This document shows positions 1 through 64,000 of a DNA stretch of 64,000 bases, piece by piece. Both the position numbers and the translations under genes were made by a program. The notes beneath the pieces are model-generated. The model saw only the letters and a list, made by a program, of their open reading frames with translations, had not been told where the DNA came from and ran no database searches. Each line of letters starts with the position of its first letter. Position 1 is the first letter of the stretch. Origin of the DNA: a virus; the IMG/VR virus record IMGVR_UViG_3300013101_000005, positions 1 to 64,000 of that record; one strand, given 5' to 3'.

Positions 1-582
1 ACTGCGTTGCGCTATTGTTCTAGAATTCAGGAACTTCAGTAGCAGTTCCGTAGGAGTATCGTTGCACTTCACTTGCCAAAAAAAAATTCTCGTCACTATT
101 TATCGTCATTGCACTACCGTTGCACAACGGTTGCAGTTAGGTTGCAGGAATCGGAATCTAAGGTTGCAACTACGTTTCACTATCGTTTCAGAAATCAGGA
201 GCTTCCGTTGCTACCACGTTGCAGTTAGCTTGCCAAATAAAATCTCGTCACTATTACTCGTCACGGCTGCAACCGAAGTGCAACTGCAACGCAACGGTAC
301 TGGAATACCCCTCCCGATAAGTGCAACCGTTGTACTGGAATAGTAGATCCGTTGCCCTGATTGGATGAATGAGGGGTTGATCCGTTGCAGTTACATTTTA
401 CCTGGCGGAGTGATGGCCAGGTCGATTGCCATATCCAAAAATGACCAGCGGGTTTTGAGAAATTTGCAGATAATCATATAGAGGATTGCATTACCCGGTT
501 TCATTTTGATTTGATTCCATTCCGTTCGGTCGGTCGGTCGGATTCTGATTCTTGCGCTGGGTCGGTCGGTTGACACAAAAAA

Positions 583-604
583 GGGGAGGGTTCAAACCCT
601 CCCC
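583..604 (-). terminator. Distal copy of twin terminator
   Basis: Read on the minus strand, this is a 22-nt near-perfect hairpin (GGGGAGGG...CCCTCCCC) followed at once by TTTTTTGTGTCA. It is the second of two nearly identical intrinsic terminators downstream of the leftward gene that ends at 657. Confidence 0.85.
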
Positions 605-619
605 AAATGACACAAAAAA

Positions 620-641
620 GGGGAGGGTTCAAACCCTCCCC
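620..641 (-). terminator. Proximal copy of twin terminator
   Basis: The same 22-nt GC-rich hairpin followed by TTTTTTGTGTCA on the minus strand, about 16 nt after the stop codon at 657. The hairpin and U-tract are duplicated as a unit of about 37 bp, giving a strong double stop for the 657-1235 gene. Confidence 0.9.
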
Positions 642-656
642 GATTGCAGTTGTTAA

Positions 657-1235
657 CTACTTTTTGTCGGCCTTCTTTGCCGCAATCGCCTCGGCTTTTG
701 CTTCCTTTTCAATTTTGGCCATTTTCGCTTTCAAGTCACCGAATCCAACCTTGCTTCCGGTTGCGGTAGTCGCAACCTTGCGACCGCGGGACTTACCGCG
801 GTTTCCGGAGAACACTTCAATCCAAGGTTTTGCAGCTTCTCCGGGCCGATGGACTCCGGCCAGTTTCCGGAAGGCATTGCGTAACCAATCCACTCTGCAA
901 CCGTGTCCAGTTTCATTGAAGGAAACAAATTCAACCGTTTTGTCGGAATCGGTTGCAATCCCTTTGCCATCCCTTTTCACTATCTGGAAGTTATCTTCCA
1001 AAACGGGGAATAACATTGCCATCTCCGCCAGTATGGCGAAGACTTCCATTTCGGTCGGATAGGCGGGTTTCGATTTCTCCTTATCCGTCCATTGCAAGTT
1101 ACCCTCTGCATCCTTCAATTGCGTCTCCATTGCGGAATCCACGATCAACCGGGAAACAGTCTTGACGGTTGCCATAGCATCGGAGTCAGTGAGGCAAAGA
1201 ATGATCGGCTGGGTTGCGGTTAACATCGTTCGCAC
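657..1235 (-). CDS. Hypothetical protein with Lys/Ala-rich C-terminal tail
   Basis: A 192-aa protein that I do not recognise. The N-terminal two thirds look globular, with a hydrophobic helix around MEVFAILAEMAMLF near residue 65. The last about 30 residues are Lys/Ala/Glu-rich and probably helical, as in some DNA-binding tails. The start is supported by GAAAGGTG about 7 nt upstream of the ATG. It is a self-contained transcription unit: an operator-like inverted repeat and a possible promoter lie upstream and twin terminators downstream. Its base composition is richer in GC than the main phage block, so it may have a different history or separate control. No function is proposed. Confidence 0.7.
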   Translation of the reverse strand: MRTMLTATQPIILCLTDSDAMATVKTVSRLIVDSAMETQLKDAEGNLQWTDKEKSKPAYPTEMEVFAILAEMAMLFPVLEDNFQIVKRDGKGIATDSDKTVEFVSFNETGHGCRVDWLRNAFRKLAGVHRPGEAAKPWIEVFSGNRGKSRGRKVATTATGSKVGFGDLKAKMAKIEKEAKAEAIAAKKADKK

Positions 1236-1253
1236 CTTTCAAGAAAGAAATCA

Positions 1254-1286
1254 AGTGTCAATCGGCTGAATTGCTCGGTTGACACT
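1254..1286. promoter_or_regulatory. Operator-like inverted repeat and possible leftward promoter
   Basis: The half-sites AGTGTCAA (1254-1261) and TTGACACT (1279-1286) form an inverted repeat with an inner CG/CG pair. On the minus strand a TATATT -10-like box (1290-1295) lies just upstream, so the repeat would overlap the start of transcription and early leader of the 657-1235 gene. That arrangement fits a repressor operator. The corresponding -35 (TGGGAA) is poor, so the promoter itself is uncertain. Confidence 0.5.
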
Positions 1287-2131
1287 TACAATATACAAGG
1301 GGTTGATTTCAGTTCCCACTTTTTTTCCATGTTTTTTTGGACCTTTTAGTTAACTTGATGCAGCAGAACAAGATACACCGAAATCTTTTTTTTTGACTTT
1401 GCTTGATTTCCTGTTTTTTACCCTACGGGAGGGTTGCAATAAACTCAAAAAACCTTGCAACCCATTGAAAACAAACAAGATACAACGTTTTGTCCATCTT
1501 GGATTGCACTAATAATCAGCATAACTCTAACAAAATCAATGGGTTACAGCGATCTAAAAAACTCGAGTTTCACTTAACTTGTTTAATCCCTTGCAGTTAC
1601 AAGAATCAACCATTGCAGACCCGCCAGGTAAACGGTTGCAATTAAAGAGCTTACATCGTTTGTTGTTGCGTTGCTTTTCGGTTGCAATTGTTTTTCCTTG
1701 ACGGTTGCGGTTGGGTAGGTTGTTTAGTTGCAATGACTTATAAGAAAACATATTCTCCCGGTTGCGCTTTGTTAATAATGACTATTATTTATAGTCGTTG
1801 TTAGGTAACGATTTAGCTTGAATTTGATATTTGAGATTGTTGCAGAGTGGTTGCGGTTGGCTAAGTCGTTGTGCCGGCATCAGTTGCACTGATTCCCCCC
1901 TTGCCAAAAATTTGATATTTGGTTGCATTGCATTTCCTCTGGCGTTACGGTATAAAAAAATCCGGAGGGTTTTGAAAAGTGGCCACGTGGTAATTTGAGG
2001 GACCGACAATTTGGCAGATAATATGACACAAGATGGCAGAACTGCCTTGTGTTTAATTATATAAAAAAATCCTCAATACTGACAAAATGACAGGACTGTG
2101 GCATGAATATTGCGTCAGTTGTGTAGTATTA
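1287..2131. other. Intergenic region with GTTGCA motifs, no gene seen
   Basis: No supported coding sequence. GTTGCA/TGCAAC recurs (about 1433, 1456, 1634, 1680, 1729, 1840, 1884 and 1920). The 12-mer CCGCCAGGTAAA near 1620-1632 is the inverted copy of TTTACCTGGCGG near 397-408. An imperfect hairpin at 2026-2052 (11 bp with a 3-nt bulge) lies about 80 nt beyond the last gene of the leftward block, but no U-tract follows it on the minus strand. Confidence 0.5.
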
Positions 2132-2326
2132 TTAGGGGCGTTTCATCCATTTTCCTTTAGGGGTCTTCTTGTATAAGACTTTTACTACATTCCATGCATT
2201 TTCTACTGATTTGTTGGGTTTGTTAACTTTTATACTTCTATTGTAGACACGAAGCCAAATATGCCTGGCCAACATAGGTAAAGCCTTTACTGATCGTGGT
2301 ATTTCATCTATATCTAGTTGTCTCAT
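2132..2326 (-). CDS. ChaB-like small protein
   Basis: A 64-aa protein matching the pattern of the ChaB family (PF06150): ALPMLARHIWLRVYN in the first half, then ENAWNVVKVLYKK and a closing GKW. ChaB was named as a cation-transport regulator in E. coli, but small ChaB-like proteins are frequent in phages and mobile elements and their role there is unclear. It is the last gene of the leftward block. Its start overlaps the upstream stop by ATGA, so it is probably translationally coupled. Confidence 0.72.
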   Translation of the reverse strand: MRQLDIDEIPRSVKALPMLARHIWLRVYNRSIKVNKPNKSVENAWNVVKVLYKKTPKGKWMKRP

Positions 2327-2583
2327 TTTGTGCCTTTTCTTTTATAAAAGTGTTTGTTTTTTGGTAATTTAATTGGTAGATATTTTATGTAGTTTCTAAG
2401 CCCTTTTTCCATTAAAAGGTCACACCATTCTTTATTCTCATTATAACTTTCTTTAAAATTTGGTATATTATCTAAACACCATTCAATATACCTAAAATCA
2501 TGACATCCAACCCAATAAAAAGTTCTTCCTCTATATTTTCCAAAAGGGAACTTCCATTTTTCTCCTAATTTAGTTTTTTTCAT
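2323..2583 (-). CDS. ExoX-like C-terminal domain protein
   Basis: An 86-aa protein with FPFGKYRGRTFYWV near residues 12-25 and DFRYIEWCLDN near 29-39. This fits the FGKYKGxxxxxV...YxxWxL pattern of the short domain found at the C-terminus of some ExoX-type exonucleases and in stand-alone phage proteins. There is no nuclease domain of its own. It lies in an ATGA-coupled run with the genes on either side. The function in phages is unknown. Confidence 0.5.
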   Translation of the reverse strand: MKKTKLGEKWKFPFGKYRGRTFYWVGCHDFRYIEWCLDNIPNFKESYNENKEWCDLLMEKGLRNYIKYLPIKLPKNKHFYKRKGTK

Positions 2584-2890
2584 TATTTTCCTTCTTTTTC
2601 CCGCTTAGATACTGATAAAGGGAAATAGATTTGGCCTTATCTTGTTTTCCATACTTTCGCAATCCTTTTGTAGGTATACTTGATTTTGCATTTCCAGGAT
2701 TACTATATATATTTTTATATATTTTTTTAGCAATACCATATCTATTGTGTGTTGTTTTTTTTGAAAGGTCTATATGGCATTTCCTACAATAAGAACTTAG
2801 TTTCCCTTCTCTAGCAGTTTGGGTTGGGAAATTTTCTATATTATCTTTGTATTCTTTACCACAACGGGCACAGTTCCGTTTAGTATACAT
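2570..2890 (-). CDS. Small zinc-finger protein
   Basis: A 106-aa basic protein with two CxxC pairs, CARC near residue 8 and CRKCH near residue 35, and a Lys-rich remainder. The N-terminus resembles the zinc-binding part of endonuclease VII/HNH-type phage proteins, but no HNH catalytic motif is visible. A ten-codon ORF with an AGAGG-type ribosome site ends in TAATG on its start codon, so translation may be coupled to a tiny leader. It may bind nucleic acid. Confidence 0.55.
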   Translation of the reverse strand: MYTKRNCARCGKEYKDNIENFPTQTAREGKLSSYCRKCHIDLSKKTTHNRYGIAKKIYKNIYSNPGNAKSSIPTKGLRKYGKQDKAKSISLYQYLSGKKKENNEKN

Positions 2891-3273
2891 TAATTATTCA
2901 CTTTCGTAACCTTAGATATCATAACCTCTTTCTGAGCAGGAACTAAGAGATAGAGAAGAGTTAGGAATCGGAGTAGGATTATTACTTAAGTTAAGGGTAA
3001 CTTGTTCTACCTTTTGTTAGCATCTTAAAGATCTTCTAGGAAGTATAATTGTAATTTATTACTTTAGTTTTAAACGATATATACTCCTATAGAGACAACA
3101 CCTAATTACTAAATTGTATCGCTTTTGTCCTGTTTAAAAACAGCCTCAAAACCATCAATTCAATCACTTCATTAAATGAAGTAAAAAAAAGTAAAGAATT
3201 AACAGTATCTTCGCTCTTTGTTCGTCAAAATACAAGTAATTTTCTTATTTTTATAGTACTGTCAGTTGTCATG
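2891..3273. other. Intergenic region inside the leftward block
   Basis: AT-rich interval without a supported gene beyond the ten-codon leader just before 2890. It contains a perfect short palindrome, ACTTCATTAAATGAAGT, near 3167-3183, next to an A8 run. On the minus strand the T-run comes before the hairpin, so it is not an intrinsic terminator in the direction of the genes. Confidence 0.4.
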
Positions 3274-4209
3274 TCATAAAGGCAGGTTTTCAATAATATC
3301 AATCCTCTCCCCCAACCATTTCACCACAGGAACGGCCATAGAGTTCCCCAGTGCTTTATATCTATGTCCATCTGGACATTCTTCTTCGCTTTTGTTTCGC
3401 CATTGTATTCTAGTGTAGTTTTTTTGAAATCCCTGAAGTTTTTCACATTCGGCAGGGGTAAGTCTTCTGACAATATCATTATAATTTACAGCCATAGGAC
3501 CTTTAGTTTCGCAAGGCATGGTTATTTCTGAGGATATTGGATCTTGTCTAGGGTGGAAGGCTATCAGGTGTCCTGCTTGGGCTTGGTTATCATCTGCGCC
3601 ACACGTTCCAACGCCGTTTGCAGTAAGTGCGGCAACTTTCTTTTCCTTGCTTTTGCTCTTTTTAGGACTCCTTTGCAGGCTTTTGGAGTCAAAGAGTACC
3701 GATGCGGGACGGGTCCAGTTTCCAGGACATGCGACAACAAAGACTCTTTTTCTTCGTTGGGGCACGCCGAAGTATTGAGCGTCAAGTGTTCTGTAAGCAT
3801 ACCCAAGCCCGAGTTCAACCAGCCCCCCGATGAAGGCTCCAAAATCCCGTCCTTTGTTAGAAGACAGGACACCGGGGACATTTTCCCAGATAACCCATTT
3901 GGGTTGTGTTGCATCAACAATTCTAAGAAACTGTAGGGCCAAGTTGCCACGAGGATCATCCATACCGTTTCTGAGTCCAGCAACTGAGAAGGACTGACAT
4001 GGTGTTCCTCCGATAAGGACATCGACATTTGCTTGTTCATCCCATTTTACTTTCGTTATATCGCCTAGGTCTGGTACATTTGGGTAGTGTTTTTGTAGGA
4101 CTTGTTTGGGGAACGGGTCATTTTCTGCAAACCAGACGGGTTCCCAGTTTAGATGTTTCCAAGCCACAGAGGGGGCTTCGATACCTGAACATATAGTACC
4201 ATATTTCAT
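3274..4209 (-). CDS. dcm: DNA cytosine-5 methyltransferase (Dcm type)
   Basis: Transfers methyl from SAM to C5 of cytosine in DNA; in phages this usually protects against host restriction. Motifs are in canonical order: I near the start (GTICSGIEAPSVAW), IV with catalytic Cys in GGTPCQSF (about residue 71), VI ENV (about 109), VIII QRRKRVF (about 151-157), IX RRLTPAECEKLQGF (about 248-261) and X ALGNSMAVPVV (about 286-296). The target-recognition stretch is short, giving about 311 aa in total. The ATG at 4209 is preferred over an in-frame TTG; it overlaps the upstream stop in TGATG. Confidence 0.93.
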   Translation of the reverse strand: MKYGTICSGIEAPSVAWKHLNWEPVWFAENDPFPKQVLQKHYPNVPDLGDITKVKWDEQANVDVLIGGTPCQSFSVAGLRNGMDDPRGNLALQFLRIVDATQPKWVIWENVPGVLSSNKGRDFGAFIGGLVELGLGYAYRTLDAQYFGVPQRRKRVFVVACPGNWTRPASVLFDSKSLQRSPKKSKSKEKKVAALTANGVGTCGADDNQAQAGHLIAFHPRQDPISSEITMPCETKGPMAVNYNDIVRRLTPAECEKLQGFQKNYTRIQWRNKSEEECPDGHRYKALGNSMAVPVVKWLGERIDIIENLPL

Positions 4210-4340
4210 CAATCGTCTTTACGTTCTTCCATTTCATCGACACGTTTTTTTAATTTAAAGTGTCTCCAAACCAACCAGCCCACTAACCCGATACCTCCAA
4301 TAAAGGCAACTCCCATAAACACATTAACAATAACAAACAT
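4209..4340 (-). CDS. Single-pass small membrane protein
   Basis: A 43-aa reading frame, short but convincing. It begins with about 25 hydrophobic residues (MFVIVNVFMGVAFIGGIGLV and on), followed by a charged cytoplasmic-like tail rich in Lys, Glu and Asp. AAAGGATG lies about 8 nt before the ATG, and the stop overlaps the methyltransferase start (TGATG). The role is unknown. Confidence 0.7.
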   Translation of the reverse strand: MFVIVNVFMGVAFIGGIGLVGWLVWRHFKLKKRVDEMEERKDD

Positions 4341-4351
4341 ATTTCATCCTT

Positions 4352-4561
4352 TCAGTCATATTCAGCCGCCAGTTCTAGATCATCTTTAAGTGCTTCTACT
4401 TCTGTTTTAAGAGATAGTATTTCTCTTTCGTATTTATCTACGATTTCCAGTATCTCTTCGGATTTCATATAAATACCTAGTCCATTTAGACTTAGATTAA
4501 AGGAGGCTACGCCGAATTCATTAATAAAGACAACCGGATTATACCTTCTAAATTTATACAT
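4352..4561 (-). CDS. Hypothetical small protein with C-terminal coiled coil
   Basis: A 69-aa protein with heptad-like C-terminal Glu/Lys/Leu spacing (EILEIVDKYEREILSLKTEV). The ATG at 4561 is chosen because GGGAAG precedes it and it overlaps the upstream stop by 8 nt; an in-frame TTG at 4588 is less likely. One of a run of tiny accessory genes; function unknown. Confidence 0.6.
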   Translation of the reverse strand: MYKFRRYNPVVFINEFGVASFNLSLNGLGIYMKSEEILEIVDKYEREILSLKTEVEALKDDLELAAEYD

Positions 4562-4766
4562 TTTCTTCCCAATCGGCACATCGTTCAAACCACTGAAAAT
4601 AGCAATTATGGCATTCTCTTATAAGCCACTCTACGCTGCTTCCATCTATAGCTTCTCTACAGTCATAGGAGACATTAGCTCCTTTACCATTACATTTAGG
4701 GCAGAAACAGGTTTCATTGTCGTATTCCGGTAATTTAGAAACATCTTGTGGTACAATTGGTATCAT
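4554..4766 (-). CDS. Small zinc-ribbon protein
   Basis: A 70-aa protein with two Cys pairs typical of a zinc ribbon, CPKC near residue 22 and CHNC near 52, separated by a short acidic stretch. It overlaps its neighbours by 1 and 8 nt, so it is part of a coupled operon. It may be a protein- or nucleic-acid-binding adaptor; no family is recognised. Confidence 0.6.
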   Translation of the reverse strand: MIPIVPQDVSKLPEYDNETCFCPKCNGKGANVSYDCREAIDGSSVEWLIRECHNCYFQWFERCADWEENV

Positions 4767-4972
4767 TAGAAGAACAGCCTTTCACTATTAGGAACATTAT
4801 ATTTATCTTTTTTGAGTCTTTCTAGTTCGTCTATTCTATCTTCATGTTCGCCTAGTTTTTCTATAGTTTTTTCTAGATGATTTACAGTTCTTTCCAGTTG
4901 TTTTTCAAGCCATTCTAGTCTTTTTAGAGTATCTTTTGGTGTAGTATTGTATACTGGTAGTTTATCATTCAT
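4766..4972 (-). CDS. Small coiled-coil protein
   Basis: A 68-aa protein that is almost entirely a predicted coiled coil, with repeating Leu/Glu/Lys heptads (LKRLEWLEKQLERTVNHLEK). It overlaps the preceding gene by ATGA and the following gene by 1 nt. Function unknown. Confidence 0.6.
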   Translation of the reverse strand: MNDKLPVYNTTPKDTLKRLEWLEKQLERTVNHLEKTIEKLGEHEDRIDELERLKKDKYNVPNSERLFF

Positions 4973-5298
4973 TCTTCATCCTCCGTAATAAATACATTAA
5001 CTTTTATATATTTTTTACTATAATCTACATTTCCTGGTAGTATTACAGGTCCTATATCATATTCTGTTTCTTTATTATTTCCACCACATCTTTTCATACT
5101 AGTTTGGAAGGCTATTAGTGGTTTTGGAAAGTTTGTTTTATTTTCTAGTTTATAGGGGCATTTTGAATGTGAGCAGGGGTATGTAGCCCCGCAGCTATCA
5201 CATATATCATGCATAGAGTTGCATGGTTCTGACATACACCTATCAAACCAGAAGTTTTTTGATCCACACGCTTGACATTTTTTATAACCTGTTTGCAT
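4969..5298 (-). CDS. Cys-rich zinc-binding hypothetical protein
   Basis: About 109 aa with many cysteines in CxxC spacing: CQACG near the start, then CNSMHDICDSCG and CSHSKCPY. This suggests two treble-clef or ribbon zinc sites in the first half. The second half is a plain acidic tail. Which of the GTG at 5307 or the ATG at 5298 is used is unclear, since neither has a good Shine-Dalgarno. It overlaps the preceding gene. Confidence 0.55.
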   Translation of the reverse strand: MQTGYKKCQACGSKNFWFDRCMSEPCNSMHDICDSCGATYPCSHSKCPYKLENKTNFPKPLIAFQTSMKRCGGNNKETEYDIGPVILPGNVDYSKKYIKVNVFITEDEE

Positions 5299-6028
5299 TT
5301 TTTTCACTTTTTGTTAGGGGCCGATGTAAAGAAATAATTTTAAACAGATCCCAATGCAATTCAGAATATGCACCAGAACCATCACCATCTTCCCTTAACC
5401 GATTTCTCACCGCCGCCAGCCGTGACTGTAGTTCCTCACGTTCTTCTATTATTGTGTCAATAGTTTCATGCAGGCTTTTTGCTCTCAGTACCCATTCGGC
5501 TTTTTGTGAGTCTGCGTATTTCTGAAGGTTGGCAAGGGCATAGGACGCATCTTGTCGGTCACGCTCTGATTCATCACGCTCTGCCTCAAGTTCTTCTATA
5601 TGGCATTTATGAGATTGATTAAATTTGGTTTCCGGGTGTGCCCCAGATGAATCACATTTGAAGTACCCGCCGCCGATAGAAGCCTCTGCTCCGCATTTAG
5701 GACACGTTTCCATCACACCTTCCCCTTCTTTATTATCATCCAGAACAACATCAATTCTATCCCTCAATCGACCAAGAATATGCGCATATGCTTTCCAATC
5801 ACTACTGTCATTTTTTGCTAGTAATTCATCTGCACATTCTAATGACAGTAGTTTTCTAGCTTCTCTAATTTCTTCCAACTTTTTATGAGATCTAGCCAGC
5901 CACGTATTAGCATCAAAAAGCTGGGCTTCAAGTTCGGCAATATGGGCGGTTGTGTTCATGTGATCATCACACCACTTACTATTTATCATGTGCGGATGTT
6001 TGTTTCCACATCTACTACACTCTTCCAT
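5282..6028 (-). CDS. Zinc-ribbon and coiled-coil protein, two repeats
   Basis: A 248-aa protein built as two zinc-finger-plus-coil modules. The first has CSRCG at the N-terminus, then a helical stretch containing ADELLAKN. The second has CPKCGAEAS near residue 107 followed by GYFKCDSSG, then a long coiled coil. It may be a fusion of two small genes of the kind found on either side. The ATG at 6028 is preferred (GAAGG upstream) over an in-frame GTG. No known family. Confidence 0.6.
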   Translation of the reverse strand: MEECSRCGNKHPHMINSKWCDDHMNTTAHIAELEAQLFDANTWLARSHKKLEEIREARKLLSLECADELLAKNDSSDWKAYAHILGRLRDRIDVVLDDNKEGEGVMETCPKCGAEASIGGGYFKCDSSGAHPETKFNQSHKCHIEELEAERDESERDRQDASYALANLQKYADSQKAEWVLRAKSLHETIDTIIEEREELQSRLAAVRNRLREDGDGSGAYSELHWDLFKIISLHRPLTKSEKNANRL

Positions 6029-6030
6029 CA

Positions 6031-6246
6031 CTACACCTTCTCTCGTCCAGCCAACAGTTCCTTTATTGACATCATAAACTCATAATCATTAATTCTTTCA
6101 TCAATCCACGAGTCACAGGTATAACCTATAGATTTCAGTAAGAAACTCATTTTGTTACATTCGGCCTCAAGGTTGGAGATAATGGATGTTGGGCATTTTT
6201 TATCATGCCCCATTTCGTGTGGCCATGAGCAATAGATACAATTCAT
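6031..6246 (-). CDS. Small Cys-containing protein ending in an LLAGREK tail
   Basis: A 71-aa protein with CIYC near the N-terminus and a further CP at about residue 18, possibly a minimal zinc site. The C-terminus, KELLAGREKV, resembles the LLAKRKG tails of the next three upstream genes. It overlaps its upstream neighbour by 4 nt. Function unknown. Confidence 0.6.
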   Translation of the reverse strand: MNCIYCSWPHEMGHDKKCPTSIISNLEAECNKMSFLLKSIGYTCDSWIDERINDYEFMMSIKELLAGREKV

Positions 6247-6428
6247 TCCCCCACACCCTTCCGTTTAGCTAGAAGTTCACTTAACCACTTACCAATGTCT
6301 TTGGATAGTTGTGGATTAACATCTTTAATACAAAAAGCGTATTCACTGAGTGCATTCATTGATGCGTATCCGTATTCATCATCTTTTGTCGGGTTTAGCA
6401 CAAAATATTTCATTAACAGGCCATCCAT
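6243..6428 (-). CDS. Small protein with LLAKRKG tail
   Basis: A 61-aa hypothetical protein. The C-terminus reads WLSELLAKRKGVGE and matches the tails of its operon neighbours, while the rest of the sequence does not. AGGGA lies about 9 nt before the ATG. No known domain. Confidence 0.6.
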   Translation of the reverse strand: MDGLLMKYFVLNPTKDDEYGYASMNALSEYAFCIKDVNPQLSKDIGKWLSELLAKRKGVGE

Positions 6429-6433
6429 AACAG

Positions 6434-6919
6434 CTATCCCTTTCGTTTGGCTAGAATTTCAGCTAAAAGGCTAAGAGGGGGATCTCCAACTTCATTTAGT
6501 TCCAGCCACCCCTCAACTCTTTCAAGCAGAGCATTAGCCCTTTCCAACTTAACCTCTAGCCCACGGTTTTCCATAATCAATTTATCGTGACAATCAATAT
6601 CTTCCCCTATGATTTTTGATTGTTCCAGTGATTCTGAATAAGAAGCATCAAGTAATTCTTTTAGATCCACATATGTTGCTCTATAAGCATCTGCATCATA
6701 TTTTGTTCTTTGCAATTTTACATGTAATCTAACAGCTTCTTTTTGAAGTGTAAGAGATTCTCTTTCTTTAATGAGGTAGCTTCTATTTAGGGCTTTGAGT
6801 GCCTTCTTCCTCCTGCCGGATTTCGCTTTAGTAATGTCTAGTTCTGTACGACATTCGTTAAGTGCATCCCCGAACCTTTTCACTTCTTCATATAATGCTT
6901 CTTCTTTTCTAGTTCTCAT
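6434..6919 (-). CDS. Coiled-coil protein ending in ILAKRKG
   Basis: A 161-aa protein that is predominantly coiled coil (residues about 5-135, Lys/Glu/Leu-rich). A short linker with paired prolines leads to the terminal peptide LLAEILAKRKG, shared with adjacent genes. It overlaps the upstream gene by 4 nt. Perhaps a scaffold or oligomeric adaptor; no function assigned. Confidence 0.6.
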   Translation of the reverse strand: MRTRKEEALYEEVKRFGDALNECRTELDITKAKSGRRKKALKALNRSYLIKERESLTLQKEAVRLHVKLQRTKYDADAYRATYVDLKELLDASYSESLEQSKIIGEDIDCHDKLIMENRGLEVKLERANALLERVEGWLELNEVGDPPLSLLAEILAKRKG

Positions 6920-7155
6920 GTTTGGTTCCTATTCCTTTTAGCCAATATGTTTTGAACTGCTTTAGCCAACAACCCAGCCCCTCCACCCTTATATTTATCA
7001 ACACAACCCTCAACCTCATCTAGCAAGATATATGCCATATCTCTTTCGTTACGTATACGCAGTAACAATTTATCATAGATATCCTTGGAATTTTGCATAT
7101 CTGCTCTAGCCAGATTAACAAGATCCATTAGGTCTTCTTTAGACATATTAATCAT
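6916..7155 (-). CDS. Small helical protein ending in ILAKRN
   Basis: A 79-aa helical acidic/basic protein with a Gly-rich linker (KGGGAGLLAKAV) before the tail QNILAKRNRNQT, a variant of the shared tail. A strong GGAGGAGG sequence 7 nt upstream fixes the start, which overlaps the upstream stop as ATGA. Confidence 0.6.
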   Translation of the reverse strand: MINMSKEDLMDLVNLARADMQNSKDIYDKLLLRIRNERDMAYILLDEVEGCVDKYKGGGAGLLAKAVQNILAKRNRNQT

Positions 7156-7325
7156 TTCTTTTCCTCCTCCACCATTCCTGTTTCCTTAGCATACTCAATA
7201 AGAGCCTTTAGTACATGATTATCTAGGGCTATGAATGTTTCACTATCTTGTGCTCTAAGATCCAAACAAACATGATACCCGTCGAAACTCGCATATACTC
7301 CGTCACCTAAGTACCTATCTTCCAT
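7152..7325 (-). CDS. Small conserved phage protein (YLGDGVYASFDG type)
   Basis: A 57-aa protein beginning MEDRYLGDGVYASFDGYHV, with LDLRAQ following. As I recall, small proteins with this GDGVYASFDG...LRAQ pattern recur in many unrelated tailed phages as hypothetical proteins. AGAGGT precedes the ATG and the stop overlaps the next gene by ATGA. Biochemical role unknown. Confidence 0.75.
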   Translation of the reverse strand: MEDRYLGDGVYASFDGYHVCLDLRAQDSETFIALDNHVLKALIEYAKETGMVEEEKK

Positions 7326-7342
7326 AATAATACCTCTTTGGT

Positions 7343-9871
7343 TTACTTCTCACATTCCTCTAATATTGCGGCTGTCGTTCCTGCCCAGTAAGCTATAACT
7401 GACAGATTGATGGTTTCCCCCATATGTTTAGTCAAGTAGTTGTTGTAGTCTTCTAAGATGAGTTGTAATTCTGTAACTGGTACTTCCTGTGCAGGCCATC
7501 CTCCACCACGAGCTATCGTATCTGCGTCTGCTATGCCCGTAGATCCCTTGGTTATCAAATACGGCATCGGCATAGTTCCGTTTACCCACACACACCAGAC
7601 GTAGGTGGTGTCCCTAGACCCGTCGTAGAACTTGGCGAAGGCCATTGGTGGGTTGTCTGTGCTTATTGTTACAGATTTGGGGACAATTTTGCCGAAATCC
7701 AGATTCCGTGATGGAGATTGGAGGTCCCTTCCTTTCGTCGTGAACTGGGCCGACCCGATGCCGATAGATGCGAGTGCCTCGCCTGTCGTTCCTGATGAGT
7801 CATGGGTTGCAAACCACTGGATGATCGGTGGATCAACTCTACTGTTGTCAAGCCATCCGGCAACTTCCATTATGGCCTCAACTAACTGGGATCGGCTGGC
7901 CGGGTATATATTTGAGAAATGGAAATCCTCAAGCATAACGCCGTCGTAATATCCGGCGGTGGCCTTAATGCGGCCAGCACTTCCGTTGACAACATTTAGG
8001 AAGTCGCTTCTCCCGGCAGCACGACGGCAGGCATCAGGCCACTCTCGTACAAACTTCAGATATAGTTCCCTCTCATCTGGGTCTTTGTCGTATGGAATTC
8101 CGTCCTCATCCATGTCGAGGGTGCCGAGATCCCCATCCACAGACCACGCCGGGTAGTCGTCGCCATTCAGATAGTCAGTTAAGAACCCGACATGGCTCTT
8201 TAGCCCATCTCGAACTTTTATGCGGTCTATGTAGAATGCCGCAAGGGTATCGGCTATTCCGGGTGCGGCTAGATTATACATCCAGATCGGCCTGTCGCCA
8301 TGGATTCCCATGGTATGATTTCCGTCAGTATCATACAACCAGAAATCGAGAACCCCGTCGTCGCCCTGATACCCGTCGCTGTTGTTTTCTCCGATGTTCC
8401 ATAGCTGCGTATACATAGTCCCGGCAGTTTCCCACTCCTCAAATACGCCATAGACAAACACGTAATTCAGAAAGATGAGATTCGGATTTCTTACCCGGAG
8501 GGAGTCCACTATCCCGTCCATGCCTGTGCGACTAGCGAGCATATAATAGTGCCCAGTAGTGTATACGTCTGTGAAGTTCCCGACTGAATCGTAGCCAGCT
8601 TCGGTCCATATCGGCGTATCATCGTTTACCCACGTTCCGTAGATCGGCATATCGAATTTCCACAGTGATGGGGGGATTACTTCCTGTGCAGGCCATCCTC
8701 CACCACGGCTCAGAGTATCTGCTCCGTCATAAGAGGTAATGAGGTAGGGCCAGATATAGTCTGTTGCTACTGCACGTACAACATATCTTTTTTGCCCATC
8801 ATCAAAGAAAGCAGATACGGTATCTCCTGACCATACAGGTTCGGAGGCTATCTTACCTAACGATAGTTTTCTATCAAGGTTTCTGAACTGGAAATTACAC
8901 ACTCCATTAGCTATACTTGCTAGTGCTTCTGAGGGGAACCCAATACTGTCATTCTCTCCACCTTGGAACATTAACAGCGGGGGGTTTACTCTTGATTTAT
9001 CAAAGCCATCAGTAGCTATTACAGCCTTTGCCCAATGGTTGGGCTTAGGGTAGTACAGATTCACTAATTCATACATTCCGCCATCCCACAAGTGAGCATA
9101 CTCTGCGTTATTTGCATAGTGTACATTACCATTAGGCATTAACAGGAAGGTAGGCTCGCTACTGAAAGCATTTCTAAATGCTTTGGCTATCTGGTAAGGG
9201 TATGCGGCATTTTGTTCCGCATCACCCGGATCTTCACTCGCAGGGATTCCATTTCTATTAAAATCAAGATCTCCTCTAGGAGTAGGGAATGGCCATTGGG
9301 GATAAGGCACAGTCATCCAATCCAAGAACATTCCTGAATGAGGTCGTACATGCCCCATATTATACATCCATTTAGCGTGTATTTTAGCAACTCCTTCAGC
9401 CAGCCCCGGTGCTCCACAGTTAAGGAACTGTACGGGGATTGTCGGGTCATTTGTTGCTGGTCCTACAACAATATCTCCATGATAATCTCTTAGCCACCAA
9501 TCGTTATCGTTAACCATATTGTAGAATTCAGTATAGAAACCGCCAGCATGTTCCCATCCCGGTCTTAATCCGTATACGAACGCATAAAACAGAGGGATGA
9601 AATCTGGGTTTCTTGTTCTTACTGAGTCAATAAGGCCAATGTGCTTATCATTAAGATATAATTCGTGACCAAAAATCATCATATCGAATTCTGCAATGTC
9701 ATCATAATCTTCTGAGGTATATCCATCTCCAAACTTATACCATATATTATCTCCATATATAGGTAGGTCTAATTGCAGAGGCTTTGTATCTGCATTCATA
9801 ACAACTCCAGCCATCAATCCAATAGCTACAATTGTACTGGCCACTATTGCAGGCCATTTCATTTTCTTCAT
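7343..9871 (-). CDS. Secreted protein with two tandem glycosidase-like domains
   Basis: An 842-aa protein with an N-terminal signal/anchor (hydrophobic residues about 6-24) and two homologous domains of about 390 residues (about 33-400 and 405-800). Each starts with (L/F)D(L/M)PIYG and ends RGGGWPAQEV. Strand-end motifs such as GMFLDWM/VGFLTDY and YDGVMLED resemble TIM-barrel glycoside-hydrolase-like (GHL) proteins. Each domain has a D-x-N/D-x-N/D-G loop (DFNRNGIP, DMDEDGIP) that may bind calcium. Substrate unknown. The DNA looks richer in GC than its neighbours, more so in the second domain, suggesting acquisition. A polysaccharide-degrading or surface role is inferred. Confidence 0.7.
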   Translation of the reverse strand: MKKMKWPAIVASTIVAIGLMAGVVMNADTKPLQLDLPIYGDNIWYKFGDGYTSEDYDDIAEFDMMIFGHELYLNDKHIGLIDSVRTRNPDFIPLFYAFVYGLRPGWEHAGGFYTEFYNMVNDNDWWLRDYHGDIVVGPATNDPTIPVQFLNCGAPGLAEGVAKIHAKWMYNMGHVRPHSGMFLDWMTVPYPQWPFPTPRGDLDFNRNGIPASEDPGDAEQNAAYPYQIAKAFRNAFSSEPTFLLMPNGNVHYANNAEYAHLWDGGMYELVNLYYPKPNHWAKAVIATDGFDKSRVNPPLLMFQGGENDSIGFPSEALASIANGVCNFQFRNLDRKLSLGKIASEPVWSGDTVSAFFDDGQKRYVVRAVATDYIWPYLITSYDGADTLSRGGGWPAQEVIPPSLWKFDMPIYGTWVNDDTPIWTEAGYDSVGNFTDVYTTGHYYMLASRTGMDGIVDSLRVRNPNLIFLNYVFVYGVFEEWETAGTMYTQLWNIGENNSDGYQGDDGVLDFWLYDTDGNHTMGIHGDRPIWMYNLAAPGIADTLAAFYIDRIKVRDGLKSHVGFLTDYLNGDDYPAWSVDGDLGTLDMDEDGIPYDKDPDERELYLKFVREWPDACRRAAGRSDFLNVVNGSAGRIKATAGYYDGVMLEDFHFSNIYPASRSQLVEAIMEVAGWLDNSRVDPPIIQWFATHDSSGTTGEALASIGIGSAQFTTKGRDLQSPSRNLDFGKIVPKSVTISTDNPPMAFAKFYDGSRDTTYVWCVWVNGTMPMPYLITKGSTGIADADTIARGGGWPAQEVPVTELQLILEDYNNYLTKHMGETINLSVIAYWAGTTAAILEECEK
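7481..7510. repeat. 30-bp exact repeat, copy 1
   Basis: An identical 30-bp sequence recurs at 8679-8708. Both encode the RGGGWPAQEV end of the two tandem domains in the 842-aa protein. The exact identity contrasts with strong divergence elsewhere in the domains. Confidence 0.85.
8679..8708. repeat. 30-bp exact repeat, copy 2
   Basis: The partner of the repeat at 7481-7510, offset by 1,198 bp, which is about one domain length. It could mediate expansion or contraction of the domain array. Confidence 0.85.
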
Positions 9872-9899
9872 ATTTTTCTCCGTTTTTATAAGTTAAATA

Positions 9900-10037
9900 T
9901 TATTTTTTATTTCTATTGTAAAGAGCCCTCATGCCCATAAAGATCATACCACAAAGGATCAAGAACCAGACAATTGAATCAATCCTTGCACTCAATAGCC
10001 CGCCTCCTCCCGTAAGGAAGTCTATGATATCTTTCAT
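9900..10037 (-). CDS. Small single-pass membrane protein
   Basis: A 45-aa ORF: a short amphipathic start with a GGGG run, a hydrophobic segment (SIVWFLILCGMIFMGM), and a basic end (YNRNKK). Its ATG overlaps the upstream stop as ATGA. It lies just upstream of the gene for the large secreted protein. Role unknown. Confidence 0.6.
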   Translation of the reverse strand: MKDIIDFLTGGGGLLSARIDSIVWFLILCGMIFMGMRALYNRNKK

Positions 10038-10204
10038 AGTGGTGCTTCTACGGTTGGGACTATAACTCTATAGATAATAGTTTCTTTTGTGGTTGAGCAT
10101 CTCAGTATTTGAGATAAGAACAGTGCCATAAATACAAGTAGCCAGAAGTCCTTTTGGGTAATGATATCCCAGCAATCAATTAACAAATCTTTAATTTTGT
10201 TCAT
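10034..10204 (-). CDS. Small membrane protein
   Basis: A 56-aa ORF with a central transmembrane segment (FWLLVFMALFLSQIL) followed by Cys and a Thr/Val-rich tail. It is coupled by ATGA overlaps to both neighbouring genes. Its pairing with the 45-aa membrane protein recalls two-component membrane factors, but nothing identifies a holin or spanin. Confidence 0.6.
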   Translation of the reverse strand: MNKIKDLLIDCWDIITQKDFWLLVFMALFLSQILRCSTTKETIIYRVIVPTVEAPL

Positions 10205-10572
10205 AAAGTATCCATTCTTGCTGGTGTGTATGGTGCGGAGAAGATAGAGAATGGTCCCTGAATGTCTTCATCATCTACTCCAGCTACTCTAAATCTGTAT
10301 GTTCTTCCTAGTGTCATATCAATAAACGTCCAGTTGTATTCTTTCAGTTTGTATTGTGGTTCTGTTAAACCATTAGTTTCTAGTTGTCCTACGTAATATG
10401 CAATATCTGTACCAACAGTTGGTTCGGACCATGTGTATCTAATTTTGATAATTTGGTCAAATGTATCTATGTGAACTGGGTCTTCTGTATAAGGCAGTTC
10501 TACAACATCAAAACATCCCAACAACCCTCCCATAAAGAAAGCCATCAGGACCAACTTGTGGGCTTTGATCAT
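10201..10572 (-). CDS. FN3-like lipoprotein
   Basis: A 123-aa protein with a lipoprotein signal: basic start, hydrophobic core, and lipobox LLGC with Cys20. A single fibronectin type III-like domain follows. The end of the domain (RFRVAGVDDEDIQGPFS) closely resembles that in the protein at 18408-19448 (WIRVAGRDAESRQGPFS). It is probably exported and lipid-anchored in the infected cell, perhaps for superinfection exclusion or surface modification (inference). Confidence 0.7.
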   Translation of the reverse strand: MIKAHKLVLMAFFMGGLLGCFDVVELPYTEDPVHIDTFDQIIKIRYTWSEPTVGTDIAYYVGQLETNGLTEPQYKLKEYNWTFIDMTLGRTYRFRVAGVDDEDIQGPFSIFSAPYTPARMDTL

Positions 10573-10590
10573 CTAGGCTCCTTGATTTAA

Positions 10591-10980
10591 TTATTCTTCT
10601 TCTTTATCATCTAACTTTTTAAGTTTTTCCTCAAGGTCCCTATATTCTTTTTCGTCTTCCCTATAACCTTCCTTAGCCTCTGGAGTCATAAAATGTAGGA
10701 GTTCTGATAGGGAATCGGGGATTCTATTATAGTGGACAATGAATTTCTCTGTCCATCTATCCTCAGTAGTCCACATTCTTTCTTCTAGAAACAGCATTCT
10801 ACGTTTGATTTCTACTCTTTCAATTTCTTTTTTATTTGTCTGTATATCAGCAGACATGGTAGCTATGGCTTTATCTACAGTTTCAGCTTTAGCATAATAA
10901 CCGAATCCATTAGTCATAACCCCCCACACAGCCGCAACAGCTAGAATAAACCCAAGTATAGGCGTGGCCTTTTTAATCAT
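10591..10980 (-). CDS. Membrane-anchored coiled-coil protein
   Basis: A 129-aa protein with one N-terminal transmembrane segment (about residues 6-24, ILGFILAVAAVWGVM), then YAKAETV and a long charged coiled coil ending in an acidic tail. Phages commonly carry such proteins and some are i-spanin-like, but the lysis genes here lie 15 kb away, so that role is not assumed. Confidence 0.6.
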   Translation of the reverse strand: MIKKATPILGFILAVAAVWGVMTNGFGYYAKAETVDKAIATMSADIQTNKKEIERVEIKRRMLFLEERMWTTEDRWTEKFIVHYNRIPDSLSELLHFMTPEAKEGYREDEKEYRDLEEKLKKLDDKEEE

Positions 10981-10988
10981 AATAGTTC

Positions 10989-11192
10989 CTAATCTTCAAC
11001 TACAATAATGGTAACTTTCTTAAGTTCCGCTAAACACGGATCTTCAGATCCATCATAAGTGGGGACAACATTCCCACATCTATTTTCCTCTTCTATAAAG
11101 TCTGGGAATCCTTGACATGAAGTACACCAGTAGTTAGGTTGGATGTCCAAAATCTTATTTTTATTAACCAATTTAATAGCTTTATTTAACAT
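10989..11192 (-). CDS. Hypothetical small protein with CxxC
   Basis: A 67-aa protein with CTSC near residue 24 and further cysteines at about 40 and 53, possibly a zinc or disulfide site. The ATG at 11192 fits the AAAGAGGA ribosome site better than an in-frame TTG at 11198. No family recognised. Confidence 0.55.
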   Translation of the reverse strand: MLNKAIKLVNKNKILDIQPNYWCTSCQGFPDFIEEENRCGNVVPTYDGSEDPCLAELKKVTIIVVED

Positions 11193-11194
11193 AA

Positions 11195-11272
11195 TCAATC
11201 CTCTTTCACAAAGAAAAAAAGTAACAACACAATTCCTACAAATAGGGTTCCAAATATAATTTCAGGAATCAA
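11195..11272 (-). CDS. Possible 25-aa membrane peptide
   Basis: A short frame that starts with TTG, overlaps the upstream stop, and has GGGGAGGA about 10 nt upstream. It encodes one hydrophobic segment (IIFGTLFVGIVLLLFFFV) and ends KED. It fills the only gap in an otherwise gapless operon, which supports it, but the size and TTG start keep the call modest. Confidence 0.5.
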   Translation of the reverse strand: MIPEIIFGTLFVGIVLLLFFFVKED

Positions 11273-11544
11273 TATGGAAGTTCCTCCCCTTCTTTTTTAT
11301 TTTCAGGTTTTTCTTTCATAATAACTTCTTCAACTAAGGCAAGGTTTATCATTCTAATAGTACCATTCTTTAGGGTAACTTTTGCCCAAGGCACTCTAGC
11401 CATTTGGCCATAGACTGTTTCTACAACAATAGATTCAGCATGGTATTCACTATCTTCTTCCCCTGCTATAATATAACCCAAGGAACACTCATTCCACCAC
11501 ACAGCCTCTAATTCAGTTCCATGTTCAAACATTTCAGTAAACAT
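11269..11544 (-). CDS. Hypothetical protein
   Basis: A 91-aa protein with a compact beta-rich pattern (VTLKNGTIRMINLALVEEV) and a charged C-terminus. It may be a small SH3/KOW-like fold, judged only from alternating hydrophobics. It lies in a tight run of small genes. Confidence 0.5.
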   Translation of the reverse strand: MFTEMFEHGTELEAVWWNECSLGYIIAGEEDSEYHAESIVVETVYGQMARVPWAKVTLKNGTIRMINLALVEEVIMKEKPENKKEGEELPY

Positions 11545-11545
11545 C

Positions 11546-11737
11546 TTAATCTACCTTTACTTCTAAGAAATCTTCATCAAAGATTTCATACTCAGGTAAT
11601 ACTGATCCTTCTTCTATTGCTTTAGGTTGAACCATGTAAGTAATTTGCCCATTCCCCCACTGTGTCCTTCCTACAATAATTCCGGTAAATTCCGTATAAG
11701 TTTCAAATACTTCATCCCCATTAAGGAATTTAAACAT
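11546..11737 (-). CDS. Small beta-barrel-like phage protein
   Basis: A 63-aa protein. FLNGDEVF..., FTGIIVGRTQW, ITYMVQP and IFDEDFLEV form the spacing seen in small phage proteins with a KOW/SH3-like barrel. It ends 1 nt into the upstream gene's start. The molecular role is unknown. Confidence 0.55.
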   Translation of the reverse strand: MFKFLNGDEVFETYTEFTGIIVGRTQWGNGQITYMVQPKAIEEGSVLPEYEIFDEDFLEVKVD

Positions 11738-11940
11738 TAGGTATACCTCTTTCCTCCAGTTAATTCATTTATTTCCTTTTTCAGTCGTTCCACTTCTTCT
11801 GCTTGTTTATGTGCAAAATTCTGTGTGTATTCTAGATCTTTTTCTAAGCTGGCTATAATTTTCAGATATTTTATTTCTGACATAGTTACTTCTTTGGCAA
11901 TCATTTTCAATACTTCATCGTACATATATATCTTAGTCAT
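11737..11940 (-). CDS. Small coiled-coil protein
   Basis: A 67-aa protein, helical throughout, with heptads from about residue 25 to 60 (IIASLEKDLEYTQNFA...EEVERLKKEINEL). No other feature and no known family. Confidence 0.5.
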   Translation of the reverse strand: MTKIYMYDEVLKMIAKEVTMSEIKYLKIIASLEKDLEYTQNFAHKQAEEVERLKKEINELTGGKRYT

Positions 11941-11946
11941 ACTATA

Positions 11947-12528
11947 TTAACCCCATTGGTATGCCATAGCATCAGCTATGCCTGTGTACGTAGCACTTCT
12001 TTTTTTCCATCTATCTTTTGATGGTCCTAGTTTATTTTGTCTACTTGGAGTTTGGTTTTCCCAGTACCCGCATTTAGGCATTTCTAATATGTTGGTGGCT
12101 TTAAGTATTGGTAGGTTCTTAAGCCACAGGCACGTGCTTTTTGATTCTGGGTGTCCAAATTGCCAAGGTTGTATAATTTGATCCGATTTCCTGATTGCAG
12201 TTCCTATACGTCCTATAGGATTTTCAATCACTATCTTATTTATGGGTGCATCCATCAGGGCTTGTACAAATTGTACAGCTTCTGTGGTTTTTTCTTCTCT
12301 ACCGGGTATTCTTTTGTTCCAGTGTAATCCAGAACTTGATAAATATGTGCAAGGGGGGTGAGCGATCATCATGTCCCATTCTTCCTCCAAATGGTCAAAC
12401 ACATCACCAACAATATGTGGGCCATCCGACTCGCCGGGGAGAAGGTCACAAGATACAGCGTCATGCCCCCTTGCAATGAAAGCATCTCTAACAATTCCAG
12501 TATGTTCACATGCTATTAAAATTCTCAT
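11947..12528 (-). CDS. DNA cytosine-methyltransferase-like phage protein
   Basis: A 193-aa protein of a family common in phages and usually annotated as DNA methyltransferase. It has MRILIACEHTGIVRDAF (SAM-site-like), GHDAVSCDLLPGE, AHPPCTYLSSSG with a PC motif, VIENPIGRIG and IQPWQFGHPESKSTCLWL. It is much shorter than a full C5-methyltransferase and lacks a target-recognition domain. Activity and specificity cannot be told; an anti-restriction role is plausible. It is separate from the canonical Dcm enzyme at 3274-4209. Confidence 0.8.
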   Translation of the reverse strand: MRILIACEHTGIVRDAFIARGHDAVSCDLLPGESDGPHIVGDVFDHLEEEWDMMIAHPPCTYLSSSGLHWNKRIPGREEKTTEAVQFVQALMDAPINKIVIENPIGRIGTAIRKSDQIIQPWQFGHPESKSTCLWLKNLPILKATNILEMPKCGYWENQTPSRQNKLGPSKDRWKKRSATYTGIADAMAYQWG

Positions 12529-12761
12529 TATACTTCTATGTCCTGAACATCATTTAAGAAGTCAAGGTCAACACCTTCATTTTCTAAGATTCTATACATA
12601 CCTTTTTGAAGTTCTATAGTGGTTTTATCTTTTTCATATTTTATATCATCTCTCACAAATGACATAATTTCCCAAAGGGCGTGAAACATGTTTTCAGATG
12701 CTTGAATCAAGGTTAGTTTTCTCTTATCACCTTCAGAGTCCATGTGGTAGATAACTTGCAT
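12528..12761 (-). CDS. Hypothetical small phage protein
   Basis: A 77-aa protein, largely helical, with HALWEIMSFVRDDIKYE in the middle. Small proteins of this kind are frequent next to the methyltransferase-like gene that follows, with which it overlaps by 1 nt. AAAGG precedes the start. Confidence 0.55.
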   Translation of the reverse strand: MQVIYHMDSEGDKRKLTLIQASENMFHALWEIMSFVRDDIKYEKDKTTIELQKGMYRILENEGVDLDFLNDVQDIEV

Positions 12762-12886
12762 TTTAAAACCTTTTCATTTTTTAAATTTTTCACGGCGAGC
12801 CGAGATACATCTTTATCAAGATGAAGAAGTATGAGCCGCTAGTTTTGGGGGCCAGCCTGTGCAACCAGCCCCCAAATCTATCTACA
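12762..12886 (-). other. Structured intergenic interval
   Basis: The minus strand carries a 9-bp stem TTTGGGGGC/GCCCCCAAA (about 12844-12878) with a 15-nt loop. A second hairpin, CATCTT/AAGATG, sits inside a CGGC/GCCG frame (about 12790-12836), followed by an A/T-rich stretch up to the next ribosome site. Neither hairpin has a proper U-tract. It may be an RNA processing or mRNA-stability element. Confidence 0.4.
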
Positions 12887-13081
12887 CTAGTCTCTAGTCA
12901 GACGTTCAATACAATCAGGACAATTCACTGTCTCAAAAGTTGAACCAGTTTGGATGTCCTCATTAGCATTAATCCCACAAGGGATCTCACGGACACTGGT
13001 TAGTACCATCTGGCCATCTTCATAATAGCCATCAACCGTCTTTAAGTAATGCACTGTCTCAGGAATCTTGACGTTCTCCAT
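12887..13081 (-). CDS. Hypothetical protein with C-terminal CxxC
   Basis: A 64-aa protein ending NCPDCIERLTRD, so it has one CxxC, plus an isolated Cys near residue 35. It overlaps the upstream gene by 1 nt. Function unknown. Confidence 0.5.
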   Translation of the reverse strand: MENVKIPETVHYLKTVDGYYEDGQMVLTSVREIPCGINANEDIQTGSTFETVNCPDCIERLTRD

Positions 13082-13341
13082 TATTCTACCTCTTTAGTTT
13101 TGAGCCTTTGTAGCTCTTCCTCATGATAGGCAATCTTGCCTAGCCTTTCGGCCTCATCAATCTCTTCCTGCAAATCCCGTACCAAACTGCTAAGTTGTTT
13201 GTATACCTCTATCGCCCTTGTAGGTGTAAGAGCCCATAGACCATTTATGTGTAGAGATCCATCAGTCGCAGGGTCACCATTTCTGTCTAGAGCGTCTGCT
13301 TTTAAGATGAAGGATTTCAGTATTTTATTATTTAGTTCCAT
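13081..13341 (-). CDS. Hypothetical helical protein
   Basis: An 86-aa protein with a coiled-coil C-terminal half (YKQLSSLVRDLQEEIDEAER). The first half contains DRNGDPATDGS. No domain recognised; part of the small-gene operon. Confidence 0.5.
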   Translation of the reverse strand: MELNNKILKSFILKADALDRNGDPATDGSLHINGLWALTPTRAIEVYKQLSSLVRDLQEEIDEAERLGKIAYHEEELQRLKTKEVE

Positions 13342-13342
13342 A

Positions 13343-13762
13343 TTACTTCCTGCACATTAGATATTTCATCATTAATTTTGATCTTTCCTTCTCTGGTAGA
13401 TCATCTAAGTATTTTAGTAACATATCTTCAAATTTGTCATTAATCTTTTTTCGTGTTGATGCATTTAAAGTTATTCCGTTTAGGTAATCTTTTGCTAATT
13501 TTATAATATGTTTTTCAAAACGAGTATCTATAATGTTTGGAAGTTTCTCTTCAATTAAAGTATCTAGGTATTTTTTTATTTCAGCATACCCAATATTATT
13601 TGTTGCTATTCTACGCTCGTTATTACGCCAAGTCTTATGTATCTGTAACATTTGGTGTGCTAATGATTTAAAATACTTAGAAGCCTGTTCCTCAGTAATA
13701 AGATCCTTAAATATTTTTCTTTGACTTGATGTGAGTGTCTCCAACTTTTTCTTTCCAGACAT
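13343..13762 (-). CDS. Hypothetical basic helical protein
   Basis: A 139-aa Lys/Arg-rich, all-helical protein beginning MSGKKKLETLTSSQRK. The start at 13762 has AAGGAG 8 nt upstream, and the gene overlaps the upstream gene by 56 nt. A possible nucleic-acid contact is suggested only by its charge. Confidence 0.55.
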   Translation of the reverse strand: MSGKKKLETLTSSQRKIFKDLITEEQASKYFKSLAHQMLQIHKTWRNNERRIATNNIGYAEIKKYLDTLIEEKLPNIIDTRFEKHIIKLAKDYLNGITLNASTRKKINDKFEDMLLKYLDDLPEKERSKLMMKYLMCRK

Positions 13763-14075
13763 TATCCATCTCCTTGATAGTTTCCACAACATTAAAAACC
13801 ATATGGACTATAGGATCATCAGGTCTTCCTTCTTTGTCCATAGCTATTTTAATATCACCCAACACATTAAATAACATATACCTCTGTTCAAGCAATAAAC
13901 CAATCTGCTGAACCTGTAAAGAATCCGCTATGATCAGTTCATTATTCCTGTCCTGCAAATTACGTACCACATTACCATATAAACTTTTTAAGTTCTCTAG
14001 ATTCTCAAGTCTTTCTTTAGTTGATTCTTCTGGTAAAGAACTATAAAGTTCCAATAAACTAGCTAATGTCTCCAT
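13707..14075 (-). CDS. Hypothetical helical protein
   Basis: A 122-aa protein, helical, acidic in the first half and basic at the end (VGDTHIKSKKNI). No known motif. It overlaps both the upstream zinc-ribbon gene and the downstream basic protein. Confidence 0.5.
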   Translation of the reverse strand: METLASLLELYSSLPEESTKERLENLENLKSLYGNVVRNLQDRNNELIIADSLQVQQIGLLLEQRYMLFNVLGDIKIAMDKEGRPDDPIVHMVFNVVETIKEMDNVWKEKVGDTHIKSKKNI

Positions 14076-14247
14076 CCTTGCCTCCCTTGATCGTTAATAA
14101 GACTACCTGCTCTTTTCCTTTACTATTACACACAGGGCATAATAGAGTTTCTATTATAGGCATTTTTGTCACTAAACCTATACAACAAATAGGGCAGTAC
14201 ACTCTTTGATATTCATCTTCTAAAGGAGTGAATATAAGTTGTGTCAT
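14059..14247 (-). CDS. Small zinc-ribbon protein
   Basis: A 62-aa protein with CPICC near residue 18 and CPVC near 37, a minimal four-Cys zinc ribbon. It ends in a Gly/Lys/Asp tail. It overlaps the neighbouring genes by 1 and 17 nt. Confidence 0.6.
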   Translation of the reverse strand: MTQLIFTPLEDEYQRVYCPICCIGLVTKMPIIETLLCPVCNSKGKEQVVLLTIKGGKDGDIS

Positions 14248-14492
14248 TACTTTTCTTTTTCCTTTTTTCTCTTCTTTTCTCTTCTAGGTGGATCTATGAT
14301 CTCACTTATCATATCTCTAGCCTTTAAACTATCTTGTTCGTCTTCAAGAAGTTCTTTTACTTTTATTGCTTCCACTACATCATAGAAGGTGGATCTCCCT
14401 GCTAAAGGGAGCCATATAGTGTGCCCATCTTCTAGATATTGTATAGTAAGGGTTAAGTTACTATTTCTAACTACTCTGTATTGTATATACAT
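14247..14492 (-). CDS. Hypothetical protein with basic tail
   Basis: An 81-aa protein. The N-terminal half alternates in a beta pattern (YRVVRNSNLTLTIQYL), and the last dozen residues are almost all Lys, Arg and Glu (RREKKRKKEKEK). No family recognised. Confidence 0.5.
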   Translation of the reverse strand: MYIQYRVVRNSNLTLTIQYLEDGHTIWLPLAGRSTFYDVVEAIKVKELLEDEQDSLKARDMISEIIDPPRREKKRKKEKEK

Positions 14493-14496
14493 TATT

Positions 14497-14853
14497 TCAC
14501 GCTCGTTTTATTGTTTTAGTTTTCTTTGCTTTCTTTGCTTTCTTTGTAATAGTTTTCTTTATAGTGCGTGTGATTGGCATGTCTGCTTCAAGGCTAAACA
14601 TTATTTTAAACATCTTCTTGTTTTTAGCATAAAGCCAACCGTTCTCGTCTACTATTACCCAAAACCCTTTTTTAATCTTGGCACCATTAACGAATAGTTC
14701 AACTTCATTATTGAAACAATTTAATCTCATGGTCCCTTCATCCCAATTTTTCTTGTAAGATCTTCCATGTTCCTGAAACATGCCCATGATCTCAAAATGG
14801 TTGTCTCCATCAAACTGTAACGCCTTACATAACCCGTTTCTACTGAAATTCAT
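14497..14853 (-). CDS. Hypothetical phage protein with poly-basic tail
   Basis: A 118-aa protein. The start CKALQFDGDNHFEIMGMF, with GFWVIVDENGWLYA later, resembles a small fold common in phages (ALQFDG...F....G.W.I). The last 25 residues are Lys/Thr/Ala repeats, resembling a histone-like tail. Function unknown. Confidence 0.55.
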   Translation of the reverse strand: MNFSRNGLCKALQFDGDNHFEIMGMFQEHGRSYKKNWDEGTMRLNCFNNEVELFVNGAKIKKGFWVIVDENGWLYAKNKKMFKIMFSLEADMPITRTIKKTITKKAKKAKKTKTIKRA

Positions 14854-14855
14854 TA

Positions 14856-15503
14856 CTAAACTCCTCTGGTAAAGAATGCCGTAAGTATATTAGGCAATCC
14901 TTGGTTTCCTGTTCCACGAATAGTGTCCTCTATGTTATCATACTCAAGCATAACGTATCCCATACGTTTCATAAATTTAATCAGTCCTCTTCTTGTAAAG
15001 TGGTGGTAGTGTTCTTCTGGCCTTAAATGTTTCCACGTAGTAAACCACTCAAAAGAAGCGTCCTTTGGATAATGGGACCACGGCACAGAGATACAAATAT
15101 ACTTACAATCAAGTTCCCTAACAAATTCAAGATCTTCAAAATGTTCTAAAGAATCAAAGAATGTTATTAGGTCATAATGTTTTCCAAGTAGGTCCTCTGC
15201 CTTTGCAACACCAAAGGGCAATGGGTATCCACTTATGTCATACCCATACGGCTTCATCCCTTGTCTACGGCATGTTTCTAAAAAATCCCCATTACCGTAC
15301 CCAACATCAAGAACAGTTTTATAGTGTATGTCCATAAAATTTCTAATAAAGTGCAACCGTAGTAATGACATTGCTGTTGTCTGCCATCCGTAAGAATCAT
15401 AACGTTCTTTTACATATGTTTCATCATATACAAAAGGTTTTGGATTCACAAGATGTATAACCTCATCCTCACTTATTACATATTTATGCCCATTAACCTC
15501 CAT
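14856..15503 (-). CDS. Class I SAM-dependent methyltransferase
   Basis: A 215-aa protein. Motif I is VLDVGYGNGDFL near residue 64, with an acidic post-I position in YGYDIS. LITFFDSLEHFEDL, near residue 113, is a typical motif IV region of the Methyltransf_23/11 type. SVPWSHYP and a final helix complete the Rossmann core. The substrate is probably a small molecule or glycan rather than DNA (inference, from relatives in sugar and lipid pathways). Confidence 0.82.
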   Translation of the reverse strand: MEVNGHKYVISEDEVIHLVNPKPFVYDETYVKERYDSYGWQTTAMSLLRLHFIRNFMDIHYKTVLDVGYGNGDFLETCRRQGMKPYGYDISGYPLPFGVAKAEDLLGKHYDLITFFDSLEHFEDLEFVRELDCKYICISVPWSHYPKDASFEWFTTWKHLRPEEHYHHFTRRGLIKFMKRMGYVMLEYDNIEDTIRGTGNQGLPNILTAFFTRGV

Positions 15504-15504
15504 A

Positions 15505-15726
15505 CTACTCTCCTACAAAAGCGCAGACTTGCACTTTAATTTCATCTGGGTTATCTGTGTTTAAGAGTATATAATCAAAATTGCAACAGGTTGCTTTTAA
15601 ATTATTGCTTGTCATATATTGCACTTCTTCTATTTCTTTAAAGTCTAGTGTGGCACCACACATCATACACTCACCGTTTTTCATTACTTCTTTTGTTGTG
15701 TAAATTTTACTATTAATCAATCGCAT
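15505..15726 (-). CDS. Cys-containing hypothetical protein
   Basis: A 73-aa protein with CMMC near residue 20 and CC near 47, suggesting a zinc site. No known family. It lies directly upstream of the methyltransferase. Confidence 0.5.
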   Translation of the reverse strand: MRLINSKIYTTKEVMKNGECMMCGATLDFKEIEEVQYMTSNNLKATCCNFDYILLNTDNPDEIKVQVCAFVGE

Positions 15727-15736
15727 TTTGTTCTCC

Positions 15737-16168
15737 TTAGAGAGACATTAATTTCTTCTTCATTAACTTCTTTAGTTCTTTATCTGTTAGTTCCTCTAAA
15801 ATAGTGTCTTTCATGTTTGCTATACGTTTCTTTGTTTTTTCTGGAAAGTATAGAGTATCATCAAAGATATAATCAAGGGTCTGAGTAACCCTATCCCGCA
15901 TCATATTTTTAATTTCTTTATCCTTAAGAAAATCTGTACTTGTAAAAACTTCTTTAAGTTTAGTAAGAACAATACCATCAAGTTCCTCTACAATAGCTTC
16001 ATCTTCATATATACTCTCTATTGCACCATCAACCATATCATTTATCATATGCTGTTTTAAGGGGAATTTAAATTTACCTATGGAGATATACAGATCATCT
16101 GGTTCTTTCTTTGCTTTCTTTCTTGCAATAACCTTTTTACATATCTTTTTGCTTACTTTTCTAGACAT
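15737..16168 (-). CDS. Hypothetical Lys-rich protein
   Basis: A 143-aa protein with a strongly basic N-terminus (SRKVSKKICKKVIARKKAKK), then a helical core and a basic end. Its start overlaps the nuclease gene by 8 nt. A nucleic-acid-binding partner of that nuclease is conceivable but unsupported. Confidence 0.5.
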   Translation of the reverse strand: MSRKVSKKICKKVIARKKAKKEPDDLYISIGKFKFPLKQHMINDMVDGAIESIYEDEAIVEELDGIVLTKLKEVFTSTDFLKDKEIKNMMRDRVTQTLDYIFDDTLYFPEKTKKRIANMKDTILEELTDKELKKLMKKKLMSL

Positions 16169-17048
16169 TTTGTTCCTCCACGCCTAAGTACTCATTGTAC
16201 TGGTTACAGAAATAACTAACAGCGCAAAAATCTTCGCACCTAGTTCTTTTCCCCTTACGCTCCACTATCTTAAATTTATCCTTTGGGTGCTTGTCCCTGT
16301 AGTAAGCAAGAAGTATACCTGCTTCATGTTCATCGTCTGTTACTTTGGTCGCTCTTTTATTTTTTGCTTTCATAATTGCATATGTAGTTGGCTTCTCCCA
16401 TGTCTCTTCAGGAGTGCAGTATGGTAGTTTGTTGTCTGGTAAATTCTCAGAATTCTTATGTAATGCAATTCTTTTGAAAGCAAACTCTTCACATTGTAAA
16501 TCTGTCCACATAGCAATGTCTATTACCTGTGCTGGCCTTCTAGGGTAGTCCTTTGATTGCATCATCTTATATTTTGTCCAATCTCTGATGATTGCAACAA
16601 TACTTAATTTGTTTACAGGGAATCCAGCTAGTCTATATAAAAATGCTAACAGATTCAACTGTGCCTCCCATTCTGGTTTGCTATCTACCATAGTAGACCA
16701 AGCCCCCGTTACTTTGTAATCCATCAACTCACCGGGAGCCTGCCAAATATCTGCTTGACCTGACCATTCCCATTCATTTGTAGTTGTCTCTAACCTAATT
16801 TCCTGTAGATCATCTGAATGTTTGTCTTCTGCTCTCTCTAGAATTGCATGTACTGCACTTCCTAATAGAAGCCAAATCCTGTCCGTAACATCTTCTTCCA
16901 ATTCATCCCAATGTCGTTGAGTTAACCAACGCAACCTTGGAGGACTGATCATCTGTGTTACAGAGATCTTTCCTGTATAGGTGTAGGGATCCTGCTCTAT
17001 TGCTCTAACAAGAGCATTAGGCATACCAAAATTATTAGTTATTTTCAT
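16161..17048 (-). CDS. PD-(D/E)XK exonuclease, Cas4/RecB-like
   Basis: A 295-aa protein. The PD-(D/E)XK signature runs in order: GSAVHAILE with His67, GQADIW with Asp100, LMDYKV (Asp110...Lys112), and WEAQLNLLAFLY with Gln130 and Tyr138. Three C-terminal cysteines (Cys271, Cys275, Cys281 in RCEDFCAVSYFC) resemble the iron-sulfur ligands of Cas4/AddB-type nucleases; the expected N-terminal Cys is not obvious. It probably processes DNA ends in recombination or replication. No CRISPR genes are nearby. Confidence 0.8.
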   Translation of the reverse strand: MKITNNFGMPNALVRAIEQDPYTYTGKISVTQMISPPRLRWLTQRHWDELEEDVTDRIWLLLGSAVHAILERAEDKHSDDLQEIRLETTTNEWEWSGQADIWQAPGELMDYKVTGAWSTMVDSKPEWEAQLNLLAFLYRLAGFPVNKLSIVAIIRDWTKYKMMQSKDYPRRPAQVIDIAMWTDLQCEEFAFKRIALHKNSENLPDNKLPYCTPEETWEKPTTYAIMKAKNKRATKVTDDEHEAGILLAYYRDKHPKDKFKIVERKGKRTRCEDFCAVSYFCNQYNEYLGVEEQNV

Positions 17049-17409
17049 TTGGATCTTCCCAGATTTCGTACATAGTTTGTATGTACTGTGAAATGAAACT
17101 TAATAAAGGAATTCCTGCCTTTTCTGCATGTGTCCTAAGATACTTCTTCTCTTTATCAGATAGTTGGTAATCAGACCAATCACTAGGTTCGGAAACTCCA
17201 CCAGCATCGTCTATTGCCTCCACAGACAAGAGCAAGGTACCCTCATATATAGTAACATACCTATTTTCTATAACAGTGGCTGATTCTACAATTTGTCCAA
17301 ACCTATCTGTCAGTTTAACAACATAACCTGTAGGTGGATTGCCTACTTCCGGTGGACTCCACATAAAGACCATAATAAGTAGGAATCCGGATAGTATAGT
17401 ATTCTTCAT
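17035..17409 (-). CDS. Exported FN3-like protein
   Basis: A 124-aa protein with a hydrophobic N-terminus (ILSGFLLIMVFM), then an FN3-type pattern (WSPPEVG...TGYVVKL...LLLSVEAIDDAGGVSEPS) and a helical C-terminus. It belongs with the other FN3-like exported proteins at 10201, 18408 and 19448. Whether the N-terminus is a cleaved signal is unclear, since the FN3 strand begins directly after it. Confidence 0.6.
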   Translation of the reverse strand: MKNTILSGFLLIMVFMWSPPEVGNPPTGYVVKLTDRFGQIVESATVIENRYVTIYEGTLLLSVEAIDDAGGVSEPSDWSDYQLSDKEKKYLRTHAEKAGIPLLSFISQYIQTMYEIWEDPNENN

Positions 17410-17418
17410 TCTACCCTC

Positions 17419-17595
17419 TTACTCTATATATTCTATTCTTGTTTTGGTCATTTTTCCTATTAGAAATAACACATCTTTTATGGTTTTAGCCTTTTGTGAC
17501 CAAATAGTTCCATCAAGATCAGTAGATAACGAAACATCAAAATCACTATTCATTTCATCATACTGAACTTGAATCATCTTCTTATACAGCTTCAT
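17419..17595 (-). CDS. Hypothetical small protein
   Basis: A 58-aa protein beginning MKLYKKMIQVQYDEM. The ATG at 17595 overlaps the upstream stop (TAATG) and has GGGAG about 8 nt upstream. No motif recognised. Confidence 0.5.
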   Translation of the reverse strand: MKLYKKMIQVQYDEMNSDFDVSLSTDLDGTIWSQKAKTIKDVLFLIGKMTKTRIEYIE

Positions 17596-17798
17596 TATGT
17601 TGTCTCCCACATTTTTTTAAAGCCCTTTGGAAATCCTGTTTTCTTTTCTTTTTTAGCTAGATCTGTTCCAATATCTACATATATAAACCCATCTGTATTG
17701 TTTGTACTAGTTACTGTGTAACTTACATCCCACTGGGCATTCCAACCACTTGCAGGCATAGGTATTCTATTAATTGGTACATTAGGAACAGAAGGCAT
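17595..17798 (-). CDS. Hypothetical small protein
   Basis: A 67-aa protein: Pro-rich start (PSVPNVPINRIPMP), a beta-like centre and a basic end. No known domain. Confidence 0.5.
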   Translation of the reverse strand: MPSVPNVPINRIPMPASGWNAQWDVSYTVTSTNNTDGFIYVDIGTDLAKKEKKTGFPKGFKKMWETT

Positions 17799-17814
17799 TA
17801 TATTCTCCCTGTGC

Positions 17815-18005
17815 TTAAATGTGTTTCCACACCTTTCTATTAACTATATAACTTATATGTCCTCTGCTGACATGCATAAGTTGTGCCAATTCCTCCTGTA
17901 TATATTCTTTATTTAAATAAGCCTTTCTAATAAATAAAACATCGTCTTCGGTTAACTTAGCACATTTAAACGGTTTTTTATATTTTTATATTTTTTACAC
18001 TTCAT
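17815..18005 (-). CDS. Small HTH DNA-binding protein needing a -1 frameshift
   Basis: A start ATG at 18005 overlaps the upstream stop as ATGA and reads a short Lys-rich peptide, with a stop after 17 codons. In the -1 frame the sequence continues as a clear helix-turn-helix: KLTEDDVLFIRKAYL, EELAQLMHVSRGHISYIV, ending in KVWKH, like common small phage HTH proteins. The HTH frame has no start codon of its own upstream of the domain. The two frames join exactly at an A AAA AAC heptamer. Either programmed -1 frameshifting, a natural mutation or a homopolymer sequencing error explains it. The joined product is about 63 aa, a likely transcription regulator. Confidence 0.6.
17973..17979 (-). other. 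Candidate -1 slippery site A AAA AAC
   Basis: On the minus strand the codons ATA AAA AAC contain the classical X XXY YYZ heptamer in the zero frame of the 18005 start. A slip of -1 here joins it to the HTH frame. Only a weak imperfect stem follows directly, so a downstream stimulator is not evident. Confidence 0.45.
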
Positions 18006-18199
18006 ATTAATTCTCTTGTTCCTGTATAAGTACACTCAGAGTTAAGACACTTTATACCTAATAAAACAGCCGTACCCTCTAGTACCCACATATTTTGTAC
18101 AGTAGTATAGGTTCCACAAACAGGACAGCATTGATTAGAAAATAATTCTGATGCTAATATAAATTTTGATTCCTTTATTTTTTCCTTCGGTTTTCCCAT
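18002..18199 (-). CDS. Small zinc-ribbon protein
   Basis: A 65-aa protein with CCPVCG near residue 24 and later cysteines in KCLNSECTY, which fits a treble-clef or ribbon zinc site. It overlaps the upstream Lar-like gene by 25 nt and the frameshifted HTH gene by ATGA. Confidence 0.6.
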   Translation of the reverse strand: MGKPKEKIKESKFILASELFSNQCCPVCGTYTTVQNMWVLEGTAVLLGIKCLNSECTYTGTRELI

Positions 18200-18405
18200 G
18201 CTACACTTGCTTTCTTTTTTACGGCAGATTCTGTTTTAGCCTCTACCATACCTGTTCTTGGATTAACTAAACACTTTTTGTTCTCACATCCTACATAACA
18301 ACAAAAGCCCAGATAACCTTTCATGGTCATAGCTCTGGGCTTTGCTTTACAAAAGGGACAAGGTGTTGCTCCTTTTAAGATGCTTTTGTCTTTATTAGTT
18401 TTCAT
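18175..18405 (-). CDS. Lar-like restriction alleviation protein
   Basis: A 76-aa protein. The spacing PCPFCKAKPRAM..., GCENKKC, then a helix ending AWENRRKK matches the Lar family zinc ribbon (PCPFCG...C..C...W.R). The rac-prophage Lar protein relieves type I restriction by affecting host modification; phage homologues are often annotated by similarity only. Along with the methyltransferases it suggests an anti-restriction toolkit. Confidence 0.65.
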   Translation of the reverse strand: MKTNKDKSILKGATPCPFCKAKPRAMTMKGYLGFCCYVGCENKKCLVNPRTGMVEAKTESAVKKKASVAWENRRKK

Positions 18406-18407
18406 CC

Positions 18408-19448
18408 CTACCTTACTCTGTATGGCTTACCCGGTTTACTTGGAGGATCTACATCTGGGAATGGAGGAGCATAAGGTTCCGATTCTGGAGAAAAAGGTCC
18501 TTGTCTGCTTTCTGCATCCCTTCCTGCAACTCTGATCCATTGTGTAACTCCTGCAATTCCTGTATATGTAATTGAAGTTGTTTCTGTAACAGCATATGCT
18601 ACCCAATTAGGATTCCTTGCTGTTTTTACTTCTGCTATATATTGTACCACAGGTGTTCCTGTTGTTGGTGCTGTCCAAGTATATCTAGTATCTACAGGTA
18701 TATCTTCTGGTGGATCTACTGGCCCTAGAGGAAGATGTCCAAAATTGAAATTTTGAGCTACTTCAGCTTCAGTTAATTCTCTATCAAAAAGACCAAAGAA
18801 GTAAAAAGTACCTAACCAAGGTCTATCATTTGATTGTTCATTAGCTAGAGCAAAATAGTAATCTCCCCAGTTGTTAATAATACCTGCGTTAGAAGCAGAT
18901 GCAACTTTTGTGCCATTAACAAAAAGGGTAGTTACATTTAATGTGCTTCGTGTAATTACAATATGTATTAGTCCGGAACCGGCACTACTCGTCACTCCCG
19001 GCATACCATATACATCTGTAACAGAGGTTCTTATTCTAACTTCTAATTCTGATACTGCTTGTCCAACAACAAAGTTACCACCACCCGGATAACCATTTAA
19101 AGAGTAAGCCGCTATTCTAGCTGGGCCACTTTGTGTATAATTTCCTGGTTCTACCCATAATTCAACAGAGAACTCGCCAGTTGATTCTATTGTAGATATC
19201 CACCATGGACGTATTGAGGATGCAATTTTAGTAGGGGAATTTATAGTTAATCCCCCACCAAGCACCCAAGATACATTTGTTGGATCAGCAATTGTCAAAT
19301 GTATTGGAACAGGGGAAACAGCAACATCCTGAACTATGTTCCCTGTCCCCTCTGAAAACCAATACATAGACAAGATACCATCATCGACTCTTTCCTGAGC
19401 AAGTAATGGTGATGCAAGTAATAATAAAAATACTAATAACTGTTTCAT
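18408..19448 (-). CDS. Secreted LamG-like plus FN3 protein
   Basis: A 346-aa protein. Signal peptide MKQLLVFLLLLASPLLAQ with an A-x-A-like end. Residues about 25-245 form a concanavalin/LamG-type lectin domain (GEFSVELWVEPGN, LFVNGTKVAS, FGLFDRELTEAEVAQNF). Residues about 255-330 are an FN3 domain, and the C-terminus is PPSKPGKPYRVR. LamG domains commonly bind glycans. Since it carries an export signal it likely acts at the cell surface rather than in the virion. It overlaps the upstream FN3 gene by 1 nt. Confidence 0.78.
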   Translation of the reverse strand: MKQLLVFLLLLASPLLAQERVDDGILSMYWFSEGTGNIVQDVAVSPVPIHLTIADPTNVSWVLGGGLTINSPTKIASSIRPWWISTIESTGEFSVELWVEPGNYTQSGPARIAAYSLNGYPGGGNFVVGQAVSELEVRIRTSVTDVYGMPGVTSSAGSGLIHIVITRSTLNVTTLFVNGTKVASASNAGIINNWGDYYFALANEQSNDRPWLGTFYFFGLFDRELTEAEVAQNFNFGHLPLGPVDPPEDIPVDTRYTWTAPTTGTPVVQYIAEVKTARNPNWVAYAVTETTSITYTGIAGVTQWIRVAGRDAESRQGPFSPESEPYAPPFPDVDPPSKPGKPYRVR

Positions 19449-19792
19449 TATTGTACTCTATAGGGCTTTCCTGGCTTGCTTGGAGGACCAAAATCTATAA
19501 TTTCAATATCTGAAATATCAGAGAATTCCCCCTGATTGTTAAAAATATCTACTCCAGCAACTTGTATCTGATAGGGTACAAGAGCATCTGCTGTAAATTC
19601 AAAATAAACAGTGTCTACTACGGTTGTAGAGAAAAGAACAGTGTCTTTATATAACTCTACTGTGTATGTCACCGCAACTGCACCAGAGTCCGGTACGTCC
19701 CATGAGAAAGCCATTGTCCCACTTGTTTGTGCCACAGCAGTTCCTGTGAATAAAACCAGTACAACCAATCCTAATAATAGTCTTTTAATCAT
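19448..19792 (-). CDS. Secreted FN3 protein
   Basis: A 114-aa protein: signal peptide (LLLGLVVLVLFTGTAVAQ) and one FN3-like domain (WDVPDSG...TYTVELY...YQIQVAGVD). It ends PPSKPGKPYRVQ, the same tail as its downstream neighbour. It probably arose by duplication with the C-terminal part of that neighbour. Confidence 0.72.
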   Translation of the reverse strand: MIKRLLLGLVVLVLFTGTAVAQTSGTMAFSWDVPDSGAVAVTYTVELYKDTVLFSTTVVDTVYFEFTADALVPYQIQVAGVDIFNNQGEFSDISDIEIIDFGPPSKPGKPYRVQ

Positions 19793-19892
19793 TTTAATCT
19801 CCTATTCTGTATTATTTAACAACTAGTCTATATATATAACACCTTATTTTACTTTTTGGAACAAGGCTTGATTTATGAAGTCTTTTCTATTT

Positions 19893-20528
19893 TTAACATT
19901 TAATAAATGCTCCTGTAAGGTGTTTGTCATCAACTTTATAACACTCATGCACTGTGTAAGCATGTTTTAAAAACAGAGCAGATAGTGTTTTGTCATTCCA
20001 ATATGTTTTATGGTTAGGGCTACCCAATTGTCTCTCCCAAGGAATAGATATAATAAACATTCCACCAGGTTTTAATATTCTTGACATTTGTTCCATAGCT
20101 AAGTCAATATCTTCTTTAAAAAGATGTTCTAACATATGAAAAGACATCACTGTATCAAAGGACTCTTCATCAAAGTGTTTATTCAATTCTAATACATTAG
20201 AGCATACCATTGATGTTTTTTCTTTAGCTTCTTTTGTAGCATGTTCCTTTATCTTATTAAACCTATCTATAGCTGCTTGGTTTAAATTAACCCCAACTGC
20301 TTTTATTACTTTAGGATTTTCTGCTGCTATAAGAGTTGTAGCAGAATGCCCAGACCCTATATCTATAATGTTACCATAAATAAATGTTTCATATCTTTGT
20401 ATAGCTTTTACATTTGGGTGCTCTCTAATTAGAAGGAGCACAGAGCTATCTTCTATGTCTGTATTTGTTACATAATATTCTTCTGCATATTTTTCTGTAG
20501 AAGATACCGTTGTGTCTTTAGTGAACAT
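19893..20528 (-). CDS. SAM-dependent methyltransferase (Methyltransf_11 type)
   Basis: A 211-aa protein. Motif I IIDIGSGHSATTL near residue 54, FDTVMSFHMLEHL near 124 and ILKPGGMFIISIPW near 151 are the standard three signatures. It is the downstream end of a run of sugar-type enzymes (sulfotransferase, glycosyltransferases, further methyltransferases), so a glycan or lipid substrate is most likely. Confidence 0.85.
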   Translation of the reverse strand: MFTKDTTVSSTEKYAEEYYVTNTDIEDSSVLLLIREHPNVKAIQRYETFIYGNIIDIGSGHSATTLIAAENPKVIKAVGVNLNQAAIDRFNKIKEHATKEAKEKTSMVCSNVLELNKHFDEESFDTVMSFHMLEHLFKEDIDLAMEQMSRILKPGGMFIISIPWERQLGSPNHKTYWNDKTLSALFLKHAYTVHECYKVDDKHLTGAFIKC

Positions 20529-20531
20529 ATT

Positions 20532-21299
20532 TTATAATTCTTCCTTATAATACAGTTCAAATAATAATGAATCTTTTTTTAGTATTTTTGCTTTAAGTTC
20601 TTCTGTATACCACGCATCTCTATTTCTATCATAATGATTAACATTATGGGCCGATAAGAAACTTTTATCAATTTTATCAGTAAGATCTAAATGATCTAAA
20701 ATTTTAGGCATTTCTTCATTTAAAGATTCAATTGTATACATTTTAGTACTTAATAATTGATCATGTTTTTCTTTAAATTCTTCTAAAGACATTGTACTAA
20801 TAATTCTTTCCCAATCTAAAAAATAGGTATATATATATTTATATGTTAACCACCCAGCATCTAGTTTCCCATTTCTTACTACTTTAAATAATCTGATACA
20901 GTTGTCATTTCTGTGTTGGTCACTTCTTGTCTTAAAGAAATCAATACCGTTTAAGGCACCAGACATAAATTGTTGGAAAGACATTTTAGGTAAGAACCCA
21001 AATAAACGATGTTCATCTAGGTGCTGCCACTCTTTTGAGTATACATATAAAGACATATACCATTCAAAAGGATTTCTAATTACACCAAAAACAAAAAAGT
21101 CAGAGAAGTCAAAAGATAAATCATGAATTATATTATTACTTTTCATATATTTTTGGTTTTTTATATAACCATCAATACCCTTTGCATATAATTCTGCTGT
21201 GCAAAATCCACCCAGTGGCTCTAGTATTCTTCTAACATATTTTGAAGCTGTTTTTTGGAAATATATAAAAACAAATTTGTTCTTTTTATCTATGAGCAT
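20532..21299 (-). CDS. Sulfotransferase-family protein
   Basis: A 255-aa protein. The PAPS-binding loop is at residues about 11-22 (FIYFQKTASKYV, Lys16) and the 3'-phosphate motif at about 71-84 (GVIRNPFEWYMSLY, Arg74 and Ser82). This is the layout of cytosolic-type and glycan sulfotransferases, which move sulfate from PAPS to a hydroxyl or amine. The acceptor is unknown; the neighbouring glycosyltransferases suggest a sugar. It overlaps the upstream GT9 gene by 10 nt. Sulfotransferases are uncommon in phages. Confidence 0.78.
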   Translation of the reverse strand: MLIDKKNKFVFIYFQKTASKYVRRILEPLGGFCTAELYAKGIDGYIKNQKYMKSNNIIHDLSFDFSDFFVFGVIRNPFEWYMSLYVYSKEWQHLDEHRLFGFLPKMSFQQFMSGALNGIDFFKTRSDQHRNDNCIRLFKVVRNGKLDAGWLTYKYIYTYFLDWERIISTMSLEEFKEKHDQLLSTKMYTIESLNEEMPKILDHLDLTDKIDKSFLSAHNVNHYDRNRDAWYTEELKAKILKKDSLLFELYYKEEL

Positions 21300-22150
21300 C
21301 CTAATTCCTTTATTGCCATTTCTCTATGATTTTTCCATTGGTTACTTAATGTTTTTTGTTCATTCTCTGCATGTACTTCTAGTTTGTCTAGTGATAACCA
21401 AAAGGGTAGTGCTTGATGAATTGGGGTTGCTGTCCATAATGATATTAGTTTTTTATTAAAAGCACCAGCGATATGCATTACAACCGAATCTATTGCAATA
21501 ACCTCACTTGCAGAAGCAACGAGTGCTTTTGTTAGATTCATATCATCTATATTTATCTTTGTAGAGAATTCAAGGGAAGTACTACCTAGTTCAATTATAG
21601 TCTGCCCTTTTTCATACTTATCTCTGCAATAATTATAAACAAAAAGGAACATATCCTTTGTTAGTATTTTCCCTGTATTTCCTGGTGATATGTGTATTAC
21701 AATACTTTCATTATGACCACCAATAGACATGGCGTTTGCAAAGGAAGGTAGGTGAAGTCCAAGTTCTGTCTTAAACTCATCCCCTTTTAATTGTATTCCC
21801 ATATCTTCTGCAAATCTATAAATCTTGTGCATTCTCCAATCTTTATAACCATGTGGTGAATTGCATAAAATTGTTTTAGCTTCTAGTTTTTTTGCAAAAG
21901 TCGCTCCTTCAATTGCTATTCTCTGTAGTCCAGCACTAAAGGGGATTTCCCAAGGGTCTGACAGAATTGGATGTACATTAAATCCATATTCAAGTCCTTG
22001 AAATAATTCTACAGAGGTTTGTCCAAATCTTTTTAAGGTAGCTATATGTACTTCTGTGTCTGGATGCATCTTTTGATATTTTGCAAAAGAGGGGGTTAGC
22101 ATAACACTATCACCAAGTCCGTTACCTGTTAAAAACAAAACTTTTTTCAT
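21290..22150 (-). CDS. Glycosyltransferase family 9-like protein
   Basis: A 286-aa protein with the heptosyltransferase layout: KKVLFLTGNGLGDSVMLTPSF at the N-terminus, a central HISPGNTGK element, and near residue 230 ALVASASEVIAIDSVVMHIAGAF (the D-s-x-x-x-H-x-A acceptor/donor motif). GT9 enzymes usually add heptose or similar sugars to lipopolysaccharide core. The ATG at 22150 (ATGA overlap, GGAGAG upstream) is preferred over a more distal start. Confidence 0.83.
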   Translation of the reverse strand: MKKVLFLTGNGLGDSVMLTPSFAKYQKMHPDTEVHIATLKRFGQTSVELFQGLEYGFNVHPILSDPWEIPFSAGLQRIAIEGATFAKKLEAKTILCNSPHGYKDWRMHKIYRFAEDMGIQLKGDEFKTELGLHLPSFANAMSIGGHNESIVIHISPGNTGKILTKDMFLFVYNYCRDKYEKGQTIIELGSTSLEFSTKINIDDMNLTKALVASASEVIAIDSVVMHIAGAFNKKLISLWTATPIHQALPFWLSLDKLEVHAENEQKTLSNQWKNHREMAIKELGCS

Positions 22151-22701
22151 TTTACTCTCTCCATAAAGAACAGGCCACAGTCCCGTGTGTGTTTTATTTC
22201 TTTCCATTCATCTGTGATATCTAGAAATCTCATTACAGCTTTGTGAAGTTGTGGCCCAATTTTACCTTTACCTACAGTGCCATCTATAGTATAAACATCA
22301 TGAAGTACTATATACTTTTTTACCTTTTCTTGATGTATTCTTAATAAAGCACAAACATGATTGTATGTGTGCAAAGAATCTATAAATAAAAGATCTGTTT
22401 CTTCTAAGACAACCTCTAAGTCATTTGAAATAATTAATTCTAAATTTAAAGTTGTATCAGCTACTATTTCTTTTAAAACTTCCCATTCTGGCTGAGATTT
22501 AATATCCACACCAACAACCTTTTTTGGCTCACCAGCTAACCAACCATAAATAGAATTACATTTATGTACCCCTAATTCTGTAATATGATCTACTTCTTTT
22601 GCAATAGCTAATATTACATCCATATCATATATTATGGAATCTTTCAGTGGGTCTTTTTTACAAACAAGGTCATACATATCTTTAACTGATTTATTCTGCA
22701 A
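22147..22701 (-). CDS. SAM methyltransferase, Methyltransf_24/CmcI-like
   Basis: A 184-aa protein. ITELGVHKCNSIYGWL is a motif I variant; VVGVDIK, LLFIDSLHTYNHV and YIVLHDVYT follow, as in sugar O-methyltransferases of the Methyltransf_24 or cephalosporin-hydroxylase-like group. A TTG start at 22701 with AGGAG six bases upstream is preferred, giving a clean junction with the upstream gene. Confidence 0.72.
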   Translation of the reverse strand: MQNKSVKDMYDLVCKKDPLKDSIIYDMDVILAIAKEVDHITELGVHKCNSIYGWLAGEPKKVVGVDIKSQPEWEVLKEIVADTTLNLELIISNDLEVVLEETDLLFIDSLHTYNHVCALLRIHQEKVKKYIVLHDVYTIDGTVGKGKIGPQLHKAVMRFLDITDEWKEIKHTRDCGLFFMERVK

Positions 22702-22702
22702 G

Positions 22703-23389
22703 TTATCTCCTAAAAACAAGCATAGGAATGCCTGTTGTAAATACACGATCAACTTTATACCCAAATTGTCCTAAGAACCCTTCAAGATCTTTTCGTTGTT
22801 GTGGTGTGGTAGCTTCTGTAGCTATAACTGGTTTGTGCTCTTGTATTAAAGACATAGCCCCCAGTAAAGCAGATAATTCACATCCCTCTATGTCAAGTTT
22901 TATGAAAGATATCCTTTCTTTAGGATCTAATTGAGAAAATAATTTATCAATAGTTGTAGCTTTTATTTTACCATCATCTAAAACCTTTATATCCTTTACA
23001 TCTACACAAGATAGCTGTGGTTGTGTTTTAGATGGGTTTAATTCAATAAACCCTTCTTTTTCCATAAGGGCATAATGTAAAAAAACAACTTTATTTTTAT
23101 TTATAAGGTTTGTTGCACAGTTCTTTTCATACAATTCATTAAAATATAAGTCAGGATCTATAGAATAGACATGCGTAGACTTACAATGATTTGCGAAGAA
23201 TATTGTGTGATTCCCTACAAAACAACCACCATCAATGTAAGACCCTTCTAAATCTAGGGATTCTATGTAACTTAAAAAAGGAAGTTCATAAAAAGTTTTA
23301 TTCCTTCTGAAATCTCTCATAAAATGAGTTTTTTCTTCTCCATAAAAAGTGTAATCTATATCTTTATATGTAAACCTAAAAGAGTTCAT
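22703..23389 (-). CDS. FkbM-family methyltransferase
   Basis: A 228-aa protein. YIDGGCFVGNHTIFFA near residue 51, VYSIDPD near 74 and FIKLDIEGCELSALLGA near 161 are the FkbM hallmarks. Family members methylate sugar or polyketide hydroxyls. It sits between a glycosyltransferase and another methyltransferase, so it probably acts on the same glycan. Confidence 0.87.
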   Translation of the reverse strand: MNSFRFTYKDIDYTFYGEEKTHFMRDFRRNKTFYELPFLSYIESLDLEGSYIDGGCFVGNHTIFFANHCKSTHVYSIDPDLYFNELYEKNCATNLINKNKVVFLHYALMEKEGFIELNPSKTQPQLSCVDVKDIKVLDDGKIKATTIDKLFSQLDPKERISFIKLDIEGCELSALLGAMSLIQEHKPVIATEATTPQQRKDLEGFLGQFGYKVDRVFTTGIPMLVFRR

Positions 23390-24317
23390 TATTACTTACC
23401 TTTCCTAACAAAGTTTGACAAACAGTTTTCCAGCCATACCTGTCATGAACAAGGGAACTTCCCTGCTCTGCTATTCTTTCTCTTTCTTCTTCGTTTTCTA
23501 AGAAGTAAATCACTTTTTCATAAAGGTCTTGATCATCTGCAAAAGTTTCAAGATGTCTGCCTACTAAAAAATCAGTATGTATCTCATTTACATCTGATGT
23601 TATAACAAAGGCTCCTGCGGCCATAGACAAGGTAACTCTGTCAGAATAGCTATCAGTTCTAGATACATTAAGTACTATCTTAGCTTGATATATTTCAGAA
23701 ACTAAATTTGCATTATAAATAGGATGGTTGGCTCCAAAATTTCCATGCCAACCTTCTCCAAAAACTTTTACATTAACACCATTATTCATTAAATAGTTTA
23801 AAGATTTAAACCTCTCTGGTGTTGGGGAACCTACAAACAAAACATCATGTTTTTTATCCATGTATTTGGGGGTGAATAAGTCTAAGTCGGCCCCTTCATT
23901 TATTTTGTAGGAGTTTGGTTGTCCATTCTCTTTAAAAAAGTCAACAACTTCCATACAAGTAGCACTTGCCACTGTACAGGCAGATGCCCGTAAGTCTGCT
24001 AGTATCATCTTTGCTGTGGTTATTGGGTCCATAAACCAATAAAATGTGTTGGCTAAACTAGTTGCTATCTGCATAGCAGTAATAGGCATTGTGTCTGTTT
24101 TGCAAAAAATAATTAAATCTAGGCCACCATTATCTTTTATAGCTTTTACGGTAGTTATAAAATCTTCTTCTAGTTTTCCTTGGTTACCGTAGTACGTTTT
24201 TAAGCGTGTTCTATAGTTATAACAAATAACCGTGTGACCTAGTTTTTTTAATGCATTTGCCATAAAGGTGTTTGTGGAATGTTCTATATCACACACACCT
24301 ACAATCATTATTTTCAT
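23376..24317 (-). CDS. GT4-like glycosyltransferase (Glyco_trans_1_2 type)
   Basis: A 313-aa protein. A GT-B fold is suggested by MIVGVCDIEHSTNTFMAN at the N-terminus, the central DVLFVGSPTPERFKSL, and near residue 230-270 RVTLSMAAGAFVITSDVNEIHTDF followed by a helical end. This is the pattern of spore-protein/CgeB-like GT4 relatives. The ATG at 24317 has TTAGGAGAG directly upstream. It overlaps the FkbM gene by 14 nt. Confidence 0.8.
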   Translation of the reverse strand: MKIMIVGVCDIEHSTNTFMANALKKLGHTVICYNYRTRLKTYYGNQGKLEEDFITTVKAIKDNGGLDLIIFCKTDTMPITAMQIATSLANTFYWFMDPITTAKMILADLRASACTVASATCMEVVDFFKENGQPNSYKINEGADLDLFTPKYMDKKHDVLFVGSPTPERFKSLNYLMNNGVNVKVFGEGWHGNFGANHPIYNANLVSEIYQAKIVLNVSRTDSYSDRVTLSMAAGAFVITSDVNEIHTDFLVGRHLETFADDQDLYEKVIYFLENEEERERIAEQGSSLVHDRYGWKTVCQTLLGKVSNNELF

Positions 24318-24334
24318 TACTCTCCTAACAGATC

Positions 24335-24757
24335 TTACCAATAACCACCAATTCCAATTGAAGTTCCAACAAGGTCATCATATGCAATTGATAAAACTAA
24401 TCCATTAATGTCCTGCTCTTTAAGAGGGAATGCCCATAGAAATTCAAATCCGACATCCCCCTCCAAATATTTATCCTTTGTAACAAACGCTGAATAGATA
24501 CCAACAAAAGCACCTTTGTATAATCTCTTGTTTATACCGAATCCAAAGTAAGTCATAATTATGTTTTCATCATTTGGTCGGAATGTCCCAAGTGTACCAG
24601 AGAGCCCAACTTCGTTCTCTGTACCTAGTTCTTGTAAGGTAACCCCAACGTATTCTCTGTCATCAAAATTGACTGAAATAGAGGTCTTGGTTTCTCCATA
24701 AACACTCACTGACCAAGCTAACATCATAATAACTAAACCAAGTAATAGTTTCTTCAT
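24335..24757 (-). CDS. Exported small beta-barrel-like protein
   Basis: A 140-aa protein with signal peptide (LLLGLVIMMLAWSVSVYG) and then alternating polar/hydrophobic strands, ending in an aromatic (GIGGYW). Size and C-terminal aromatic resemble small outer-membrane barrels or surface-located phage conversion proteins. If so, the host is Gram-negative. No family match is claimed. Confidence 0.55.
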   Translation of the reverse strand: MKKLLLGLVIMMLAWSVSVYGETKTSISVNFDDREYVGVTLQELGTENEVGLSGTLGTFRPNDENIIMTYFGFGINKRLYKGAFVGIYSAFVTKDKYLEGDVGFEFLWAFPLKEQDINGLVLSIAYDDLVGTSIGIGGYW

Positions 24758-24766
24758 TGTATTCTC

Positions 24767-25585
24767 CTATACAGCGTTTGTAAGAAGCGTCTTTCTTTTA
24801 TCTTTAGGAAGTTCTGTAAATCTACCACGATTGGGATGGCTACAATCATTACATCTCCAACGTCTATACATTCCAACTTGTGTATATTCAAATCCCTTTT
24901 TGATTAAGTTCTTAGAACCACAAGCTGTGCAACAGGGGTCACTATCACTGACGTATAAACCAAAATTAGGATGCCGTTTATCCCAAGGACGTATTTGTAA
25001 ATAAACTTCCTCTAATAAATGTACATCTTGTATATTATAATCCATCATAGTTTTCCATGCTTTAGTATCACCATTCATACACCCTATCCATAGATCAAAA
25101 TCTGTCTTATTCTTTTTACCAAGACCTAAGTATTGTCCTATATAGTCCAACTTATTTGATGTAAGACGAAATTCTCTACGTGCTGTTGTTAGGGTATCTA
25201 TAATTTTGTAAGGATCGGGTGGAGGGAAATTATGATACAAAAATCTTGCATTAACCATTGGTACATCAAATCGTGTTCCATTGTGTGCAACAACCATATC
25301 TGCTTCATTAAGTAAATCCCATAGAGGTTCTAAAAGTTTTAGATCATTTTTCTTATCTTTCTTATACATACTTTTAAAATCTGGTAACTTAAAGTTTATA
25401 ATCTTATCTTCATGTAACCATTTAGCCGCCCAACACAAAATAAATAGATCCTCTTTAATCATATCTATTGGGATATACTTTTGTCTTAGACTCCATATGT
25501 GGGTTAATACGGGGGTTGTCTCAATATCAAATACTAATATCTTAGGCCCGTCATATTTTTGTTTTGCTTTTTTACGTTTAGCCAT
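24767..25585 (-). CDS. DnaQ-like 3'-5' exonuclease with zinc ribbon
   Basis: A 272-aa protein. The DEDD exonuclease motifs are ILVFDIETTP (Exo I), VVAHNGTRFDVPMVNARF (Exo II) and YNIQDVHLLEEVY (Exo III, Tyr type). The C-terminus has a four-cysteine zinc ribbon (CCTACG...CNDC). This YprB-like RNase H-fold nuclease could process replication ends or degrade host DNA. The ATG at 25585 with AAAGG upstream is preferred over a longer frame. Confidence 0.82.
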   Translation of the reverse strand: MAKRKKAKQKYDGPKILVFDIETTPVLTHIWSLRQKYIPIDMIKEDLFILCWAAKWLHEDKIINFKLPDFKSMYKKDKKNDLKLLEPLWDLLNEADMVVAHNGTRFDVPMVNARFLYHNFPPPDPYKIIDTLTTARREFRLTSNKLDYIGQYLGLGKKNKTDFDLWIGCMNGDTKAWKTMMDYNIQDVHLLEEVYLQIRPWDKRHPNFGLYVSDSDPCCTACGSKNLIKKGFEYTQVGMYRRWRCNDCSHPNRGRFTELPKDKRKTLLTNAV

Positions 25586-26054
25586 TAGTTGCCTTTCTTT
25601 GCCTATATTGTAGAATAAACTTTCTAGTCTCATTCATATCAATCAAAGTGCCGGGACATGTTTTGTTTCTTTTCAGTTTTTCCCAAGGTGTGTCCCTGTG
25701 CCCTATTACATTTTTTAATGGTATATTATATGCATTCATTAAATCAGATACTAAAGAAGATAACAATTGTAATTGAATATCTGTCCACTCAATATGATCC
25801 CCATGCCCTGTTACACAAATACCTATACTTTTCCTGTTGAAACCATAAGCATGGGCTCCATGATAATGTAGGGGTCTTCCTAATTCTATACTAGCTGTGT
25901 CATCAAACATTGAACCAGTAATTACATAATGATACCCTATGGTTTCCCATCCATTTTCTAAGTGCCATTGTGTTATAATTTTAGCATTTGCTTTGCCTCT
26001 AAAAGCCGCTGTATGTAATACAATATGTGTTGGAAATTTCTTAAATTCTCTCAA
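25578..26054 (-). CDS. Endolysin, N-acetylmuramoyl-L-alanine amidase
   Basis: A 158-aa single-domain Amidase_2/PGRP enzyme, like T7 lysozyme. Zinc ligands are visible as His14 (IVLHTAA), His119 (VIGHRDT) and Cys133 (KTCPG); GYHYVI near 40 supplies the catalytic Tyr region and HYHGAHAYGFN the substrate groove. It cleaves the lactyl-alanine bond of peptidoglycan at lysis. There is no signal peptide, so a holin is needed; a small two-helix membrane protein is encoded two genes upstream. Confidence 0.92.
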   Translation of the reverse strand: MREFKKFPTHIVLHTAAFRGKANAKIITQWHLENGWETIGYHYVITGSMFDDTASIELGRPLHYHGAHAYGFNRKSIGICVTGHGDHIEWTDIQLQLLSSLVSDLMNAYNIPLKNVIGHRDTPWEKLKRNKTCPGTLIDMNETRKFILQYRQRKATNG

Positions 26055-26073
26055 AGGCGACTCCTATCGAAAC

Positions 26074-26099
26074 GTGGGGGTAGGAAACCCCACCCCCAC
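26074..26099. other. GC-rich hairpin; terminator-like in plus direction
   Basis: An 8-bp stem GTGGGGGT/ACCCCCAC with a 10-nt loop. On the plus strand it is followed by TATTTTTG and so resembles a terminator against rightward transcription, although the surrounding genes are leftward. In the gene direction no U-tract follows. Confidence 0.55.
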
Positions 26100-26110
26100 T
26101 ATTTTTGTGA

Positions 26111-26386
26111 TTAAAGTAGATTTGCGGCACGCCTCAACTCGTTCTTAGTTAACCAAAACAAACCAGTATCACTAATGGTACGCTTTGCCATACTACGATC
26201 ATTCTGATTTACAATAGCATCTACAGCATTCTTCCATCCACCTATGCCCGATCTAGTTGCTAATAGAGTAAAATTGGATTTGGTAGCCTTAAAACTACCA
26301 TCAATCATAAAAGTAGTGATTTCCTTCTTAGCATCTCGCTTACTAATCATATTCCTAACGCCTTTGTGCCACTTAACAGTCTTCAT
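26111..26386 (-). CDS. Hypothetical basic protein
   Basis: A 91-aa Lys/Arg-rich protein beginning MKTVKWHKGVRNMISKRDAK. The start has AAGGAG 8 nt upstream. It lies between the holin-like gene and the amidase, so a lysis-related role is possible, but no motif supports it. Confidence 0.55.
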   Translation of the reverse strand: MKTVKWHKGVRNMISKRDAKKEITTFMIDGSFKATKSNFTLLATRSGIGGWKNAVDAIVNQNDRSMAKRTISDTGLFWLTKNELRRAANLL

Positions 26387-26407
26387 ATGAGACTCCTTCA
26401 AGTTAAA

Positions 26408-26620
26408 CTATAGTTTTTTAACCTTAGTCATATCATAATTTATGCCTATGACTACTTTTCCTAGAAACTTTAAAGCAAGTTGCGTGCCAATTACAGTTAA
26501 GAGTACTGTAAAAAAGGTAGGTAGGCCAAAAAGACCCATAAATAGCATAACACCTACGGTAGTACATCCCAGCAGGAATGCGGCATACCTAAGGTAATCT
26601 GCTTTAGAAAATGTCTGCAT
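26408..26620 (-). CDS. Holin-like two-helix membrane protein
   Basis: A 70-aa protein with two hydrophobic segments (AAFLLGCTTVGVMLFMGLF and FTVLLTVIGTQLALKFLG) separated by a short turn, and a basic C-terminus (MTKVKKL). This is the size and topology of a class II holin. It lies two genes upstream of the endolysin in the same operon. The assignment is by topology and context. Confidence 0.55.
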   Translation of the reverse strand: MQTFSKADYLRYAAFLLGCTTVGVMLFMGLFGLPTFFTVLLTVIGTQLALKFLGKVVIGINYDMTKVKKL

Positions 26621-27488
26621 TTTTTATCTCCTTAATGATATTATCTATTGGTATATCTCTACATGCCCAATTATTGTATGAACTTTCATTACATTTATTC
26701 CAAGAATCCCTGTACAGACAAGGTTGACAGTCCAGCCCTGCTGTTAGTATTTTTATGGTTTTATGTAATGTTGGGTGATAACTTTTAACAGAACTGGTTG
26801 CTGTAAATAAAACTAAACCAGCTTGTTTTAGTACTGCGGCAATGTGAAATGTTCCGGTGTCATTTGATATGAAAAATTTAGCGTTCTTAATTAAAGAAGC
26901 ACTTTCTTGTATTGGTAACCCTGTTTTATTAGTACCACCACTGTACTCCTCAGGTGCCCCAATATTAGCTACAGTATATCCTTTGTCTTCCAATGTTTGT
27001 ATCAGTTCCCCCATTTTAGGGTATTTACGCCTATGCCAATAAGAGGTATTTAATAATGTACATCCATTATGGACTACAAAATCAAATTCCTCAGATTCGT
27101 CTACTTCAGGAAATTTAACATTGAATAAATCTTTAGGCAGGCTCAATCCCAAATCTGTAGCTATAGAAAGGTATACTTCTACTTCATTTGTGTATGGGGA
27201 ATATATAAATTGTTTTTGTATATCATTTATTAAGGAAGTCTCTAACCTTTCGGAATTACGAAGCACTCCCTTCGTAGTGGCTAGTTCTATTCGTCCATCA
27301 TATAATCCCTTTTTATATGTTTCTACAACTTCGGCATATTCTTTAAATATCCAAGATATTGTTTCGTTAGAACAATTACTTAGATTATATATATCTACAT
27401 CTATGCCATTGAATTTTAAAACGTTAACTAAAGGGAGAACTTGAACGCAGTTGCCCATGCCTTCTCCGACACATAATAATACTTTCAT
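26604..27488 (-). CDS. Glycosyltransferase family 9-like protein
   Basis: A 294-aa protein. KVLLCVGEGMGNCVQVLPLV at the N-terminus and LIKNAKFFISNDTGTFHIAAVL near residue 195 are the GT9 landmarks; a C-terminal Cys cluster (CQPCLYRDSWNKC...C) is present, as in several ADP-heptose transferase relatives. Second of three GT9-like genes in the window. It overlaps the holin-like gene by 17 nt. Confidence 0.82.
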   Translation of the reverse strand: MKVLLCVGEGMGNCVQVLPLVNVLKFNGIDVDIYNLSNCSNETISWIFKEYAEVVETYKKGLYDGRIELATTKGVLRNSERLETSLINDIQKQFIYSPYTNEVEVYLSIATDLGLSLPKDLFNVKFPEVDESEEFDFVVHNGCTLLNTSYWHRRKYPKMGELIQTLEDKGYTVANIGAPEEYSGGTNKTGLPIQESASLIKNAKFFISNDTGTFHIAAVLKQAGLVLFTATSSVKSYHPTLHKTIKILTAGLDCQPCLYRDSWNKCNESSYNNWACRDIPIDNIIKEIKNADIF

Positions 27489-28669
27489 TATTTGCTTCTC
27501 CAGAAGATTTTCCTAATAAAGGAACCCAGTGTCCCTTCATCCCTATGGTCATTAATTTGTTCATCAAGAACAGAATCAGCAATGACTTCCTTGTTTAAAT
27601 AAACATCATCTATAGTAGTTCCTTCTAGTGGCCCATCTAAAGTAGCAACACCACGTATACTTAGTATACCATCTGTGTTACCACTAACTAGGTGAACTTT
27701 GCCCGCAATAAATTCTATTGTTGCTTTACAATTTGGTGTATCACAATTCAAAACAGAAATACCACCAGAGTAACCACGTAAACTAAACTCAGTATCTTCC
27801 CCAGCATTCATGTCAATTGTTGGGGAGTCAAGCCCAGGAATCATTGACATAGAATGACTTAATGTATTATTTGTTCCAGCTTCTAAAATTATAGTACCAC
27901 CTAAAGCACAATCTATGCCATTAGCATGGAATCCTGTTATATCTAGTAATGTGCATTGTTCAAAATAGGCATCACCAAGCATATTACCTTGAACGCCCAT
28001 TCCTTTAACATAAAGATCTGTTGTATTATACCCATTAAAATCAAGAAGTCTAGAAACAGAGTCTGCTTTGAATTTCCATCCACTAAATATTCTATCAAGA
28101 ATTATATTCCCGTTTTGGACTCTTAATTCTGTTATACCAAACAAGCCACCTATAGTATGGGCATCCCCTAAGTTATTTACAGGCTGTGCTCTAGTCCCTA
28201 CAGGGTGTGTTATCCCCGAATATGGACTAGTAGGATCATAGTTTATAGTTCCACCGTAATCCAAATTATCAGAGATAGGACTAGGTATTTCTACATAAAC
28301 AATTTCAGCATCGGCAGGTGATATAAGTATTTTAATAGAACTTGTAAGATCATCTAAGTCAAACACAGTAGGATCAACTTCTGGATCATCAGAAATCATT
28401 TCACCATTTGTTACTATTCTAGAATCTTCATCATACGGTACTATTTTAGTGCCTTCTAACAATACCAAATACCTAGGCGTTGCTTTACCTCCACCCTTAG
28501 GAATATTTCCATAAGCTGCCATAAATGGATTATATTTTCTAAGGTCTTCTTCGGTACGTCTTTCAGTTCTGTACTCCCTATAAATATCATCTATAGGATG
28601 AAATTCAGTAACGTCTGGTAATAGATAAACTCTTCTGGCAACACCGTCCCAAGATTGGACTACAGCCAT
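27488..28669 (-). CDS. Virion structural protein, possible tail fibre component
   Basis: A 393-aa protein beginning AVVQSWDGVARRVYLLPDVT, then DDIYREYRTERR and GGGKATPRYLVLLEGTKIVP. As I recall, this N-terminal module recurs in tail or fibre-associated proteins of many phages. Residues about 180-350 are strand-rich, in the manner of a beta-helix, and could bear receptor contacts. It closes a run of structural-looking genes. Confidence 0.65.
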   Translation of the reverse strand: MAVVQSWDGVARRVYLLPDVTEFHPIDDIYREYRTERRTEEDLRKYNPFMAAYGNIPKGGGKATPRYLVLLEGTKIVPYDEDSRIVTNGEMISDDPEVDPTVFDLDDLTSSIKILISPADAEIVYVEIPSPISDNLDYGGTINYDPTSPYSGITHPVGTRAQPVNNLGDAHTIGGLFGITELRVQNGNIILDRIFSGWKFKADSVSRLLDFNGYNTTDLYVKGMGVQGNMLGDAYFEQCTLLDITGFHANGIDCALGGTIILEAGTNNTLSHSMSMIPGLDSPTIDMNAGEDTEFSLRGYSGGISVLNCDTPNCKATIEFIAGKVHLVSGNTDGILSIRGVATLDGPLEGTTIDDVYLNKEVIADSVLDEQINDHRDEGTLGSFIRKIFWRSK

Positions 28670-28678
28670 TATAAGCTC

Positions 28679-30166
28679 CTATACGTTTGTTTCCAGACCC
28701 GGTGCACAAGTAGCTGTCACAACAGCAGTTCTTGTAATAGTAAAGGTTGTCTTTTGCTGTGTTGCTATACCATCTCCTTCACACTCAAACACAATAGATT
28801 TATCCTCGCCAGCATTTAGTCCAGCTTGATCATTTGAGTCATAAGCATACGAGAATGTAATAACCGTTAGTGCACTTACATTTCCCTTAACATCTGCTGT
28901 AGCTGCATCATAAACAGTAACAGCATCTGCTGTATTAAAGTCAGTAGCATCAGCACCATCTTCGTAATAAGCATGATACCAAGCGTTTCCATCAGCAGCC
29001 GCATTAGGACCAACTGTAACCTGAACTTCAACATTGAAGGGGTACGTCTTTGTACCACCAGCATCATCAGTAAACACAACACTCTGCTGATCCGATGTTG
29101 GAATATTTTCTATAAATAATCCCAAAACATCAGCACCAGATCTAGTAACAATCTGGCCACCAGCGTTGTAGGTATACCATGTATTTACTTCACGCCCAGT
29201 AGTATCTGTTTCTGCCCCAGCATCAATGTCTGCATCGGCTTGAGCAAGAGCATCAAGATAAGCGACACATTGGTCAAGGGAACCAGGAACTGAATTAGAA
29301 AGTATCCAAGCAAAGGTACCATCGGCTTCATTAAATCCTGTTTCTACTTGTTCTGAGGTTGGGGCTAATTTAGTTAAGGCCATCCCTGTCCACGGAGATA
29401 TTTGGGAAGTGTACACATCATCTAGTGTGTAAGTTCCTGTGGTAAGGTGGACAGATTCACCAAGAGCGAAACCAGTACCATAACCACCCATCTCTGTGAT
29501 ACCAGAGTCTGCTAACTCTTTCTTATCATAGTTATTACCAAAGGTACGCACCTTTAGTGCCATGTAAGAACGAGTATCAAAATCATCAGCACCGGAATCA
29601 GTAGGAGTATTCCCTGTATCTCCAAGTACTTGTACTGCCTCATCAACAGCACCTACTTTAGCAAAGTCAGTAGTAGTACCAAAGTTCGCTAACTGGTAGT
29701 AAGGAGCAGATGTGGTGTCAATATTACCAAGTGATCTAGCACCAAAGTAAATTCTATCCACACCACCATCAATAGCACGTTCAATCCAACCAGAACCTCT
29801 AATCTTAACTCTATCATTATCAGCAAATTTTCTAGAGTTAACACACTCATAGGCACCAGCAAACTTGAATGATCCAGTAAAGTAAAAATCAAACTCACGA
29901 AGATTTTCGTCAATTCTACGTTCCTGCCTTTCAAAGGCATAAATAGCACCCATAGTGATGCCAAATTGATTTGTTAGGGGGTTTGCTTGGGATCCCCCGG
30001 CGTTAGTGAGGTCAACTGTAGCAGCTTCCTCAGCAGTAATTAATTCCATTTCACCAGCAGAAAGATCAAAATAGATATTTCCATCTGGGGAACCAGAGCG
30101 TCCTACTGTTGATTGCGCAAGCAATGTGTCGTAGTTATCTAGTCCAATTAGTTGTGCTGTTGCCAT
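28679..30166 (-). CDS. Virion structural protein
   Basis: A 495-aa, Ala/Asp/Thr-rich, acidic protein with few cysteines and long strand-like segments, as is typical of capsid- or tail-surface proteins. The DNA is less AT-rich than nearby enzymes, suggesting codon selection for high expression. It lies in an overlapping run with the genes on either side. The exact position in the virion is unknown. Confidence 0.6.
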   Translation of the reverse strand: MATAQLIGLDNYDTLLAQSTVGRSGSPDGNIYFDLSAGEMELITAEEAATVDLTNAGGSQANPLTNQFGITMGAIYAFERQERRIDENLREFDFYFTGSFKFAGAYECVNSRKFADNDRVKIRGSGWIERAIDGGVDRIYFGARSLGNIDTTSAPYYQLANFGTTTDFAKVGAVDEAVQVLGDTGNTPTDSGADDFDTRSYMALKVRTFGNNYDKKELADSGITEMGGYGTGFALGESVHLTTGTYTLDDVYTSQISPWTGMALTKLAPTSEQVETGFNEADGTFAWILSNSVPGSLDQCVAYLDALAQADADIDAGAETDTTGREVNTWYTYNAGGQIVTRSGADVLGLFIENIPTSDQQSVVFTDDAGGTKTYPFNVEVQVTVGPNAAADGNAWYHAYYEDGADATDFNTADAVTVYDAATADVKGNVSALTVITFSYAYDSNDQAGLNAGEDKSIVFECEGDGIATQQKTTFTITRTAVVTATCAPGLETNV

Positions 30167-31662
30167 TAGATATTCTCCTCTTTAGTAAGGTTTATTGTAA
30201 AAGACTTATCTTTGTTTTCTAAAGTAAAATATGTTTGGGATTCTTCATATCCGTCATGTATTATTTGTAATACGGCATCTGTATCGGAAGAATAGGTAAA
30301 GTTATATGTTTGTGTCGAGGATGCTGCATTTTCTTCTCCAGCTAAATTTACATTTCCTATAATACCCGGAGTAGCATTCTTTTCATATAGTCTCCACTCA
30401 TATCCAGTTATTCCTACACCATCTACTTCTATCTCAAACACAACCTGTTTTGTGTTTAATATTGTAACAGTCCCACCACCTGAATTGGTTGAGGTACTTA
30501 TGTTAGACACACCAGTAGCATTTATTGTTACATCTCCAGCAGAGTTATTTTCTACATCATATGTATTGTTGGTGTATGTATTATTATCATCTGCATATGT
30601 ACCGCCAGCAGTATATAAGGTAGCTACCCCATTATTAAGGAAAGTACAGTAAGAAACATTGTTTGTCCCTGTTGGGAAGACTAACCCGTTGTCCCCTGTA
30701 GTATCTGAAACTATATTTGTAATAAATTCAGCTAAGTCAGGATATATTTCACCACAACTATTAAAAGTATTTGTTGTAACGTAATGCCCTGAATCATTAC
30801 TGAAATAGATTTCTCTTCCTTGTGCTATTGCCGCCCCTGATAGGGTAAAATCATTTATATTTGAATCTGTAAAATCTAATGAAAAAGAGGCTCCCGCTGC
30901 TTTTATAGAACCACTCTTAAATACAAAATCTGTAGTTCCTGTTGAATTTCCAGCTACAGCTATTTTGTACAAAGTACTTTTTACATTTTTATCTGTAAAT
31001 TTTACATCTACATTAGAGTCTGTATAATAACAATTAGCTGTGGAAACTGTGTCCCCTAATTCAAGTGCTCCTGATAAAAAATAGACTCCTTCAAATTTTT
31101 CAACAATACCATAACCATTTGCAATGTCGTCTAAAAATATTTCTTCCATTCCAAAATATTCACTAGCTGCTGATTCTGCTTGTAAGCCATCTCCGTACCT
31201 CATATAATCTACCCAAGTATTAATAACACGTTTCGCACTACCAGTTAAAGCAAACTCAACACCAATACGATCAACTGAGGCTGTGTTTACAGTACCAGAA
31301 TCTGGGGTAGATTCTGTATATACACAAATATTTAGCCAACCACCGGCATATGTATCTTTCCCTGCGATATTCCAATATGCTGTATTTGCCCCATCATACA
31401 TAAAGAATCTAAGCCCGCCTAGGGCTTTTGTTTCCATTAAACCATAAACACCAGTAGTTACCCACATACGTATATGTTCTTCAGAATAATCCTGATTTGT
31501 CATACTAAAGTAAATTTGTGTACCATTATTACGAACAATAAAAGATACAGAATTATTCCCCTCTTTTAAAACCTCAGAATCAAGGGCAGGAGTAGGGCCT
31601 GTCCACCCTGTTACTGTTTCAGCATCGGCAATTGTTGTTAAATTAGCAGTAATAGTTGCCAT
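30166..31662 (-). CDS. Beta-rich virion or adhesin protein
   Basis: A 498-aa protein. The first 160 residues are jelly-roll-like (strand-rich, single Trp-Val-Thr turns). Residues about 190-400 show short repeating strands with Asn ladders (SYCTFLNNGV, TYTNNTYDVENN), as in right-handed beta-helices of phage adhesins. The C-terminus is a small Ig-like module (VVFEIEVDGVGITGYEWRLYE). A tail fibre or tailspike-like role is inferred. Confidence 0.6.
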   Translation of the reverse strand: MATITANLTTIADAETVTGWTGPTPALDSEVLKEGNNSVSFIVRNNGTQIYFSMTNQDYSEEHIRMWVTTGVYGLMETKALGGLRFFMYDGANTAYWNIAGKDTYAGGWLNICVYTESTPDSGTVNTASVDRIGVEFALTGSAKRVINTWVDYMRYGDGLQAESAASEYFGMEEIFLDDIANGYGIVEKFEGVYFLSGALELGDTVSTANCYYTDSNVDVKFTDKNVKSTLYKIAVAGNSTGTTDFVFKSGSIKAAGASFSLDFTDSNINDFTLSGAAIAQGREIYFSNDSGHYVTTNTFNSCGEIYPDLAEFITNIVSDTTGDNGLVFPTGTNNVSYCTFLNNGVATLYTAGGTYADDNNTYTNNTYDVENNSAGDVTINATGVSNISTSTNSGGGTVTILNTKQVVFEIEVDGVGITGYEWRLYEKNATPGIIGNVNLAGEENAASSTQTYNFTYSSDTDAVLQIIHDGYEESQTYFTLENKDKSFTINLTKEENI

Positions 31663-32391
31663 TTATAATAACTCCGTCCCTAGGATACTAACACTAAATA
31701 AATGTGATGCTCCGTAGTCTATAAACTGTAAATGAACAGAGTCTCCAGAGTCTTCGTCTTCATAAGGTTTATCAACATATATAGTTTCCCCAAGATTACC
31801 GTGATCCATTAATATGGTTTCTGGCGCAAGACCTGCTACGCCATTTGCTTTTGGTAAAAGTTTGAGGAACCAATCTGTTGAGTCAGTTTCTATGTGAATA
31901 TGTTTTACAATAGCTTTTGATGTATTCCAATTATTTACAGGATCGGTAAAACTATTATAGCCTTCACTAGAATCTACGCCTTCTATTAAAAAGTATTCAG
32001 GCACTCCAGAGCCTCCTACACTAGTTGCATCTAAGTAATCTGTTGAATTTTTTATCCAAACATTCTTTAAGACACTCCAAGTTATTAATTGATTATTGAA
32101 ATCTCCAGCAGGAATTAAATCTGAAATAGAAGCAATCCCACCAGTGGCACTACCCCCAGACATAATGACAGTTACATTATAAACCTCTTCTTCACCTACA
32201 GATATATTGTATACATCTGTGGAAGAAATTATGTTGTATGTTTCTTCTTCTTGTGTTATTAATTTATAACTATCTTCAGCTACTGTAACATAGTAAACAT
32301 CAATATTAGTATATACTTTATTTACAACTTCTACCGTTGTAACTGAGACATTATAAACATCTTCAGCCAAAGTTACCTGGTAGGTACTCAT
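31663..32391 (-). CDS. Structural protein with N-terminal YNV repeats
   Basis: A 242-aa protein. The first 75 residues are short tandem strands of the pattern (D/E)(V/E)YN(V/I)xVxxEE (EDVYNVSV, DVYNISVGE, EEVYNVTV), then a Gly-rich hinge (SGGSATGGIAS) and a globular C-terminal domain. A fibre shaft with a tip is the natural reading. Confidence 0.6.
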   Translation of the reverse strand: MSTYQVTLAEDVYNVSVTTVEVVNKVYTNIDVYYVTVAEDSYKLITQEEETYNIISSTDVYNISVGEEEVYNVTVIMSGGSATGGIASISDLIPAGDFNNQLITWSVLKNVWIKNSTDYLDATSVGGSGVPEYFLIEGVDSSEGYNSFTDPVNNWNTSKAIVKHIHIETDSTDWFLKLLPKANGVAGLAPETILMDHGNLGETIYVDKPYEDEDSGDSVHLQFIDYGASHLFSVSILGTELL

Positions 32392-32750
32392 TATTCAGTT
32401 ATCCTTTTTGTTACATGCGGATTAACAGTAAGGGTTCCTTTCGCAATTGTATTCACAGGACCCCCAGATTTTATAACTTTTATATCATGTACATACTTAC
32501 CAGGTTCTATATTTGTTACAAGTGCCCCAAGGGGTATTTCTAATGTATTTGTATAATCAACAACAGACATACTAAGAAGCATATCACTTGGATTTAAAGC
32601 AATAGCGGCATTGGCATCTGTGTCAGAAAAATTGTATTTTGCTGTGTAGTAGAATTCCCAATCTGTGATAGTTTGATCAAAAATTAATTTGATAACTCTA
32701 TCATCTCCTTGAGCTATTACTTTGTTTAAATCAAAAGTAAATTTTGCCAT
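32391..32750 (-). CDS. BppU-N-like structural domain protein
   Basis: A 119-aa Ig-like protein. FDLNKVIAQGDDRVIKLIFDQ, then WEFYYTAKYNFSD, and LVTNIEPGKYVHDIKVIK follow the pattern of N-terminal domains of baseplate upper proteins and related head-tail appendage proteins. It probably anchors the fibres encoded downstream. Confidence 0.6.
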   Translation of the reverse strand: MAKFTFDLNKVIAQGDDRVIKLIFDQTITDWEFYYTAKYNFSDTDANAAIALNPSDMLLSMSVVDYTNTLEIPLGALVTNIEPGKYVHDIKVIKSGGPVNTIAKGTLTVNPHVTKRITE

Positions 32751-32776
32751 TTTAACACCATTCTTGTAATATGTTG

Positions 32777-33040
32777 TTATTCATATAATCTAGCATTAGC
32801 CTCTTCCATCACAGCAACAGAAGCTAGGTCTATAATTTCCTGTTCCGGTGAACTTTTTGTCACAGGCTCAGTTTTGCTTGTTCCAATATCCGGTTTAACC
32901 GGACCATCACTAAAATCAATCTTGTTAACCGGAATTTCTCTACCAGCCGCTGTTTTGAACACTCTGAGTGAACCAGCATCTGTTTGAAATACAGCTTCTC
33001 CGGTAGATTTTAAGGTACCAACTTTTGTCAACTTAATCAT
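32777..33040 (-). CDS. Hypothetical small protein, first gene of leftward block
   Basis: An 87-aa protein: a small beta domain (KLTKVGTLKSTGEAVFQTDAG) and a Pro/Ser/Glu-rich C-terminal half. TAGGAG lies upstream of the ATG. It is the first protein gene after the tRNAs in the leftward transcript. No known family. Confidence 0.55.
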   Translation of the reverse strand: MIKLTKVGTLKSTGEAVFQTDAGSLRVFKTAAGREIPVNKIDFSDGPVKPDIGTSKTEPVTKSSPEQEIIDLASVAVMEEANARLYE

Positions 33041-33325
33041 TAGTTTCTCCTATAAAGTTAAAATAATAGGTCTTTGCCTATATACATAACACAAAAGAAC
33101 GCTATTTAGTCATTTTTTAAAAATTGGAATAAATAGACGAAGGCATGTTAATAAGAGGGCAAATTCCCAAAAATAACACAATAAAGGCAATTAGTAGTAA
33201 AAATGGTTTGGTTATCCTTTACAATATACTTTTATGAATAGGATTACTAAAGAAAATAATAAAATACAAAAAAAACATGTAATGGATAAACATTTAAATG
33301 AACCCATATCCCCCCCAAAAAAGAG
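33041..33325. other. Leader between tRNAs and leftward block
   Basis: About 285 bp, very AT-rich, with no ORF. On the minus strand the tRNA-Thr is followed by CTCTTTTTTGGGG, so the tRNA fold plus U-run may end or pause some transcripts. No clear -35/-10 pair was found for a separate leftward promoter here. Confidence 0.4.
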
Positions 33326-33401
33326 TGGAGCTGACGGGAGGACTTGAACCCCCAATCTTCTCGTTACAAATGAGAGGCTCTACCTGTTGAGCTACGTCAG
33401 C
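33326..33401 (-). tRNA. tRNA-Thr (anticodon TGT)
   Basis: A 76-nt cloverleaf on the minus strand. The acceptor stem GCTGACG/CGTCAGC is perfect, with a GCTC/GAGC D stem, anticodon loop TTTGTAA (anticodon TGT at 33366-33368), T arm GGGGG-TTCAAGT-CCTCC, discriminator T and encoded CCA. One A-C mismatch closes the anticodon stem. It reads ACA codons, which are common in this AT-rich genome. Confidence 0.95.
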
Positions 33402-33408
33402 TATAGTC

Positions 33409-33493
33409 TGGTGCGTCCGGAGGGAGTTGAACCCTCATTCCAAAAGGAGCAGGTCCCTAAAACCTGTGTGTATACCTATTCCACCACGAACGC
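33409..33493 (-). tRNA. tRNA-Leu (anticodon TAG)
   Basis: An 85-nt cloverleaf with the long variable arm of a leucine tRNA (CTCC-TTTT-GGA). Acceptor GCGTTCG/CGGACGC, anticodon stem CAGGT/ACCTG around TTTAGGG (anticodon TAG), T arm GAGGG-TTCAACT-CCCTC, discriminator A and encoded CCA. It lies 7 nt from tRNA-Thr and is surely cotranscribed. It reads CTA codons. Confidence 0.95.
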
Positions 33494-33596
33494 AATATAT
33501 GGCACAGGACTTGCAAGTATTGTACCAATAAGTCTCCATGTAAATAACACGGAATTGGGATATTTTGCCCATTTTAAACTTTTTTGTTGAAAAAAC

Positions 33597-33625
33597 TTGA
33601 CAGCTCGTTTTATCTGTGATATGTT
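33597..33625 (+). promoter_or_regulatory. Rightward sigma70-type promoter
   Basis: A perfect TTGACA at 33597-33602, a 17-bp spacer, then TATGTT at 33620-33625 with an extended -10 TG one base upstream. It faces the rightward block and lies just ahead of the tandem leader repeats. It would be recognised by the host housekeeping sigma factor, fitting an early promoter. Confidence 0.65.
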
Positions 33626-33663
33626 TATATTAGGACCTAGATCTCTTTATCTTTTAAGGTTTT

Positions 33664-33713
33664 TAGTTTCTTATTATATAAGTTAAGATCTTAACTCGGA
33701 GTAACTATGTCAG
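33664..33713. repeat. Regulatory direct repeat, copy 1
   Basis: A 50-bp unit repeated with two differences at 33732-33783. It contains the perfect 16-bp palindrome AGTTAAGATCTTAACT (33681-33696), a perfect minus-strand TATAAT (33673-33678), and GGAG followed by ATGTCAG (ATG at 33707). The plus-strand mini-ORF would be 11 codons (33707-33742). The palindrome is a probable operator. Confidence 0.8.
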
Positions 33714-33731
33714 GTTTTATCTTAAAATTCC

Positions 33732-33783
33732 TAGTTTCTTAATTATATAAGTTAAGATCTTAACTCGGAGTAATTATGTCAGT
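33732..33783. repeat. Regulatory direct repeat, copy 2
   Basis: The second copy of the repeat, with the same 16-bp palindrome (33750-33765), minus-strand TATAAT (33742-33747) and GGAG-ATGTCAG. Its mini-ORF (33776-33796) encodes six residues and includes the GGAGG that serves as ribosome site for the gene at 33800. Confidence 0.8.
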
Positions 33784-33799
33784 TTCGGAGGTATAAAGT

Positions 33800-34246
33800 A
33801 TGATAATAGGGTATATTCCTACTACAGAAGGGGTTATAGAGGATTTGTTTGGTTTATGTAATCATGAGGTATCTTTTAATAATTCTACTCCTTATTGTGA
33901 AAAATGTAATTCATTTGTGACTAAAAAGAGTATTGCAGATTTAGATGATTTACATGAGGGTATAGATAGTATAGGTATTGGTGGGGGTTATTATATAGCA
34001 AAACTAGTTAATTTTTTAGTTAGATATGGGAAATTATCCTTTGAAAGTACAAAAGGAATTAAATGGTATGGTTTATGCTACACCATAGACAACGAATTAA
34101 TTAGTGAAAATACAGTTACATATAAAGCTAAAACAACTCAGACCTTTGCTTATAGCGTTTGTTGGTTCTCTGAAATTCTTTTTAGAAGGCTATCTGGCGC
34201 AAAATATAGCAAAGATGAAATTAGGAGGATTATAAATGATAGTTGA
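33800..34246 (+). CDS. Hypothetical protein, first gene of rightward block
   Basis: A 148-aa protein with CNHEV and CEKCN in the first 40 residues, a possible zinc site, then a glycine stretch (GIGGGYY) and a helical C-terminus. GGAGG lies 8 nt upstream of the ATG and is inside the preceding mini-ORF. Being first after the early promoter, it may be an early host-takeover protein (inference). Confidence 0.6.
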   Translation: MIIGYIPTTEGVIEDLFGLCNHEVSFNNSTPYCEKCNSFVTKKSIADLDDLHEGIDSIGIGGGYYIAKLVNFLVRYGKLSFESTKGIKWYGLCYTIDNELISENTVTYKAKTTQTFAYSVCWFSEILFRRLSGAKYSKDEIRRIINDS

Positions 34247-34688
34247 ATCTCATCAAGTAATTGAAGAATTTATTCAAAATATGAAAGTAACCAGAATTGT
34301 GCAAACTGGATATTTGAATGTTCCGCTTACTAATATGTTAGCAGAGCATGGAGAAGTAATACTTATTACAAGTGCAACGTTTAACCCATTTGAAGATAAG
34401 AAACAAGTTATTCTAACAAATGATCACTACCATAAATCAGCATATACATTTAAAAATAAGCATGGAATACTTGATGTTTGTGTGTTTGGACATATGGAGC
34501 AGTTGGGTGATTTTAGGGCAACACTATGTGCATGGGTACCTGTTATTAGAAAAAATGGTCTTATTGTTTTTCTAAATAGTCAACAAGAAGATATACAAAA
34601 GGTTATAAAAAGTTACATAGAACAAATTGATGCAGATTATTTTGAAATTACTGAATGTGCTGATCTAACTTTTATAAAGGTGAAATAA
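34236..34688 (+). CDS. Hypothetical protein with methyltransferase-like fold pattern
   Basis: A 150-aa protein. The alternation RIVQTGYL..., LDVCVFGHMEQLG and AWVPVIRKNGLIVFLN resembles the second half of class I methyltransferases, including a motif-VI-like KNGLIVFL. A glycine-rich SAM motif is missing, so it may be inactive or a different Rossmann protein. AGGAGG precedes the start; it overlaps the previous gene by 11 nt. Confidence 0.55.
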   Translation: MIVESHQVIEEFIQNMKVTRIVQTGYLNVPLTNMLAEHGEVILITSATFNPFEDKKQVILTNDHYHKSAYTFKNKHGILDVCVFGHMEQLGDFRATLCAWVPVIRKNGLIVFLNSQQEDIQKVIKSYIEQIDADYFEITECADLTFIKVK

Positions 34689-35368
34689 TGGATAGATTAT
34701 TTATAACTACAAAAGATCGTCCAACTGAACTTGCTATTTTATGTAAGTCTTTATTACATAGTGATATGAGAAAATTTATCAAAGAAGTAATTTTCTTGGA
34801 TGATAACTCTGAAGAGATAATGGAAATACAAAGAATTTATACAGCCTTTATGTATACTCTTTTACCACAAGGTATTAAGTGTAGGTTACTAGAAGCAAAA
34901 GATGGAAGAGAAGGAATTAATGCCAGTTGGGATAGAATAAAACATTATCCATCTAACCACATTTGGGGATTAAATGGGGATATGATGGTTTTTGAAAACT
35001 ATTTTGAAAGATGTTTAAGTATCTTAACTTTTGGAATTGAAAAGTATGGCATGGGCTCTTCTTTGTTAGTTTCTGGGTTTAATACGCCAATGCATCCAGT
35101 AGAACTTACCCATTATGAACAGAAGTGTGTTAAAGCACCAAGTGTAGGAGGCTGTGCTTTTGTTATACGACATATGGATGTTGTGTTGTTCCTAGAGGCT
35201 TTAGGAAAACCTACAATGAACAGGGGATTTGATTTGCATCTTGGTGAAGTTTTTGATTGTATTTTAACAGCAAATCCCTCAGTTAGCCAGCATATAGGTA
35301 TTTTAACAGGATTAAACCAATTGCAATTATCAGGGTTTCCCGGTGCTTTTGCAAGAGTAAGAGGATAG
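34688..35368 (+). CDS. GT-A-type glycosyltransferase
   Basis: A 226-aa protein. LFITTKDRPTELAILCKSLL and VIFLDDNSEE at the N-terminus match GT2-type nucleotide-sugar binding. IWGLNGDMMVF near residue 97 occupies the DxD position, and VGGCAFVIRHMDVV lies near 150. Sugar and acceptor are unknown. It is next to genes for nucleotide metabolism, so a DNA-base or a glycan acceptor are both possible. It overlaps the previous stop (TAATGG). Confidence 0.7.
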   Translation: MDRLFITTKDRPTELAILCKSLLHSDMRKFIKEVIFLDDNSEEIMEIQRIYTAFMYTLLPQGIKCRLLEAKDGREGINASWDRIKHYPSNHIWGLNGDMMVFENYFERCLSILTFGIEKYGMGSSLLVSGFNTPMHPVELTHYEQKCVKAPSVGGCAFVIRHMDVVLFLEALGKPTMNRGFDLHLGEVFDCILTANPSVSQHIGILTGLNQLQLSGFPGAFARVRG

Positions 35369-35369
35369 A

Positions 35370-35618
35370 ATGACTGAAGATGAAAATAAAAACTTTTGGG
35401 AAGAAGAAAAATCTGAAGTTGATTTACTAAAGTTAGGATCAGCGTATCCACCCGTTAGGGTTTACTTAACAGCAATAGAGATTGCAAGGCTGAACTCATT
35501 AGAAGCGGTTGTGAAATCTATTATTTTGTCAGATGGTAAAGAACTTGATTTGGAAATATTCTTGGAAACAGATAGAAATAAGTTTGCGAAAGATTTAAGA
35601 GAGGCACTTGATGAATAA
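35370..35618 (+). CDS. Hypothetical acidic protein
   Basis: An 82-aa protein with many Glu and Asp residues and a central YPPVRVYLTAIEIARLNSLEAV. No known family. It overlaps the next gene by 8 nt. Confidence 0.55.
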   Translation: MTEDENKNFWEEEKSEVDLLKLGSAYPPVRVYLTAIEIARLNSLEAVVKSIILSDGKELDLEIFLETDRNKFAKDLREALDE

Positions 35619-36219
35619 GTTAAAAATAGCGGTAGATATGGATGAAGTTATTGTAGATTTAATCGGTCATTGGGAGATGATTTATAGGATAAAGGCTAAT
35701 ATTCCTGACATTGAGGAAATTATAGTAGACCAGTGGGATGTGGCAGAGTCTTTTACTCGCCTCCCAAAAAGAGAAATATATGCTATGTTGGACATACCGG
35801 GAATGTTTGCTCATTGCCAACCTATACCGGGGGCGATAGATGGGCTACTTTACCTTGAGGAAGATGATCGGTTTGATGTTCATATAGTTACCGTTGCTAA
35901 GGCTAGAACAGCATACAGCGAAAAAATAGAATGGGTTGAACAACACCTTGGCTCTTTTTTAAAAAATAAAACTATCGGGTTGTGCTCTTTTGAAACTAAA
36001 GCAGAATTAGCCTGTAATTATGATGTTATGATAGAAGACAATCATATGACTCTATCAAAAATAGATCCCAAATGTGGATGTCATAGAATACTTTTTAAAC
36101 AACCACATAACTACATGGCTGTGTATCCTAAAGATTTTGATGATGCTGTTGTTGGTTGGGATGATTTAATTAGAAAGTTGCTGATACTATGGGAAAATCG
36201 ACAACAAAACATGAGTTAG
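35611..36219 (+). CDS. 5'(3')-deoxyribonucleotidase (HAD family)
   Basis: A 202-aa protein. The HAD nucleophile motif IAVDMDEVIVD sits at the N-terminus, IVTVAKART near residue 95 is motif II, and the late DVMIEDNHMTL is motif IV. This is the layout of the NT5C group, which removes phosphate from deoxynucleotides. In phages it helps rebalance dNTP pools or clear modified-base precursors. The ATG at 35611 with GAGG upstream is preferred over the in-frame TTG. Confidence 0.82.
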   Translation: MNKLKIAVDMDEVIVDLIGHWEMIYRIKANIPDIEEIIVDQWDVAESFTRLPKREIYAMLDIPGMFAHCQPIPGAIDGLLYLEEDDRFDVHIVTVAKARTAYSEKIEWVEQHLGSFLKNKTIGLCSFETKAELACNYDVMIEDNHMTLSKIDPKCGCHRILFKQPHNYMAVYPKDFDDAVVGWDDLIRKLLILWENRQQNMS

Positions 36220-36551
36220 TTAGGTCTGTTTTTTATGAGCAAGATAAGTCAGATCCAGAAAGAATACAAAAATATATTCTAGAAGATGTTTTTGATATAT
36301 TTGTAGAAAATATAAAAGATGCTTTGGTTAGTGGTGAATATGTATATCTTCGTGGCTTTGGTACTTTTGCCCCGATTAGGGAGAACTTAAGAAGAAGAAC
36401 AAGGTATGTGCCTGGACCTGATAAAATAGTAGACACTATTGTTTTAAATCATCATAGGATTTTTAAACCGTCAAGAGAGTTGATTCGTAAAGTAAATGTA
36501 GGAGCAAGTGATGTATTCCAAAGATATTTTGACAATAGTAACGATTCCTAA
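36189..36551 (+). CDS. HU/IHF-family DNA-binding protein
   Basis: A 120-aa protein. YVYLRGFGTFAPIRENLRRR and the closing HRIFKPSRELIRKVN match the beta-arm and final helix of HU/IHF proteins, though at 120 aa it is longer than the usual about 90. It bends DNA and may act in replication, recombination or packaging. It overlaps the preceding gene by 31 nt. Confidence 0.8.
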   Translation: MGKSTTKHELVRSVFYEQDKSDPERIQKYILEDVFDIFVENIKDALVSGEYVYLRGFGTFAPIRENLRRRTRYVPGPDKIVDTIVLNHHRIFKPSRELIRKVNVGASDVFQRYFDNSNDS

Positions 36552-37212
36552 TTATGTTAGTTTCTCTAAGAGAACATTCTTAATTAAGATGTACAAAAAT
36601 GTATTTGGTAATAACATTATATATGTTATAGAAAACATGACAAATACTTTGTCTGCTTATTTGAAAGAAGAGTTGGGACTGAGTATAAAATACTTTGCAA
36701 AGGGTCTTAACATGGACCCAAGATTAAATATAGGTGTTTTTAAATGTTCAAACAAATTTATAAGTGATGTTTATACAGATTTGTGTGATAATAATAAATA
36801 TGACTTTTATTGTTGTGTAGATCCCGGTGTTCTTGTATTTGAATATCCAATGTCAAAGTTTTTAAAGATACCGTTTGATACCTTTTTAGGGGTAAGATTT
36901 ATAGGTACAAAAGATGCACAGTATTTAAATATTAAGAAAGAACGCATGAATCTTGAATTAGACCTATTATATAAAGATTTAGGCAAAAATATAGAAAACG
37001 ACTTTTGTTCTTTTTCTAATAAAAAGTACAGTAAAGAGGATTATGGTGTTTTATTATGTAGAAGATCCTTTTTACTTAATACAGGATTATTTGCTCATGC
37101 ACTACAGAATGACTTTGTTCATACTGTAATAGATTCAGTTTATGTAAGTGATTTTGATATAGAGTATTCGCATGATCTTTATACATTTAAGTTAGGTAAG
37201 GAGGACAGATGA
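36511..37212 (+). CDS. Hypothetical protein, possible GT-A fold
   Basis: A 233-aa protein. ILTIVTIPNYVSFSKRTFLIKMY, then DFYCCVDPGVLVFEYP near residue 100, recall the nucleotide-binding strand and DxD position of GT-A glycosyltransferases, but the match is weak. AGGAG precedes the ATG at 36511. It overlaps HU by 41 nt and thymidine kinase by 4. Confidence 0.5.
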   Translation: MYSKDILTIVTIPNYVSFSKRTFLIKMYKNVFGNNIIYVIENMTNTLSAYLKEELGLSIKYFAKGLNMDPRLNIGVFKCSNKFISDVYTDLCDNNKYDFYCCVDPGVLVFEYPMSKFLKIPFDTFLGVRFIGTKDAQYLNIKKERMNLELDLLYKDLGKNIENDFCSFSNKKYSKEDYGVLLCRRSFLLNTGLFAHALQNDFVHTVIDSVYVSDFDIEYSHDLYTFKLGKEDR

Positions 37213-37781
37213 CACCAGGAATATTCAAGTTTATAACTGGTCCAATGTTTTGTGGTAAAACTGAGGAATTGATAAGAATAGCAACAAGGTACACAATTGC
37301 AAATAAACGAGTTCTAATCTGCAATCCAAAAAGGGATAAAAGATTTGGATCAGGCGTTATTTGTTCACATAATGAAAAAGCGTTACAATCACATGAGATT
37401 TCTACTATTCAAGATGTATTTCCAAAAATACATAATTACAAACCAGGAATAGATGGTATCTTTATAGATGAAATACAATTTGTAAAAGATCTAAATATAA
37501 AAGATATACGAAATATAACAGAAGGTTGGGGTATAGATTTATATGTTGCAGGGCTTACTCTAGATTCTTTTAGAGAACCCTTTCCAGAGATTTTGAATAT
37601 ACTACCTTTTGCAGATATATTACATTTAGAATCTGTTTGTGATTTTTGTGGTAGTTTTTCTGCTAGGTATACCTATCGTAAGGATGTTGGGCATAAGGAA
37701 CAACTTTTTGTTGGTGGTAAAGAATCTTATTGTGCAATATGTTCTAATTGTTTAAATAAAAAAGAGAGCCCTTATGACTAA
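37209..37781 (+). CDS. tdk: Thymidine kinase
   Basis: A 190-aa type II thymidine kinase. P-loop GPMFCGKTEELI at residues 11-22, Walker B FIDEIQF near 85-91, GLTLDSFREPF near 115 and a zinc site with Cys144/147 and Cys175/178. GGKESY near 169-174 is part of the lasso that holds thymidine. It salvages thymidine to dTMP for phage DNA synthesis. Start overlaps the upstream stop (ATGA). Confidence 0.95.
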   Translation: MTPGIFKFITGPMFCGKTEELIRIATRYTIANKRVLICNPKRDKRFGSGVICSHNEKALQSHEISTIQDVFPKIHNYKPGIDGIFIDEIQFVKDLNIKDIRNITEGWGIDLYVAGLTLDSFREPFPEILNILPFADILHLESVCDFCGSFSARYTYRKDVGHKEQLFVGGKESYCAICSNCLNKKESPYD

Positions 37782-38121
37782 AAAGAAACAAAACAAACCA
37801 AAAATTCGTGGTGCAAAACTTGCATCACCACCAGCAGACTCATTACTAACACCTATAAATATAGAAATAAATGGTTATGTTTATACTTGTTACGGTAATA
37901 GTAGAGTAGAGAGTATTGTTGATTCTGTAGAATCACACATAGACAATGACAGAGAATTTAAGGATAATATAACAGTCATTCAGAATGGTTATATAAATGA
38001 AGTTGTTTATGCACCAGCAGTTCTGTGTATGTTAGGTTATTTTGATAAAGGGGACCTTTATAACATTCTAATTGGACAAACAGCAGAGGAGTTCTTAGAT
38101 GGAAGTGAAGAGCAAGAATAA
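37774..38121 (+). CDS. Hypothetical protein
   Basis: A 115-aa protein with a basic N-terminus (KKKQNKPKIRGAK) and an acidic end (EEFLDGSEEQE); the centre is beta-like (IEINGYVYTCYGNSRV). No motif recognised. It overlaps both neighbours. Confidence 0.5.
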   Translation: MTKKKQNKPKIRGAKLASPPADSLLTPINIEINGYVYTCYGNSRVESIVDSVESHIDNDREFKDNITVIQNGYINEVVYAPAVLCMLGYFDKGDLYNILIGQTAEEFLDGSEEQE

Positions 38122-38668
38122 AACTGATTTGTTTTTTACAGATGCTATAGGAACCTTTTCTGTTCTTAATGATACTGTGTTTCTACCAAAGATATCAGCA
38201 TTTAATAAACTGTCTTCTTTAAAAGAAGCAGAAGAAAAATTAGCTGTTCTTAGCACAGTAGCCTTCTATGGGAAAACCTTATTGACACATGGTACTATTT
38301 ATAATAGAGAATACTTGTTTTTTTATTCGCACTCTGGAAACTTTGAAAGTAGTAGAATATTAAATAATAAAATTGATAGTCTTTCATTCTTTTCTCATCA
38401 GGGGTTTAGGTTAATAGTCTTACTAGCACGAGAATTGCAACCTATGCTAAGATCTAAAAGTTCAATTAAAACCTTTTTTAATAAAGATCATATGAAAGAT
38501 AGAAAACCTAGAATGGCTGTTATATTTGAATCAGAGAAATTAAAAAAAGGGATAACTGCTGCCTCATTTGATGTAAATGATGTCTTTGATGAAACAGAAG
38601 TTGTTTTCTTTTTAGGAGAAGATATTAGAGAAGTTAGGAACAAAGAGGGGACTCTTTTATTATGTTAG
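38099..38668 (+). CDS. Hypothetical protein
   Basis: A 189-aa protein without a recognisable domain. The middle shows SFFSHQGFRLIVLLARELQP, and the C-terminus is acidic and strand-rich. It overlaps the next gene by 7 nt, consistent with coupled translation. Confidence 0.5.
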   Translation: MEVKSKNKTDLFFTDAIGTFSVLNDTVFLPKISAFNKLSSLKEAEEKLAVLSTVAFYGKTLLTHGTIYNREYLFFYSHSGNFESSRILNNKIDSLSFFSHQGFRLIVLLARELQPMLRSKSSIKTFFNKDHMKDRKPRMAVIFESEKLKKGITAASFDVNDVFDETEVVFFLGEDIREVRNKEGTLLLC

Positions 38669-38946
38669 ATTTTTGCATAGTAAACATGGGTGATTATAAT
38701 TTTAGATGTGTTCTGTCTGAAGAAACATACTTTGATTTTAGTGTGTCACAACTTGAACTTTTTGGTTACGATTACTTTTTTTCACACATGCAAAGAGGAG
38801 TTGGTGGTGCTTTATATGAAGTAGAAACAGGAAGATCAATAGGGGATGTAGTTTCAATTAGATATTTAAAACCTAAGGATGAAATTTGGGTTTTGGTTAG
38901 AAATGGTATACGTGGAGAATTGTATGCCAAACATCTTGGAGGATAA
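38662..38946 (+). CDS. Hypothetical protein
   Basis: A 94-aa protein with strand-helix alternation, YNFRCVLSEETYFDFSV at the start and EIWVLVRNGIRGELYA at the end. No family recognised. Confidence 0.5.
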   Translation: MLDFCIVNMGDYNFRCVLSEETYFDFSVSQLELFGYDYFFSHMQRGVGGALYEVETGRSIGDVVSIRYLKPKDEIWVLVRNGIRGELYAKHLGG

Positions 38947-38947
38947 T

Positions 38948-39121
38948 ATGTTAGAGGTTACCATGTGGGAAAATATATTTGCTTTTTTCATCAAATTTAG
39001 TTTTATATCTTTAGTATCTTACGGTTGGATTAGAGGAATATTGGTCAATGTTATAAACAACATATATGGCGGTAAACTTGCTATAGAACAATCAAAACAA
39101 ATAAAGAAAGAAAGTACTTAA
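38948..39121 (+). CDS. Small membrane protein
   Basis: A 57-aa protein with one hydrophobic segment (IFAFFIKFSFISLVSYGWI) followed by a Lys-rich tail. GGAGG five bases upstream marks the ATG at 38948; an upstream in-frame ATG is inside the previous gene and lacks a site. Role unknown. Confidence 0.6.
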   Translation: MLEVTMWENIFAFFIKFSFISLVSYGWIRGILVNVINNIYGGKLAIEQSKQIKKEST

Positions 39122-39448
39122 ATGGCAAAACGAGGAGAACATAAAAGAACGAGTAAGAAAGACAGCGAACTTTCACCAATGGGTAGGTGGAGAAGAAAGT
39201 ATAAAGATAAATATCAGAAATGGCGCAAAAAATATAAGCAAACAAATAAGTCAAACTCAAGGAATAAGGCAAGACGAATACTTATGAAGAGTGGCAGAGC
39301 TAAGGTTTGTACAAAGTGTGGTATTCGTCCTGAGTCTCGTAGGTTAGAGGTACATCATAAGAATGGTAAACCGTTGGATAACAGACTGTCCAATCTCGAA
39401 TGGAGATGTTCAAAATGTAATCCACGAGGAAGGGCCGCAAGTAAATGA
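39122..39448 (+). CDS. HNH endonuclease
   Basis: A 108-aa protein with a strongly basic N-terminal half and a C-terminal HNH motif: CTKCG, LEVHHKNGKPLDNRLSNLEW and CSKCN give the catalytic His plus two zinc pairs. Such free-standing HNH proteins are homing or packaging nucleases; the site just ahead of the recombinase rather than near the terminase favours a homing type. Confidence 0.8.
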   Translation: MAKRGEHKRTSKKDSELSPMGRWRRKYKDKYQKWRKKYKQTNKSNSRNKARRILMKSGRAKVCTKCGIRPESRRLEVHHKNGKPLDNRLSNLEWRCSKCNPRGRAASK

Positions 39449-40242
39449 CTCCCAAAGAAGTAGAATTTAAAGATATTCTTAGGAAATTAGGCAGAAGTGA
39501 TAATACAATAAAAGCGTATGTTAGGGACTTATCCCTTCTTTTTAAGAAGCACGATGAAATAAATAATAAAACTATACAAGATATGATATTTACAATGTCA
39601 GATAACGGTATAAAGCCTTCTACGGTTCGTAGATTTATTTCCTCTGTAAAGACTTATTGCTCAATTTTTGAGATTGAAATAAATTTTGCTAAAATATCAA
39701 AACCTAAGTTGGTACAACGGGAGTCTTCTTATATAACTGATACTGTTTTTACAAATGGTATTGGAACAATACTTGCAGAACATAATACAACACAACAAGA
39801 CAGGGAGTTTAAAAGTTTAGTATTTAACTTCCTATACAAAACAGGGATGCGTGTTTCTGAATTATTAAATCTAACGTTGGACAATTATAATACTGAAACA
39901 CATTTCATACAAATTATTGGCAAGGGAAACAAAGAAAGAAAAATTCCAATTCATGACACATTAGTATACGCTTTTGATCTGGCTTGGTTTTTTTCTAGAC
40001 TAGGTAGTGTTCATTATAATACTGTATTATACTGGACTAAAAAGTATTTTGGAAAAGAGTACTCACCACATAGTTTTAGGCATGGGTTTACAACAAAGTT
40101 GGTGAAAAAGGGGACTAGTGAGCGTGCTGTTCAATCTGTTTTAGGACACGCTTCCTTTGTTACAACCCTAAGGTACTTTCACTTAAACGAGGACGAAATT
40201 AGGAAAGAAGTAATTTCTGCATTGGAGGAAGAAAATGATTAA
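39445..40242 (+). CDS. Tyrosine recombinase / integrase
   Basis: A 265-aa protein. The N-terminal SAM-like core-binding domain covers residues 1-90 and the catalytic domain 110-265. All active-site residues are visible: Arg136 (GMRVSELL), Lys160 (GKGNKERKIPI), His209/Arg212 (HSFRHGF), His235 (LGHAS) and Tyr244. Compact, like XerC/D. It could integrate the phage, resolve genome multimers, or invert a segment. No attachment site was recognised. It overlaps HNH and SSB genes. Confidence 0.9.
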   Translation: MTPKEVEFKDILRKLGRSDNTIKAYVRDLSLLFKKHDEINNKTIQDMIFTMSDNGIKPSTVRRFISSVKTYCSIFEIEINFAKISKPKLVQRESSYITDTVFTNGIGTILAEHNTTQQDREFKSLVFNFLYKTGMRVSELLNLTLDNYNTETHFIQIIGKGNKERKIPIHDTLVYAFDLAWFFSRLGSVHYNTVLYWTKKYFGKEYSPHSFRHGFTTKLVKKGTSERAVQSVLGHASFVTTLRYFHLNEDEIRKEVISALEEEND

Positions 40243-40654
40243 CAAAGTAATTTTACAGGGCAGACTTGGTGAGGATGCAGCTTGTGAAAATATTGATCAA
40301 CCAGTTAAATTTTCTATTGCTACTTGGGAAAGCTATAGAGATGAAGATGAAGAGTCTGGGTGGAAGACTACCACAACGTGGCATCGTATTACGCTGTGGG
40401 GGAAGCCTGAACACAGGAAGTCTACTGCTGATAGATTGAAAAAGGGTATGCTTGTATATCTAGAAGGAAAGATTAAGACGAGTAAGTGGACCAACAACGA
40501 AGGTGAAGAGCGTAGAAGTAATGATGTTACTGCACAGTTTGTTAAGGTAGTTCCTGTTGGTAAGGAACAAAAAGAACAAAGTAATGTTTCTGTTGCAAAA
40601 CCTACGCCTTCTCCTGCTGTTGCTGAAGAAGAACCTGACGACCTACCTTTTTAG
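40235..40654 (+). CDS. ssb: Single-stranded DNA-binding protein
   Basis: A 139-aa protein. OB fold with the bacterial SSB pattern (INKVILQGRLGED, FSIATWE, TTTTWHRITLWG, KKGMLVYLEGKIKTSKW), then a Pro/Glu-rich linker and the acidic tip DDLPF that recruits replication partners. It coats single strands during phage replication; the polymerase gene follows about 1.6 kb downstream. Confidence 0.95.
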   Translation: MINKVILQGRLGEDAACENIDQPVKFSIATWESYRDEDEESGWKTTTTWHRITLWGKPEHRKSTADRLKKGMLVYLEGKIKTSKWTNNEGEERRSNDVTAQFVKVVPVGKEQKEQSNVSVAKPTPSPAVAEEEPDDLPF

Positions 40655-40662
40655 GAGTGTAA

Positions 40663-41373
40663 GTGTATTACGTATATAAAACAACAAACCTAAAGAATGG
40701 CAAGGTTTACATTGGAATTACGGGTAGGGATCTGGATGGTGGGGATCCCTACCTTGGATCTGGTAAACATTTACTTAGTTCTATTAAAAAGTATGGTAAA
40801 AAGAGGTTTACCAGAGAAATACTATTAAGACACGAAGATCTTGAATTGGTTGCTTTTGTTGAGGAAGAGCTGGTTGATGAAGAGTTTGTTGCTAGAAAAG
40901 ATACTTATAATATTGTTATTGGTGGGGGGTATCCCCCTGTGCATAAAGGGGAAGCCCATCCTCTTTTTGGGGTAGGCCATTCAGAGGAATCTAAGAAAAA
41001 AATGTCAGATAATAGTCCAGACATGTCAGGAAAGAATAATCCAAGATATGGTTGCAAACTTTCAGAAGAAACGAAAAAAAAGATGGTAGAAAATCGTATT
41101 GCTCCATCAGGCAAAGACCATTATATGTATGGACGGACAGGAAATAAAAATCATTTTTATGGGGGGCACCATACAGAAGAGACTAAAAAGGCTCTTTCTG
41201 AGGCAAGGCGAGGGGAGAAGAACCCTATGTTTGGTACAAAAAGTCCAAATGCAAAACGTATTGAGATTGATGGTATAAAATATGAAACACAACAAGAAGC
41301 TGCTGATGCTTTAGGAGTGGAAAGGCACACCATTTGGAGATGGAAAAAACAAGGGAAGCACAACATAAAATGA
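40663..41373 (+). CDS. GIY-YIG homing endonuclease
   Basis: A 236-aa protein. YYVYKTTNLKNGKVYIGITG is the GIY-YIG core. Several NUMOD3-type repeats follow (EETKKKM, GKDHYMYG, HTEETKKALSEAR) and the C-terminus is a NUMOD1-like helix-turn-helix (TQQEAADALGVERHTIWRWKKQGK). It starts with GTG preceded by GGAGTG. No intron is visible around it, so it looks like a free-standing homing gene between ssb and the next GT9 gene. Confidence 0.9.
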   Translation: MYYVYKTTNLKNGKVYIGITGRDLDGGDPYLGSGKHLLSSIKKYGKKRFTREILLRHEDLELVAFVEEELVDEEFVARKDTYNIVIGGGYPPVHKGEAHPLFGVGHSEESKKKMSDNSPDMSGKNNPRYGCKLSEETKKKMVENRIAPSGKDHYMYGRTGNKNHFYGGHHTEETKKALSEARRGEKNPMFGTKSPNAKRIEIDGIKYETQQEAADALGVERHTIWRWKKQGKHNIK

Positions 41374-42287
41374 CAAAACTAACCAAAAACATAGTTACGG
41401 CATCTGGCCTTGGTGACCTCTTTGTGCTTTTGTCGAGATTGGATGATTTTTTTCTAAAAAATACTGAATATGACAAAATTAAATATTGGTCGTGGATCCA
41501 CCACCCGGAACTTGCCAGAGAATTAGTCAGTCATTCAGAACACGATGTAAGTATTTTTTCAGTAGAAGATATGACAAATTATCTAAAAGAGATAATACCG
41601 AAAGAGCACTTAGAAAAGGCATCAGAACTTTTTATACATCAAAAAGTCTCTGGTATTGGTGTAGATAAATACATGGAATTTATTTCTAGGTTCTTCCCTA
41701 ACATCGAACAATGTGTGTGGCTACCTGTATACAAAAAGTATAAAACCACATATCCTTTTCAGTTGGATGTACCTATACCTAAACGAGAAAAAGAATATAT
41801 ACTTGTCCACCCCTTTTCTACTACAGTTAAAACAGAAAAGGCTGAAAGAACTTGGTCAACAGTGCGGTGGGGCAGAACAATAAAAATGATAAGTTCCTAC
41901 TGTTCAAATGAAGACATTATTCTTATTGGTTCTTACAAAGATAAGATTGAGGGGCCTAGGGACTTCCCTTCTAAACGTGTTATTGATTTAAGGGGGAAGA
42001 CCTCTATTACAGAAACTATAGGGCTTATAAATGGGGCTAAGGCTGTTATAGGTATAAACTCTTGGCCAGCATTGATGGCCTATTGGAATAATACTCCTAC
42101 ATATGTACAATGGTTTGTACAACAACAGTTCTTGGATACACATGTCCCAAAGCCTGTTGATAAAATGAACCATGTAGTTTTTGAGTTTCCTCTTAAATCT
42201 GGGCCGCAGAATGAGGGGGCACACCCTACAGTAGATGCGGCATGGGTTAATATAAGGAAGGTACTTGATGCAACAGTTACTATTTGA
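41370..42287 (+). CDS. Glycosyltransferase family 9-like protein
   Basis: A 305-aa protein. KNIVTASGLGDLFVLLSRL at the start, ILVHPFSTTVKTEKAERTWS in the middle and INGAKAVIGINSWPALMAYWNN near residue 240 follow the GT9 layout, with Asn/Ser in place of the usual Asp/His in the last motif. It is the third GT9-like gene and the only one in the rightward block. Overlaps the homing gene by ATGA. Confidence 0.72.
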   Translation: MTKLTKNIVTASGLGDLFVLLSRLDDFFLKNTEYDKIKYWSWIHHPELARELVSHSEHDVSIFSVEDMTNYLKEIIPKEHLEKASELFIHQKVSGIGVDKYMEFISRFFPNIEQCVWLPVYKKYKTTYPFQLDVPIPKREKEYILVHPFSTTVKTEKAERTWSTVRWGRTIKMISSYCSNEDIILIGSYKDKIEGPRDFPSKRVIDLRGKTSITETIGLINGAKAVIGINSWPALMAYWNNTPTYVQWFVQQQFLDTHVPKPVDKMNHVVFEFPLKSGPQNEGAHPTVDAAWVNIRKVLDATVTI

Positions 42288-44196
42288 AAATATAAATAGT
42301 AAAGAACTGTGGTTTCATAAAGAGGGGTGTAGATATCATATTATAGATACAGAAGCGAAATTGTCTAGAATGTGTGATATCTTAATGTCTTGTAAGTTAA
42401 TATCTCTGGACATAGAAACAACTGGGCTTGATATAGGAACATCTGAGATACTCGGTATTTCCTTTTGTCCAGAAGTTGGCCTTGCTTTTTATGTACCGTT
42501 AGCACACTATGGGGATGGTAATATAAGCAAAGAAATGTTCATTTCTTATTTGGCTTCCTTGTTGGAAAGTAAACCAATATGTGGGCATAATCTTAAATTT
42601 GATTATAAGTTTATTAATAAAAAATTAGGTATAAAAATAAATTGTGTTCATGATACTTTTATTATTTCAAAACTTCTTGATGAATTTGATTCATGCAAAC
42701 TAAAATACTTAGGGGAAGTGTTATTTAATTATACAGTGGTTGAACTAGCTGAATTAATGAAGCCATATAATTTAAAAGTGAATGAAGGAGATATGCTGAA
42801 GGCAAGTGAGATGTATGAATATGCTTGTCAAGATGTTGATTTAACTTTACGATTATTTAAATTCTTTTGGTTAGAGATGGAATGGCGACCGGATTTTATA
42901 TATGAACTTGAAATAGATTTAATATATTCTATTGCTGCAATGGAAACACGTGGTGTAAAAGTTGATTATGCTTTCCTTAAAGAGCTAAGAACAGAGTACC
43001 AAGATAAAATAGATGTACTTGGGGATAAAATAAAAGGTATTCTTGAAGTACGAAAAGATTTTAATTTAGAATCAAACCAAAAGTTTGGGGAAGCTGTTGT
43101 ACATAAGTTCCCTTGGATGAAAACAAAATTAGTATATACACAAAAACAGGGTATTGCTAAGATGGATGAAGAACATGTTAAACGATATATTGTTAGGTTC
43201 GATGAGTATTTACCTTCTAATGATTTATCTGATGATCAAAATCTTTTTAGATATTTTAAAGAACGTAAATCAATGCTTAATTTGGTTGTTAAGTATCTGA
43301 CTTCTTGGATTACTCGTATTGAAACAAATAAGTCTACCACAATATATACTAACTTTAATTCTCTTGGGACAGATACTGGTAGAATGTCATCAAATGATCC
43401 AAATATGCAAAACATAGCACCAAAAATAAGACATGCAATAATACCAAGAGAGGGGTACTACTTTATCTCTATGGATTATGACCAAGTTGAATATAGGATA
43501 CTTGCTGGTATGGCAAACCTTGAGCACCTAATTGTAGAAATGAACAAAGGTGATGCTGATGTGCATAAAATTGCGGCAAGTCTATTATTTAAAATTGGTA
43601 TAGAAGATGTAACAAAGGATCTAAGAACTAGAGCAAAAACACTTAACTTTGGTTTAATTTATGAAATGGGAATACCGAAACTCGCAGTTGCTCTTAGTAT
43701 ATCAGAGGCAGAAGCTGAAGAACTAAAAGAGCTATATGTAGAAAGATTCCTAAAAAAGACTCCTTGGTTTAAAGATGTAAAGAAATTTGCAAAAAAGAAT
43801 GGGTATGTTTTGACATCTTTTGGTAGGAAGAGAAGAATAGATAATCTTACTTTTCCATATAACCCATACCAAACTGATGAGGAACGTAGAGAAATTCGTG
43901 GTCTTATGGCGGCGGGGTATAGAAAGGCAGTTAATACACCAATACAGGGTACTTCTGCTGACATAACTAAAATAGGGCTTAATACGGTTCATAGTTTTTT
44001 ACAAAAAGGATCTTACGACATACATCCTATATTAGTTATCCATGATGATTTTGTGTTTGAAGTAAACAACAAATATCCTCCAGAGGATATAATCCCAAAA
44101 TTAAAAGATTGTCTTGAGATGCTATTTAAAGATAAGGTAAAACTAACTGTTGATAATAATGTATCAACAATTTCGTGGGGAGCAATAAAAGGATAA
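42268..44196 (+). CDS. polA: DNA polymerase I (family A)
   Basis: A 642-aa replicative polymerase. 3'-5' exonuclease: SLDIETT (Asp48, Glu50), GHNLKFD (Asp112), YACQD (Tyr185, Asp189). Polymerase: motif A SMDYDQVEYR (Asp403), O-helix with Arg453, Lys457, Phe461, Tyr465 and motif C IHDDF (His592, Asp593, Asp594). The usual motif C is HDE, so Asp for Glu is unusual. There is no 5'-nuclease domain. Phe at the position equivalent to E. coli 762 is, from surveys of viral polymerases, often linked with lytic phages. ATG at 42268 preferred. Confidence 0.95.
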   Translation: MQQLLFENINSKELWFHKEGCRYHIIDTEAKLSRMCDILMSCKLISLDIETTGLDIGTSEILGISFCPEVGLAFYVPLAHYGDGNISKEMFISYLASLLESKPICGHNLKFDYKFINKKLGIKINCVHDTFIISKLLDEFDSCKLKYLGEVLFNYTVVELAELMKPYNLKVNEGDMLKASEMYEYACQDVDLTLRLFKFFWLEMEWRPDFIYELEIDLIYSIAAMETRGVKVDYAFLKELRTEYQDKIDVLGDKIKGILEVRKDFNLESNQKFGEAVVHKFPWMKTKLVYTQKQGIAKMDEEHVKRYIVRFDEYLPSNDLSDDQNLFRYFKERKSMLNLVVKYLTSWITRIETNKSTTIYTNFNSLGTDTGRMSSNDPNMQNIAPKIRHAIIPREGYYFISMDYDQVEYRILAGMANLEHLIVEMNKGDADVHKIAASLLFKIGIEDVTKDLRTRAKTLNFGLIYEMGIPKLAVALSISEAEAEELKELYVERFLKKTPWFKDVKKFAKKNGYVLTSFGRKRRIDNLTFPYNPYQTDEERREIRGLMAAGYRKAVNTPIQGTSADITKIGLNTVHSFLQKGSYDIHPILVIHDDFVFEVNNKYPPEDIIPKLKDCLEMLFKDKVKLTVDNNVSTISWGAIKG

Positions 44197-44639
44197 TGGT
44201 AGCACATAAACAAATAGAAGAATTATTAAAAGTTAGTGGATTAAATAAGAAAAAGGCAGATTTACTTCTTGGCCAGATTATTGCTAATATATGTTTTAGC
44301 TTTATGAAAGAAGTGTCTGAGTATATCTATAAGGAAAGGGCAACAAGACAAGCAGAATATAATTCGTATTGTGATAGCATTTTTACTGAAATAGCTATTA
44401 GCATAAAAAATGCTCATAAGTGTGGAACTTTTGAGGAGTTTCATAGTAAGATTATGAGCCCAATTTATAGTGTACGTGTTATAGTTAATAATTTAGCAGA
44501 TAAGTATGATTTTATACAAAATAATTGTGATGATCTTGAACTTTTAATAAATTTAAAAGAAGAAAGTGAACAAATTTATAAAAAGTTCTTCAAAAGAGCA
44601 CCACGGAAACGGAAGGTTAAGGCGCATGGGAACAAATAA
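44196..44639 (+). CDS. Hypothetical protein with basic tail
   Basis: A 147-aa helical protein beginning MVAHKQIEELLKVSGLNKK and ending in a strongly basic KRAPRKRKVKAHGNK. TAATG overlap with the polymerase suggests coupling, so it may be a replication accessory; no family is recognised. Confidence 0.55.
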   Translation: MVAHKQIEELLKVSGLNKKKADLLLGQIIANICFSFMKEVSEYIYKERATRQAEYNSYCDSIFTEIAISIKNAHKCGTFEEFHSKIMSPIYSVRVIVNNLADKYDFIQNNCDDLELLINLKEESEQIYKKFFKRAPRKRKVKAHGNK

Positions 44640-44976
44640 ACAAGATAGAGATGTTAGGCTGAAGAAGGAAATCGTTCAAATGATGGGTGAGCGAGATGAG
44701 AGTATCCGTCAAGCCTTTGAACAATTTGATCAAAAAGTTGGTCAAGGTTTCCAAGGGGTGGAATACAAACTTTCTATCGTAATATCGGCATTAAACTTGC
44801 TTGGTATTAATGAAGAAAAGTTACAAGAAATTGCAAAGGGTATTCAAGCAAAAATGGGGGGTGAACAAAATGAACAAAACCAAGGTGGACCTACTCCTAC
44901 AGAGAGCATCGAAGATCCTAATGAATCAGAGGAACAACCTCCAAGCAACGAAGGAGGGGACGAGCATTTTGGATGA
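44626..44976 (+). CDS. Coiled-coil protein with acidic tail
   Basis: A 116-aa protein: basic/helical first half (VRLKKEIVQMMGERDESIRQ), then a Gln/Glu/Pro/Ser-rich disordered tail. Its last 107 nt are overlapped in a different frame by the next gene, so the tail may be shaped by the other reading frame. Confidence 0.5.
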   Translation: MGTNKQDRDVRLKKEIVQMMGERDESIRQAFEQFDQKVGQGFQGVEYKLSIVISALNLLGINEEKLQEIAKGIQAKMGGEQNEQNQGGPTPTESIEDPNESEEQPPSNEGGDEHFG

Positions 44977-45166
44977 GATAGACGACCTTCTTAGTGGATT
45001 ATCCGCTTTTAATGATGATGTTATTAATGAATCATTAAGCGAGAACTTCCCAGAAGATAGTATTATGTCTGATCTAGATGCTTCTGGTCTTTGTGTCTTA
45101 CTTATTAATAAGAAAGACAATTTTGATGGTCGTGAAAGTACATGGTTTGATATGGAGAGTGTGTAA
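44870..45166 (+). CDS. Hypothetical protein, overlapping frame
   Basis: A 98-aa protein, helical N-terminus (NKTKVDLLLQRASKILMNQR) and acidic C-terminal half. GGGGGGTG is 7 nt upstream of the ATG. It shares 107 bp out of frame with the preceding gene and its stop overlaps the dNMP kinase start. Confidence 0.55.
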   Translation: MNKTKVDLLLQRASKILMNQRNNLQATKEGTSILDEIDDLLSGLSAFNDDVINESLSENFPEDSIMSDLDASGLCVLLINKKDNFDGRESTWFDMESV

Positions 45167-45825
45167 TGAATATTTTGATAGGAGTTGCAGGGAAACCACG
45201 TAGTGGTAAGGATTCAATAGGAGTTCATTTAGAGGAGCATCATGGATTTTTCAGGTATGCTTTTGCTGATTATTTAAAATGGATTGCTGTTGAATATTTT
45301 GGATTTAGTAAAGAAGAGTTATGGGGAGAAAAGACAGAAGAATCTAGAAAATTCTTACAAGAATTAGGAAGATTCTGTACAGATATTGATACAAATTTCT
45401 TTGTTTCAAAAGTAGTTAAAAAGATTAAAGTAGATTATGAAAAGTGTAAACGGGATGGTATTCCTTTTTCTGCTGTCATAACAGATGTACGTAGAGAAGA
45501 TGAGTTAAAACTATTTGACAGGAATAGTACATTCTTTTTGACTTATGATGAAATAATGAATTCAGGGATTAGTATGAAAAATGCTTTTGACAAAATAGTT
45601 CTTGTAAAAGTAGAAAGACCTTTAGAAATTATTTTACAAGAGGAGCCAGGACTTGAGGAGAATATGAAACATCCTGTTGAACAATTAACTAATAACTACG
45701 ATAAATGGGATTATTTAATTTCTAATAATGAGGGAATGGATGTCCTTAAGTCTCATGTTGATCGTTTAGTGTTAGACTTAAAAGAGGATTCTAATAATGA
45801 TCTTAATAAAAGGGAAGTTGTATGA
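45166..45825 (+). CDS. Deoxynucleoside monophosphate kinase
   Basis: A 219-aa protein. P-loop GVAGKPRSGKDS near residue 6, a lid-like Arg-rich segment, and ITDVRREDELKLF near 105 match the phage T4 gp1-type dNMP kinase family, which phosphorylates dTMP, dGMP and often a modified dCMP. Together with thymidine kinase and the deoxyribonucleotidase it shapes the nucleotide pool. Confidence 0.85.
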   Translation: MNILIGVAGKPRSGKDSIGVHLEEHHGFFRYAFADYLKWIAVEYFGFSKEELWGEKTEESRKFLQELGRFCTDIDTNFFVSKVVKKIKVDYEKCKRDGIPFSAVITDVRREDELKLFDRNSTFFLTYDEIMNSGISMKNAFDKIVLVKVERPLEIILQEEPGLEENMKHPVEQLTNNYDKWDYLISNNEGMDVLKSHVDRLVLDLKEDSNNDLNKREVV

Positions 45826-46357
45826 TAATGTAGATGAGGCTATTCTATATTTTGAACCAACAATTAGACAATTAACAAATATGTTCTTAGGTATGCATCC
45901 TGAAAAGGATGATTGTAGGCAAGAACTTCGTATAAAAATATGGAATTTATATAATAATAAGGAAAGAGAATTTAATAGTGGCTATGTAACAAGGAGACTT
46001 AGGTGGGACACTATTAATTTTATAAATAGAAACACAGGGTATAATTGGTATAAAACATTCAAGTCATTAGATACTATGAAAGAAACAGAGAAAGATTTAT
46101 TATTTAGCTCTCTTGAAAATAAAGGGAATATAACAAAGGATGATGAATTAGAAATAGAGAGCATGATAATAAAAGCAAAAAAACATCTTTTACCAAGACA
46201 GTATGAAGCCTTAACTTTATTTCTTAGTGGGGCATCTACAGAAATGATAAGAGAGTTTCTTGGAACTCGTAGTAGAAATATGACAAAATATTATCTTCTG
46301 TTAGCTGAGGCATTTGCAATATTACGAGAGGTAGTGCATGACACAGTTGAAGGTTAA
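45797..46357 (+). CDS. Sigma-70-family RNA polymerase sigma factor
   Basis: A 186-aa protein. Region 2-like: YFEPTIRQLTNMFLG, DDCRQELRIKIWNLYNN and RRLRWDTINFINR. Region 4-like: LLPRQYEALTLFLSGASTEMIREFLG, then a helix to the end. This is the ECF-sized two-domain plan. Placed directly before the terminase and head genes, it is a good candidate for the switch to late transcription. AGAGGA lies upstream; it overlaps both neighbouring genes. Confidence 0.75.
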   Translation: MILIKGKLYDNVDEAILYFEPTIRQLTNMFLGMHPEKDDCRQELRIKIWNLYNNKEREFNSGYVTRRLRWDTINFINRNTGYNWYKTFKSLDTMKETEKDLLFSSLENKGNITKDDELEIESMIIKAKKHLLPRQYEALTLFLSGASTEMIREFLGTRSRNMTKYYLLLAEAFAILREVVHDTVEG

Positions 46358-47255
46358 AGAGGCTCCTCTATATAATGTTAAAAAAGAGGATGTCATAAAA
46401 TTTTATCATTTTGTATACGCCTTTATCCTTGATTTAAAAAGGAGAAAAGGGGACAGAGTAACGCATCGTCATCGTGCGGCAGTTAAAGAGCCAGGGTGGG
46501 CTGCTGCTGAGATCATTTATTTAGCTCTATATGGCTATACAAAAAAGACAAAATTTTCAAAGAAAACACAATATCTAAAATGGAAAAGTGCCCCGAAGTC
46601 TTTTGAGAAACGTGTAATTTATTTACTAGGTACAGAGGGTATAAAGTATGTTAAAGAAAAAGAAAAAGAACTTTTGAATATAAGGGAAGAAAGAGGTGTG
46701 CAAGGCATAGCCCCGGTAAGCACCATATCGTATGAACTACGAACAGGGGACGAAGAAGTACAAATAAGAATGCAACGGTATATTGAAGATTTTGATTTAC
46801 ACTCTGCTGTTGATATAGATGTGCTTAAAAACCTTGTTCAAACACAGATACTTATTGAAAGTGCTCACAAAAATTTGTCAAAGGGTGAGGGTACCTCTTT
46901 TGACTTAAAATCATTAGCTTCACAATTAAAAGATTACGCTTTATTACTTGGTCTTTCTAAAAAGGATAGATTAGATTTTGGGGCAGAACGTAAAAAAGGT
47001 AGCATTGCAGAACTAGCTACAGTATATGAACAAACATTACAGGAATATCCTGAGATAAAGCATGATTTTCTAATGGATGAATTAAACATGCTTCTTGATA
47101 AACACGAACGTCTAAATGAGGACGGGGAGAGAGAGATAGCTTCTAAGTCTTTCAGAATTATTTCTGGTGGGTTTACTATAGAAGAGGCTCTTTCTATGAC
47201 AGGTAGAAAAAGAAAGAATGCAAAATCAAGCAAAAACCGTTCATCTAACACGTAA
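46338..47255 (+). CDS. Possible terminase small subunit
   Basis: A 305-aa protein, Lys-rich, with an N-terminal helical region containing RKGDRVTHRHRAAVKEPGWAA, a central helical part and a C-terminal helix with GGFTIEEALSMTGRKRKN. The assignment is by position only: it directly precedes and overlaps (38 nt) the terminase large subunit. It is larger than many TerS proteins. It may instead be a separate DNA-binding protein. Confidence 0.5.
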   Translation: MTQLKVKEAPLYNVKKEDVIKFYHFVYAFILDLKRRKGDRVTHRHRAAVKEPGWAAAEIIYLALYGYTKKTKFSKKTQYLKWKSAPKSFEKRVIYLLGTEGIKYVKEKEKELLNIREERGVQGIAPVSTISYELRTGDEEVQIRMQRYIEDFDLHSAVDIDVLKNLVQTQILIESAHKNLSKGEGTSFDLKSLASQLKDYALLLGLSKKDRLDFGAERKKGSIAELATVYEQTLQEYPEIKHDFLMDELNMLLDKHERLNEDGEREIASKSFRIISGGFTIEEALSMTGRKRKNAKSSKNRSSNT

Positions 47256-49119
47256 AGAAAAATTATATGGATTGAAAATGGTTCACTTTTACAGAAGGCA
47301 TCCAGTGCTTGCTGTACGTGACCTATTAGGCTTGCCTGTTAGTGCCCCCCACTTTAGAATAGCATTAAGAGCCGCTTGGTTTTGTGACCACTCTATCCTT
47401 CTGCTTTCCCGTGGTATGATGAAGTCTACTATCAATGCTATTATCTCTATTCTTAAATCTATATTATACCCAAACAGAACACAACTTGTTCTTGGTCCAC
47501 AGTTCCGTCAAGGTCGGATGATTTTTGAAGACGCTGGAATAGAAAAAGTACTTAGTGATCGTATGGGGATGCAAATACACCGACGAGGATTTGCCAACCA
47601 ATCCTGTAATACTCCAAAAAAAGTAATTAATAAGGGTACAAATGATATATGGAGAGTTAAGTTTAAAAACGGATCACAGATTGTTACTGGTCCACTTGGT
47701 AAAAAAGGAAGTTCTCTTCTAGGATTACGTGCAAATGATATTAGACTTGATGAAATGCGTGATTTTACAAAGTACCAAGTAACAAAAGTAATTCATCCTT
47801 TTGCAAATGTTCTTGCAGATCCCTTCAGTAATGCAGCAGAACACGAAGATTTTGAGGGCAATACTTTTATGTATGGTGGTACAATCAGGTATACAGACGA
47901 TTACTATTATGAAATTATAGAAGAATTCAAAAAGAAGATGGAAGTTGACACAGACTTAAAAAAATATGGATTTTGCCCAAGGTTAAACAGGGGCAAGTAC
48001 TGTGTGGTTGAATTTAATTATGAAGATGCTTTTAGTTTGGCACAAGGAACTAAACGTCCTAAACAATATACAGTAGATATTGTGGATGAATTAACTAAGA
48101 ACAGAAAAATTCATTTCCACTTTAGAATAAATATAGAAGAAATAGAGTCTGCAAAGTTTTCTGATACTGTAAATATAGAGGATTGGTTAGCTGAAAACAA
48201 GAATAGACCTATAAAACTAGGTAGTAAAGAGTTTCCATACTTATTACTACAATCTATATCAGATTTAATTGAATTTGACAACCCTGATATGGTTAATTCT
48301 GATCTATTATTCCCTGAATATTTGAGTGAAGCAAAGAACTTTTCTCGTAGTGGTGACTTTGTTGCACCGTTGGAGCCCCTTATGGATTGCCCTTTAGAGA
48401 CAGTTATGGGGGTAGATGTGGCTACAGAGAGTGATAAATTTGCAATTGTAATAATTAGACCAGGCACAACACAGGGTAATTTATTTGATAATATTGTGTA
48501 TGCCTTTGCAAAATCACACATGAGTTACTCAGATATGCGAAATAAATTGTATGAGTGTATAGATTTGTACAATATTGTGTTATTTCATATGGACAAACGT
48601 GGTGGTGGAACTGCCCTACGGGATATGTTACGGGAACCTGAGGATGAAGCGAGGCCATCCCTTGTTGATGAGGCCACTGATCCTAAGGCTATTTTGCACC
48701 CTAATAGGGTCAATATGCTCCGTATGGTCAATGCTACGGCTGAATATAATACAACAAGCGTTAATACAATTAAAGCACGAATGCAATCAAAAAAGTTGTT
48801 AATACCAAGAATTGTTAGTATTCACCCAGATCCTTTAGTAAGTGAAATTTACAACGATTTACTAGCATTACGTAGTCAATTTGGTAAAATCAAATCTAAA
48901 CCTATTGGTGGAGGATGGAAAAAGTACTATGTCCCAGAGACAAAATCTACAGACGAGTCTCTAGAACGAGGTTATAAAGATCTTTTTAGTGCTTCATTAT
49001 ATGCAATGAACGCTATTTTGGAGCATACTGGGATTAAGGACCTTATTGATAAAAAGAAGAGATTTGATAATATTCCGTTGCCACATTATATAAATGTTGC
49101 GCCAATTGTTAGGAGGTAA
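47218..49119 (+). CDS. terL: Terminase large subunit
   Basis: A 633-aa packaging motor. ATPase: Walker A-like LLSRGMMKST (residues 63-71), Walker B IRLDE with Asp178/Glu179, and a coupling motif region near 217. Nuclease: VMGVDVATESDKFAIVII with Asp400, followed by LFHMDKRGGG and a closing region with YKDLFSASLYAM. It cuts the concatemer and pumps DNA into the prohead. It is the first gene of the head module. Confidence 0.95.
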   Translation: MQNQAKTVHLTRKEKLYGLKMVHFYRRHPVLAVRDLLGLPVSAPHFRIALRAAWFCDHSILLLSRGMMKSTINAIISILKSILYPNRTQLVLGPQFRQGRMIFEDAGIEKVLSDRMGMQIHRRGFANQSCNTPKKVINKGTNDIWRVKFKNGSQIVTGPLGKKGSSLLGLRANDIRLDEMRDFTKYQVTKVIHPFANVLADPFSNAAEHEDFEGNTFMYGGTIRYTDDYYYEIIEEFKKKMEVDTDLKKYGFCPRLNRGKYCVVEFNYEDAFSLAQGTKRPKQYTVDIVDELTKNRKIHFHFRINIEEIESAKFSDTVNIEDWLAENKNRPIKLGSKEFPYLLLQSISDLIEFDNPDMVNSDLLFPEYLSEAKNFSRSGDFVAPLEPLMDCPLETVMGVDVATESDKFAIVIIRPGTTQGNLFDNIVYAFAKSHMSYSDMRNKLYECIDLYNIVLFHMDKRGGGTALRDMLREPEDEARPSLVDEATDPKAILHPNRVNMLRMVNATAEYNTTSVNTIKARMQSKKLLIPRIVSIHPDPLVSEIYNDLLALRSQFGKIKSKPIGGGWKKYYVPETKSTDESLERGYKDLFSASLYAMNAILEHTGIKDLIDKKKRFDNIPLPHYINVAPIVRR

Positions 49120-49123
49120 CAAA

Positions 49124-49645
49124 GTGGGCGAACCTACTATTATTACAGAAGTTATGTTGACAGATAATTCGGTTGTTGATTCTTCACGGACATCACATGC
49201 TGCATCTGCAACTACATATTGGTTATCAAGGAATTTGCCGACAACAGGCAAATCAACGTTAGATTCCACTATTGGAGGCTATAACTGCGAAGTTGCAAAG
49301 TATTACTTTGAGGGTCATGGTAGTGGTAATTATGTTACAAATTTTAAATTTTACTTAGCTGATAGGAATGCTGTAGCACAAGATATGACTTTTTGTACAT
49401 ATGCTACAGATACATTTACAGAGCCAAGTACCATTAGTGAGTCTGATATCTATAATTTTGTTGGGGATTGGGAAGAAGCAGAGTATGCCATCCCTTCCTC
49501 TTCAAATTTAGGTACAGATGCCACATTTGCATCTAATGATGATCCTACATGGACACAGCTTATCTATTTTGCTGCTGTTGTAGAATCTGGGGCGACTACA
49601 GGGACTTCCTCTTGGGTTAACAAGTTGCTGTATCAATACACTTAG
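49124..49645 (+). CDS. Structural or head-associated protein
   Basis: A 173-aa protein with a GTG start and GGAGG six bases upstream. Thr/Ser/Asn-rich and strand-rich (YYFEGHGSGNYVTNFKFYLAD), with few charged clusters, typical of virion surface proteins. It lies between terminase and portal. No known family. Confidence 0.55.
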   Translation: MGEPTIITEVMLTDNSVVDSSRTSHAASATTYWLSRNLPTTGKSTLDSTIGGYNCEVAKYYFEGHGSGNYVTNFKFYLADRNAVAQDMTFCTYATDTFTEPSTISESDIYNFVGDWEEAEYAIPSSSNLGTDATFASNDDPTWTQLIYFAAVVESGATTGTSSWVNKLLYQYT

Positions 49646-49653
49646 GAGAGGTT

Positions 49654-50112
49654 ATGCTAAACTGGAATGCTTTTGGGACACATGAAGGAGGACAATTTGC
49701 CCTTCTGGATACAGATGATTGGGGAAAAGATGTTGTAAATGGTGTTGGTATTGACAGTATTTCTCATTTTGAATTAATTAATGAAGATCAAAAAGTAATG
49801 CTTTTTGTTAGAAAAGGTGTTATACATATAGGGGAAGATAACTCTCTTAAATTGGGTATAAATTTAGGTGGTTATATGTACACCCTTTATGATAGTTGTG
49901 TTTTCTCATTAGAGGATATTGCTCCATTTACTACAGCAGTATACACAAGTTCTACTAATAAAAGTGAAGATCTTGGTAAACATTTAATGTTAAAGTATAA
50001 AGTTACAGCAATTATGGATAAACTTGAAAAGAAGAAAATTAAACTTGATACCCCAATAGAAAAAACTTTTTTATTGCATTTAGATAAATATGGGTATCTA
50101 TCTATCTGTTAG
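49654..50112 (+). CDS. Hypothetical protein in head module
   Basis: A 152-aa protein, strand-rich N-terminus (FALLDTDDWGKDVVNGVG), helical C-terminus. It has a GGAG ribosome site. No domain recognised. Confidence 0.5.
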   Translation: MLNWNAFGTHEGGQFALLDTDDWGKDVVNGVGIDSISHFELINEDQKVMLFVRKGVIHIGEDNSLKLGINLGGYMYTLYDSCVFSLEDIAPFTTAVYTSSTNKSEDLGKHLMLKYKVTAIMDKLEKKKIKLDTPIEKTFLLHLDKYGYLSIC

Positions 50113-50120
50113 GAGATATT

Positions 50121-50408
50121 ATGGGTTCTGAACAATTACTTATAGGTAATATTGCTATTGCTTCTATTATTATAAAGACTATTATTTCTGGGTTTAAACA
50201 AATCTTTCCGTTTAAGCCTTTATATGCTCAAATAGCAGTAATGGCTTTGGGTGTGGGGACCGCATTTGTAATAAATGCTACCTTGTTAGAAATAGCAGAT
50301 CCAACCCCGCTTGCTGTCGTTTTACAAAAGACGCTTGCTGGTCTTTTTATTGGTGCTACTTCTATGGGTGTCCATGAAACCACAAAGGCAATGACAAAAA
50401 ATGCGTAA
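50121..50408 (+). CDS. Two- or three-helix membrane protein, holin-like
   Basis: A 95-aa protein with hydrophobic segments at about 7-25, 35-58 and 65-85 and a short basic end (TTKAMTKNA). Holin-like topology, although no lysis enzyme is nearby; the other candidate next to the amidase is better supported by context. It overlaps the portal gene by 8 nt. Confidence 0.5.
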   Translation: MGSEQLLIGNIAIASIIIKTIISGFKQIFPFKPLYAQIAVMALGVGTAFVINATLLEIADPTPLAVVLQKTLAGLFIGATSMGVHETTKAMTKNA

Positions 50409-52644
50409 AAATGAAGCTCCTCTGGAATTTCCTGAAATTGAACCACTAAAAACCTTAGCAGACTATAGTTCTTTATCTGATGAAGATTTATCTTTACGGC
50501 AAGCAACAGTAACAAAATATTTGGTTACCTTTGCTATAAATTATAGTAGGCGAGTTAAGACTAGTACTGATTACCTATTAAAAGAGGTTAATGAGTACAA
50601 AGACATAGCGAATTATCGCTATGATAGTAAGGCGGCGAAAGAGAAGGAAGTACAACTTTCCAGAAAGTTGATAGAGGCAGATGAATTGTGTGGTACTGTT
50701 CTTGATAGAATGGTATCTTTTTGTATTACTCCTGGTAATATAGAAAATGTAAAAAACAAAGAGTTGTTAGTTCTTCTTAATAGATGGAAGGACTATGTGG
50801 GGAATTTGGAGAGTGAAAAAAATAATAAATCAAATGTCTTAGTTGCAAAACCCATGGGTATTGGTATATTATTTGAACAGGTGTTAGAACGATTATTTGT
50901 TGATGGTGACGCTTTTGTTTCTGAAGTGTGGGCTGAGGATGTTGTAATAGACGGCGAACAAAAAACGTTACCTTACAAATTTAATATATATGATACATTA
51001 CTAATAGAATATGATGAACAATCTTTTATTGCTAATGGTCAAGAAAAAGTATATGTAAATTTAGATTTAGCTACAACTGATTATTACAAAAAGAAAGGGA
51101 CACAAGTTCCACTTTTTAAAGAAAATTCAATGCCCTTTACAACACACCTAAAACTACGACCAAAGACATTTAGTTTCTGGGGTACATCTTTCTTTAAGAG
51201 GGCCTTTCATCCTGTTGCAGCTAAAAAAAGAATAGAAGCACTAGAAGTTAATACTATAGAAGGATTAATAAACAGGCTGACTATTTTAAAGGCAGGTAAA
51301 CTTGATTCTGAATCTGAGTCTGGTATAATAGCACCACATAGGTTGGCTATTTTAGAACGTCTTATTGCTCAACCAAAAGTTAATAATATGTTGTTATGGC
51401 CTGGGGACGATATCTCTGTATTAGATATTGGTCCTGATGCTGGTTTATTAACTTATGAGAAAAAATATACGGAAGCAAATGAGCAAGTGTTGGCTGCTTT
51501 AGGCTTCCCTAGAGTTCTCGTAGATGGTGAGAATACCACTACTGAGAACTGGCACAAATTTCTTGGTGTGATTTCATATATAGATAAAGTAAGGAATAAT
51601 TATATAATTCCTTGGATTAATTCTGTATTAAGAAAAATAGCTGTTAAGAATGGGTATGAAGATGAATACCCAAGGTTCTCTTTTTCTAGAGTTAAACTAC
51701 ATGATCTACAACAAATGCTTAATTCTGTTAAGGTATTTTATGACCGTGGCCTTATGTCTGAGTTGTCTGCTGTTACTAGTGGTGATCTTGATTATGAGCT
51801 AGAACGAGCTAGGCGTGAGGTTGAAGTTGAAGAAGGAATGATTAGTCAATTCGGTGGTCCTCAAGCATTACCATTTAGTAAAAATACTCCTGATGGTTCT
51901 GAAAAGGAGGGGACCACTAGCCCAGACAAAGACATTGAAAAACCAGAAGCAAAGGAAGCTAAAGTAGCTGCTTCCATAAATGATGTGGATAGAGAAGCCC
52001 TTATTGAGGTATTTGAAGATTATATCTTTGCTTTACATGATTTATATACTGAAAAATTAGTACAAGCAATAAAACTAGGGTTCTATAATACAATAGACTT
52101 TGTTATAAATACTTATGGGGCGCATCTTAAAAAGACAACAGAAGAGCAGATGAAGATATTATTCAATCAAGAAGTATATGGATTTCATGTAGAAAATGAT
52201 TTCTTAGTTGCTGCTATTGATTGGATTGATACTTTCTATGATGGTTATATTGATGAGATTTCTATTGAAATTAAAAATGTTGTAAAAAATAATGAGGGGA
52301 GAGTGGCAGTATTACCAGACCTAATAGCTGGTATTATGGCTGCGCTAAAAACAAAAAGGTTAAGATTATATAGTTCATCAGTTTATAATAAAGCGAAGTC
52401 AGCAGGGGAATTAACACAATTAAGGGCTTCGGGAACGAAGAACATGCAATGGAAATCAGCACTATCTGAACGAACATGCGAGTGGTGTGGTGAGATGCAC
52501 AACCAAGTACTTACCTTGGACAACTTCTTTGCTAGTTTCCCTCCGCATCCAGACTGTGAGTGCTGGGGCGTTGGTACTGCTTTAGAACTATCTGAAAATT
52601 CGCCCGAAAAAGATAGAAATAATTGGAGCAAAGTAGCAACCTAA
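50401..52644 (+). CDS. Portal protein fused to a MuF-like domain
   Basis: A 747-aa protein. Residues about 40-480 have the features of siphophage portals (helical stem and wing, with WPGDDISVLDIGPDAG and NTTTENWHKFLG). After a Glu/Lys/Ser-rich linker the C-terminus is a MuF-type minor head domain: RLRLYSSSVYNKAKSAGELTQ, then TCEWCGEMHNQ, LDNFFASFPPHPDCEC. The portal forms the DNA entry vertex; MuF proteins are internal head proteins. A GGAG site precedes the start. Confidence 0.85.
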   Translation: MRKNEAPLEFPEIEPLKTLADYSSLSDEDLSLRQATVTKYLVTFAINYSRRVKTSTDYLLKEVNEYKDIANYRYDSKAAKEKEVQLSRKLIEADELCGTVLDRMVSFCITPGNIENVKNKELLVLLNRWKDYVGNLESEKNNKSNVLVAKPMGIGILFEQVLERLFVDGDAFVSEVWAEDVVIDGEQKTLPYKFNIYDTLLIEYDEQSFIANGQEKVYVNLDLATTDYYKKKGTQVPLFKENSMPFTTHLKLRPKTFSFWGTSFFKRAFHPVAAKKRIEALEVNTIEGLINRLTILKAGKLDSESESGIIAPHRLAILERLIAQPKVNNMLLWPGDDISVLDIGPDAGLLTYEKKYTEANEQVLAALGFPRVLVDGENTTTENWHKFLGVISYIDKVRNNYIIPWINSVLRKIAVKNGYEDEYPRFSFSRVKLHDLQQMLNSVKVFYDRGLMSELSAVTSGDLDYELERARREVEVEEGMISQFGGPQALPFSKNTPDGSEKEGTTSPDKDIEKPEAKEAKVAASINDVDREALIEVFEDYIFALHDLYTEKLVQAIKLGFYNTIDFVINTYGAHLKKTTEEQMKILFNQEVYGFHVENDFLVAAIDWIDTFYDGYIDEISIEIKNVVKNNEGRVAVLPDLIAGIMAALKTKRLRLYSSSVYNKAKSAGELTQLRASGTKNMQWKSALSERTCEWCGEMHNQVLTLDNFFASFPPHPDCECWGVGTALELSENSPEKDRNNWSKVAT

Positions 52645-52659
52645 TAGGAGAGTCTAACA

Positions 52660-52845
52660 ATGGAACAGACCACAACCGAACTTTTAATAAAGCTGTTGGT
52701 GGAATTCGGCCTACCAACCTCTTTATGTTTTTACTTGTTAATATCATTTGAAAAGAAAATTGATAGAATTATTTCTTTAGTTGATAGGTTGACAGGAATT
52801 ATTCTTAAAATGTCGGATATTGATAGGAGTGATTTAGATGCCTAA
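52660..52845 (+). CDS. YvrJ-like small membrane protein
   Basis: A 61-aa protein. LLIKLLVEFGLPTSLCFYLLISFEKKIDRI follows the YvrJ family pattern (EL...GFP.....YLL.RFEKK). One transmembrane segment and an amphipathic C-terminus. Such proteins occur in phage late regions; the role is unknown. It ends 8 nt inside the next gene. Confidence 0.6.
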   Translation: MEQTTTELLIKLLVEFGLPTSLCFYLLISFEKKIDRIISLVDRLTGIILKMSDIDRSDLDA

Positions 52846-53416
52846 TTTTTTTATAGAAAATCCTGAATCAATTATATTCACAGTAGTATTTTTGGCAATG
52901 TTTATATACGGAATAAACAAGAATATTGTATACTCAACTAAAGTATCTGAATTAGCAAAAAAGTTAAATCTATTAGCTCCAGATTCTTTAGACGAATACG
53001 CCGATGTTCATACAAATCTTGATTTTGCTTCTGCTGATCCAAACTACGGTATATTATCCTTAGTAGCTGATAAGTACCACAAGGGTTATGATTTTATTAT
53101 TATTGACCAACCAAAAGCAGGATCACAAGTTCCTTTACATAGGCATAAAAGGTCTAATGAACTATTTTATGTTCTTAAAGGAAAAATCCGTATATATATA
53201 TGTGATAAAAAAGCCACAGTTGCTGATTGTTTAGAAGGATGTGAAAAGGCCACAGAACTATCTGTTGGTGATTGGTTATTTGTTGAAGCAAAAAGAGAGC
53301 ATTGTATTGAAGTAATAAAACCCACAAAATATATTGTTATAGCAAAACCCCAACTATTCTCAAGGATTGGTAAATTATATGAATTCTTATTCAAGAAAGA
53401 AAACAAACAAGCATAG
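52838..53416 (+). CDS. Membrane-anchored cupin-domain protein
   Basis: A 192-aa protein with an N-terminal transmembrane segment (IIFTVVFLAMFIYGI) and a cupin-2 barrel: SQVPLHRHKRSNELFYVLKGKIRIYI (His-rich metal motif) and LSVGDWLFVEAKREHCIEVIKP (second motif with His). Cupins bind metals and serve as sugar isomerases, dioxygenases or sensors. Its position among head genes is unusual. It overlaps the scaffold gene by 38 nt. Confidence 0.75.
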   Translation: MPNFFIENPESIIFTVVFLAMFIYGINKNIVYSTKVSELAKKLNLLAPDSLDEYADVHTNLDFASADPNYGILSLVADKYHKGYDFIIIDQPKAGSQVPLHRHKRSNELFYVLKGKIRIYICDKKATVADCLEGCEKATELSVGDWLFVEAKREHCIEVIKPTKYIVIAKPQLFSRIGKLYEFLFKKENKQA

Positions 53417-55205
53417 GTCTAATGGACTTATTAATAAGGATGAGATTACTGCCGGATTGAGAAAGTCGGTTATTTCTGTGTTGTCAAACACGGACAACTT
53501 TGATCATCTTGTTGGTGATCCTGTGTTGATTTCTGACATAGCAGACGCTGTGTTCGCTTCTATTTATAAAAAGAACGGGAGGCTGTTCGCTGTGCGTAAG
53601 GGTGACACTTTTGATAGTATGATTGAAAGTATCATGTTTAACACAGAAAAAGTATGCCAAGTAAAAGAAACTAAGAAGCAAATTCTTAAGGCTGCTGAAG
53701 TTATTGTATCAGAAACTGTTAATACTGTAGCTTTGGAAGTTCTTAGTGCCAGCGTAACCGATAAACTTGATTCTAATATTAGTAAAGAATTAGACTTTTT
53801 TGAAAGTAAATTTAAGAATGAAGTAGACAGATTGGTATATGCTGGCTCAAACATGAGCCTTAAAAATTTGCCAGCAAGGAAAGATTTGTTGTATTTAGAT
53901 CTTATCTTAGTTGCTGAAGGCACAAATGCCAATAAAGATACTATACTGGCAGAAGAACTACAAGAGAGATACCTTACTCTTATTGGTATGCCCTTAGTTG
54001 AAGAACACGAACCACAAGCTATACGTGGTGTTTTCTTTGATTCAAAATTAGTAAGAATTAAGCCAGGAAAAGAAAAGGGATCTGTAAAGATTGTTGCAAA
54101 AGGTGGAAGATTAGCTGTTAGAGCAAAGGCTTATGTCTATAAAAATAGATTCCCAAGGGAAGCCTATTTACTTAAAGATCGCCAAGAAAAGGGGCTATTA
54201 CGGTATTCTGTGGAGTTAGCATTTAGTCTTTCTGAGTGCGGTGTTTGCGGAAAAACCTTTAAGGCTTCTGAAACATATTGTGAGCATTTACTGTTAAGGC
54301 ATAGTGTAAATGATCCAATGTTTAGTAGAATAGTACGTGATATTTACTTTATCGGTGGGGCATATACAATAAACCCGGCTGAAAAACTAGCTGTTTCATT
54401 AGAAGTTACTGATCCAATTGACGAGAAACCATCAAAAAGTAACAAAACAGGTGCTTCTTGTGTTAATACTATAGACGATACTGGCAAGGTCGTTGACAAG
54501 AGATTAGATTCTCATGAAACCACAGATAAAAATAATGCTGATGGGGATAATAAATCCTCAAACCCAGATGGAGGACAGCAAATGCTATATAATTATAACT
54601 CTGTTGAAGACCTTCTAGCAAGTAAAGAAGTCGGTGCCTTAGTTGAGTCACAGGTTTCTAATATACTTGATGAGGAACGGGAGAGTTTTGAAGCCTCTCT
54701 TACCGAACTAGAAGATACTCAAAAAGGTTATAAAACACAGATTGAAGAGCTAAAGGCTTCCTTGGTTGAAAAACAGGCCGAGCTAGACAAAGCAAAAGAG
54801 ACTCTTTCTGCTATGGAAGTAGAGAAAAAGATTTCGGATGCTATTTTAGACCTTCAAAATGCTGGTTATACCTTTGACTCAGACGAGGAAATTAAAGCCT
54901 TCTCTGATCAAATTAAAGAAATGTCTCCGGATCAGGCTTCCTTTATCATTGATATGATGAAGAAAACTATTACAGCTACTGAGGATCCTGTTAAGGAATC
55001 CAAGGAAACTGAAGATGATCCAACCACAGATCTTGATGAAGGATCTACAAAAGCTTCTGATGAATCGAACGAGGAATCGAACGATGAGTCTATTGAAGCC
55101 TCACAGCAAGCAGATCTGAATGCATCTGCGGATGATAACCAAACTCTTCTATCCATTCGTAAGGATTGGGACAAACGTGTTAACACGTTGAAAGAACTGT
55201 CCTAA
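53379..55205 (+). CDS. Probable prohead protease/scaffold protein
   Basis: A 608-aa protein, position typical of protease plus scaffold. The N-terminal half contains DLILVAEGTNANKD, LIGMPLVEEHEPQAIRG and GLLRYSVELAFSLSE, resembling the DUF2213/prohead-protease-like fold. It also has a possible zinc site (CGVCGK...YCEHL). From about residue 400 on it is coiled coil (ESFEASLTELEDTQKGYK...) with an acidic tail rich in Glu, Asp and Ser, as in scaffolds. The ATG at 53379 is preferred over a TTG. Confidence 0.65.
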   Translation: MNSYSRKKTNKHRSNGLINKDEITAGLRKSVISVLSNTDNFDHLVGDPVLISDIADAVFASIYKKNGRLFAVRKGDTFDSMIESIMFNTEKVCQVKETKKQILKAAEVIVSETVNTVALEVLSASVTDKLDSNISKELDFFESKFKNEVDRLVYAGSNMSLKNLPARKDLLYLDLILVAEGTNANKDTILAEELQERYLTLIGMPLVEEHEPQAIRGVFFDSKLVRIKPGKEKGSVKIVAKGGRLAVRAKAYVYKNRFPREAYLLKDRQEKGLLRYSVELAFSLSECGVCGKTFKASETYCEHLLLRHSVNDPMFSRIVRDIYFIGGAYTINPAEKLAVSLEVTDPIDEKPSKSNKTGASCVNTIDDTGKVVDKRLDSHETTDKNNADGDNKSSNPDGGQQMLYNYNSVEDLLASKEVGALVESQVSNILDEERESFEASLTELEDTQKGYKTQIEELKASLVEKQAELDKAKETLSAMEVEKKISDAILDLQNAGYTFDSDEEIKAFSDQIKEMSPDQASFIIDMMKKTITATEDPVKESKETEDDPTTDLDEGSTKASDESNEESNDESIEASQQADLNASADDNQTLLSIRKDWDKRVNTLKELS

Positions 55206-55231
55206 AGTACAGATAGTTGATTGGAGGATTC

Positions 55232-55786
55232 ATGAATAAGACAAGCGTATCACATGCTCCTAGTTATGCCCACCAAGGGGAGTTTCTTGCTTCTGGTTTG
55301 GTCTATAATTTTGCTGCGTGTGTAGAAGATACTTTCGACTTCACTTCTGGTGAAGGCGTTGAGTACTTACATAACGTCCATTATCTAAAGCAAGTTGCGA
55401 CTTCTGCTATAGCTCAGGACGGGACTGTAATGATGTATATGGGCTATAAGTGGCCCACCGAAGATGATTACTATGAACGTAATGGTCTTTATGCTGATAG
55501 AATTGTTGACGGTGAGGGTATTATCGGATTGCAGATGATGCCTGGTGTTCGTATTCAAGAATACGTTGGCACTGATTATACCGTTGGTGGTCCTGAGGCT
55601 TCCGATGTCAAGTTGGGGGCGTTAGCTCCTATTGATTGGTCTGCTGTTGCTTACGGGACTGTCCTGTATCTAACGGATAAGGGCCAATTTACTACTGCTA
55701 CCACAAATAAAATCGTTCGTGCTCAATTTATTGAGATGAAGGGTATGTGGGTTATGCTAGAAATGATACAGCCTTACCAACCGTAA
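55232..55786 (+). CDS. Putative capsid decoration protein
   Basis: A 184-aa protein, strand-rich, low in Lys, with VKLGALAPIDWSAVAYG near 135. Located between scaffold and major capsid genes, where decoration or head-stabilising proteins usually lie. GGAGG is six bases upstream of the ATG, and the DNA is notably less AT-rich, suggesting high expression. Confidence 0.6.
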   Translation: MNKTSVSHAPSYAHQGEFLASGLVYNFAACVEDTFDFTSGEGVEYLHNVHYLKQVATSAIAQDGTVMMYMGYKWPTEDDYYERNGLYADRIVDGEGIIGLQMMPGVRIQEYVGTDYTVGGPEASDVKLGALAPIDWSAVAYGTVLYLTDKGQFTTATTNKIVRAQFIEMKGMWVMLEMIQPYQP

Positions 55787-55815
55787 TCAAGGCTTTATTT
55801 TAAGGAGGCTACATA

Positions 55816-56787
55816 GTGGCTGATACATTAATTTCAAGAGAGCTTTCTCAAGCTCTTGGCCTTGAAGCCAAGGACAAGGAGCTTTTGGTAATGCTACAGT
55901 CGATTGATTGGCGTGACCCTGCTTCTGAGTCTGATAGATACATGTTCGCTAAAGAAATTGTACGTCAGGCAGAAGATCTGGTTCAGTTAGTTGACCCGAC
56001 TCCTCTTATGTTAAACCAAACTTCATATGATCCTAGTGTTACAAACATTAAGTTCACTGATGTTGTTGGTTTTGAAGCTAAAGCCGTTACCGCTGGTGGA
56101 CACAAAGAGGCCATCCGTGTTGACAACGAGATCGTTAGTATGCCTATTCCTAGGCGTTACGATCATGTGACCATTGAAATTCTCAAAGAAGACCTTGAAC
56201 TTGGTACCTATGGTTCCATTGCTGGTCTACGAGAAGGAATTGCTGATGCACTCCTGCGTAAGAAAATCAATGCTGTCTGGGCGGCTTGTAACGATGCTAT
56301 TACATCTGCGGATCTCACAGGGCAATCTACTGGAAATGATAATTATATATCTCTTCCCGGTGGGGCTCTTACTGAAGATGCCGTTGATTATGCTATTGAC
56401 AAGATGGATGCGGAAGGTGGCGGGGTCTATTCGATTCTTGGTCATCCTTCCAAACTTAATCCTATCTCTAAGTTCGCTACGTTCCAATCCATTATGCCTG
56501 AGCGTCTTAAGTTAGACTACTGGCGTACTGGTTTTATTGGTCTTTATCGTGGTGCTAACTTAGTTAAGATTCCTGCTGTTGTTGACAAGAAATACAACAT
56601 TGCACCTACGGACGCATACTCTGTGTTTGTTCTTGGTGCTGGTCTGGGTGAGATCGCCCAGATTAGAGGTATGACCGCATCAACTTGGGACGATCCTGCA
56701 AGAGATGTACAGTTCATCTCGGCGCAGCATAAATATGTTGTGCTTACGTGGCAACCTAAGGGTGGATTCCGTATCCGCCTGTTCTAA
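55816..56787 (+). CDS. Major capsid protein
   Basis: A 323-aa protein beginning with GTG and a very strong AAGGAGG. The HK97-type fold is suggested by length, N-terminal helix, the long helix with GSIAGLREGIADALLRKK near 140 and the beta-rich C-terminal part with FISAQHKYVVLTWQPKGG. Codon use is the least AT-rich in the block, as expected for the most abundant protein. A stable hairpin follows the gene. Confidence 0.82.
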   Translation: MADTLISRELSQALGLEAKDKELLVMLQSIDWRDPASESDRYMFAKEIVRQAEDLVQLVDPTPLMLNQTSYDPSVTNIKFTDVVGFEAKAVTAGGHKEAIRVDNEIVSMPIPRRYDHVTIEILKEDLELGTYGSIAGLREGIADALLRKKINAVWAACNDAITSADLTGQSTGNDNYISLPGGALTEDAVDYAIDKMDAEGGGVYSILGHPSKLNPISKFATFQSIMPERLKLDYWRTGFIGLYRGANLVKIPAVVDKKYNIAPTDAYSVFVLGAGLGEIAQIRGMTASTWDDPARDVQFISAQHKYVVLTWQPKGGFRIRLF

Positions 56788-56801
56788 CGGTTGTGAAAGT
56801 T

Positions 56802-56824
56802 TAGGGGGGCCTAGTGCCCCCCTA
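56802..56824 (+). other. Stable hairpin after the capsid gene
   Basis: A 9-bp perfect stem TAGGGGGGC/GCCCCCCTA with a 5-nt loop. No U-tract follows, and the next gene has its own GGAG site at 56833. It may stabilise the capsid mRNA or act as a partial terminator or processing site. Confidence 0.6.
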
Positions 56825-56844
56825 TAACAGGTTAGGAGAATTTT

Positions 56845-57453
56845 ATGGAGAAGAGAGGCATAGTTGTAAACGATCCCCGAAGTGTTGTTCTAGTTGTTAA
56901 TAATTCTGGTGGTACTATTTGTTTACCAAGGGAACACAATAAAGATATTATTTTTCATCCAGGCGAACTTGCCCAGATAGAGTGGGCAGAATTTGTTAGG
57001 TTTAAGAATATTCCACATTTTGGTAGGTTCTTAAAACTAAGTGATTCAGTTGTAATATCTGATGGAAAAGTAAAAATTAGAAATGTAGTTGGAAGTATTT
57101 CCAATGACGAATTAGTAGACCTTTTACCTCAAGGCGTTTCTGTAATAAAAGAATTTACTTTGACCCTAAATGCGGCAGAACGGCATATTTTACATAGTTT
57201 TCTTGAGCAAAGGGCTAAACTTGGTATTGAAACAGAAAAATGTGAAGAAGTTATTGAATTTATTGAAAAAGAATTTCCAGAAGAAGAACTTGTTTCAAAA
57301 GAAAAAGAAGAAACAGTTGAGCCACAAGAAGCTGCACCTAAGAAAACAAGGAAAAAGAAAACAAAAATCTCTATAAAGGGCGATAAAAAACTTGTTGAAA
57401 ATGAGGAGCATCTTTCTGTGAATGTTATAGACATTGATGGGGATTCTGACTAA
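56845..57453 (+). CDS. Hypothetical head-to-tail region protein
   Basis: A 202-aa protein: a small beta domain (VVLVVNNSGGTICLPREH) in the first half and a Lys/Glu-rich tail in the second half (PKKTRKKKTKISIKG). Position directly after the capsid gene suggests a head or connector role. A terminator follows. Confidence 0.55.
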   Translation: MEKRGIVVNDPRSVVLVVNNSGGTICLPREHNKDIIFHPGELAQIEWAEFVRFKNIPHFGRFLKLSDSVVISDGKVKIRNVVGSISNDELVDLLPQGVSVIKEFTLTLNAAERHILHSFLEQRAKLGIETEKCEEVIEFIEKEFPEEELVSKEKEETVEPQEAAPKKTRKKKTKISIKGDKKLVENEEHLSVNVIDIDGDSD

Positions 57454-57469
57454 TTCTTAACAAGAATTA
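57451..57469 (+). other. Hairpin overlapping the stop codon
   Basis: Perfect stem TAATTCTT/AAGAATTA with a 3-nt loop; its first three bases are the stop codon of the preceding gene. Six bases further on begins a true terminator stem. Confidence 0.55.
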
Positions 57470-57474
57470 AACTG

Positions 57475-57513
57475 AACTCCCGATCCTTTTGTTTAGGTTA
57501 TCGGGAGTTTTTA
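57475..57513 (+). terminator. Rho-independent terminator
   Basis: A 10-bp stem AACTCCCGAT/ATCGGGAGTT around a 15-nt loop, ending in TTTTT. It separates the capsid group from the connector and tail genes; those must be read by partial read-through or from a promoter I did not find. Confidence 0.85.
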
Positions 57514-57530
57514 AATATGAGGAAAGAAAC

Positions 57531-57992
57531 ATGGCCCCAAATTTACCAATAGAATTTACCGATGAAGTTAGGCTCGAAATAATAGCTGAAGATACCTATT
57601 TAGATGAAGAAATATGGACGTTTGCTAGAAAAACTGCACAACGAATAAATCCATTAATTCAAGGTGATGCTTTTGTTGAGGATGGTACATCTGTGTGGGA
57701 TTATACTATATCTGGTAGTGCCCAAATAAATGATCCAGCCTATTGGGAAATAGTAAAGTGGGGAACAGTTCACCTTATGTTAAAACATTATATGCATAAA
57801 ATGATTGCAGAAGGTGTTGGAATTTCCGTTGGCCTTGGGTCTGAACGTATAGATACCAAGAGTTTATTATTAACTGTTAAAGAATTGGTAAAAGATGCTG
57901 GGAAAACTTTAAAGGAAAAAATATTAGCCTATAATCTCGTAACTGTCCAAGGATATGTTGTTGACTTATATATAAGTGAAGAAGTATGGTAA
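57531..57992 (+). CDS. Head-tail connector-like protein
   Basis: A 153-aa protein beginning MAPNLPIEFTDEVRLEII with a helical core (WGTVHLMLKHYMHKMI). The location and size match a head-tail adaptor (gp6/gp15-like), assigned by context. GAGGAAAG precedes the ATG. It overlaps the next gene by 7 nt. Confidence 0.55.
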   Translation: MAPNLPIEFTDEVRLEIIAEDTYLDEEIWTFARKTAQRINPLIQGDAFVEDGTSVWDYTISGSAQINDPAYWEIVKWGTVHLMLKHYMHKMIAEGVGISVGLGSERIDTKSLLLTVKELVKDAGKTLKEKILAYNLVTVQGYVVDLYISEEVW

Positions 57993-58447
57993 CTTATAAC
58001 AAGTATATGAATATATTGCGAAAGCAATTTATACCATTAAAAACCTTTGGTGTACAGTTGCCTCCTATTAAGGAGGACTGTACTTGTGTTGTAAATTATT
58101 CCTTGTCATTGATGAACTCTCCTGCCGAGTACTGTGCAGCTTGCGATAACCGGGGATATATAGAAACTCCTGTAGTTTTTGACATTACAGGCTCTCTTGT
58201 TGATTTTGCGTCTGATTCAAATTCATATGCCAATGCTTTAATTATATCAGAAGCTGGTGATTTTGATTATCAACGATATGTAATTCATGCTGATCTTGAA
58301 GATTGTAAAGTAGAGGATTACGATTACCAGAATTGTTTTGACTTGGCAAAATTTGTAACAATAGATGTGGAAGACTACAAGATAGAAACCATAGATAAAT
58401 CTACACTACTGGGTCAGATACGGGTTATAGTTTCAAGATCGAATTAA
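57986..58447 (+). CDS. Head-closure-like protein with Cys motif
   Basis: A 153-aa protein with CTC near residue 32 and CAAC near 50, suggesting a small zinc site, in a beta-rich chain. It is in the place of a neck or head-closure protein. No family match is claimed. Confidence 0.5.
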   Translation: MVTYNKYMNILRKQFIPLKTFGVQLPPIKEDCTCVVNYSLSLMNSPAEYCAACDNRGYIETPVVFDITGSLVDFASDSNSYANALIISEAGDFDYQRYVIHADLEDCKVEDYDYQNCFDLAKFVTIDVEDYKIETIDKSTLLGQIRVIVSRSN

Positions 58448-58474
58448 AGGTACTAAGGGAAAGGACAAGAAGAA

Positions 58475-58705
58475 ATGGATTCTAATAACAAAAAGATAAT
58501 TGTGGGAAGTATAGATAAAGAACTTAATAACGAAACAAGTAGAACTATCAGAAAAGTAATGGAAATACTAGAAAGATACACTAATTATGAAACACTAGAT
58601 GCTGATAGAAAAGCTATTGTTCGGGATACAGTTCTAAACCAAATAAATAGACTAGTTAGAGTTGCAAAGCATAAACAGACCTTAACTTTTTCAAACGAGA
58701 AGTAA
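58475..58705 (+). CDS. Hypothetical small helical protein
   Basis: A 76-aa protein, helical with Arg/Glu spacing (RKVMEILERYTNYETLDADR). It lies between connector genes. Role unknown. Confidence 0.5.
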   Translation: MDSNNKKIIVGSIDKELNNETSRTIRKVMEILERYTNYETLDADRKAIVRDTVLNQINRLVRVAKHKQTLTFSNEK

Positions 58706-58706
58706 T

Positions 58707-59483
58707 ATGGCTATAAGCGGTTCTTTTATTAATAAACCTGGTGCTATGGATAAGGCACGTGCTGCTTTAAATAAATCTGGTCTAATTTTCTATTTTTCAG
58801 TTAGTTCATTAGATATAGAAAATGAGTTAAGAAAATTTAATAATGCTCTTGCATCTGATTTACTTAAAGAATTAAAAGCAAAGAAACCTGCAAAAGTAAT
58901 ACAAAAGAAATCAGAAGCTAGGTTACTTGGAAGAGTTTCTGCAAGTTCACAAAGAATTATGTCTATAATGGCAGCTATGAAGAGAAATACAAGATATACT
59001 ACCTATAGTGGTCGTGAGACAAAACATGTAGGTAAGGCAAGAAATATTAGAATGCAAATGTTTGATATTAAAGAATTAGATAAAAAGACTAATCTTAATA
59101 AATTAGATAAGTACTTTCCACAAAAACATATTGCGCCTCTTCATGATAATCCAATGCGAAACTTAAGTTCGGCAGCTTATAAATATAGAGGTATGGTAAA
59201 ATTCTCTTTGTGGAGAATGTTTGAGTACAAAACAAAAGGCTCATATCGTATTCCTTTAAGAGCAGAAGGCCCACTTCATTTTACAGTAGACAGTGATGGT
59301 CATAGTACTTGGAAAGTCCAGCGTACTGTAAACTGGACTACACGTGGAGGCGGCATTGCTAGATCTGCTTATTTTATGTTAGATGATAGTAGAAAAATGT
59401 ATAAAAGAGATCAAGGTGTTTTTGCAAGAGCAATTGGGTATGGTGTCCAAAAAATTATCAAAAACAAGACGAGGTTTAGATAA
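58707..59483 (+). CDS. Neck or tail-completion protein
   Basis: A 258-aa basic protein rich in Lys and Arg (KKPAKVIQKKSEARLLGRV). HK97-gp10-like neck proteins are of this kind, but the length exceeds the usual about 150 aa. Function by position only. It overlaps the next gene by 1 nt. Confidence 0.5.
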   Translation: MAISGSFINKPGAMDKARAALNKSGLIFYFSVSSLDIENELRKFNNALASDLLKELKAKKPAKVIQKKSEARLLGRVSASSQRIMSIMAAMKRNTRYTTYSGRETKHVGKARNIRMQMFDIKELDKKTNLNKLDKYFPQKHIAPLHDNPMRNLSSAAYKYRGMVKFSLWRMFEYKTKGSYRIPLRAEGPLHFTVDSDGHSTWKVQRTVNWTTRGGGIARSAYFMLDDSRKMYKRDQGVFARAIGYGVQKIIKNKTRFR

Positions 59484-60046
59484 TGCAACTTTTTGATGCC
59501 AGTACCTTAGGTATAGATATTTTGTGTGAACTATCTGTTGGTTGGTTTTTTACTGATTTATTAGATAGTTCCGGATTTCACATAATTTACAGGCCAGATG
59601 GAACTACTCCTGTAAATTTCATAAATGGATTTGCTTGGTTGGATGATCTGGAACGTAAGGATGTAGTAACACGTGCAGATTTTACCGATTACAGGCATCA
59701 AATACCCTTGCCAGTGGTATCGTATGATTTTGTAAGTGATTATGCTGAAAGTATAGAATTAGGTAGTAAAACAAAAAAGAAGACGTATAACCTCTCCTTT
59801 ATAATTGGGGCAGAAAATAAAGCGCAAGCTGTTAATTTAGCTAATTTTGTATCTACAACACTGAATGAGAGAGAAGTGCCTATATTAAACTATAATGTGG
59901 ACGCAAAACCCAAAATTGGTGTTATTTACTTTGAAGACATAATTACTACTAGACTTTTTGATGTGTTTTCCAAAACAGATCTTGCCAAAAAGTTCTCATT
60001 GACCATATCAAGTGATGCGGTTGCTGAGTTTAACAATAATTTTTAA
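59483..60046 (+). CDS. Tail-terminator-like protein
   Basis: A 187-aa protein with alternating strands and a middle helix (NKAQAVNLANFVSTTLNE). Its location immediately before the main tail protein is that of the tail terminator/completion gene. No direct motif. Confidence 0.5.
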   Translation: MQLFDASTLGIDILCELSVGWFFTDLLDSSGFHIIYRPDGTTPVNFINGFAWLDDLERKDVVTRADFTDYRHQIPLPVVSYDFVSDYAESIELGSKTKKKTYNLSFIIGAENKAQAVNLANFVSTTLNEREVPILNYNVDAKPKIGVIYFEDIITTRLFDVFSKTDLAKKFSLTISSDAVAEFNNNF

Positions 60047-60073
60047 TAAGAAATTCTCGTAAGGAGGATTAAA

Positions 60074-61384
60074 GTGAGCAAACCTAATGAAATAAGACAT
60101 CCGCAAGCAGCTTTGCTTGCAGAAGAATATGTCTGTCAAAGAGTTCAATCTCTCGGGTATACCGCAGATTTGAATTCCGAAGAGGTTCACCAGCTTACAG
60201 ATGCTAATGTGGTTGAGGTCGTTGATTCAGATCCTACGGTTTCTCTCTCAATTGACATCAATGAGTTTGGTTCAATTAATATATATAATCAATTAGCAGG
60301 ATTTACTGCTTTTCCTACTAGCTTTGATACTGCTGATGCAAAATATGGGTTTACAGAAGCTACACTTGATAATACAAACCATCGTGATGGTACTATTTCC
60401 CATGTTGACTTTGGTGAAATAGGTACTGATTTCATGGTTCATGTCAAGGAAACCTCAGATGGGACTACTACTAGAGCCTTGTGGTTTAGTAATTGTTTCA
60501 TTGATAGTCTCTCTGGTACATATCAGGTTGATGGTTTCGCTTCAGAATCTGTTTCAATGTCTGGTTCTGCCCAACGGTGGTTCTTAAATGCATGGGCAGG
60601 GGCAACTATTGGTTATAGTGAATGGCTTGGTGTTGGTGGTGTTGATCACTCTATGTCAGATCTAGGTTCTGATGGTTCTGTTTTATATCTTACTGAAGAC
60701 GGTATTATATTATCAGATAGTCTCTACACTGTTGCAGCCGCCCAATTTGTACAAGCTGGGGGACATGATTTCCCTGAAGACAGTAGATTCCGTTATATCT
60801 ATGTTCCTAGTACAGTAGTTTTCCCAACTATTCCTCAAGACACTGGTACTCTTATCGGTGGAGTGAAAGAAGGGGAAATTGAGTTGATAATGTGGGATTC
60901 TGATTTAAAAGCGGAACCCGGCATTGGTGTTGACGGTGCTGCTGATATTCAGGCACTTCGGGTACAGTCTATTGATTATGAAATCTCTTTTGATAGAGAA
61001 GATTTGAAACAACTGTATACTGGTACTTACTATAAGGGCTTGAATACTATTACTGTTACAGCTAGTCTAAATGTCCTTGATTCTGATCTTCAAATGTGGG
61101 CTTTAGCTACTGGAAACACTAATAACTATACTAATGATATAGTTAATACCATGTCCTTAGCTGATTTTCAATCTATGAGTACTCTTGATGCTCGTATTGA
61201 TGTCTTTAATACTAAAGACTATTTACTACATGCTGGAGATACTCTATTGAAATCCATTACCCTTATTGGGGGCAAGGTTACATCTGTTGGAGATTCCAGA
61301 GATGTTCCTGGTCGTGGTAGTCAAACGTTTGAAGTTCAATTTACTAATGCTCATTTCACTGGAACTGGGCTTGTCGGTAGGTAA
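60074..61384 (+). CDS. Major tail (tube) protein
   Basis: A 436-aa protein starting with GTG and a strong AAGGAGG. Thr/Ser/Asp-rich and beta-rich, with an adjacent hairpin and, directly after, the chaperone pair: this is the major tail protein position. It is larger than a simple tube protein and may carry an extra Ig-like domain. Less AT-rich codon use supports high expression. Confidence 0.7.
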   Translation: MSKPNEIRHPQAALLAEEYVCQRVQSLGYTADLNSEEVHQLTDANVVEVVDSDPTVSLSIDINEFGSINIYNQLAGFTAFPTSFDTADAKYGFTEATLDNTNHRDGTISHVDFGEIGTDFMVHVKETSDGTTTRALWFSNCFIDSLSGTYQVDGFASESVSMSGSAQRWFLNAWAGATIGYSEWLGVGGVDHSMSDLGSDGSVLYLTEDGIILSDSLYTVAAAQFVQAGGHDFPEDSRFRYIYVPSTVVFPTIPQDTGTLIGGVKEGEIELIMWDSDLKAEPGIGVDGAADIQALRVQSIDYEISFDREDLKQLYTGTYYKGLNTITVTASLNVLDSDLQMWALATGNTNNYTNDIVNTMSLADFQSMSTLDARIDVFNTKDYLLHAGDTLLKSITLIGGKVTSVGDSRDVPGRGSQTFEVQFTNAHFTGTGLVGR

Positions 61385-61399
61385 GTTTAATTAAAATTA

Positions 61400-61431
61400 T
61401 CTGGGTCAGTTGAGTAATTGACTGACTCAGA
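61400..61431 (+). terminator. Hairpin after the tail protein gene
   Basis: An 11-bp stem (TCTGGGTCAGT/ACTGACTCAGA, with one G-U) around a 10-nt loop, then TATTAATAA. The U-tract is weak, so it may act as a partial terminator that lowers expression of the chaperone and tape-measure genes. Confidence 0.55.
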
Positions 61432-61485
61432 TATTAATAAGGTGTAGTAATACACAGGTATGTAGGTAACTACTTGGAGGATGAT

Positions 61486-62172
61486 ATGACTAAGAAAGTA
61501 GAAGAAACTGTTGTTGAGGAAGTTGTTGTTGAAGAAGAAGAAAAAAAAGAGACTAAAGAAGACTCAGAATTATTTACTGTAATAGCTTCCGGAGAGAAAA
61601 CTATTACATATACAAAAGAACCCCATGGGTTTGATCTTGTTGTAAAATTCAAACTACCAACAATGAGTCAAAAAAGTACTGCTGACATGTTATATGCTAA
61701 AAAGTATAACAAACTCCTACAAGATGATGACCATCTAACAACCTCACAACTATTAGAAACAGCAAGACGGCGTAAAACTTGGACCGAAGAAGACGAAATT
61801 CGTGTTACTAAAGTAGACGCTGATATTATAGATACTAAAGAGTTAGTACAAGATGAGAAAAATAAAAAGAAAAAGGAAAGTTTAGAGGCTGAATTAGCAG
61901 AATTTAGGGAAGAGAAATTTAGGTTGGCACTAAAAGTTGGACAGATTACAGGGACTTCCATTGAAGTTCTTTCTGAACAAGAAAGAACCAGTTACATGTT
62001 AATTAATTGTTTATATGTTATTGATGCGTCTGGGGAGTCTGCTTTAATGTATCCTACTAGATCCGCTTTGGACGAAGAGCAAGATCTAAAAAGACTAGAA
62101 ACTGTGTTGCTTGAAGCAAAGAGTTTCTGGTCTGGTGAAGGCTTATCGGATTTTTTGCACTTAGGCGATTAG
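61486..62172 (+). CDS. Tail assembly chaperone, short form (G)
   Basis: A 228-aa protein with an acidic N-terminus (VEEVVVEEEEKK) and a helical body, immediately before a frameshift site, a second short frame and the tape-measure gene. This is the G position of the lambda G/GT pair. It binds tape-measure protein and tail subunits during assembly. The ATG at 61486 has GGAGG upstream; a longer TTG start is less likely. Confidence 0.8.
   Translation: MTKKVEETVVEEVVVEEEEKKETKEDSELFTVIASGEKTITYTKEPHGFDLVVKFKLPTMSQKSTADMLYAKKYNKLLQDDDHLTTSQLLETARRRKTWTEEDEIRVTKVDADIIDTKELVQDEKNKKKKESLEAELAEFREEKFRLALKVGQITGTSIEVLSEQERTSYMLINCLYVIDASGESALMYPTRSALDEEQDLKRLETVLLEAKSFWSGEGLSDFLHLGD
62151..62157 (+). 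other. -1 slippery heptamer T TTT TTG
   Basis: In the zero frame the codons GAT TTT TTG contain T TTT TTG (X XXY YYZ). A slip of -1 leads from residue 224 of the G protein into the downstream frame, which is open for 105 further codons. The zero-frame stop is five codons later. Position and architecture match the conserved frameshift of tail chaperones. Confidence 0.85.
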
Positions 62173-62474
62173 CTAGAAATTCTTTTGTGCAACTAAGATG
62201 GAGAGAGAGTTCACGAAGTGGACTTCCTATGTTCCCTATACAACATGCTTCAGATCTTTCTTACGTCCAGTTGTGGCTCCTGCATTGGGTACAGGTATAC
62301 GACTGGGCGTTTTCTTTATCAGACAGAGAGAAACCATCAGACAGCGTTTTAGATGATGATGAAAGTTTTGATGATTGGTATAGATACTATGCCGCACAAA
62401 AGATGAGAGACTCTAGACAAGGTACTGCTAATCGTAGTAGTAGTAAATCCCACGATAACGTTATAACCTTTTAA
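62157..62474 (+). CDS. Tail assembly chaperone, T part by -1 frameshift
   Basis: The -1 frame that follows the slippery site: open from 62157 to a stop at 62474, adding 105 residues (ALRRLARNSFVQLRWRESSR and on, ending KSHDNVITF). A GTG at 62187 could start a short form but has no ribosome site. The fused GT product would be about 329 aa. It includes Trp/Tyr-rich QLWLLHWVQVYDWAF. Confidence 0.8.
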   Translation, partial: ALRRLARNSFVQLRWRESSRSGLPMFPIQHASDLSYVQLWLLHWVQVYDWAFSLSDREKPSDSVLDDDESFDDWYRYYAAQKMRDSRQGTANRSSSKSHDNVITF

Positions 62475-62485
62475 CGGAGATTAAA

Positions 62486-64000
62486 ATGGCCCAAAGTTCA
62501 GACACAGCACGCTTTGTAATTACTGGTGAATTTAGAAGCGGAGAAATGATAAAGCAATTTGAGGCTTCTATTGGTCAGATGTCTAAAATGGCAAGTGCAA
62601 AACTTGGTAAAGTAGGCAAAGAGGTAAGTGCTTCCGTAGAGAGTGGAATGGTTAAAGGAGCCGAAGCTGCTGGCGGTAAGATGGCTAAAGGAATGCAGAA
62701 GGTAAAAACAGAAGCTAAGGGTGCTGGTAAGAATATTGATGATATGGGCAACAAGATGGATAAGGTTAATGCAGACATATTTACTGCGGTAAAACGTGTC
62801 TTATTGTGGGGTACTGCTTCAAGGTTAATCTATAACACTTATGGCAAAATAGCTGATGCTGTAAAAGATGTTGTAGAGTTAAATAGAATTCTTGTAAACA
62901 TTGAAAAAATTCGTCCTGCTGGACTAGATGTAGATATTATAAGCGAAGATATTTTAGCTAAAGCTAAAAAGTATGGTGTTGCTTTTGCTGAAATTGGCGA
63001 AACTCAAAGAACATTCTTCCAGCAAGGTTTTAAAACAGCGGAAGTTATCAAATTAACAGAGTCACAGTTGTTAGCTGTTACTGCTGCTGGGTTAACCGCT
63101 GGTGAAGCCATGGAACTACTTGTTAGTTCTATGACTGTTTTTAATATTTCTGCTCAACGTTCCATTACTATTGTTGATAAATTACAAAATGTCCAAGCTA
63201 ACTATGCGGTGTCTACTCAAGATCTTGCTTCTGCTATGCGAAGGGTTGGTCCTGTCGCTCAAGAACTTGGTGGAGATATTGATCACTTAATTGGACTTAT
63301 AACTACACTAAAAGAGTCTACTCGTAAATCTGGTGAATTTATTGGTACTGCTCTTACTACAATCTTTTCTCGTACTATAACAAGTGTTGGTGCAAGTCAA
63401 TTACGTAGAATTGGTGTAGATATTAATGAGACAGCACAGATATTACGTCCTATAAAAGATATTTTTGATGAAGTAGGCAGAGCATGGGCAAACCTTACTG
63501 ATCAAGAAAGGATTAGTACTGCGTTTGCTCTTGGTGCTAGACGTAGATATCCCCAAGTTATTGCTTTGTTTGAAGATTATGCAAAAGCATTAGAAGTGGC
63601 GGCTCTTTCAACAAACTCCTTTGGTGCTGCTCTTATAGCACAGCAAAAAGAAGTGCAATCAGTATCTAGGCAGATGTCTATTGCTACTGAATCAGCTAAA
63701 CAAGCTGGTATTGCTTTTGTTAAGGCTTTCTCTTTTTCTGGTAGTATTGAATCAGATTTTAAAAAAATAGCAAAAGCTATACAAGATTTTAATAATTTTG
63801 TAAAAAAATCAGCTAGACCTCTAGCAAATATGGCTAAATCTCTGGCCTTTTTTGGTACCGTTGCTATTTTAAATGTAAGTCTAGGGGTGTTAGCAAAGAG
63901 GATAAGTTGGGTAGGGGTTAGGGCTTTGTTTGTGGCACCTGCTCTTACTGCCATGTCTGCACAAATGACAATAGCAAGTAGATCCGCTTTTATCTTAGGG
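62486..64000 (+). CDS. Tape-measure protein (partial, runs off the window)
   Basis: 505 codons are visible, open to the right edge. GGAG lies upstream of the ATG. After a helical Ala/Lys/Gly-rich start, residues about 100-400 look like the PhageMin_Tail core (GVAFAEIGETQRTFFQQGF, SSMTVFNISAQRS, QDLASAMRRVGPVAQELG, LITTLKESTRKSGEFIGTAL). Hydrophobic stretches begin near 450. It fixes tail length and helps DNA pass at infection. Confidence 0.92.
   Translation, partial: MAQSSDTARFVITGEFRSGEMIKQFEASIGQMSKMASAKLGKVGKEVSASVESGMVKGAEAAGGKMAKGMQKVKTEAKGAGKNIDDMGNKMDKVNADIFTAVKRVLLWGTASRLIYNTYGKIADAVKDVVELNRILVNIEKIRPAGLDVDIISEDILAKAKKYGVAFAEIGETQRTFFQQGFKTAEVIKLTESQLLAVTAAGLTAGEAMELLVSSMTVFNISAQRSITIVDKLQNVQANYAVSTQDLASAMRRVGPVAQELGGDIDHLIGLITTLKESTRKSGEFIGTALTTIFSRTITSVGASQLRRIGVDINETAQILRPIKDIFDEVGRAWANLTDQERISTAFALGARRRYPQVIALFEDYAKALEVAALSTNSFGAALIAQQKEVQSVSRQMSIATESAKQAGIAFVKAFSFSGSIESDFKKIAKAIQDFNNFVKKSARPLANMAKSLAFFGTVAILNVSLGVLAKRISWVGVRALFVAPALTAMSAQMTIASRSAFILG

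Follow-up and report, generated by a model that had tools for sequence, protein, structure and literature searches.

The left end of the window, the stretch of 64,000 bp analysed here (bases 1-64000 of a linear virus record of 98,631 bp, the remainder of which was also analysed), carries a helically phased array of GTTGCA-core sites around an orphan gene of 192 codons (Table 1). The array is real and non-random. We counted 22 copies of GTTGCA or its complement TGCAAC in positions 1-2000 against 48 across the other 96.6 kb of the record, which bears out the claim of an earlier sequence-only reading that about twenty occur in the first 2 kb where about one is expected by chance. In 2,000 dinucleotide-preserving shuffles of 1-2040 the hexamer occurred 1.6 times on average and never more than 7 times, and its count peaks at 5 in the other 2,040-bp windows of the record, so the same density is absent elsewhere. 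The wider contexts and the longer repeated unit proposed in that reading were likewise recovered: the most enriched 7-mers are CGGTTGC and GGTTGCA, indicating a site core somewhat wider than the hexamer, and a diverged repeat contains TCTCGTCACTATT twice, at 88-100 and at 243-255. TTGC/GCAA density is mostly 6-11 per 200 bp and drops to 0-1 at about 2.0 kb. The region is GC-richer, as had been claimed (0.447 for 1-2000 vs 0.36 for the whole window), but GC by itself does not set it apart, as values of 0.40-0.45 occur in some other 2-kb bins. Its description as mostly non-coding is correct but incomplete, as a plausible gene (657-1235, minus strand) takes up about 28% of it. Further features absent from that reading are the exact 11-bp phasing, the higher-order repeat, the AT-rich hairpin block between site sets, the twin terminators and the start of the contig inside the array.

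Table 1 Features at the left end of the window
Feature	Position	Strand	Details
TTGC sites, one 11-bp phase	1-107	+	Sites at 7, 62, 73; phase test
Truncated first copy of higher-order repeat	1-107	+	Offset about 157 bp; MAFFT alignment with 158-263
Left array, one 11-bp phase	108-263	+	GTTGCA at 119, 130, 141, 163, 218
Left-array variants, same 11-bp phase		+	ATTGCA 108; GTTTCA 174, 185; GTTGCT 207; CTTGCC 229
Second copy of TCTCGTCACTATT unit	within 108-263	+	
Inverted sites	268-327	-	TGCAAC at 268, 279, 285, 322
Two more sites, 33 bp apart	351-389	+	GTTGC 351; GTTGCA 384
Two tandem intrinsic terminators, facing left, just 3' of orphan gene	571-641	-	37-bp unit, GGGGAGGGTTTGAACCCTCCCC + T6
Orphan gene, 192 codons	657-1226	-	Probable ATG 1226; ORF opens at GTG 1235
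Palindrome	1253-1287		AAGTGTCAATCG...CGGTTGACACTT, about 27 bp upstream of ATG
Opposed pair of sites	1433-1461		GTTGCA 1433; TGCAAC 1456
Right cluster, first set	1591-1766	+	TTGC at 1591, 1613, 1636, 1682, 1705, 1728 (22-23 or 46 bp steps)
Right cluster, first set, extra TTGC sites		+	1666, 1671, 1762
AT-rich block, candidate melting site	1767-1838		75% A+T
Right cluster, second set	1839-1928	+	GTTGC at 1839, 1850, 1883, 1922
Border	1945-2085		GC and site density fall at about 2.0 kb
Sigma-70-like promoter match, leftward	2085-2056		11/12
First ordinary phage gene past border, ChaB-like	2132-2326	-	NCBIfam ChaB, weak, E 0.034

All 11 TTGC sites of positions 1-265 fall into two 11-bp phases, one formed by those at 7, 62 and 73 and the other by those at 109-230, and none of 100,000 random placements was equally regular. 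Written in rows of 11 bp, the left block begins GTTGCA-CAACG, GTTGCA-GTTAG, GTTGCA-GGAAT, continues with GTTGCA-ACTAC, GTTTCA-CTATC, GTTTCA-GAAAT, and later reads GTTGCT-ACCAC, GTTGCA-GTTAG, CTTGCC-AAATA; the spacers vary and the hexamer cores are retained. Since positions 1-107 are a diverged copy of 158-263, the contig starts within a repeat, and duplication of this repeat could account for part of the regular spacing. A search with the array sub-unit TTGCCAAA..TCTCGTCACTAT found no match.

Among the steps in the right cluster (1591-1928) are ones of 22-23, 46, 11 and 33 bp. Over the whole of 1-2040, DNA stability is lowest in a 70-bp stretch within 1767-1841, exactly between the two site sets of this cluster, and the AT-rich block holds a hairpin-forming inverted repeat (TAATAATGACTAT/ATAGTCGTTGTTA), which is suggestive only because its folding z is about -1.9. 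The cassette has no exact DnaA box, and its two single-mismatch matches are at about chance level. No Rfam match was found in 1-2050, leaving a reading as an RNA gene without support. Among the phage ORFs, one matches Pfam ChaB (E 2.7e-7), in keeping with the ChaB-like gene past the border.

The orphan gene has a ribosome-binding site (AAAGG, 1239-1235) ahead of its probable ATG and encodes a protein whose C-terminus is basic and Lys/Ala-rich. The right arm of the palindrome upstream, CGGTTGACACTT, has CGGTTG in common with the site core, and the palindrome is operator-like and may serve as an operator. We found no relative of the protein in viral or genome contigs, phages, plasmids, PDB, PHROGs or NCBIfam, nor among about 1,900 genomes of five phyla; these negative searches weigh little, because the genomes covered include none known to hold a relative. 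A Pfam match to DUF6257 (E 0.02) was rejected as below the family cut-off, and a single-sequence structure model, computed with no alignment, was unusable (pLDDT 37). No initiator is recognisable at the cassette, the adjacent 192-codon protein being without detectable family.

The rest of the record is that of a phage, with genes for a portal, a terminase-like protein, a PolA-type polymerase and exonuclease, DnaB, DnaG, a Rad52-like protein, ribonucleotide reductase, SSB, a Thy1 thymidylate synthase and a XerD-like recombinase. The polymerase and its exonuclease are encoded by two separate genes, one at 24767-25633 (minus strand) and one at 42265-44196 (plus strand), 17 kb apart, and a GIY-YIG/NUMOD3 homing-endonuclease-like gene (40663-41373, plus strand) lies just upstream of the DNA polymerase region. 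The XerD-like/integron-integrase-like tyrosine recombinase (39445-40242, plus strand) is syntenic in IMGVR_UViG_3300023210_000146, with 49% identity. This syntenic relative is a 30-kb contig with about 30-76% amino-acid identity that covers 25.5-57 kb only and stops short of the left end; the GTTGCA sites that this contig has near 2-3 kb are dispersed and form no array. DnaB relatives were too distant to be of use for comparison. The minimum of the cumulative GC skew lies at 33.5 kb, where gene orientation diverges, so the main origin of the phage may lie elsewhere than in the cassette. Two tRNA genes, Thr-TGT and Leu-TAG, are found at the same place (33326-33550).

A rival explanation concerns the residence of the cassette in this phage and would fit whatever function the array has: there is a nearly even chance that the cassette is an assembly join or the flank of a host or other element, in which case 2 kb from a different replicon or chromosome were fused to the end of the contig. 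Nowhere in the record do tetranucleotide and dinucleotide composition deviate more than in its first 2 kb, which have no 15-mer in common with the rest of it, the motif is lost sharply at about 2.0 kb, the orphan gene has a GC3 of 0.54 vs a mean of 0.23 and the poorest codon fit among the likely genes of the record, and the contig ends inside a repeat, where assemblies commonly break. The suspicion of misassembled host or vector sequence, named in the sequence-only reading as what would refute it, is thus consistent with the foreign composition and codon usage; it found no backing in DNA matches, as neither the plasmid nor the phage collections returned a match of the cassette to a vector or known replicon, and no host match was found either. 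The next most deviant genes, a C5-cytosine methyltransferase (3274-4212, minus strand) and an unknown gene of 842 codons (7343-9871, minus strand), GC about 0.46, also lie within the left 10 kb, so the cassette may have been acquired recently in a variable arm, and the left arm may be a gene-acquisition zone. The 192-codon gene is on the minus strand, as are the genes at both contig ends, and if the map were circular, terminators followed by the array would suit a boundary upstream of a replication operon. Residence in the phage is unproven, a recent insertion being about as likely as an assembly join.

Comparable arrays were found next to primase genes of other phages. Many of the loci returned by fixed-spacing scans for GTTGCA-N5-GTTGCA-N5-GTTGCA are unrelated. 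The ORFs of all loci fetched by motif, about 350, were searched with three primases. Strong primase relatives occurred in six, and all six have a non-coding GTTGCA array 3' of the primase-helicase gene, which is of the Prim-Pol/DUF3987 type in L238, L246 and L235 and of the VapE type in L316, L189 and L227; L242 gave a weaker extra match. Because these loci had been chosen by motif, twelve phage records were sampled by primase protein only, as a motif-independent test. A gap of more than 150 bp follows the primase in 10 of the 12, and in 6 of these 10 the gap has the highest single-hexamer count of its locus, which no window of equal length matches. The hexamer varies by phage in these array loci (L391, L393, L394, L395, L397 and L402): GTTGCA occurs ten times in Paenibacillus LunBun, TGTTGC seven times, within TGTTGCATC-like units, in Staphylococcus phiSa2wa_st1, GTTTCC six times in a Dorea phage, GTTGCC seven times in Streptococcus Javan405, CGTTTA eleven times in Bacuni_F1 and ATTACA ten times in IMGVR 517045. 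GTTGCA itself is enriched in 2 of the 10 protein-chosen phages. The primase gaps of BU2-2 and QT1 gave a marginal hexamer signal and those of BT528P2 and BM127P1 none. As the arrays mark the gaps 3' of primases with a sequence specific to each phage, they are most simply origin iterons, and we regard hexamer arrays 3' of VapE/VirE or Prim-Pol/DUF3987 primases as probable replication origins. This yields a testable rule: phages with a VapE-type primase often have a phage-specific hexamer array 3' of it, from which their origins would be placed by sequence alone.

Four of the protein-chosen loci (L394, L395, L397 and L402) have a common element resembling TATACGCGCGTATAGG, which lies after or within the hexamer array, ahead of the following gene, and may be a second motif of an origin or promoter. 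Nearly identical GTTGCA-aa-GTTGCA/TGCAAC-tt-TGCAAC pairs surround AT-rich centres in L195 (2925-3204) and L341 (6602-6952); no primase was recognised in these two loci, and neither Pfam nor NCBIfam gave a confident match for the genes beside them. Scanning viral contigs for the motif with variable gaps yielded no relatives but mostly coding or tandem repeats, L088, L114 and L103 among them, and a literature search on GTTGCA iterons found nothing relevant.

The best reading of the hexamer sites is a protein-binding array, as we infer from cores retained between varying spacers, from spacings of one to two helical turns and from the similar arrays that follow VapE-type primases. Among the functions that the sequence-only reading had offered for such an array, an origin fits best and a centromere is possible; packaging and immunity roles are without support. 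By the logic of the VapE-type arrays, the window array would best be read as an origin, because two site sets flank the least stable DNA. Our tentative conclusion is that positions 1-2040 are a plasmid-like (iteron-type) replication control region, with a probability of about 40%. PICI origins are described as invariably having an AT-rich region with an iteron set on either side (PMC6092414), and the cooperativity of Rep depends on the helical phasing of iterons (PMC4980987). In the mechanism that we infer for melting, initiation and self-regulation by the cassette, a DNA-binding initiator would bind the GTTGCA-core sites, which, being one or two helical turns apart, would align its molecules on one DNA face. 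The nucleoprotein assembly would then open the AT-rich hairpin segment between the right-hand site sets, where the replisome would be loaded. The 192-codon gene, transcribed leftward, may encode the initiator or a regulator of it and control its own promoter at the palindrome, and the left array beyond the terminators may be an incompatibility-type control cluster that titrates the initiator.

The order of sites with an AT-rich block, a gene with an operator-like palindrome, terminators and further sites recalls the replicons of the P1/F type. These are arranged as iterons, rep gene and iterons, and the second iteron cluster keeps copy number in check through titration or pairing of Rep. Points of likeness are repeat clusters on both sides of one gene, an AT-rich segment bordering the cluster on the upstream side of the gene, direct repeats at helical spacing (an 11-bp phase, and 22-23 bp steps in the right cluster) and CGGTTG of the sites in the palindrome before the gene. 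In contrast to P1/F-type replicons, the window gene lacks Rep-family homology, the cores are of 6-7 bp at 11 or 22-23 bp instead of conserved iterons of 17-22 bp, and there are no clear DnaA boxes. The cassette also resembles PICI/SaPI and VapE-type origins (pri-rep-ori) in that two site sets flank an AT-rich region in the right cluster, and GTTGCA is the hexamer of some VapE-type origins (those of LunBun and phiSa2wa_st1, for example). However, the known arrays lie directly 3' of a primase or initiator gene, whereas no VapE/Prim-Pol-type primase was found in the whole record, the phage having its own DnaB, DnaG and PolA; the window array is also longer, and the CGCGTATA element present in several VapE origins is absent near it. 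As the contig is cut at base 1, a primase or initiator gene may lie further left. That the cassette represents a new self-contained replicon family, with a small orphan initiator unlike known Reps and GTTGCA-core, 11-bp-phased iterons on both sides, in a 98-kb phage with a full replisome, seems to us a long shot.

A centromere-like partition site, in which a ribbon-helix-helix adaptor binds 11-bp direct repeats as ParR does on parC of R1, appears improbable. The exact 11-bp phasing, the unit length equal to that of R1 and the adjacent small gene agree with it, and ParR of R1 requires at least two 11-bp repeats (PMC9426499). However, the ORF scans of the record, two of which list the top 25 families, showed no ParM, TubZ, ParA, ParB or ParR family, and neither a motor nor an adaptor gene was found; the mixed orientations of the sites and an AT-rich melting-type segment between sets are foreign to that design. 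The higher-order duplication of 1-107 and 158-263, the weakly shared spacers and the contig end inside the array would also be expected of an inert 11-bp minisatellite that expanded by slippage and then decayed, with no binding protein. We consider this unlikely: spacer divergence exceeds core divergence, both strands carry sites, a second cluster of them differs in spacing (22-23 bp steps) and context, and the gene enclosed by the clusters is well formed and has terminators. Repeated operators are used by phages, and the palindrome and the promoter match would suit an operator/stoperator region of the phage itself, with repressor or activator sites governing early operons. Yet the dense sites are restricted to 2 kb, with none so dense in the other 96 kb, 22 phased sites exceed usual operators and the composition of the cassette is foreign, which makes this explanation improbable.

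Should the cassette be an assembly join, it would caution users of virus collections. Should it instead be a genuine resident, a large phage that has DnaB, DnaG and a polymerase of its own would carry a second, plasmid-like replication start, which would bear on how phages gain plasmid lifestyles.

Follow-up and report, generated by a model that had tools for sequence, protein, structure and literature searches.

We identified on the minus strand of a phage genome six consecutive transferase genes (24341–19893) which, together with a GT9-type glycosyltransferase gene at 26604–27488, probably constitute a phage operon for glycan assembly and capping, leaving aside the acceptor on which it acts. 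The full phage record (IMG/VR IMGVR_UViG_3300013101_000005) is 98.6 kb long, and the window, by which we mean the whole stretch of DNA that was analysed, covers its positions 1–64,000. The six genes overlap at their ends or almost so, in the order GT4-like glycosyltransferase, FkbM methyltransferase, Methyltransf_24-like methyltransferase, GT9, sulfotransferase and Methyltransf_11 methyltransferase, and the run adjoins fibre and lysis genes. Third-position GC of the cluster genes (0.20–0.27) resembles the value for most of the phage's other genes, thus the cluster is native to it; recent host contamination as its origin was rejected, as the codon composition matches the phage. The genes named in the original prediction were all confirmed as ORFs, at the stated coordinates or close to them, and its proposal that the cluster can glycosylate, methylate and sulfate is still the best reading, judging from the predicted gene families, the operon-like layout and the recurrence in other phages.

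The cluster and its neighbours up to the fibre block all lie on the minus strand. The first gene of the run encodes a GT4-like glycosyltransferase (23376–24317; Pfam PF13524, Glyco_trans_1_2, E 8e-22, over cut-off); its ORF is open to 24341, with the ATG at 24317 behind AGGAGA as the likely start. The GT9-type glycosyltransferase within the run (21290–22150; PF01075, Glyco_transf_9, E 1.9e-6, over cut-off) is in an ORF open to 22207 and most likely starts at the ATG at 22150, which overlaps the upstream stop. The second GT9 (26604–27488; PF01075, E 8e-11, over cut-off) comes directly after the tail-fibre block, its start overlapping the stop of the 27488–28669 ORF. Thus the two GT9-like enzymes and the GT4-like enzyme expected within 19893–27488 were all recovered over cut-off, as were the FkbM methyltransferase (22703–23389; PF05050, E 6e-13; NCBIfam TIGR01444, fkbM_fam, E 1e-22) and the sulfotransferase. 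Two further SAM methyltransferases had been expected. One, at the end of the operon (19893–20528; PF08241, E 3.3e-16), is over cut-off and begins 3 bases past the sulfotransferase stop, whereas the other (22147–22701) matched Methyltransf_24 (PF13578, E 5e-4) below cut-off; its ORF is open to 22764 and likely starts at TTG 22701 or ATG 22677.

The PAPS-type sulfotransferase (20532–21299) matched PF03567 (Sulfotransfer_2, E 6.5e-7, 30.2 bits against a cut-off of 22) and PHROG 3347, Galactose-3-O-sulfotransferase (6e-5). Its 3′-phosphate-binding motif is RNPFEWYMS, and the pattern RNPxxWxxS is common to it and 20 other viral sulfotransferases; R, N, P, W and S are invariant in the 21 aligned sequences, though that very motif served to find most of them. 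The predicted assignment held up in those tests capable of overturning it. On the other hand, the 5′-phosphosulfate loop is partly atypical, reading QKTASKY where most relatives have PKTAGTS, with Lys and one Ser kept and the second Ser/Thr replaced by Lys, so sulfotransferase activity is not assured. Fourteen of the 21 viral proteins match Sulfotransfer_2 at E ≤ 0.01. The profile of all 21 matches PDB 5x2b at 9e-6, whereas the window protein alone matches no solved sulfotransferase, and its single-sequence AlphaFold model (pLDDT 33) was unusable.

A search of IMG/VR for close relatives of the sulfotransferase and FkbM returned nothing, and tblastn of the sulfotransferase against phage records gave no match even at E 10, therefore we turned to a DNA-motif scan, which found sulfotransferases in about 27 further virus records of IMG/VR. 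The original prediction had proposed searching for co-occurrence of these genes in other phages, and a sulfotransferase with FkbM, with or without glycosyltransferases, does recur. Among sulfotransferase-bearing viral contigs of at least 20 kb (n = 17), FkbM was present in 6, as against none of 28 random phage contigs (p = 0.0015), and the GT4 family in 7, as against 1 of the 28 (p = 0.003). In five of the six contigs, FkbM and the sulfotransferase share a strand and are 0.1–11 kb apart. In two other phages an APS kinase gene lies next to such a sulfotransferase, which would be expected if PAPS serves as the sulfate donor. Such gene sets in unrelated uncultivated phages suggest that some phages coat themselves or their hosts with sulfated sugars. 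The recurrence links phage sulfotransferases with glycosyltransferases and FkbM methyltransferases in several phages, and suggests a sulfated, methylated glycan as the product.

The interval also holds two non-transferase genes that were absent from the original prediction, namely an endolysin (N-acetylmuramoyl-L-alanine amidase, 25578–26054; PF01510, E 5e-18; 57% identical in the relative L005) and an RNase-H-like exonuclease (24767–25633; PF13482, E 3e-11). Since these genes adjoin the cluster, position alone is no proof of shared function. A small protein with two membrane-like segments (26408–26620) is a holin candidate by hydropathy only. The product of 24335–24757, predicted to be outer-membrane-like, has a signal-peptide-like N-terminus and no family match; it is possibly a secreted beta-barrel, as strands were seen, though only in a low-confidence single-sequence AlphaFold model (pLDDT about 42–43).

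Upstream in the same gene run is a block of five ORFs (27488–32750), taken as tail-fibre or appendage genes from their position, which is equivalent to that of a collagen-like tail-fibre ORF (1450 aa) in L005. N-terminal parts are shared with that ORF, and the three largest ORFs of the block gave no family match themselves. L005 keeps a 47% identical GT9 in the same place as 26604–27488, although the fibre genes have been replaced. The record of the sole phylogenetic relative found (IMGVR_UViG_3300023210_000146) stops at the endolysin, and its coverage thus ends before the operon region at 19.9–24.3 kb.

From the gene families we infer the enzyme activities, the order of the steps, the donor sugars and the acceptor as follows. 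The soluble GT4 and the two GT9 enzymes would transfer sugars from the host's activated-sugar pool to a cytoplasmic acceptor, the FkbM and Methyltransf_11/24 enzymes would O-methylate the sugars, and the sulfotransferase would use host PAPS to add sulfate; the result would be a short methylated cap with a negative charge. No sugar-nucleotide epimerase/dehydratase (PF01370) was matched in the 98.6-kb record, nor APS kinase or sulfate adenylyltransferase in the window phage. A hydropathy scan of all ORFs of the record turned up no multi-pass membrane protein, be it a flippase, a polymerase, a GtrA/GtrB-like protein or another, with at most two membrane-like segments per ORF except in the tape-measure ORF. 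Since epimerase, APS kinase, flippase and polymerase were not found, the donors would come from the host. A gtr/wzy seroconversion cassette (GtrABC, Wzy, Oac) was rejected, as that scan showed no multi-pass flippase, transferase, polymerase or acetylase. For the host itself, a search with the capsid protein gave no match, and one with ribonucleotide reductase gave a single 62% match to a 3.9-kb contig of a freshwater-type Flavobacteriia MAG, too weak to name the host.

The likeliest acceptor would be a protein of the virion, in the first place the tail fibres, whose genes lie immediately upstream and which the cap may shield or tune. We favour the virion because the 26604 GT9 gene is joined to the fibre block and has been kept in the relative despite the replaced fibre genes, because sulfotransferases of other phages lie behind tail-fibre genes or beside a portal gene (L014, L035), and because no multi-pass membrane protein able to flip or polymerise a surface polysaccharide was found in the 98.6 kb. 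Against the virion, in several other phages the clusters sit among replication or nucleotide genes and not tail genes, and soluble GT9 and GT4 enzymes might just as well use host sugars carried on lipids at the inner membrane. That the operon caps glycans and that the virion is the acceptor, taken together, is somewhat short of an even bet. As acceptors, we rank the virion fibres slightly ahead, with the host surface glycan close behind and DNA as unlikely.

Possible, if somewhat less probable, is that the host's own surface glycan (LPS core, lipid-carrier O-unit or capsule precursor) is modified at the cytoplasmic membrane face; host machinery would then export the methylated, sulfated glycan, and adsorption of competing phages would be blocked or virions kept off debris. 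LPS core assembly is the best-known role of GT9 enzymes, and the window GT9s do match the LPS heptosyltransferase (WaaC/WaaF/WaaQ) equivalog models, though far under the cut-offs (best 32.4 bits against 134.6). A tyrosine recombinase, called from sequence at 39445–40242, makes a longer stay in the host possible, and P-SSM2-type clusters have been read as host polysaccharide modification against superinfection (PMC7824862). However, searches found neither multi-pass membrane machinery nor a nucleotide-sugar epimerase/dehydratase, and the contiguity of the operon with fibre and lysis genes suggests late expression, when superinfection matters less.

It is improbable that the genes are a loose set of auxiliary transferases with separate substrates (small metabolites, nucleotides, proteins) and no single product. 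The endolysin and exonuclease next to them are clearly unrelated, Methyltransf_11 and Methyltransf_24 are broad families, and the outlying glycosyltransferases belong to other operons; yet six transferases lie in one overlapping run, and the same families co-occur non-randomly with sulfotransferases in other phages. As for DNA bases, which had been listed among the targets, we consider a hypermodified, glycosylated, sulfated base very improbable: the phage has a C5-cytosine DNA methyltransferase (3274–4212; PF00145, E 1e-54), and Iyer et al. (2013; cited in PMC10829341) proposed that phages modify bases by means of glycosyltransferases and sulfotransferases, but no Tet/JBP oxygenase (PF12851) was matched in the record, the thymidylate synthase found is an ordinary ThyX and not a hydroxymethylase, and FkbM and GT9 enzymes usually work on sugars and glycolipids.

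The original prediction knew of no described phage system with this combination, which holds only in the narrow sense, since clusters with FkbM (P-SSM2) and with a sulfotransferase (moumouvirus) have been published. P-SSM2 (AY939844, 193–205 kb) and other jumbo cyanophages carry a surface-sugar ('LPS') cluster proposed to alter surface polysaccharide (PMC7824862). Like the window phage, P-SSM2 has glycosyltransferases and SAM methyltransferases, including FkbM (202 kb) and Methyltransf_11; unlike it, P-SSM2 has its own GDP-mannose dehydratase and epimerases and other GT families, and a sulfotransferase was neither annotated in its cluster nor found in the four unnamed cluster genes scanned. 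The moumouvirus/megavirus fibril clusters (PMC10117803) also combine glycosyltransferases with a sulfotransferase, and their presumed role is to decorate the fibrils of the virion, perhaps with sulfated sugars, but these eukaryotic giant viruses themselves encode sulfate adenylyltransferase/APS kinase and sugar-nucleotide pathways, to which the window phage gave no match. In chlorovirus PBCV-1, A064R and A061L (PMC9614988) provide glycosyltransferases and two methyltransferase activities for a methylated virion glycan; there the activity was demonstrated, and the PBCV-1 set differs in enzyme families, lacks a sulfotransferase and has a eukaryotic host. OM43 phages and Synechococcus phage S-SRM01 likewise encode a sulfotransferase of unclear function, but of the Sulfotransfer_3 type and with no surrounding glycan cluster described there (PMC10580990).

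Perhaps, although we regard it as rather unlikely, a recurrent and so far undescribed module of sulfotransferase, FkbM and GT4/GT9 gives many uncultivated phages a coat of sulfated, O-methylated glycans on their tail fibres or capsids. If so, bacterial viruses would put charged sugars on their own particles, as proposed for some giant viruses. Were a sulfated, methylated glycan confirmed as the product, phages would be adding negative charge to their particles or hosts, with possible consequences for adsorption and superinfection; the recurrence also makes an open question about phage sulfotransferase genes directly testable.

Outside the cluster, the further glycosyltransferases that had been predicted fared unevenly. 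The one at 41334–42287 (plus strand) is GT9-like, with PF01075 below cut-off and about 45% identity in L004, and that at 34688–35368 (plus strand) is a putative GT-A-like enzyme with a weak GT2 match (E 0.095) and 55% identity in L005, both thus being conserved in a related phage, while a glycosyltransferase at 36508–37212 was unsupported, with no family match. Besides the cluster pair, two more GT9-type genes occur in the 98.6-kb record, along with GT-A-like genes. A GT9 that the original prediction did not list lies beyond the window, at 90.4–91.6 kb of the record, next to a GT-A-like ORF without a family match. The outlying methyltransferase expected at 14856 is present on the minus strand (14856–15503; Methyltransf_23, PF13489, E 3e-16).

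The glycan-modification cluster put forward in the original prediction was found to have counterparts in other phages. We scanned IMG/VR with a degenerate DNA pattern encoding RNP[FWY][DE]WxxS(hydrophobic)Y and obtained 33 stretches, sulfotransferase-coding in most; a narrower pattern, run earlier, gave one extra contig with two sulfotransferases in tandem. The 17 sulfotransferase contigs of at least 20 kb (one duplicate removed) were compared with 28 control contigs of at least 20 kb picked by an arbitrary 15-mer, the two sets totalling 1.43 Mb and 1.56 Mb and not being matched for lineage. FkbM genes (E ≤ 1e-3) were present in 6/17 sulfotransferase contigs and 0/28 controls (Fisher p = 0.0015), or in 5 of the 17 when only matches over the curated cut-off were counted (p = 0.005). 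Similarly, the GT4 family was detected in 7/17 versus 1/28 (p = 0.003), over the cut-off in 3 versus 1, which is not significant. GT9 beyond the window phage was seen in one other record only, a 341-kb phage. The sulfotransferase and FkbM genes were 106, 152, 1547, 2658, 11166 and 63650 bases apart.

A richer example than that of the window is found in a 121-kb phage (L050, 1197-16930), in which a run of about 20 sugar genes includes two sulfotransferases, FkbM and several glycosyltransferases, along with genes resembling GDP-mannose dehydratase and aminotransferase genes in sequence. A 64-kb phage (L052) encodes two sulfotransferases, FkbM, an epimerase-like gene and several glycosyltransferase-like genes. 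In the 341-kb phage (L053), a sulfotransferase is accompanied by two ORFs resembling sulfotransferases, GT4 and two FkbM, and a NeuB (sialic-acid-type synthase) gene at L053:12484-13278 shares a cluster with GT9, FkbM and sulfotransferase genes. In two further contigs (L051 and L054) the sulfotransferase is paired with FkbM-type methyltransferases, and in two others (L023 and L036) it lies amid sugar-nucleotide epimerases. APS-kinase-like genes near the sulfotransferase in two contigs (L014:4435-5262, with a cytidylyltransferase-like part as well, and L047:851-1273) suggest that some phages produce their own PAPS. Only some clusters are close to virion genes, with that of L014 behind tail-fibre-like genes and that of L035 beside a portal gene.

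The predicted sulfotransferase (20532-21299, minus strand) held up, as it matched Sulfotransfer_2 (PF03567) at 30.2 bits (cut-off 22), although over the first half of the protein only, and the PHROG phage galactose-3-O-sulfotransferase family. Its alignment with 20 other viral sulfotransferases showed invariant R75, N76, P77, W80 and S83, a conservation that is built in for motif-selected proteins, the independent support being family matches outside the motif; 14 of the 21 aligned proteins matched the same Pfam family. The window protein searched alone had no match to solved sulfotransferases, which were the top matches of the 21-protein profile (5x2b, E 9e-6). Its 5′ loop, QKTASKY, is atypical.

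The cluster adjoins the fibre ORFs (32750-27488), all on the minus strand. Directly after them comes a GT9 gene (27488-26604), its likely start overlapping the stop codon of the last fibre ORF at 27488, followed by a predicted membrane protein with two helices (26620-26408), a small uncharacterised ORF, the endolysin (26054-25578), an exonuclease (25633-24767) and a small secreted protein (24757-24335). Then, a gapless run of six transferases (24341-19893) encodes GT4, FkbM, a Methyltransf_24-like protein, GT9, the sulfotransferase and Methyltransf_11, with likely starts overlapping the stops of the genes upstream (e.g. the GT9 ATG at 22150). Third-position GC of the cluster genes (0.20-0.27) is similar in most other phage genes examined, and thus they do not resemble recent foreign DNA.

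Since the phage record yielded no match to an APS kinase or a sugar-nucleotide epimerase, PAPS and sugars should be host-derived. Likewise, no multi-pass membrane protein was found in the phage except the tape-measure ORF, so it cannot itself flip or polymerise surface polysaccharide, and the acceptor should be reachable from the cytoplasm, i.e. virion proteins or host lipid-linked sugars. Host PAPS and host sugars would then feed cluster enzymes acting on such an acceptor. The coupling of one GT9 to the fibres, and its retention in a relative (IMGVR_UViG_3300023210_000146) whose fibres were replaced, tip the balance slightly toward the virion, rather than host lipid-linked sugars, as the candidate acceptor. 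DNA bases, also proposed as a target, are unlikely.

The closest phage system is the P-SSM2 cluster, whose unnamed genes include FkbM and Methyltransf_11 genes, families also present here; clusters of this type were interpreted as modifying surface polysaccharide (PMC7824862). In moumouvirus, a sulfotransferase lies inside a virus glycan cluster (PMC10117803). PBCV-1 enzymes were demonstrated to make a methylated virion glycan (PMC9614988). The function of phage sulfotransferases was termed unclear (PMC10580990). Further reports of like systems may exist beyond the open-licence literature.

The window covers bases 1-64000 of an IMG/VR virus record of 98,631 bases, which is a tailed phage. By sequence, its plus strand encodes the terminase (47218), portal (50401), capsid (55816), the tape measure and the tail proteins; genes for DNA metabolism are spread over the two strands. 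Its terminase had only distant matches among phage records. A single relative was detected, a contig of 30 kb that shares synteny with the window at 25.6-56.8 kb (terminase 75% and capsid 76% identical). A tyrosine-recombinase-like gene amid replication genes (39445-40242), retained in the relative at 49%, may point to a temperate phase. A Flavobacteriia MAG includes a 3.9-kb contig encoding a ribonucleotide reductase (L127:1205-3055) 62% identical to that of the phage; this contig may itself be phage DNA within that bin. An 842-aa protein (7343-9871), which starts with a membrane-like segment and consists of two halves that resemble each other, matched nothing in Pfam or PHROG. A tape-measure ORF (L002:220-6546) carries a long run of 'VPELPxLxVxIPxIP'-like repeats. 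Two adjacent secreted proteins (18408-19792), one with a Laminin_G_3 domain, have the C-terminal tail PPSKPGKPYRV(Q/R) in common, and more small secreted proteins are encoded at 17035 and 10201.
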